From: a virus
Virus record (IMG/VR): IMGVR_UViG_3300030061_002041
Span: 1 to 21,087 of that record
DNA: 21,087 nucleotides
Strand: one strand, 5' to 3'
Each line of letters opens with the position of its first letter. The first letter of the stretch is position 1. A program made the translations under genes and the position numbers. This document shows, one piece after another, positions 1 to 21,087 of this stretch. The notes below the pieces were generated by a model. The model was given only the letters and a program-made list of their open reading frames with translations, was not told the origin of the DNA and searched no databases.

Positions 1-218
1 GTATAGCATTTCAATACGGACAAGTCTCTGTTATAGACGGAGACAGATTAAAACCAGCTCAATCATTTGTTATGACTCCAGAAGTAGGAAAGTTATTACT
101 TTTCCCTTCTTGGTTACAACACATGGTCTATCCCTTCAAAGGCGAAGGAGAAAGACGAACCATTGCATCCAACTTAAACTGTTGGGATGTGCAAGAAGAA
201 AATAGTTTAATAAGTTAG
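1..218 (+). CDS. 2OG-Fe(II) oxygenase, C-terminal fragment (5' end outside window)
   Basis: The frame open from base 3 encodes the last 71 residues of a protein ending at TAG 216-218. It contains a hydrophobic strand, then LFPSWLQHMVYPF, then GEGERRTIASNLN. This is the C-terminal half of the double-stranded beta-helix of phage 2-oxoglutarate/Fe(II) oxygenases (TIGR02466-like). In that family the His of the LxH motif is the distal iron ligand, and the Arg of the ERRTIA(S)N segment binds the 2OG carboxylate. Both are present. The N-terminal half with the HxD motif lies upstream of the window. Such enzymes are common in marine phages, and their substrate (protein, nucleic acid or small molecule) is not evident. 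Family assignment is fairly secure and function is not. Confidence 0.75.
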   Translation, partial: IAFQYGQVSVIDGDRLKPAQSFVMTPEVGKLLLFPSWLQHMVYPFKGEGERRTIASNLNCWDVQEENSLIS

Positions 219-219
219 C

Positions 220-248
220 TTTCAATTTGATTGCATAATGCTTATAAT
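220..248 (+). promoter_or_regulatory. Candidate sigma70-like promoter in the only sizeable intergenic gap
   Basis: A perfect TATAAT hexamer at 243-248 lies in the 57-base gap before the gene at 276. The best -35 at 17-base spacing is TTTCAA (220-225), which is weak. A better-looking TTGATT (227-232) is only 10 bases away, too close for a classical promoter. In such AT-rich DNA a TATAAT can occur by chance. The support is its position in the one clear gap, ahead of a long co-directional run of genes. Confidence 0.3.
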
Positions 249-275
249 TAAATATTAATTAACTATGGAAATATT

Positions 276-497
276 ATGGCAGAACAAAAAAAATTAACTA
301 ATGAGCAAGAATATTGTAAAGCTCAAATAGATGATTTAAATAAAAAAGCAGCAACTTTAAATTTTCAACTTGACCAAGTAAAAGCAAGTTTATCAGTATT
401 TACTAATTTACTTGCAGAAACTACTTCTGATACAGCATCAGAAGTTTTAAAAGAAAATAAACCTAAAAAAGAGGAAAACAAAAATGATAATAATTAA
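276..497 (+). CDS. Small charged coiled-coil protein, unknown function
   Basis: This encodes 73 residues with no recognised domain. Residues 8-50 are predicted amphipathic helix rich in K, D, Q and L (for example DDLNKKAATLNFQLDQVKAS), consistent with a short coiled coil. The last 15 residues are an almost purely charged or polar K/E/N/D tail. No signal peptide or membrane segment is seen. It is the first gene after the intergenic gap, and its 3' end overlaps the next small gene by 14 bases, which suggests translational coupling. Similar small helical proteins precede small membrane proteins in many uncultured marine phages. I cannot assign a role. Confidence 0.6.
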   Translation: MAEQKKLTNEQEYCKAQIDDLNKKAATLNFQLDQVKASLSVFTNLLAETTSDTASEVLKENKPKKEENKNDNN

Positions 498-657
498 TAT
501 ATTAATTTGGATTACAGCTATAATTTCTATAGCTTCTGTAATAGCAGCAATTACACCAACTCCTAAAGATGATGTATGGTTTGGTAAACTATATAAAATT
601 ATAGACTGGTGTGCATTAAATGTTTTAAAAGCTAAAGATAAATCACCAAAAAAGTAA
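484..657 (+). CDS. Small single-span membrane protein (57 residues)
   Basis: A short ORF running from ATG 484 to TAA 655-657. It overlaps the previous gene by 14 bases and the next ATG by one base (TAATG). The protein has an N-terminal hydrophobic segment of about 22 residues (INILIWITAIISIASVIAAI). Then come a TPTPKDDVWFGKLYKIID block and a Lys-rich tail ending SPKK. The Pro/Asp-Asp then GKLYK motif recurs, as I recall, in conserved small proteins of marine phages. A one-span protein with a charged cytoplasmic tail beside other small membrane proteins could be a holin, antiholin or spanin component, but that is inference from size and setting. Confidence 0.65.
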   Translation: MIIINILIWITAIISIASVIAAITPTPKDDVWFGKLYKIIDWCALNVLKAKDKSPKK

Positions 658-839
658 TGGCAACTATTAAAGATGCTTTAAATGCTATAGAAGCACACGA
701 AAGAGAATGTAAAGCATTATACAAAAGTATTGATAAAAGATTAGAAGATGGGTCAAAAAGATTTGATAAATTAGATAATATGATTTGGGCTGTTTATCCT
801 TTTATTGTTGGCGTTGTATTTTTAGCTAAGTTTGTATAA
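657..839 (+). CDS. Small helical protein with C-terminal membrane anchor (holin/XhlA-like)
   Basis: This encodes 60 residues. Positions 1-41 form a charged amphipathic helix (KDALNAIEAHERECKALYK, then KRLEDGSKRFDKLDN). Positions 43-58 are hydrophobic (IWAVYPFIVGVVFLAK), a single C-terminal membrane span. The layout resembles the XhlA/haemolysin-type lysis accessory proteins, which are short coiled coils with a C-terminal anchor and act with holins. It is joined to the neighbours by one-base TAATG overlaps on both sides, so it is translated as part of the small-gene run. The lysis role is inferred from topology only. Confidence 0.6.
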   Translation: MATIKDALNAIEAHERECKALYKSIDKRLEDGSKRFDKLDNMIWAVYPFIVGVVFLAKFV

Positions 840-1021
840 TGGGTAGAAGCAAAAAATCAACAGTAAATAGTGCTGGTAATTATACAAAACCAGGTATGCG
901 TAAAAAAATATTTAATAGAATTAAAGCTGGTAGTAAAGGTGGTAGACCTGGTCAATGGTCTGCTCGTAAAGCACAAATGGTAGCTAAAGCTTATAAAAAA
1001 GCTGGTGGTGGATATAAATAA
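839..1021 (+). CDS. Small basic conserved phage protein
   Basis: This encodes 60 residues and is strongly basic (many K/R) and Gly-rich. Recognisable blocks are AGNYTKPGMRKKIFNRIKAG, SKGGRPGQWSARKAQMVAKA and a GGGYK terminus. I recall near-identical small proteins in cyanophages and pelagiphages, usually left as hypothetical. The charge suggests nucleic-acid binding or an internal virion role, but there is no domain evidence. The stop is immediately followed by the ATG of the next gene with no gap. Being a real gene is well supported by the conserved pattern and tight packing; the function is unknown. Confidence 0.7.
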   Translation: MGRSKKSTVNSAGNYTKPGMRKKIFNRIKAGSKGGRPGQWSARKAQMVAKAYKKAGGGYK

Positions 1022-1714
1022 ATGGCTTATTTGCAAAGTAGCATACCTTATTTTAAGTGTTGGGTTAGAAAAGAATACACACACAATCACGAAAAATATC
1101 ATGGTGAATTTTTACACGCTATGGTTATTGGAGTTACAACAATTCAAAAACGCTGTTTATCATTCCAAGTAATTTTTACAGGTGCAGAAACTTACGATAC
1201 AGATGAACCAAATGTGCATGGTGGAGCTATGTGGGCAAGGATGCCTATTACAGCTCTTGTTGGAGATACCCCTTTTGAAGAATGGGCTGAACCTATGGAA
1301 GTTTGGGAAGCACAACCTTGGGATTGTGCATCTCGTACACATAGTATATATGTATTAGAAAATTGTTCTCCTTGTCCTTGGATGGCAAAAATTGATGGTA
1401 AATTTTATCCTGCAAAGTATTATTTTACTGTAGATTATACAGAATCTGATACAGCAGATGACCCTGCTCAACATAAACAAAATCATGTTCTTGAATTACT
1501 AGACGCAGGTAAATGGACAGGCAATATAGTTGCTTTACCTAATAATAGAGTAAGAGTTACAAGACCTGCACAATTTGAATTAGGAGAAGGTGCTCCAGAC
1601 TTTAGACCCTCTCAACATATTCACTATAGTAAATCTGATTTAGATTACACATTAGATGTAAATCAAGTATTTGATAATTTATACAATGAAGGACCAGAAA
1701 CAAATGAAACTTAA
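1022..1714 (+). CDS. Conserved hypothetical phage protein, 230 residues
   Basis: A soluble protein rich in Trp, His and Cys, with no signal peptide. Visible segments include YFKCWVRKEYTHNHEKYHGE near the N-terminus and a central stretch with several tryptophans (EEWAEP, VWEAQPWDC). Next is a Cys pair in ENCSPCPW, then a beta-rich C-terminal half ending in acidic residues. The pattern looks familiar from uncultured marine phage genomes but I know no function. The Cys and His residues are not arranged as a standard zinc finger. It starts directly after the preceding stop. Its last 11 bases overlap the small basic gene at 1704. Confidence 0.65.
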   Translation: MAYLQSSIPYFKCWVRKEYTHNHEKYHGEFLHAMVIGVTTIQKRCLSFQVIFTGAETYDTDEPNVHGGAMWARMPITALVGDTPFEEWAEPMEVWEAQPWDCASRTHSIYVLENCSPCPWMAKIDGKFYPAKYYFTVDYTESDTADDPAQHKQNHVLELLDAGKWTGNIVALPNNRVRVTRPAQFELGEGAPDFRPSQHIHYSKSDLDYTLDVNQVFDNLYNEGPETNET

Positions 1715-1853
1715 TAGACGACAAAAAGAAACTTTGAAAAAACATAGCAAACATCATACAAAAAAACATATGGATGAAATGGTCAAGTCTATGAAAACAG
1801 GAACTAAGTTTGGTAGTGCTCATAAAAAAGCTCTTAAAAAAGTAGGTAAATAA
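1704..1853 (+). CDS. Small basic Lys/His-rich phage protein (49 residues)
   Basis: The frame is open from an ATG at 1671, but ATG 1704 is preferred. It is preceded by GAAGGA (1688-1693) at 10 bases, and it gives the N-terminus MKLNRRQKETLKKHSKHHTK seen in similar small phage proteins. The product is highly basic (K, R, H), with a hydrophilic helix and a GTKFGSAHKKALKKVGK end. It overlaps the upstream gene by 11 bases and shares one base (TAATG) with the next. It is one of three consecutive-style small cationic proteins in this region, possibly DNA- or RNA-binding. No catalytic feature is seen. Confidence 0.65.
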   Translation: MKLNRRQKETLKKHSKHHTKKHMDEMVKSMKTGTKFGSAHKKALKKVGK

Positions 1854-2095
1854 TGCCTCTTAAAAAATCTCAAAGGTCATTAAAAAAATGGACAGGAGAA
1901 AAATGGACTACTCCTAGCGGAAAAAAATCTTCTAAGACTGGTGAAGTTTACGCACCAAAAGCTCAAATAAATAGACTAAAATCAACCTCTAAAGGCAGAA
2001 GCAAACTTGCAGCAGCTAACAGAAAAAAAAGACAAGCTACTGCTAAAGGTAAGCAACATGCTAGACATGGTTTACATAAAGGAAAAAAAAGATAA
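1853..2095 (+). CDS. Small basic conserved phage protein (80 residues)
   Basis: An extremely cationic protein, around a third Lys plus Arg. Blocks include LKKWTGEKWTTPSGKKSS, GEVYAPKAQINRLKSTS and GKQHARHGLHKGKKR. Proteins of this kind, with the KKWTGEKWTTPSGK motif, recur in cyanophages and pelagiphages; I recall them under a DUF label (possibly DUF5872) but cannot confirm the number. Low complexity and charge suggest nucleic-acid contact. It is coupled by one-base overlaps to the basic protein upstream and to the nuclease downstream. Confidence 0.65.
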   Translation: MPLKKSQRSLKKWTGEKWTTPSGKKSSKTGEVYAPKAQINRLKSTSKGRSKLAAANRKKRQATAKGKQHARHGLHKGKKR

Positions 2096-2517
2096 TGTAT
2101 GAATATAGTTGTAAAGTTGATAGAGTTGTTGATGGTGATACTATTGATGTTGTTTTGGACCTTGGCTTTGATATTTTATATCGTTGTAGAGTTCGTCTTT
2201 ATGGTATTGATACCCCAGAAAGTAGAACTAGAAACAAAGATGAAAAAGTTAGAGGTAAATTAGCTGGTGAATTTTTAAAAAATGCTGTTAAAAAAGGTAA
2301 AAAAGTTATTATTGAAACTAAATTAAAAGATTCAAAAGGCAAATTTGGTAGAGTTTTAGGTAATGTTGTCGTAGATGGAATAAATATTAACCAGTCTATG
2401 ATAAATGAATACTTAGCAGTAGCTTATTTTGGTCAAAGTAAAGATGACATAGAAGCAGAACATTTAGTTAATAGAGAAAAACTTATAGAACTAGGCAAGT
2501 TTACACCAGTAGAATAA
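2095..2517 (+). CDS. Staphylococcal-nuclease-like (thermonuclease) endonuclease
   Basis: A 140-residue single SNase domain, which cuts DNA and RNA by Ca2+-dependent phosphodiester hydrolysis. The family signature is complete: DGDTIDV (13-19), RVRLYGIDTPES (32-43) and KFGRVLG (83-89). The catalytic residues of S. aureus nuclease, Arg35, Glu43 and Arg87, correspond to Arg34, Glu42 and Arg86. The metal-site aspartates correspond to Asp15 and Asp39. The domain looks active. There is no signal peptide, so it should act in the host cytoplasm, probably degrading host DNA for nucleotide recycling. It overlaps both neighbours by one base. Confidence 0.9.
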   Translation: MYEYSCKVDRVVDGDTIDVVLDLGFDILYRCRVRLYGIDTPESRTRNKDEKVRGKLAGEFLKNAVKKGKKVIIETKLKDSKGKFGRVLGNVVVDGININQSMINEYLAVAYFGQSKDDIEAEHLVNREKLIELGKFTPVE

Positions 2518-2867
2518 TGGATGCAGTAGTTCAATTAATTAATGAAGTTGGCTTTCCAATAGCAGCAGCAATAGGTCTTGGTTTATTTATCTGGAAGCTT
2601 ATTAATAAAATTATTGATGGTATGGAAACTAAGGTAGATGTACTTGATGAAAAAGTATCAGCACAAATATCTGAAATAGAACAAAGGTTAGGTCAAAAAT
2701 TAGACTCACAACATGGAATATTAGTAGCTCTTATAGATAGAGTTCGTTCTGTAGATAATGAAATAATTAGACAAGACACACTTTTAAAAACTATATTAGG
2801 TGTACCACAACTAATGCATACTGATAGATTAGCAAAGGCGGATAGAGATGACCAAAGGAAAGATTGA
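2517..2867 (+). CDS. Membrane-anchored coiled-coil protein, possible holin-like
   Basis: This encodes 116 residues. Residues 12-30 are hydrophobic (GFPIAAAIGLGLFIWKLIN), a single N-terminal membrane span. The remainder is a long charged helix (about 33-85) with heptad-like spacing, such as VDVLDEKVSAQISEIEQRL, ending in a basic/acidic tail. The arrangement resembles BhlA/UviB-type holin-like proteins and is common beside nucleases and endolysins in marine phages. The gene ends just before the curli cassette and marks its left boundary. The lysis role is inferred from topology, not from a diagnostic motif. Confidence 0.6.
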   Translation: MDAVVQLINEVGFPIAAAIGLGLFIWKLINKIIDGMETKVDVLDEKVSAQISEIEQRLGQKLDSQHGILVALIDRVRSVDNEIIRQDTLLKTILGVPQLMHTDRLAKADRDDQRKD

Positions 2868-2889
2868 ATCTTCAGAAGAAGAAAAAAAT

Positions 2890-3348
2890 ATGATAATTAA
2901 AGTAGTTGCTGTTATAGGTGCACTATTATTTGTTGGTATATTTGCACAAAACCTTTGGGCAGATACTATAACTTTTAAATTTAAATCTCCTAGCTTTAAT
3001 GGTGTAGGTACATCTTCTCATTACTTAACTATAGAAAATCAAGAGTTTAGTCGTAAGCTAACAATTAAAGAAGAAATAAAAGCTTTACAAGAAGAAATAG
3101 AAAGAGAGAAAGAAAACTCTACACTTGCTAGATTTATGCGTAACTTAGAATCAAGAGTCTATGCAGAATTATCAAGACAGTTAGTAAATAACTTATTTGG
3201 CGAAACACCACAAAGCTCAGGAACAATAACCTTAGAAGGTAATACTATAGAATATACAAGCGATGGTGTAACTTTAACACTTAAAATAACGGAAGCAGAT
3301 GGAACAGTTACTGAAATTACGATACCTATTGGCACTTTTACTTTCTAG
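2890..3348 (+). CDS. csgF: CsgF-like curli assembly factor
   Basis: Start at ATG 2890 is preferred over the in-frame ATG 2848. It gives a textbook Sec signal peptide (MIIK, a hydrophobic core, then QNLWA) cut before DTITFKFKSPSFNG. This matches the E. coli CsgF context, where SWA precedes GTMTFQFRNPNFGG. In E. coli the first ~35 mature residues sit inside the CsgG channel as a second constriction, and the rest is exposed outside to hold the nucleator. Here a long helical segment follows (about 50-90, ending YAELSRQLVNNLFGE). A beta-rich C-terminus then matches the CsgF end (GNTIEYTSDGVTLTLKI, TVTEITIPIG). The protein has 152 residues, slightly longer than E. coli CsgF. Its 3' end overlaps csgG by 50 bases. 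Confidence 0.85.
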   Translation: MIIKVVAVIGALLFVGIFAQNLWADTITFKFKSPSFNGVGTSSHYLTIENQEFSRKLTIKEEIKALQEEIEREKENSTLARFMRNLESRVYAELSRQLVNNLFGETPQSSGTITLEGNTIEYTSDGVTLTLKITEADGTVTEITIPIGTFTF

Positions 3349-4171
3349 CTGTTCTATATTTAATCAATTTGAAGATACATACGAACAAAGATTTGAAAGA
3401 AATAACATTGTAAGAATATCCGAATTACAATCTAAAGAATTAGCTAATGTAAAAAAACCAATAATTAAACCTGTAGTAGCTGTATATCCTGCAGCATTTA
3501 CTGACCAAACAGGTCAGCGTAAAAGTAACAGCGAGTTTGCTTTATTTAGTACAGCAATAACACAACAGCCTAATGCTTTACTTATAAGAGCTCTTAAACA
3601 CGCAGGTAATGGTGATTTTTTTACAGTAGTTGAAAGAGTAGGTTTAGATAATTTAACAAAAGAAAGACAATTAATAAGGTCTGCTAGAGAACAATCTTTA
3701 TCAGATGAAGAAAAAAAACAAGCACTTAGACCTTTATTATTTGCAGGAGTTTTAATTGAAGGAGCTGTTATAGCTTATGAAACTAATCTAACTACAGGTG
3801 GTATAGGAGCTAGATATTTAGGTATTGGTTCTAGTGCCCAGTATAGAGAAGATAGTGTAACAACGACTTTAAGAATGGTATCAGTAGCCACAGGTGAGAT
3901 ACTAATAGAAGTAATGACTGAAAAAACTATATTTAGTTATGGAAAATCAGAAGATGTATTTCGTTTTATAGAAGCAGGAACAGAACTTGTTGAAATAGAA
4001 ATGGGTAATTCCAGGAATGAATCAACAACAATAGCATTAACAAAAGCTATTGAAAGTGCTGTATTAGAAATAATTAATGTCGGTTATGACAGGAGTTTTT
4101 GGAAACATGAAGAAATTGAAATTAATGAGCCTGAGTGTGATGCTGATTGCATTAACAAGTTACGCGGCTGA
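3299..4171 (+). CDS. csgG: CsgG-like curli secretion pore, outer-membrane lipoprotein
   Basis: CsgG forms a nonameric outer-membrane channel that exports unfolded curlin. The N-terminus has a lipoprotein signal with lipobox LSSC (Cys18). Alignment with E. coli CsgG is clear along the length: AVYPAAFTDQTGQRK, NALLIRALKHAG, TVVERVGLDNLTKERQLIR, GAVIAYETNLTTGGIGARY and the DRSFW end (DRGLW in E. coli). The family usually has about 260-280 residues; this has 290. The constriction loop differs: Phe56 aligns with Phe83, but Asn55 aligns with Leu82 and Tyr51 has no aromatic equivalent. The signal peptide is encoded within the 3' end of csgF, and the last 65 bases are shared with the curlin-like gene. 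Confidence 0.93.
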   Translation: MEQLLKLRYLLALLLSSCSIFNQFEDTYEQRFERNNIVRISELQSKELANVKKPIIKPVVAVYPAAFTDQTGQRKSNSEFALFSTAITQQPNALLIRALKHAGNGDFFTVVERVGLDNLTKERQLIRSAREQSLSDEEKKQALRPLLFAGVLIEGAVIAYETNLTTGGIGARYLGIGSSAQYREDSVTTTLRMVSVATGEILIEVMTEKTIFSYGKSEDVFRFIEAGTELVEIEMGNSRNESTTIALTKAIESAVLEIINVGYDRSFWKHEEIEINEPECDADCINKLRG

Positions 4172-4838
4172 TAATGAAATATATGTAGACCAGTCAGGAA
4201 CTGGTGCAAATATAGACTTAGAACAATTAGGTATATCAAACATAATTGGTGGTTTAAATTCTACTGCAGGGTCTTTAAATGCATTTGATTTAGATGGTGC
4301 TACTATGACACTTGATATTAATATGATTGGTAATACCAATAAATTTTTAGGGGATATAAACGCTACTACTTTTACAGGATTATATAATTTTACTGGAGAT
4401 ACAAATACTTTTACGATACAAGTAGACCCAACTAATACATATAGTTCTGCAGGTTCTGACCAAAATATAGCAGTTACAGGTAGTAGTAATACATTTACCT
4501 TAAATCAAGGTACTACAGCAATAGCAGCAAACTTAAATTTAGATTGGATTATTCAAGGTTCTAGCAACACAGTAACATCAAATATAAATATTGATGGTGC
4601 TACAAACTATATGGATATAGATGGTTCTGATAATACAATAAATTATACAGGTACTGGTGTTAATGCTTCAGCAGGTGGATATTTTTGGCTAGACCATACA
4701 GGCGGTCAAAGAACTTTTAACATACAACAACTGAGTACCCAAGATAATGACTGGCTTAAAATTATATCAATCGGTGGTAATGCTTCTTCTACTGTCTGTG
4801 TTATTCAAAACGACCAAGGTACAAGCACAAGCTGTTAA
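4107..4838 (+). CDS. Secreted curlin-like repeat protein (probable amyloid subunit)
   Basis: ATG 4107 is chosen over 4077 because AGGAG lies at 4091-4095 and it gives a clean Sec signal (MKKLKLMSLSVMLIALTSYA, cut before ADNE). Residues 25-45 read as a curlin repeat, with Q-x-G-x-x-x-N (29-35) followed by Q-x-G-x-x-N (40-45). Further degenerate units with hxGxxNxh occur at Gly75, 97, 125, 151 and 173, the spirals then being 22-33 residues long and rich in N, T, S, G and I. The tail has SIGGNASS, Cys231 and Cys243. It lies directly after csgG and is probably its cargo, a CsgA analogue. The repeats are looser than in enteric CsgA, so an alternative is a non-amyloid beta-solenoid. Confidence 0.75.
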   Translation: MKKLKLMSLSVMLIALTSYAADNEIYVDQSGTGANIDLEQLGISNIIGGLNSTAGSLNAFDLDGATMTLDINMIGNTNKFLGDINATTFTGLYNFTGDTNTFTIQVDPTNTYSSAGSDQNIAVTGSSNTFTLNQGTTAIAANLNLDWIIQGSSNTVTSNINIDGATNYMDIDGSDNTINYTGTGVNASAGGYFWLDHTGGQRTFNIQQLSTQDNDWLKIISIGGNASSTVCVIQNDQGTSTSC

Positions 4839-5865
4839 TATTGGAGATATATCTGAACTAAATGGTTCAGCACAAATAGTAAGAGATAAACCATTAGATG
4901 CCGAATTAAAATTTTCTATACAAAGTAATGATGAAGCTATTACTACTAATGGAAGAATGGCTATTACATTTCTTGATGATTCTGTTGTAAAACTTACTGA
5001 ACACTCACAATTATTAATAGATGAATATATTTATGACCCTGACCCATCTAAAGCAAAAATGGCTCTTACCTTTGGTCTTGGCACAGCAAGATTTATTACA
5101 GGCAATCTAAACCGCATAGATAAACAAAACATATCTCTTAAAACACCTACAGCTAATATAGCTATTCGTGGAACTGATTTTACGGCTACAGTAGATGAAT
5201 TAGGTCGTAGCCTTATAATACTGCTACCAGACTCTCTAGGACTCTCTAGTGGCGAAATAGAGGTAGTTACTGCTATGGGAACAGTTTTACTTAGCAAACC
5301 TTACGAAGCAACTACAGTAAGCGTATTTGAATCAGCACCAAGCAAACCAGTTATATTAGATTTAACATTAGATGTAATAGACAATATGTTAATTGTTACA
5401 CCTCCTAAAGAAGAAACTGTTATAGAAGAAGAAGCTACAAGCACACAAACAGATAGCGTACTTGATTTTAACGACTTAGATATAGACTATCTTGCAGAAG
5501 ATTATTTAAAAGAAGATAGCTTAGAATTTACAGAACTAGATATAAATTATCTTGATGTAAATTACTTAGAAGATTTATTAAATGTTTTAGATGGATTAGC
5601 TATAGCTGAAGAAGAGGACCAATTAGCACAGGCTACAAGCACACAAATATCAGGGACATTATTAGGTAAAGACCCAGATACACAGATAACAACTATAATT
5701 ACAGGACAAGTTGTTAGTTTAAGAAGAAGTGTTAGCGAAAGCGTACAGTTAGATTTAGATGGAAATAATGCTTACACAGTAATATTTATACAAGATGGCA
5801 TTTCTAACATAATAAAAGTTAATGGTGGTAGTGATTCTACAATAACAATAACTCAAAGTGATTAA
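4747..5865 (+). CDS. Exported FecR-domain protein with acidic repeats and curlin-like tail
   Basis: This encodes 372 residues. An N-terminal signal peptide (residues 1-27, ending KVQA) lies wholly inside the 92-base overlap with the curlin-like gene. An internal ATG at 4780 is an alternative start with a poorer signal. Residues 30-180 are a FecR domain: ITFLDDSVVKLTEHSQL (73-89), GLGTARFITG (110-119) and TPTANIAIRGTDF (133-145). No N-terminal cytoplasmic region or later membrane span exists, so it is not a classical FecR anti-sigma factor; it should be periplasmic or surface. Residues 225-280 are acidic with a 20-residue duplication. Residues 341-372 resemble a curlin repeat (IQDGISNIIKVNGG). 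It overlaps the cyclase by one base, so the two are probably co-translated partners. Confidence 0.85.
   Translation: MTGLKLYQSVVMLLLLSVLFKTTKVQAQAVNIGDISELNGSAQIVRDKPLDAELKFSIQSNDEAITTNGRMAITFLDDSVVKLTEHSQLLIDEYIYDPDPSKAKMALTFGLGTARFITGNLNRIDKQNISLKTPTANIAIRGTDFTATVDELGRSLIILLPDSLGLSSGEIEVVTAMGTVLLSKPYEATTVSVFESAPSKPVILDLTLDVIDNMLIVTPPKEETVIEEEATSTQTDSVLDFNDLDIDYLAEDYLKEDSLEFTELDINYLDVNYLEDLLNVLDGLAIAEEEDQLAQATSTQISGTLLGKDPDTQITTIITGQVVSLRRSVSESVQLDLDGNNAYTVIFIQDGISNIIKVNGGSDSTITITQSD
5473..5568 (+). repeat. Internal 20-residue acidic repeat in the FecR protein
   Basis: Two copies of a 12-residue motif are spaced 20 residues apart within the FecR protein: DLDIDYLAEDYL (243-254) and ELDINYLDVNYL (263-274). 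The alternating D/E, hydrophobic and Tyr pattern is conserved in the protein while the DNA copies have drifted, so this is an old duplication. It could be a Ca2+-responsive or simply a spacer segment. Confidence 0.6.
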
Positions 5866-7619
5866 TGAAAAAATTAATATTACCAATACTTATAATACTT
5901 TTACTGCCATTAATATATCAGTCAACACCTACAGAAATATTAAAACTAAAAGTATTTGATTCATTTATAAAAATACCAGAACCATCAGGTAATTTTGTCA
6001 TACTAAACATAACAGAAGAAGATGTAGAGCGTGAAGGTGGCTATCCATTACCTAGAAAAAGATTAGCTGATATACAAATGGAAATTATTGGTAAAGGTGC
6101 TTTAGGAGTTGGTTGGGTTATATCTTTTCCACAAGCAGACAGAATGGGTGGTGATGAAGATTTTGGAAGGTCTTTAGGATATGCACCTTCTGTTATAGCT
6201 ATGTTTGAAGATGGTAAAGGTAATTATCCTAAGCCAACAGGAACTGTAGTGAAAGGTGAAGATAATGGTGGTATAGTATCTTTGGGAGTAAAACAAAACC
6301 TTCCTCTATTAGCAAACAATACGCTAACTGGTTTAGCTATTGCTCCCACCGAAGTTGACCAACTTGTAAGAAGAATACCTCTTTTAGTTAAAACACCTAA
6401 TAATAATTGGATTCCTAGTTTTGGCACACAAATATACAAAGCTTTGTTTGGTGTAAAGACTTACATTATAAAAACCAATAATAATGGTATAGAAGAAATA
6501 TCAATCAGAGGAATACCACCAGTTAAAACAGATAGCCTTGGTCGCAAATGGATTAGTTGGATAGATACAGAACAAACTAATTTAAAAGAAATGGATGTAA
6601 ATGGTAAGTTTGTATTTATTGGAGTTACGGCTAATGGAGTAATGCCACAAGTTGCAACTCCTGTAGGTTTATTAGAACCACATAAAATACAAGCAGCACT
6701 AGCAGAATCAATACTTATACAAGATAGTCCTTATATACCTGATTGGCATCTAGCTGTTGAACTATTAATTTTAGTGATAACAGTAACTTTTGTCTGGTTA
6801 TGTGTAAATATTTTTGGAATGACGCTAGGAATAACATTTACCAGTCTATTATTCTTTTTAACAATATTTATCGGACACTATTTAATACAGCGTGGAATAC
6901 TAATAGATGTAAGTTGGACATTAATTTCACAGTTTATAACAGCATCAATAGGTTTTTATTTAAGATTTAGAGAACAATACAAATTAAGACAACAAATTAA
7001 AAAACAATTTGAACATTATCTTGACCCAAGACAAGTTAAAAAATTACAAGATAATCCAGATTCATTAGTATTAGGTGGTGAAAGAAGATACTGCACATTT
7101 TTATTTACAGATGTAAGAGGTTTTACTGCTATGTCTGAAAAGCTAGAACCAGAAGAAGTAACTAAAATTATGAACAAAGCTTTAACAATACAAGCAGATG
7201 CAGTAAAAGATTATGGAGGTATGGTAGATAAGTATATTGGTGATGCAATGATGGCTATATTTAATGCACCATTAGATTTACCAAACCATGAAACTGCTGC
7301 AGTATTATGTGCAAAAAAAATTCAAGATAAAATTAAACAAGCTAATATTGATGTAGAGATAGGAGTAGGTGTTAATACTGGTTATGCTGTTATTGGTAAC
7401 ATGGGAAGCGAAACAAGATTTGATTATACAGCTATAGGTGATGCCGTTAATCTTGCTGCTAGGTTAGAAAGTTCTACTAAGGAAGTTGGTGAAGATATTG
7501 TTATTGGATATAATACAATTAACGCAAAAAACTTTAATTCTGAAATAATATTAAAAGAATTAAAAAGCATATATGTAAAAGGTAAAGAAAAACCTATACA
7601 AATATATACAATAAATTAA
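5865..7619 (+). CDS. CHASE2-domain class III adenylate cyclase
   Basis: An inner-membrane receptor cyclase of 584 residues, making cAMP from ATP. Residues 4-20 are the first membrane span. About 25-290 form the periplasmic CHASE2 sensor (FDSFIKIPEPSGNFVILNIT, then GKFVFIGVTA at 247-256). Three spans follow (about 296-316, 318-340 and 348-366). The cyclase domain (about 405-584) has every class III key residue: metal ligands Asp416 (FTDVRGFT) and Asp460, and adenine-selecting Lys456 (DKYIGD) and Thr522 (DYTAIGD). Asn529 and Arg533 (NLAARLES) stabilise the transition state. The Lys/Thr pair indicates ATP rather than GTP. FecR/CHASE2-cyclase neighbours are familiar in bacterial genomes, so the FecR protein may be its periplasmic partner. 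Confidence 0.93.
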   Translation: MKKLILPILIILLLPLIYQSTPTEILKLKVFDSFIKIPEPSGNFVILNITEEDVEREGGYPLPRKRLADIQMEIIGKGALGVGWVISFPQADRMGGDEDFGRSLGYAPSVIAMFEDGKGNYPKPTGTVVKGEDNGGIVSLGVKQNLPLLANNTLTGLAIAPTEVDQLVRRIPLLVKTPNNNWIPSFGTQIYKALFGVKTYIIKTNNNGIEEISIRGIPPVKTDSLGRKWISWIDTEQTNLKEMDVNGKFVFIGVTANGVMPQVATPVGLLEPHKIQAALAESILIQDSPYIPDWHLAVELLILVITVTFVWLCVNIFGMTLGITFTSLLFFLTIFIGHYLIQRGILIDVSWTLISQFITASIGFYLRFREQYKLRQQIKKQFEHYLDPRQVKKLQDNPDSLVLGGERRYCTFLFTDVRGFTAMSEKLEPEEVTKIMNKALTIQADAVKDYGGMVDKYIGDAMMAIFNAPLDLPNHETAAVLCAKKIQDKIKQANIDVEIGVGVNTGYAVIGNMGSETRFDYTAIGDAVNLAARLESSTKEVGEDIVIGYNTINAKNFNSEIILKELKSIYVKGKEKPIQIYTIN

Positions 7620-7632
7620 TTTTAGGAGTTTT

Positions 7633-8112
7633 ATGAAAGCAATATTAAAAAACATAGTAGGAGCAGTAGCACCTACAATAGGTTCAGCAATGGGTGGACC
7701 TCTTGGTAATATGGCTATGGGTAAAATAGCAGAAGTTTTAGGTGTATCTAATGACCAAAAATCTGTACAACAAGCAATACAAAATGCTACACCAGAACAG
7801 ATGATGGAGATTAAAAAAGCTGAACAAGAGTTTGAAGTACAAATGAAAGAGCTTGATGTAGATGTATTTAAGCTAGAAGTAGCTGACAAACAACACGCTA
7901 GAGGTATGTTTAGTAAAGATTGGACTGCTAGAATTATAGGCTTATTTACTATAGGTGGATTTATGGGTTATATATTTTTAGTAACTATACAACCACCAGA
8001 ACAAAACAGCGAAGCACTTATTAATTTAGTGCTTGGTTATCTCGGAGGTTTAGCAAGTGCAATTATTTCGTTCTATTTTGGAGCATCTAATACCAGCGAC
8101 AAAAAGGAGTAA
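7633..8112 (+). CDS. Holin of the GTA/3TM type
   Basis: A 159-residue protein with a good ribosome site (AGGAG, 7624-7628). The N-terminus is Gly/Ala-rich (APTIGSAMGGPLGN) and residues 53-90 are a charged helix. The sequence FSKDWTARIIGLFTIGGFMG (93-112) opens the first strong membrane span (about 100-119). The second span is NLVLGYLGGLASAIISFYFG (131-150), followed by SNTSDKKE. This matches the GTA_holin_3TM family (PF11351 as I recall), where a (K/R)xTRP-like motif precedes paired C-terminal spans. It would permeabilise the inner membrane for the endolysin encoded directly downstream. It is the first gene after the curli/cyclase cassette. Confidence 0.7.
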   Translation: MKAILKNIVGAVAPTIGSAMGGPLGNMAMGKIAEVLGVSNDQKSVQQAIQNATPEQMMEIKKAEQEFEVQMKELDVDVFKLEVADKQHARGMFSKDWTARIIGLFTIGGFMGYIFLVTIQPPEQNSEALINLVLGYLGGLASAIISFYFGASNTSDKKE

Positions 8113-8113
8113 T

Positions 8114-8557
8114 ATGAAAATATCACAAGAAGGTTTATCGCTAATTAAAAAGTTTGAGGGTTGTGAGCTTGAAGCTTATCGTTGTGCAGCTAATGTTTTA
8201 ACAATAGGATATGGCTCAACTAAAGGTGTTAAAGAAGGCGATACTATTACACAAGAAGAAGCTGATAGTTTATTGTTACATGAAATGGATGAGTATGAAG
8301 GTTATATAAATGACATGATAAAATCTGATTTAAAACAAAATGAATTTGATTCACTTGTATCATGGGTATTTAATTTAGGTCCATCAAACCTTTCTAGCAG
8401 TACACTTTTGCAAAAATTAAATAATAAAGATTGGGATGATGTGCCATCACAAATTAAAAGATGGAATAAAGCTGGTGGTCAAGTAAAACAAGGTTTAGTA
8501 AGAAGAAGAGAAGCAGAAGCTTTGCTGTTTGAAGGCAAAGAATGGCATGAGGTTTAA
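8114..8557 (+). CDS. Endolysin, GH24 lysozyme (muramidase)
   Basis: A 147-residue T4/P22-type lysozyme cutting the MurNAc-GlcNAc beta-1,4 bond of peptidoglycan. ATG 8114 is chosen over the upstream in-frame ATG 8057 because AGGAG (8105-8109) precedes it and it gives the family N-terminus MKISQEGLSLIKKFEG. The catalytic triad has the P1/P22-type E-8aa-C-5aa-T spacing: Glu15, Cys24 and Thr30 (LTIGYGST). The C-terminal lobe contains NEFDSLVSWVFNLG and VRRREAEALL, both typical. There is no signal peptide or SAR anchor, so it depends on a holin. It starts one base after the holin stop. Confidence 0.93.
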   Translation: MKISQEGLSLIKKFEGCELEAYRCAANVLTIGYGSTKGVKEGDTITQEEADSLLLHEMDEYEGYINDMIKSDLKQNEFDSLVSWVFNLGPSNLSSSTLLQKLNNKDWDDVPSQIKRWNKAGGQVKQGLVRRREAEALLFEGKEWHEV

Positions 8558-8559
8558 AT

Positions 8560-10410
8560 ATGACATTAGCCAAATATGTATTTAGACCAGGTATAAACAA
8601 AGAAGGTACTAATTATAGTAACGAAGGTGGCTGGTTTGACGCAGATAAAGTTAGATTTCGCAAAGGCAGACCTGAAAGAATAGGTGGTTGGCAAAAACAA
8701 AGCACAGATAGTTTTATAGGTACAGCTAGAAAAATATTTGTATATAGAGCATCTAGTGGTACAAACTATATTACTTTAGGTACTCATCAAAAATTTTATG
8801 TATTAGAAGGAAACTCTTATAGTGATGTTACCCCCATACGAGCCACGACTACTAATGGTATTGTTTTTTCTGCTACTGATGGCAGCACTACTATAACTGC
8901 AACTGATGATGCTCATGGTGCTGTTATAGGAGATTTTGTAACTATAAGTGGTGCAGTATCTTTAGGCGGCAATATTACTGCTGCTGTATTAAATCAAGAA
9001 TATCAAATAACTGCAGTACCAAGCGTAGATACATTTACTTTTACAGCTACTGCAACAGCTAATTCTAGTGATAGTGGTAATGGTGGTTCTGGTGCAGATG
9101 CAGCTTATCAAATAAATACAGGTCTTGATGTTTATGTTCGTTCAACAGGTTGGGGTGCAGGAACTTGGGGTGCAAGTACATGGGGTTCTGCAACAAGTTT
9201 ATCTCTTACTAATCAATTAAGATTATGGTCTATAGATAATTTTGGTGATGATGTTGTTTTAAATCCAAGAGCTGGTGGCATTTTTTATTGGGATGAATCA
9301 TCAGGAACTAATACAAGAGCAGTAAATGCAACAAGTTTAAGTAATGCTAGTGATGTTCCAACAGCAGTATTACAAGTTATGGTTTCTGATGTAGATAAAC
9401 ACGCAATAGCTTTTGGATGTAATCCTATAGGTTCTACAACTATTGACCCTTTATTAGTAAGATTTTCAGATACAGAAAGTATTATAGATTGGACACCAAC
9501 TGCAACTAATCAAGCTGGTGGTGTACAACTATCAATGGGCTCTACAATTATAGGTGCACTTAGAACAAGACAAGAAATACTTATTTGGACAGATGCAGGT
9601 ATAGTTTCTATGAGATTTGTAGGAGCACCATTTGTATTTTCATTTAATGAAGTAGCACATGGTCCATCTTTAATATCTCCTAATGCAGCAGTTAATGCTA
9701 ATAATAAAGTTTACTTTATGGATAATGGTGGTTTTTATAGTTATTCAGGTAGTGCTCAAAGATTACCTTGCACAGTATTAGATTATGTTTTAAGTGATTT
9801 AAATCAAACACAATCATTTAAAATATTTGGTGCAGTTAATGATAGTGCTAATGAAATAATGTGGTTCTATCCGTCAGGAAGTAGTTTAGAAGTAGATAAA
9901 TATGTTATGTATAATTATTTAGAAAATGTATGGTCTATTGGCACAACATCAGATAACTTCGTAAGAACTGCTTGGGATTCTGCTTTAATATTAGATAATC
10001 CAATAGCAGCTAGTAAAAACGACAGTACATCTAATAACAATTATATTTTTGCACATGAAATAGGTCATGGAGACGATGGTAGTAATTTTACTGCATATAT
10101 AGAATCAAGCGATTTTGACTTAGACCCAGATGGAGAAAAATTTATAGCAGTAAATAAAATAATTCCTGATGTAGAATTTAGAGACCAACAATCTACATCT
10201 GATGATGTAACTATTACAATTAAAGGTAGAAATTATCCATTAGAAGATTTATCTACTTTATCTACTGTATCAGTTACACCAGCTTCAACATTTACTAATA
10301 CAAGAGCTAGAAGTAGACAATGTGCTATTAGAGTATCTAATTCATCAAATGATTATGGTTGGAGACTTGGTGATTTAAGATTAGATATAAGACCAGATGG
10401 TAAAAGATAA
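8560..10410 (+). CDS. Large beta-rich virion protein (tail/stabilisation-type)
   Basis: A 616-residue protein opening KYVFRPGINKEGTNYSNEGG, then WFDADKVRFRKGRPERIGGW. This N-terminal signature recurs in podovirus structural proteins of marine phages. Residues about 100-170 look like a Gly/Thr/Ser-rich Ig-like insertion. A Trp-rich motif (STGWGAGTWGASTWGS) sits near residue 200, and the rest is beta-propeller-like or beta-rich with few helices. I think it is related to the P22 gp10-type DNA-stabilisation/tail proteins, but that is a similarity of style, not a demonstrated alignment. It follows the endolysin by two bases and opens the virion gene block. Confidence 0.65.
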   Translation: MTLAKYVFRPGINKEGTNYSNEGGWFDADKVRFRKGRPERIGGWQKQSTDSFIGTARKIFVYRASSGTNYITLGTHQKFYVLEGNSYSDVTPIRATTTNGIVFSATDGSTTITATDDAHGAVIGDFVTISGAVSLGGNITAAVLNQEYQITAVPSVDTFTFTATATANSSDSGNGGSGADAAYQINTGLDVYVRSTGWGAGTWGASTWGSATSLSLTNQLRLWSIDNFGDDVVLNPRAGGIFYWDESSGTNTRAVNATSLSNASDVPTAVLQVMVSDVDKHAIAFGCNPIGSTTIDPLLVRFSDTESIIDWTPTATNQAGGVQLSMGSTIIGALRTRQEILIWTDAGIVSMRFVGAPFVFSFNEVAHGPSLISPNAAVNANNKVYFMDNGGFYSYSGSAQRLPCTVLDYVLSDLNQTQSFKIFGAVNDSANEIMWFYPSGSSLEVDKYVMYNYLENVWSIGTTSDNFVRTAWDSALILDNPIAASKNDSTSNNNYIFAHEIGHGDDGSNFTAYIESSDFDLDPDGEKFIAVNKIIPDVEFRDQQSTSDDVTITIKGRNYPLEDLSTLSTVSVTPASTFTNTRARSRQCAIRVSNSSNDYGWRLGDLRLDIRPDGKR

Positions 10411-10613
10411 TGGCAAATCCTAAATCAATAGCATTACCTTTAGCACAGCAAGAATATAGTTCCGCAGATGAGGCAGTTACAAGAAGAATAATGGAACAAG
10501 CAATACAAGATTTAGCTATAGAATTAGACAAACTACAAAAATTACAAAGTGTCGTAGTAAGTAAAGGACTAAAAAGACATCAATTTTTATTAATGGGAAT
10601 GAAACATGGCTGA
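10410..10613 (+). CDS. Small helical phage protein (67 residues)
   Basis: Mostly helical and without a signal or membrane segment: PLAQQEYSSADEAVTRRIME and DLAIELDKLQKLQSVVVSKG. It lies between two virion protein genes, overlapping the upstream gene by one base and the downstream gene by eight. Genes of this size and position are constant in related marine phages and may encode a chaperone, adaptor or minor virion component. There is no direct evidence for any of these. Confidence 0.6.
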   Translation: MANPKSIALPLAQQEYSSADEAVTRRIMEQAIQDLAIELDKLQKLQSVVVSKGLKRHQFLLMGMKHG

Positions 10614-10947
10614 TAATTTAAAAGTATTAGGTCAAGTTGACCCTGCAGCAACAACAACAACTATACTTTACACTTGTCCAAATATGACACAAACGACAGT
10701 TAGTTCTATAGTTGCAGCAAATAGAACAGGGTCTGCAATAACATTTAGATTAAGTGTTCATGTAGCTGGTGCAGGTGCAGACGATAAACAATTTCTTTTT
10801 TATGATAAATCAGTAGCAGCAAATGATTCATTATCAATAGTTTTAGGTATAACATTAAATCAGACAGATGTTGTAAAAGTTTATACAAGTGCAGTAGATA
10901 TGAGTTTTAATATGTTTGGTTGCGAAACCAAAGAGGAAGATAGATAA
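10606..10947 (+). CDS. Small beta-sandwich virion protein, unknown role
   Basis: This encodes 113 residues, dominated by short beta strands separated by Ala/Thr/Gly loops: KVLGQVDPAATTTTILYTCP, SSIVAANRTGSAITFRLSV, FLFYDKSVAANDSLSIVLGI and DVVKVYTSAVDMSFNMFG. The motif order (NRTGSAxTFRLSV, then YDKSVAANDSLSI) is familiar from many tailed-phage genomes. There it is a small predicted structural protein with an immunoglobulin-like fold, often near tail or internal protein genes. It could be a decoration or tail-associated protein. It is probably in the virion, though no proteomic link can be seen here. Confidence 0.65.
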   Translation: MADNLKVLGQVDPAATTTTILYTCPNMTQTTVSSIVAANRTGSAITFRLSVHVAGAGADDKQFLFYDKSVAANDSLSIVLGITLNQTDVVKVYTSAVDMSFNMFGCETKEEDR

Positions 10948-10949
10948 AT

Positions 10950-13337
10950 ATGGATATAAAACAACAAACCAAAAATGTAGCAGCACAAGGTCGTTTTGGC
11001 GATTCTATGTTACTTCATGTAAATCCTGCAGAAGTTAAAGGATTAGCATCTGCTATGCCTATAACAATAAATCCAGATACAGGACAGCCAGAAGCTTTTT
11101 TACCTTTCTTAGCACCTATATTAGGTTCTATGTTGGCTCCTTCGGTTCTTGGAGCAATAGGTGTTACTGGATTATCAGCAGGAGCTATGGCAGGTATAGG
11201 AGCAGGTTTAGCTACTTATGCACAAACAGGTGGCTCTGGAAGTAAAGCATTACTATCAGGTCTTACAGCAGGATTAGGTACAAAAGCTTTAAGTGGTGGT
11301 GCAGAAGCTGCAGTAGGTGCAGATGCAGCAACACAAGCAGCTACAGATGCGGCATTACAAAGTGGAGCAACAGATATAACAATAAAATCAGCAGGACAAA
11401 CAGCAAGTGATGCTGCAATAAAAGCTGCACAAGAAGGCTCTAAGCTTGGTTTTAATCCTTCAGGTAATTTTAGAGGATTTACTCCTGGTGAATCATTTCA
11501 AACTATGTTTAGTAATAGAGGTCTTGATGCAGGTATGCAATCATTAGCAGGAGCAGCAATGACTCCTACTGGTGTGTTAGCAGCAACTACAGCAGGTACT
11601 GGAGCTGTAATGCAATCACAAGATGAATTTGAAGCAATGTTAAGACAAATGAATGTAGATGAAGAAGAACGCAAAAGATTAATGTATGAGAGATACCCTG
11701 AACAAATACCAGTAGCTACAGGTGGTAGCACTAATTTTGCAGATGGTGGTACAACAGGTTATCAAGGAGGTCGTAATGTTTATTCAAGCTTTGACCCAAT
11801 AATGAATATGAATTATGGTGGATTTAATGCTGGTGCTACTAGAGCTCCTAGAGCAAGAGTAACTAATCCAATACCTAGAGGTTTTATGCCTGGTTTTATG
11901 CCTGAGTTTTCTTATTTCCAAAACTTAAATCCTAGTGCAACTGAAATACAAGGAAATAATCAAGGTGGATTTAGACAACCAAGATTACAACCATTATCAC
12001 CTCCAGGTGGATTTAGAAATGAAAATAGATTTATGCCTAGATTTGGTGGATATAACAATCCTTTTATGCAAACACCAAGTTATAGAAGTTTTTATGGTAA
12101 TCCTCAAATGGGTGGCATGATTAATCCATATGCAAGATTTACACAACAGACTATGCAACCATACTTTGCACCACCTCCAGTTTATACACCACCACCTAGA
12201 GATGATTTACCTCCTCCAAGAGATGATGTACCACCATCAGATGGACCTATAGTTCCACCTATTGATGATGGTATAGGTCGTAAAGGTAGAACTAGAAATA
12301 TAGAACCTATTATTCCATCAGATGACTTTGTTACTCGTGGACCTGTAAGAGGACCTATTAATGAACCTATGAATACACCACCTCCTACAATAACAATACC
12401 TATTGAGGGTGGTTCAGATGTAACAATACCTGATTTTAGTAGAATAAATACTCCAATAACTCCTCCTATGATTACAGGTTTAGAGAATAAAGATGCCATG
12501 CGTGGTGAAATGTCTATAGATAGAATAAATGAAGAGCAAAGAATACCTCCAATGATTAATGAAAATCCAGTTACATTGAGCAAGAAGCTTTCATCTACAC
12601 CTCCTGTAACACCTCCTATAACACCTCCAACTCTTCCAACTCCAGCAGCACCTACAGAAGCTACAGAATTTCTAGCTAATACACCTGTGCAAAGACCTCC
12701 TATGCAACCACCTATGTCTATAGGCGGACCAGATGGTGGTAGAGGCAGTATGTTTGGAGCACCTATGTTTGCAGAAGGTGGAGATACTGAATTACCTAAT
12801 GAAGGATTAAAAGCTCTAGCTAAAACAGAAAAAGGTAGAGAAGCTGTAGAAGCAATGGGTTATCAAGAAGGTCAAGATATAAATATTTCTATGCCTACTG
12901 GTCAATCAACAGATATGATGATGCAAGACCCTATAGTTCAAGAAGTTATACAGTTTATTCTTGGTGAAACAGATAATAATGAAATTATAAATGAGTTTAT
13001 TATTAAATATGGTCAAGAACAACTTATGATGTTGAGAGATGTAGTATTAAAACAAGCTGCAGGTAATCCAGATGCACAAACAGAAGGACTAATACAAGGT
13101 GTTGGAAATAGTGGTATGGCAGATGATTTACCTATGAATATAGGTAATAAGGCAATAGCTGCTGTATCACAAGATGAATATATTATTCCAGCAGATGTTG
13201 TATCTATGTTAGGTGATGGTAGTTCTGATGCAGGTTCTAAACAATTAGATGGTATGTTAGATAGAGTTAGAATGGCTAAGACTGGTGGCAAAACACAAGC
13301 TGCACCACTTAATCCAGAAGAGGTATTACCAGCGTGA
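10950..13337 (+). CDS. Large internal/ejection-type virion protein with Pro-rich middle
   Basis: A 795-residue protein. Residues 50-115 are a Gly/Ala-rich hydrophobic region (PFLAPILGSMLAPSVLGAIG, then SAGAMAGIGAGLATY), likely membrane-active. Residues about 260-410 are rich in N, G, F, M and Y, and about 410-620 are strongly Pro-rich (PPPRDDLPPPRDDVPP). The C-terminus has conserved phage blocks FAEGGDTELPNEGLKALA and ISQ-like SQDEYIIPADVVSMLGDGSS, ending in a helix. Such architecture fits internal core or ejection proteins of podoviruses, which cross the host envelope during DNA entry. The SQDEYIIPADVVS segment recurs in similar phage proteins as I recall. It overlaps the next gene by four bases (GTGA). 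Confidence 0.65.
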   Translation: MDIKQQTKNVAAQGRFGDSMLLHVNPAEVKGLASAMPITINPDTGQPEAFLPFLAPILGSMLAPSVLGAIGVTGLSAGAMAGIGAGLATYAQTGGSGSKALLSGLTAGLGTKALSGGAEAAVGADAATQAATDAALQSGATDITIKSAGQTASDAAIKAAQEGSKLGFNPSGNFRGFTPGESFQTMFSNRGLDAGMQSLAGAAMTPTGVLAATTAGTGAVMQSQDEFEAMLRQMNVDEEERKRLMYERYPEQIPVATGGSTNFADGGTTGYQGGRNVYSSFDPIMNMNYGGFNAGATRAPRARVTNPIPRGFMPGFMPEFSYFQNLNPSATEIQGNNQGGFRQPRLQPLSPPGGFRNENRFMPRFGGYNNPFMQTPSYRSFYGNPQMGGMINPYARFTQQTMQPYFAPPPVYTPPPRDDLPPPRDDVPPSDGPIVPPIDDGIGRKGRTRNIEPIIPSDDFVTRGPVRGPINEPMNTPPPTITIPIEGGSDVTIPDFSRINTPITPPMITGLENKDAMRGEMSIDRINEEQRIPPMINENPVTLSKKLSSTPPVTPPITPPTLPTPAAPTEATEFLANTPVQRPPMQPPMSIGGPDGGRGSMFGAPMFAEGGDTELPNEGLKALAKTEKGREAVEAMGYQEGQDINISMPTGQSTDMMMQDPIVQEVIQFILGETDNNEIINEFIIKYGQEQLMMLRDVVLKQAAGNPDAQTEGLIQGVGNSGMADDLPMNIGNKAIAAVSQDEYIIPADVVSMLGDGSSDAGSKQLDGMLDRVRMAKTGGKTQAAPLNPEEVLPA

Positions 13338-13813
13338 ATCAAGTAGCAGAAAAAATAGAATTAGAAGTAGAACATGATTTTGAAATATCACTTGTGCCAG
13401 ATGATAAATTAACTTTAGTTTGGGAACAATGTGAAAAACATTTACATAAATCTTGTAATCGTTCTAATGGTAGAGCATTACCTGAAGATATATTCTATGA
13501 TTGTTTAAATAAACAAGCTTCTTTATGGATTATATTTGATAAAGAAACATTAGATATATTTGGATGTTCTATAACAAAAATAGTTGAATATCCAACTGGA
13601 AAAAGAATGTTAAATATAGACCACATTGGCGGTAAAAAAATGAATGAGTGGATTGATAGAGGTCTACAAGTTATAAATAAATGGGCTAAAAGCAATGAAT
13701 GTGTGGGCATAGAAGGTATTGGTAGAGCAGGTTTTTGGAATTGGATTAAAGATAGAGAAGGCTGGGAAAAAACAGCAATATTTTTTGAATATGAATTTAA
13801 GGAGAATGAATAA
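13334..13813 (+). CDS. GNAT-like acetyltransferase-fold protein
   Basis: A 159-residue protein starting at GTG 13334, four bases inside the preceding gene. The pattern EISLVPDDKLTLVWEQCEKH, SNGRALPEDIFYDCLNKQ, ASLWIIFDKETLDIFGCSIT and then RMLNIDHIGGKKMNEWIDRG fits a compact GNAT-type fold, with central antiparallel strands followed by a helix. Proteins of this kind occur in podoviruses between internal virion protein genes and are usually labelled acetyltransferase or hypothetical. The standard acetyl-CoA loop (Q/RxxGxG/A) is not clear; IEGIGRAGFWNWI is the nearest Gly-containing segment. Catalytic competence is therefore uncertain. Confidence 0.6.
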   Translation: MNQVAEKIELEVEHDFEISLVPDDKLTLVWEQCEKHLHKSCNRSNGRALPEDIFYDCLNKQASLWIIFDKETLDIFGCSITKIVEYPTGKRMLNIDHIGGKKMNEWIDRGLQVINKWAKSNECVGIEGIGRAGFWNWIKDREGWEKTAIFFEYEFKENE

Positions 13814-15240
13814 TGGGCGGAAGAAGTAGCGGTTCATCAGCACCAACACAAACAAAAGTAGTAAATACAGATTTACCAGAATATGTACAACCATATTTTG
13901 AGCGACTCCTACAAAGAGGAGAAGCAGAATCTAATCAACCATATACTCCATATGGTGGTGAAAGAATAGCGTATTTTTCTCCTGATGAATTAGCTAGTCA
14001 AGGCATGACTAGAGGTTATGCACAAGCAGGAACTCCACCAGAATATCAACTAGCTTCACAAAGAGCCGCTATGTTAGGTGGACCATATGGTTCTGGTTAT
14101 CAAGCTGATTATTTAGGCAATACATATGATGCACAAGGATATGGCTCTGGCTATCAAGCTGGTTTAGTAGGTTCTGATTATCAAGCAGGTATGATGGGTC
14201 CAGGTTATCAAGCACAAGGATATGCACCTACATATCAAGCAAGAAGTGCTGGACCTGATTATAATGTTTTAGGTTATGAATCTAATATAAATAGATTTAT
14301 GAGTCCTTATCAACAAGCAGTTACAGATGTAGCTAAAAGAGAAGCTATAAGACAATCTGAAATAATAGGTGATAAAACTGCTGATTCTGCAGCTATGTCT
14401 GGTGGTCTTGGTGGTTATCGTGAAGCTATTTTACAAGCAGAAAGAGAGCGTAATTTAGGTCAAGAACTTAGTGATATACAAACAAAAGGTAGTCAAGCAG
14501 GTTTTCAATCAGCACAAGCACAACTTGCAGCAGAAAGAGCAGCACAATTAGATTCTTCAAGATTTGGTCTGCAACAATTTACTGCAGAAGAACAAGCAAG
14601 ACAAGCACAAGAAAGATTTGGACAAAGTGCATATGGATTAGAAGAAGGTTCTTTCCAAAAACAAACACAATTAGATACACAAAGGTATCAAGCAGGTGAA
14701 GCTGCAAGACAAGCAGCAGCTAAATTAGGATTAACAGCAGCACAACAAAACGAAGCAGCACGACAAGCACAAGAAAAATATATGCAAAGTGCATATGCTC
14801 AATCAGAAAAATCTTTCCAAGAACAAGGAAAACAAGATATTGCTGCTTTCCAAGCTAGAGAAGCTGCTAGACAAGCACAAGAAAAACTTGGTCAATCAGC
14901 TTATGATATGTCTCAAAGATATGGTTTGGCATCTGTAGATGCTCTTAGAAATGTTGGTGGAGATATACAAGATGATGTAAGACAAAGAATAGGTGCATTA
15001 ACAGGTATAGGGCAACAACAAAGAGCAATGCAACAAGCATCTATGGATATGGGCTATCAAGACTTTTTAAGACAACAAGGATTTGGTCAACAACAGTTAG
15101 GATTCTTAGGTGGATTATTAAGAGGTGTACCTGTTCAGCCACAACAACAAATAAGCACTTTTCAACAACAACCAGGATTATTCCAAACTGCATTAGGAGC
15201 AGGATTAAGTGGACTTGGTTTATATAAAGGAATGAGTTAA
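13813..15240 (+). CDS. Repeat-rich internal virion protein (475 residues)
   Basis: The N-terminus is LPEYVQPYFERLLQRGEAES, followed by PYGGERIAYFSPDELASQGM. Residues 96-158 hold seven tandem nonapeptides starting Y-Q/D-A. Residues 160-380 are Gln/Ala/Arg-rich helix with 18- and 36-residue repeats (ARQAQE...GQSAY), predicted to be long coiled coil. The C-terminal part is Gln- and Gly-rich (FQQQPGLFQTALGAGLSGLG). No enzyme motif is visible. Position, size and composition indicate a structural or ejection protein packed in the virion. It starts one base inside the GNAT-like gene and overlaps the next gene by one base. Confidence 0.65.
   Translation: MGGRSSGSSAPTQTKVVNTDLPEYVQPYFERLLQRGEAESNQPYTPYGGERIAYFSPDELASQGMTRGYAQAGTPPEYQLASQRAAMLGGPYGSGYQADYLGNTYDAQGYGSGYQAGLVGSDYQAGMMGPGYQAQGYAPTYQARSAGPDYNVLGYESNINRFMSPYQQAVTDVAKREAIRQSEIIGDKTADSAAMSGGLGGYREAILQAERERNLGQELSDIQTKGSQAGFQSAQAQLAAERAAQLDSSRFGLQQFTAEEQARQAQERFGQSAYGLEEGSFQKQTQLDTQRYQAGEAARQAAAKLGLTAAQQNEAARQAQEKYMQSAYAQSEKSFQEQGKQDIAAFQAREAARQAQEKLGQSAYDMSQRYGLASVDALRNVGGDIQDDVRQRIGALTGIGQQQRAMQQASMDMGYQDFLRQQGFGQQQLGFLGGLLRGVPVQPQQQISTFQQQPGLFQTALGAGLSGLGLYKGMS
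14098..14286 (+). repeat. Seven tandem 27-bp / nonapeptide units
   Basis: Seven consecutive 9-codon units, at 14098, 14125, 14152, 14179, 14206, 14233 and 14260. They encode YQADYLGNT, YDAQGYGSG, YQAGLVGSD, YQAGMMGPG, YQAQGYAPT, YQARSAGPD and the degenerate YNVLGYESN. The consensus is Y-[QD]-A followed by small and Gly residues. Register is exact with no insertion, so the period is structural. Confidence 0.85.
14596..14925 (+). repeat. 18/36-residue helical repeats beginning ARQA
   Basis: Units beginning ARQA start at 14596, 14704, 14758 and 14866, that is residues 262, 298, 316 and 352, separated by 36, 18 and 36 residues. Three carry ARQAQE followed by QSAY; the second is a shorter variant (ARQAAAKLGLTAAQQNEA). 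Eighteen residues is five helical turns, which fits a regular coiled coil. Confidence 0.75.
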
Positions 15241-17510
15241 TGTCAAATTTAGTAGAACTATCAAATGAATTAGAATTTGTTCCAAAAGAACAATTAATAC
15301 AAATGTCGCAAGACCCAAATTCTACTTATCCTTCTTATTTAGTATTGTCTGAAATAAAAAGAAGAACACAAATGGAAAAAATGTATGCTGCTCAACAACC
15401 TAAACCAGAAACAACAGTATCTGATGAATTAGTAGCAGAATTTGCAGGAAGTCCATCTGGTTTAGGAGCTATGGCTCAATCATCTGATATACCAAACGCT
15501 TTCCAATCAGGTGAAATGGGTAACATGGCTCCGCCCTCTCCTTTAATGACTGCTGCTAGTGGTGGATTAACAGGCTATCAAGCAGGTGGTTTAACAGACC
15601 AAACAATAAAAGAAGCTAATGCTTTAGGTATTGATATTAAAAATTTATCTGATGAAGAAATTGTAAGACGAGTTAAGTTAGCAAATAATAAAAGAAGAAA
15701 AGATATGTTATTAGGAATGACCCCTGATGCAAATCAATTTATCTTTAATCAATCCTTACCTACTTCTCCTGAAGATTTATTAAATTTAGGACCAATACCA
15801 GCAGGATTACAAGCTCAAATAAATGCAGCAAAAGAACCAAGTAAATTTGATAAAGTTATAGAAGGTGGCACACAATTCTTTTTTGGAGACCCAAGACCAG
15901 ATGCTGAAAGACCTAATCTTGCTAGAGCTACAGATGAATTTACAGATTATTTAAGTTTAGTTCCAGGAGCAACAGCAAGTTTAAAATTAGGTGCAAGTGG
16001 TCTTAAAGCACTTATACAAGGTGGTAAAGCATTTAAACAATCAGGCAAACTTGATGACCTTATAGATTTAACTAAAGTAAATCCATCTAAAATTAATCAA
16101 GCTGATAATATTTTACCTATAGCACCAAAAACAGTAGGTGGACCACCTCCAGTACCTAGAATAGGAGGTACACCACCTCCAGTACCTAGAATAGGAGGTA
16201 CACCACCAACAAGTGGACCAACATTAGGACCAACAGTAGGACCACCAAGACCTCCAGGTACAAACTTAGTTCCACAAACAGGTACAAACTTAGTTCCACA
16301 AACAGGTACAAATTTAGTTCCACAAGGAGGTCCTTTAGCAGTTATACCTAAAGTTACAAAAGAATCTAAAGGTCTTATAAATAGAGCTGTAGATTGGATA
16401 AAAAATAATAAAAAAACTGCCTTTGGATTTGGACTATTAGGTGGAGGAATAGGAAGTGCAGCATATTATTCTGGTGAACCAGATAAAGAAGATAATGGTG
16501 CAGGCGGTGCAGGCAGCACAGCTCCAACAACAAAAGAAATTAAAAAAAGTATTGACCCATTAGACCTAGCTAAATTAGGTGGCATTATTATGGCTGCTAA
16601 AAATACAAGCGAATTAGGTCAAGGCATAACAGCATTAGCTGGTGATATACAAGAAAGAAGATATAAAGAAAAAGTATTAACTAGCAAAGAAGAACAAATG
16701 TTATATACCAGATTAAATGCTATTTCTAAAGCCATAGATGAATATACTGGAGACCAAGAAGCACCAGAATATAAAAGATTAATTCAAGCAAGAGATGCTG
16801 CCGTAGCACAAATAAATACACTTTATGGTCCAATTACTCAAGGTACTGACCCAATGAGTATATTGAATGCTAATACTATTGGAGGCACAGATACTAAAGA
16901 TACTGAAGATACTAGTTCAGGAGGTCTTGGTGGAGCATTAAAAAAATCATTTATAGCAATGAATCCTATTCTTTCATTAGGAGGAATGGGATTAAAAGCA
17001 GGATATGAATATTTAACTAAAGATGATGAAGTAAATAATACTATTATTCCACAACAAGATTTATATAATGCTTTTATAAAAAATGCACCTAATCCACAAT
17101 ATCTTACTGGCGACCCTTATATAGATAATATAATGAGAATAGAAAGTGGTGGTAGAGATGTTGTAAATGACACTACAGGAGCTACAGGTCCAATGCAAGT
17201 TTTACCTAGTACTCTTCAAGACCCTGGTTATAATATTGAACCTGCTAAAAATAATTCTGTTGAAGAAAAAATTAGAGTTGGTGTAGATTATTTTTATAAA
17301 ATGGTAGATAAATATAATGGTGATATTTTTCTTGGCACTTTAGCTTTTAATTTAGGTCCTGGTAATGTTGATACATGGTTGAATTCAGGAGGAGACATAA
17401 ACACACTTAAATCAATTACAAGTAAAGATGGCAGACAAATAGGCGAAGCTGCTTATGATTATGTAGTAAAAGCATATGGACAAGATGCTGTAAATAGAAT
17501 ATTAACTTAA
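15240..17510 (+). CDS. Virion-associated lytic transglycosylase in a large internal protein
   Basis: A 756-residue protein. The N-terminal 60 residues are helical (QLIQMSQDPNSTYPSYLVLS). A GGLTGYQAGGL motif is at 108-118, Pro/Gly tandem repeats are at about 302-363, and a Gly-rich hydrophobic span (TAFGFGLLGGGIGSAAYY) is near 391-408. The C-terminal domain (about 625-756) is an SLT-type lytic transglycosylase. It has catalytic Glu635 in IMRIESGGRD, then TGATGPMQVLPST (646-658) and LAFNLGPGNVDTWL (701-714). It should open local peptidoglycan during DNA entry, like the T7 gp16 transglycosylase. This is separate from the lysis endolysin at 8114. The domain is complete and looks active. Confidence 0.85.
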   Translation: MSNLVELSNELEFVPKEQLIQMSQDPNSTYPSYLVLSEIKRRTQMEKMYAAQQPKPETTVSDELVAEFAGSPSGLGAMAQSSDIPNAFQSGEMGNMAPPSPLMTAASGGLTGYQAGGLTDQTIKEANALGIDIKNLSDEEIVRRVKLANNKRRKDMLLGMTPDANQFIFNQSLPTSPEDLLNLGPIPAGLQAQINAAKEPSKFDKVIEGGTQFFFGDPRPDAERPNLARATDEFTDYLSLVPGATASLKLGASGLKALIQGGKAFKQSGKLDDLIDLTKVNPSKINQADNILPIAPKTVGGPPPVPRIGGTPPPVPRIGGTPPTSGPTLGPTVGPPRPPGTNLVPQTGTNLVPQTGTNLVPQGGPLAVIPKVTKESKGLINRAVDWIKNNKKTAFGFGLLGGGIGSAAYYSGEPDKEDNGAGGAGSTAPTTKEIKKSIDPLDLAKLGGIIMAAKNTSELGQGITALAGDIQERRYKEKVLTSKEEQMLYTRLNAISKAIDEYTGDQEAPEYKRLIQARDAAVAQINTLYGPITQGTDPMSILNANTIGGTDTKDTEDTSSGGLGGALKKSFIAMNPILSLGGMGLKAGYEYLTKDDEVNNTIIPQQDLYNAFIKNAPNPQYLTGDPYIDNIMRIESGGRDVVNDTTGATGPMQVLPSTLQDPGYNIEPAKNNSVEEKIRVGVDYFYKMVDKYNGDIFLGTLAFNLGPGNVDTWLNSGGDINTLKSITSKDGRQIGEAAYDYVVKAYGQDAVNRILT
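16143..16202 (+). repeat. Perfect 30-bp tandem duplication in the transglycosylase gene
   Basis: Two adjacent identical 30-base copies (16143-16172 and 16173-16202) encode PPPVPRIGGT twice. The identity at DNA level, including third codon positions, points to a recent slippage or duplication event. Confidence 0.95.
16257..16328 (+). repeat. Three 24-bp tandem units in the transglycosylase gene
   Basis: Copies at 16257-16280 and 16281-16304 are identical. The third, at 16305-16328, differs by a C-to-T change and by its last bases (ending AGGA). They encode the octapeptide GTNLVPQT repeated, a flexible linker before the Gly-rich hydrophobic span. Confidence 0.95.
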
Positions 17511-17512
17511 AT

Positions 17513-20500
17513 ATGAAAACTTTTACATTACCAGATAAAGGACCTTTAGCTGGAAGAGAATTAATAATTCCTGATGACCCTAATCTTAGAGCACAAGTTG
17601 GTTATGCAATATCACAAATACCTGAATATGGTCCTGATGTAGCAGAAGAATATACAGAAGGCACATTTTTAGGACAAGCTACAGAATCATTAAAAGGTAT
17701 TCCTAGAGGTATAGCTCAAACAACTCTTTCTGGATTAAGAGGTCCTGTTGAATTACTAGCACAAGATTCATTAGGCGAAGGTCCATTAGTAAGACTTGCA
17801 GATAAAATAAAAGCTACAGAAGAAAAAGTAGCACAAAACATTGCAGGATATAGAGACCCTAGATATGCAGATGCTTTTACTACTAAAGCTGGTCAAGCTT
17901 TTGGTTCAATAATACCTTTTGCTGGTTTAGGTCTTTTAGCTGGTAAAGGTGCATCATATCTTCCAATGATGAAACCTGGAACAAAAGGTTTTGGTAAAGT
18001 TAATCCTTTAAATTTTAATGCAAAATTTTTAAAATCTAAACCATTCTTATATCCAGCAGGTTTAGGTACATCTGTTTATATGGCAAATAATGCAGATATG
18101 ATGGATATTGCAGAAGAAGTATATGGAGAAGATAAACCAGGATTTTTTGCTGAAAATTTAAGTACATTAACAGCAGGTGTTATTGGTGCATCAGAAGCAT
18201 TACCTATATTTAATTTTTTTAGAAGCATACCTAAAAGTGCATTAAGAGATGCTCCAACATCTGCAAAAATATTTAATCATGTTAGAAACTTTACAGCAGG
18301 TGGTATTCAAGAAGGATTACAAGAAAGTACAGCAGGACTATTACAAGATTTCAATGCTAGAGGTTTTTATAGTGATGAACTACCTATAGGTGATAGTTTG
18401 TTTGATGACTTTACTGTAGGTGGTTTTGCTGGTGGTTTATTAAATACTATTATGCAAGGTTATGGTGGTAGAAGAGGTATAGCATCAGAATATAGAGCAG
18501 AAAAAGAAAAACGAGCAGAACAAAAAAAACAAGATTTATTAAAAACTAAAAAGTTTGATATAGCACAACAACAAGGTGTTATAAATATAGCAGACCCAAC
18601 ATTAGATGATTCTGTAGAAGAAGCTTTACTTCTTCCATTATTAGATAATATTCCAAAACCTGTAGAAGTCTCTACAGTACCTCAATTACAAATAAGAAAA
18701 AATCAAAATAATACTTTTTCTCTCATAGATAATAATCTAGGAGAAGTTAATTCTTTTACTAAAGAAGTAGATGCTATAAAAGAAAAAGAAAAATTATTAA
18801 AAGATTACGAAGTAAATGAAGAAACACAAATATTAAATAATGATTTATATATATTAGGATTAAATAAAAGCCCACAGGCTTATGAATTAGGACAAACAGT
18901 TATAGATAATGATACTACTACTGCAAGTTTAAAAGAGATTGTGCCATATGACACATCATTAAAAACTCCAGAAGCAATGCAAAAAGTTTTAATGGGCACT
19001 AATAAAAAGTATAAGAACCTACCATTAAAAGAAAACTATACATTTGAAGAAGTAAAAAAAATATTATCTAAAAAAGATTTTAATAATTTTATTACCGATA
19101 CTTCTCAACAAGTTGCTGTAGTTTCTAGTAGTAAAAATATACCATCTGTAATAGAGAACAATAATAAAACAAATGTAACTATAGGAAGATTAAAAGAAAT
19201 AGGTGATGCAAAAAATATTAATATAGATATAAATAGTCCTGCATTTGAATATGCAGCAAAACGATGGACTGGTACATCTTCTTTTAAAACAATGACAAAG
19301 CCTCAAAAAGAATTGTTACTTGCAAGAATACAATCTATACCAAGATTTAATACTAAAGAAAATTTTCCAAACCTACAACCTAGAATGTATTCTGCACAAG
19401 AAGTAGCAGATACAGTTACAAATCTAAAAAAAGATAATGTTTTATTTAATCAAAAAAGTTTAGGCATGATGGGTATAAAAGACCCACAATTTTTTGAAGA
19501 TTTAGTTTATAGCGGTAGAGCAGAAAAAGTTAAAGGTAATCAATATAAAATTGCAGATAATTTCCAAGAAAAAATAGATAGTAGAGCAGGAGCTTTTAAT
19601 GAAACTACAGAAGAGTTTGTTAATAGACTTGTTACTGAAGGCAGATTATCACCAGAAGCAATATCACAATTAGAACAAGAACAAAAAATTACAGAATCAC
19701 AACAACTACCTCCTAAAGAAGAAGCACAAAAAACTATAGATTTTGCTGAATCTGTACAACAAGGTAAAACAAATAAGTTTGCACAAGAGTTAAGAAAAAG
19801 ATTAGCTAGAATAGGATTAAAAGAAACAGGTGTAGTTGTTAGTAATGACATATTATCTACAAGTACATTGCTAGAAAAAACAGATGGTAGTATTGAATTT
19901 CAAGGTATAGATAAAACTACAGAAGGAGAATATGATAGACAAACAGATATTATATTTATATCTTTAAATGCTGTTAATCCTGATGGCAAAGCTACAGATG
20001 CTGAAATACAAAGAAAATTAAATGAAGTATTAGACCATGAGTTAATTCATGCTCTTAGAGAAAAAGATTTAATTACTGAAAAAGAATACGATTATTTAAA
20101 AAAACAAGTTAAGAAAAAAAGAGTTCCTAAATCCGTTGATGCTATTGCTTTTAATAAAAAAGAAACTTATTACGATAGAGCTATACGGATAAATAAAAGA
20201 ACTTTTGATGAAAAAGAACAAGCAACTCGTACTAAAGCACCTGTTTATTTTAGTCCTGCTACAAAAGAAGAACTTTATACAGAAGAAGCTATTGCAGAAA
20301 TGTATAGAAACAGAAGAGTTGAATCTCCTTTACCAGAAAAAGCAGAAGGTATATACAATAAAATTATTGAATTTTTTGCTGAGGTTGGTGAATCATTGCG
20401 TATATCTGGTTTTGATAATGCAAATCAAATATTTGACCAAATTCAAGCTGGTAGAGTTGGTAAAAGAGCTAGAGATAAAATTAGAACAACTAAGCTATTA

Positions 20501-21087
20501 GATAAAGGTGCTGCTCCAGTAGTAGGAGAAATGTTAGATGAAGTAGAAGATGACTATTTAGATATACCTACATTTGCAAAAAGAGGACCTAGAGATGAAA
20601 CATCTGGTCATGTAGCTGATTATGTACCTGCACAGTATGGTCCACCTGCACATCAACTAGATTTAGAAGCAAGTGGTGAATTAACTCCTGAAGGTTATCC
20701 TACAGCTAGTTTTGGTTTTACATATCCTAAAACTTCTCCAGATTATAGAACAAGAGAATTTACAGTTTATAGCACAGCTAGAACTCCACAAGAAATACAA
20801 GAAGAACGAGAATTTGTAATTAAACTTATGGAAATAAGAGGCAATCCAAATGCTACTATTACTATGTATCAAGCTGCACCACAAAGAGATTTACGAGAAG
20901 GAGATTTAATAACTCCTTTTTTAAGCGAAGCTGAAGCTCTTGTAGAAGATTCTAAAGTTACAAGAGAAGAAATAAGAGAAGCAGATAGAGCTAGAAGAAG
21001 GCAAGAACAAATAGATAAAACAGGTGCAGTAGATTTACAACAAGAAAAACTATATAACCAAATGGACAAAGCTTTTGATATTGGAGG
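17513..21087 (+). CDS. Large polyvalent-type virion protein with HELIH metallopeptidase motif (3' end outside window)
   Basis: ATG 17513 opens a frame with no stop to the window end, at least 1191 residues. The N-terminal 330 residues are Gly-rich with hydrophobic stretches (FGSIIPFAGLGLLAGKG, GIQEGLQESTAGLLQDF, then GGFAGGLLNTIMQGYGG), a layout typical of phage large polyvalent proteins. The middle is charged and helical. At 842-846 is HELIH (VLDHELIHALRE), a gluzincin-type zinc motif with catalytic Glu843. About 80 residues later, TEEAIAEMYRN offers the third ligand Glu. The segment GFDNANQIFDQIQAGRVGKR then follows. Around 1112-1150, ITMYQAAPQRDLREGDLITP resembles the YRAVP...GDWVT segment of polyvalent proteins, perhaps an ADP-ribosyltransferase-like domain. 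It is probably injected with the DNA. Confidence 0.8.
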   Translation, partial: MKTFTLPDKGPLAGRELIIPDDPNLRAQVGYAISQIPEYGPDVAEEYTEGTFLGQATESLKGIPRGIAQTTLSGLRGPVELLAQDSLGEGPLVRLADKIKATEEKVAQNIAGYRDPRYADAFTTKAGQAFGSIIPFAGLGLLAGKGASYLPMMKPGTKGFGKVNPLNFNAKFLKSKPFLYPAGLGTSVYMANNADMMDIAEEVYGEDKPGFFAENLSTLTAGVIGASEALPIFNFFRSIPKSALRDAPTSAKIFNHVRNFTAGGIQEGLQESTAGLLQDFNARGFYSDELPIGDSLFDDFTVGGFAGGLLNTIMQGYGGRRGIASEYRAEKEKRAEQKKQDLLKTKKFDIAQQQGVINIADPTLDDSVEEALLLPLLDNIPKPVEVSTVPQLQIRKNQNNTFSLIDNNLGEVNSFTKEVDAIKEKEKLLKDYEVNEETQILNNDLYILGLNKSPQAYELGQTVIDNDTTTASLKEIVPYDTSLKTPEAMQKVLMGTNKKYKNLPLKENYTFEEVKKILSKKDFNNFITDTSQQVAVVSSSKNIPSVIENNNKTNVTIGRLKEIGDAKNINIDINSPAFEYAAKRWTGTSSFKTMTKPQKELLLARIQSIPRFNTKENFPNLQPRMYSAQEVADTVTNLKKDNVLFNQKSLGMMGIKDPQFFEDLVYSGRAEKVKGNQYKIADNFQEKIDSRAGAFNETTEEFVNRLVTEGRLSPEAISQLEQEQKITESQQLPPKEEAQKTIDFAESVQQGKTNKFAQELRKRLARIGLKETGVVVSNDILSTSTLLEKTDGSIEFQGIDKTTEGEYDRQTDIIFISLNAVNPDGKATDAEIQRKLNEVLDHELIHALREKDLITEKEYDYLKKQVKKKRVPKSVDAIAFNKKETYYDRAIRINKRTFDEKEQATRTKAPVYFSPATKEELYTEEAIAEMYRNRRVESPLPEKAEGIYNKIIEFFAEVGESLRISGFDNANQIFDQIQAGRVGKRARDKIRTTKLLDKGAAPVVGEMLDEVEDDYLDIPTFAKRGPRDETSGHVADYVPAQYGPPAHQLDLEASGELTPEGYPTASFGFTYPKTSPDYRTREFTVYSTARTPQEIQEEREFVIKLMEIRGNPNATITMYQAAPQRDLREGDLITPFLSEAEALVEDSKVTREEIREADRARRRQEQIDKTGAVDLQQEKLYNQMDKAFDIG

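Follow-up and report, generated by a model that had tools for sequence, protein, structure and literature searches.

The window, by which we mean the whole analysed stretch of 21,087 nucleotides, has the same extent as the IMG/VR virus record IMGVR_UViG_3300030061_002041, which is probably a genome fragment since the records of several relatives span 46-63 kb. Between a nuclease gene and the lysis genes, the region 2517-7619 encoded a small membrane protein (the product of the head gene), CsgF and CsgG, a beta-solenoid of curlin type, a FecR-domain protein that is apparently exported, and an adenylate cyclase with a CHASE2 domain (Table 1). An earlier note, made from the sequence alone, had placed a curli (type VIII secretion) cassette in an overlapping gene run at 2890-7619. 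Both the position and the run were correct, with overlaps of 50 nt (csgF/csgG), 65 nt (csgG/curlin) and 59 nt (curlin/fecR) that depend on the chosen starts. The phage flanks were borne out for the SNase-type nuclease, the right-hand holin-like protein and the lysozyme, but the gene at 2517, also described there as holin-like, showed only weak similarity to a holin PHROG and travelled with the cassette.

No close DNA match to the window was found in the phage collection. In a search with g8560 for a host, the six top matches covered 91-100% of the query at 32-38% identity and came from phages of several hosts, and the DNA polymerase A search gave matches in 3 of 10 records. The terminases of two near-complete cassette relatives were 51-61% identical to those of HTVC023P-type phages and also pointed to DSL-LC04, whose listed host is gammaproteobacterial. 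The cassette was published previously (Wittmers et al. 2022, PMC9599517; Zaragoza-Solas et al. 2020; Buchholz et al. 2022, PMC9004378), and the cassette of the window is therefore a new member of a known group. The mention of HTVC023P-type clusters in the earlier note agreed with PMC9599517.

Table 1. Genes and features in and around the cassette of the window.
Feature	Position	Strand	Evidence and remarks
SNase-type nuclease, left edge of cassette slot	2095..2517	+	PF00565 2.7e-15; also in cassette-free relatives
Head gene ('hol116'), cassette-specific small protein, one TM + coiled coil (judged by eye)	2517..2867	+	upstream of csgF in 98/98 loci with room
CsgF homologue	2890..3348 (alternative start 2848)	+	PF10614 2.1e-16; alignment to E. 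coli K-12 CsgF
CsgG outer-membrane pore homologue, lipobox-like LLSSC	3299..4171	+	PF03783 3.1e-49; PDB CsgG 3e-45
Curlin-family beta-solenoid, signal-like N-terminus	4107..4838 (AGGAG upstream of ATG 4107; alternative start 4077)	+	family Curlin_rpt matches; CsgA-like model
FecR-domain protein, signal-like N-terminus	4780..5865 (alternative start 4747)	+	PF04773 3.2e-9
FecR domain inside FecR protein, residues 55-140	4942..5199	+	model alignment to PupR 6ovk (Z 11.5) and 5ix9 (Z 8.0)
Curlin-type C-terminal tail of FecR protein (...IQDGISN...STITITQSD)	5761..5862	+	profile + strand comparison
CHASE2-adenylate cyclase	5865..7619 (CHASE2 about 5895-6779; class III cyclase about 7092-7613)	+	Pfam; catalytic residues
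Holin-like membrane protein, right edge of slot	7633..8112	+	PHROG 1544 1.5e-27 (function unknown); 26% identity to DSL-LC04 protein annotated holin (single-comparison E 1e-6)
Phage lysozyme (endolysin)	8114..8557	+	PF00959 2.7e-46

Secretion pore and substrate

The placement of CsgF and CsgG in their families, proposed in the earlier note, was upheld by Pfam, by E. coli-type CsgG structures and by alignment. CsgF scored 60.7 bits against a cut-off of 25.8; it starts with a signal-like sequence, after which comes the conserved stretch ITFKFKSPSFNG, and the N-terminus could be aligned to that of E. coli K-12 CsgF. The N-terminal stretch of CsgF is the part that binds CsgG. A lipobox-like motif was present in 88 of 110 phage CsgGs. 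Judged by sequence, the cassette contains homologues of both the CsgG pore and the CsgF of a curli, or type VIII, secretion system.

Among the five proteins named for an HMM search, CsgF, CsgG, the FecR protein and the CHASE2/Guanylate_cyc protein were recovered, but the window curlin alone gave no significant Pfam match, Curlin_rpt included. At the family level, Curlin_rpt was matched at E <= 0.1 in 21 of 54 members (best 8.6e-6). The AlphaFold model of the window curlin (pLDDT 84, pTM 0.81) aligned with the solved CsgA structure 8c50 at Z 17.4 over 194 residues (22% identity, rmsd 8.8). As the best fold match of the model was SufB (Z 17.8), the beta-solenoid fold alone is not diagnostic of curlin. 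Foldseek found no match to the model at E <= 0.001; the high rank of CsgA came from the second aligner alone. Family profiles and the model thus point to a curlin-repeat substrate of type VIII secretion at the level of the family.

Head gene, FecR protein and cyclase

The head gene preceded csgF in one or two copies, and its matches in the phage collection were confined to six records, every one of which carried the cassette. It is probably the 'histidine kinase' of the literature; a HisKA or HATPase kinase domain was found in none of its 38 members. PHROG 18771 (unknown function) was matched by 37 of the 38, and PHROG 4898 (holin) weakly by 12 (best 4.6e-5). Kinship with CRP-901 gp41 was considered, and none was seen. 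The cassette specificity of this gene and the absence of a kinase domain from its product are new here.

Pfam detected the FecR domain in all 59 phage FecR representatives. These proteins ended in a curlin-type strand (116/116 unique phage FecRs, 59/59 representatives), which was found in none of 17 bacterial and 8 SAR11-family host FecRs (shuffle rate 1.7%). When 17 slices of the FecR protein were compared with the curlin profile, the C-terminal slice matched best, and the match was modest (E 0.0075; runner-up 0.04). Pfam Curlin_rpt matched none of the 59 phage FecRs, and the profile of the FecR tail gave no significant match to CsgA or CsgB. Towards its C-terminus the FecR model was too poor (pLDDT about 50-64) for a fold assignment, and no match to that part exceeded a Z of about 6. 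The second substrate of HTVC008M consists of a PA14 domain fused to Curlin_rpt repeats, which makes it at least one further protein of a cassette in which a head domain is paired with curlin repeats. The model of the FecR domain aligned best with PupR and, below it, with 5ix9 ('cell surface anchoring domain'; 72/76 residues, 21% identity), which we take to be linked to LapA-type adhesins as a retention module. A cytoplasmic anti-sigma part before a membrane helix was not seen, the protein beginning with a signal-like sequence both by eye and in the model. Its sequence suggests that the cassette FecR is an export partner linked to the fibre and no regulator of the FecI type. A literature search for curlin repeats together with FecR found nothing; the curlin-type tail is reported here as new.

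The cyclase protein contained CHASE2 (1.2e-24) and Guanylate_cyc (3.0e-19) domains, and its catalytic part looks intact: both metal Asp, the Lys and the Arg were present in 136/136 sequences and the Asn in 133/136, at positions assigned from motifs that we take to mark class III cyclases. Of 67 loci with room, 66 had both FecR and the cyclase; the sole exception was L162, and any function of FecR in the absence of the cyclase would therefore depend on one MAG contig.

The earlier note had called these two proteins a signalling pair not normally included in bacterial curli operons. Indeed, neither was present in the five alphaproteobacterial csgF/csgG loci examined (L189-L192, L195), a small sample scanned with phage-built profiles only, and none of these was a bacterial curli operon that could have supplied the phage with both genes at once. 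One further weak CsgF match, below the cut-off, was seen in G185. Elsewhere in alphaproteobacteria, FecR and CHASE2 genes were co-located far above chance: among the matches listed, CHASE2 lay within 10 kb of FecR in 29 of 148 cases versus about 1.1 expected, and ten SAR11-family genomes had FecR/CHASE2 pairs of their own with a SpoIIE output. The co-location lends support to the idea of a signalling pair. A cAMP output, by contrast, has no recognisable receptor in most cases: a cNMP-binding domain was not found in 113 of 118 SAR11-family genomes (cNMP_binding in 5/118) or in any of the 16 cassette phage records. The FecR also shows no FecI-type cytoplasmic part. The co-location, the SAR11-family FecR/CHASE2-SpoIIE pairs and the missing cNMP receptor are new here.

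Recurrence, selection and the cassette slot

All six genes occurred in the order of the window in 100 of 167 fetched loci, which partly overlap or share contigs and many of which, where the full set was lacking, were truncated; no locus had all six in another order. The same order was found in the cultured myophages HTVC008M and Melnitz. HMM families and recurrence thus agreed with a curli-type export cassette in a phage genome. Sequence comparison places the cassette under purifying selection: the median dN/dS was 0.09-0.17 for the six cassette genes versus 0.13-0.18 for three neighbouring phage genes, computed for each gene from no more than 25 pairs whose proteins were 80-98% identical. In sister phages the same slot was filled by other exported proteins without csgG, a finding that is new here; none of nine proteins from this alternative slot scored above the Pfam cut-off.

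Interpretation and related systems

The presence of curli genes in lytic phages of the ocean has attracted several guesses and little experimental test. Our best reading is a selected system that coats infected cells with curlin, to a putative benefit; that it constitutes an intact, selected phage curli (type VIII) secretion system, with the curlin exported, anchored by FecR and sensed by CHASE2, we judge about evenly balanced. Through an outer-membrane pore built from CsgG and CsgF, the curlin-type beta-solenoid, a putative amyloid, would reach the outside of the infected cell. The FecR protein, which appears to reach the periplasm and bears a curlin-type strand at its C-terminus, would most likely bind, nucleate or anchor the curlin chain at the pore, a place filled by CsgB in E. 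coli. Since FecR and CHASE2 genes pair repeatedly in bacteria, the receptor cyclase with its CHASE2 domain probably senses the condition of the FecR protein. The benefit may lie in a remodelled cell surface, for example if hosts aggregate or rival phages are kept from adsorbing; Buchholz et al., however, saw no clumping with Melnitz (PMC9004378). The reported lack of CsgE in these modules and the scarcity of cNMP-binding domains in SAR11-family genomes likewise count against this reading.

A more specific version is tentative and, taken whole, unlikely. A bacterial surface-sensing pair would have become a sensor of the export state, in which the curlin-tailed FecR joins the curlin at the CsgG pore and is read by CHASE2 in the inner membrane. 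The nucleotide signal would be new to a host without a known cAMP receptor, replacing or bypassing the host FecR/CHASE2-SpoIIE, and alternative cell-surface systems made by phages would be exchanged at the slot that precedes the lysis genes.

In this phage group the cassette directly precedes holin-like and lysozyme genes. Among the loci fetched with CsgG, 43 had room for a lysozyme within 3 kb of the end of the cyclase gene, and 39 of them had one; 12 of 38 head-gene members weakly resembled a holin PHROG. These observations are consistent with a lysis aid, proposed for Melnitz by Buchholz et al., in which CsgG/CsgF would serve as a pore in the outer membrane or as a trigger resembling a pinholin and help to depolarise or permeabilise the envelope at lysis; the same authors take the synteny of Melnitz as pointing to the timing of lysis or release (PMC9004378). 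However, the fetched HTVC008M and Melnitz stretches had no annotated lysis gene beside the cassette (several neighbours being hypothetical), which also tells against the secretion 'just before lysis' of the earlier note. The strong purifying selection on curlin and FecR (median dN/dS about 0.12) would be needless for a bare pore, and the sister phages' exported proteins in this slot come with no csgG. We consider a lysis aid rather unlikely.

An ungated CsgG could instead admit larger nutrients or cofactors during infection, a possibility considered by Zaragoza-Solas et al. and Wittmers et al. A CsgE gate is indeed reported absent from the HTVC023P-type modules (PMC9599517) and had no match in the scanned window proteins, but an uptake pore leaves the conserved CsgF, the curlin, the tailed FecR and the PA14-curlin proteins unexplained and seems improbable. 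Still more doubtful is the regulatory picture of Wittmers et al. (accessible text), with FecR as a regulator of the iron-citrate type, cAMP from the cyclase controlling the curli genes, and a histidine kinase. The FecR domain and the near-constant company of a catalytically intact class III cyclase fit this picture, whereas the curlin-tailed FecR with its signal-like start, the cassette-specific head gene without a kinase domain and the missing cAMP receptor argue against it. An assembly chimera, the refutation envisaged in the earlier note, is excluded by the recurrence of the cassette across loci, and with the same cassette in many contigs and cultured phage genomes at low dN/dS, chimera or functionless passenger genes together have a negligible probability.

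The curlin-coating reading can be set against known systems. E. coli K-12 csg operons share the CsgG and CsgF homologues and a curlin-type substrate; the window gave no CsgE, CsgC or CsgD match among 25 proteins scanned and showed no separate CsgB-type gene in the cassette, which has FecR, the cyclase and a small membrane protein in addition. The gene order is shared with the HTVC023P-type pelagipodophage modules, given in the accessible part of PMC9599517 as small gene(s), csgF, csgG, curlin, fecR, (second curlin) and cyclase; there the gene(s) before csgF are labelled histidine kinase and FecR is an iron regulator, whereas we found no kinase domain and a curlin-type tail. The HTVC008M and Melnitz myophage clusters (accessible text of PMC7029224 and PMC9004378) have the same core genes, and in each record the head gene was matched at two places. 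They differ in genome position, away from any annotated lysis gene in the fetched stretches, and in a second curlin between fecR and the cyclase, with PA14 and curlin repeats in HTVC008M and curlin repeats in Melnitz.

In the Burkholderia BiofilmReg operon, as far as the accessible text describes it, a CHASE2 histidine kinase likewise adjoins an exported LysM-FecR protein (PMC5192318). A curlin-type tail was present in 0/25 bacterial FecRs checked, unlike the phage FecR. The output is a histidine kinase in Burkholderia, SpoIIE in the ten SAR11-family genomes and a cyclase in the phage. FecR/CHASE2 as a recurrent pair of exported protein and receptor, with a phosphatase-type output in some SAR11-family genomes, offers a lead for bacterial signalling.

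Identity and recurrence of the curli cassette

The window spans an entire IMG/VR record of 21,087 bases. This is probably itself part of a longer genome, as several relatives have records of 46-63 kb. A one-strand overlapping run in it encodes hol116 (a 116-aa membrane protein), CsgF, CsgG, a curlin-type protein, a FecR-domain protein and a CHASE2 adenylate cyclase. Visual inspection was the basis for calling N-termini signal-like and for the hol116 membrane helix; the CsgF, CsgG, FecR, CHASE2 and cyclase domains each exceeded the Pfam curated cut-off, in agreement with the families named in the earlier note. Elsewhere, the window encodes a 2OG-Fe(II) oxygenase at its cut end (PF13759, 7.7e-11), a 230-aa protein with a match to PHROG 3704 ('ferredoxin', 1.4e-27) and no Pfam family, and, in the virion region, a protein bearing a transglycosylase SLT domain (2e-11).

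Positions of features in the window and in related loci
Feature	Locus	Positions	Strand	Remark
2OG-Fe(II) oxygenase	window	3-218
230-aa protein	window	1022-1714
SNase-type nuclease	window	2095-2517	same as cassette	left border of overlapping run
hol116	window	2517-2867	plus	head gene
Lysis genes	window	7633-8557	same as cassette	right border of overlapping run
SLT-domain protein	window	15240-17510
PA14-curlin protein	L002 (HTVC008M)	10638-11963
Cassette without cyclase	L162 (Maricaulis MAG contig)	214-4795
Alternative slot pair	L378	1569-4894
Alternative slot pair	L400	8431-12266
Alternative slot pair	L321	3321-7244
Alternative slot pair	L390, L393, L395, L399, L403, L404
Spanin pair	L400	12845-13547
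Spanin pair	L321	7843-8542

The profile scan detected the order hol116-csgF-csgG-curlin-fecR-cyclase in 100 of 167 loci (95 viral ones, 3 from MAG contigs and the 2 of the cultured myophages HTVC008M and Melnitz) and all six genes in a different order in none; many of the remaining 67 are cut by contig ends. The viral loci had been found via CsgG (79) or via the cyclase (the best 80 of 597 stretches encoding a relative). Median dN/dS against the window (Nei-Gojobori; 6 to 25 pairs per gene, 80-98% protein identity) ranged from 0.09 to 0.17 across the six genes of the cassette and from 0.13 to 0.18 across the nuclease, the lysozyme and g8560, a gene named by position, demonstrating ordinary purifying selection on all of these genes. 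Recurrence, including that in cultured myophages, and low dN/dS ruled out an artefact. The curli cassette within a phage genome described in the earlier note was thus confirmed, and the assembly chimera that it had considered is contradicted by the same recurring order. Separately, the entry OR851715.1, 1,499 bases long and named as a Salmonella phage, codes for a CsgG homologue at 41% identity; it is possibly a mislabelled non-phage fragment.

The head gene hol116 belongs to the cassette and does not encode a histidine kinase. Profile matches lay within 1.5 kb upstream of csgF in every one of the 98 loci that extend at least 1 kb in that direction (one copy in 67 loci, two in 31), with no member elsewhere in these loci and none in 12 cassette-free relatives. 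Among 50,697 phage records, only six matched at E <= 0.01, all of HTVC008M and Melnitz and all bearing the cassette. A kinase domain was found in none of 38 members, while PHROGs placed 37 of the 38 in a family of unknown function and matched 12 to a holin family (best 4.6e-5). From position and number, we infer that hol116 is the gene named 'HK, sometimes two' by Wittmers et al.

Curlin and the C-terminal tail of FecR

The curlin identity was tested with family relatives and with a structure model. Curlin_rpt was matched at E <= 0.1 in 21 of 54 family members (best 8.6e-6), the window's own curlin giving no match. The model of the latter was a confident beta-solenoid (pLDDT 84, pTM 0.81), for which CsgA of Pontibacter korlensis was among the best structural alignments (Z 17.4, 194 residues, 22% identity, rmsd 8.8); alignments to SufB solenoids scored just as high (Z up to 17.8, about 5% identity).

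The phage FecR carries what its sequence marks as a curlin-type tail. A hydrophobic-x-hydrophobic-x-Q strand motif lies among the final few residues of all 59 FecR representatives and of 116/116 complete unique phage FecRs, and also ends E. coli CsgB, as seen on inspection of that sequence. As the phage FecRs are kin, these counts measure conservation, not independent origins; the tail persists among copies sharing about 30-35% identity overall. The motif was absent from 17 bacterial FecR relatives and 8 SAR11-family host FecRs, and occurred in 1.7% of shuffled sequences. Most other phage protein families of the same loci lacked it, the exceptions being g8560 (7/62), curlin (2/104), and g15240 (2/3) and g657 (1/44), likewise named by position; a slightly wider motif placed the strand within the final 20 residues of 53 of 54 curlins. 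A curlin-like core (hydrophobic-x-Q-x-G-x-x-N/S/T) precedes the C-terminus by 26-27 residues in 46 of 59 FecRs, compared with 5.7% of shuffles having it anywhere. In profile comparison with the curlin profile, the FecR C-terminus ranked first among 17 slices (E 0.0075; second 0.04). Pfam Curlin_rpt matched none of the 59 FecRs, the FecR-tail profile had no significant match in CsgA or CsgB and matched other curlins weakly, and the FecR structure model was of poor quality at the C-terminus. Support by analogy comes from an HTVC008M protein annotated 'hypothetical', which combines a PA14 domain (2.7e-6) with Curlin_rpt repeats (5.2e-8), both over the cut-off, and is likely a second, adhesin-type curlin substrate.

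The cyclase and FecR/CHASE2 pairs in bacteria

FecR and CHASE2 form a pair in bacteria. Of the 385 genomes in the class to which one Maricaulis MAG belongs (taken as Alphaproteobacteria), 140 had relatives of the phage FecR and 186 had CHASE2. Among the 148 FecR matches listed (two phage rows excluded), 29 had a listed CHASE2 no more than 10 kb away, where random placement in 3.5-Mb genomes predicts about 1.1. The FecR domain lies closer to the N-terminus in the bacterial relatives examined, which are often large; RTX repeats were matched in three of five checked, one slightly below cut-off.

The host set comprised 118 possibly incomplete genomes of the family of one 'Candidatus Pelagibacter' MAG, and rests on the placement of that MAG. 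CHASE2 was detected in 12, two of which (L168, L431) are phage cassettes. The other ten (L421-L430) all matched the SpoIIE part of the protein from locus L250 (Pfam SpoIIE, 2.8e-33). In eight of them the fetched sequence also contains a FecR-domain gene; of the two without one, one is on a short contig. FecR with CHASE2-SpoIIE is a native pair in these SAR11-family genomes.

Cyclase matches over the cut-off among the 118 genomes were confined to the two phage cassettes. The phage cyclase looks active, as judged from its residues: the metal Asp residues, Lys and Arg are kept in 136/136 and Asn in 133/136, and the purine position is Ser or Thr in 133/136, which we take to denote class IIIb, the bicarbonate-responsive type. 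Because cNMP_binding was found in only 5 of the 118 genomes and in no record among the 16 from cassette phages, signalling by the usual cAMP-CRP route is unlikely for a SAR11-family host; either the output meets another receptor, or the nucleotide acts another way, or the true host is not of this family. Among loci with room that were not fetched through the cyclase, it follows FecR in 66 of 67. In the exception, on a Maricaulis MAG contig, the holin-like gene and lysozyme come directly after fecR.

The slot, a proposed mechanism and published systems

The slot between the nuclease and the holin-like and lysozyme genes holds the cassette in 32 of 33 newly numbered loci with room found via g8560, and in 46 of 57 found via the nuclease. 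In all nine examined of the 12 exceptions, two other proteins with signal-like N-termini lie between nuclease and lysozyme, an Asn/Thr-repeat protein of about 375 aa and one of 750-800 aa containing an extended acidic stretch; at least two cargoes thus alternate here, the curli cassette being one of them. A small protein precedes the pair in L400, L403 and L321. Pfam gave nothing above cut-off for the L378 and L400 pairs, and the larger L378 protein had no relative at E <= 0.001 within the phage collection. Two cassette-free relatives have an Rz/Rz1-type spanin pair upstream of lysozyme, that of L400 matching PHROGs lysis families; none was seen between cyclase and lysozyme of the window.

The most likely explanation, a proposal from the genes to which we give an even chance, is that curlin would be exported onto the surface of the infected cell, where the tailed FecR would serve as anchor, nucleator or reporter and would itself be read by CHASE2. 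The main rival, a lysis-pore role, we consider improbable. In the portions of Buchholz et al. 2022 (PMC9004378) used here, a lysis role is proposed in part from synteny, and clumping was not seen. Myophage cassettes occupy a different genome place, so proximity to lysis genes is a trait of the window's phage group and perhaps not of the cassette.

The cassette finding is correct and largely published already. The HTVC023P-type clusters mentioned in the earlier note are indeed on record: the part of Wittmers et al. 2022 (PMC9599517) drawn on here describes the module, FecR and adenylate cyclase included, from myophages as well as from nine genomes of the HTVC023P type. Judged new from a limited literature search are the tailed FecR, the relabelled hol116, the FecR/CHASE2 pairs together with the SpoIIE outputs that SAR11-family genomes give them, the absent cAMP receptor and the second type of slot cargo. 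In two cassette relatives that are nearly complete (records of L038 and L327), the terminases share 51-61% identity with HTVC023P-type phages and 58% with phage DSL-LC04. The myophage cluster and a 'sibling capture' idea appear in the consulted text of Zaragoza-Solas et al. 2020 (PMC7029224). On the signalling side, the available text on Sinorhizobium reports constitutive cAMP from a plasmid with CyaD1 lacking its CHASE2 domain (PMC5498481), and one published FecR/CHASE2 case, as excerpted, is a Burkholderia biofilm operon in which an exported LysM-FecR protein is found with a CHASE2 kinase (PMC5192318).
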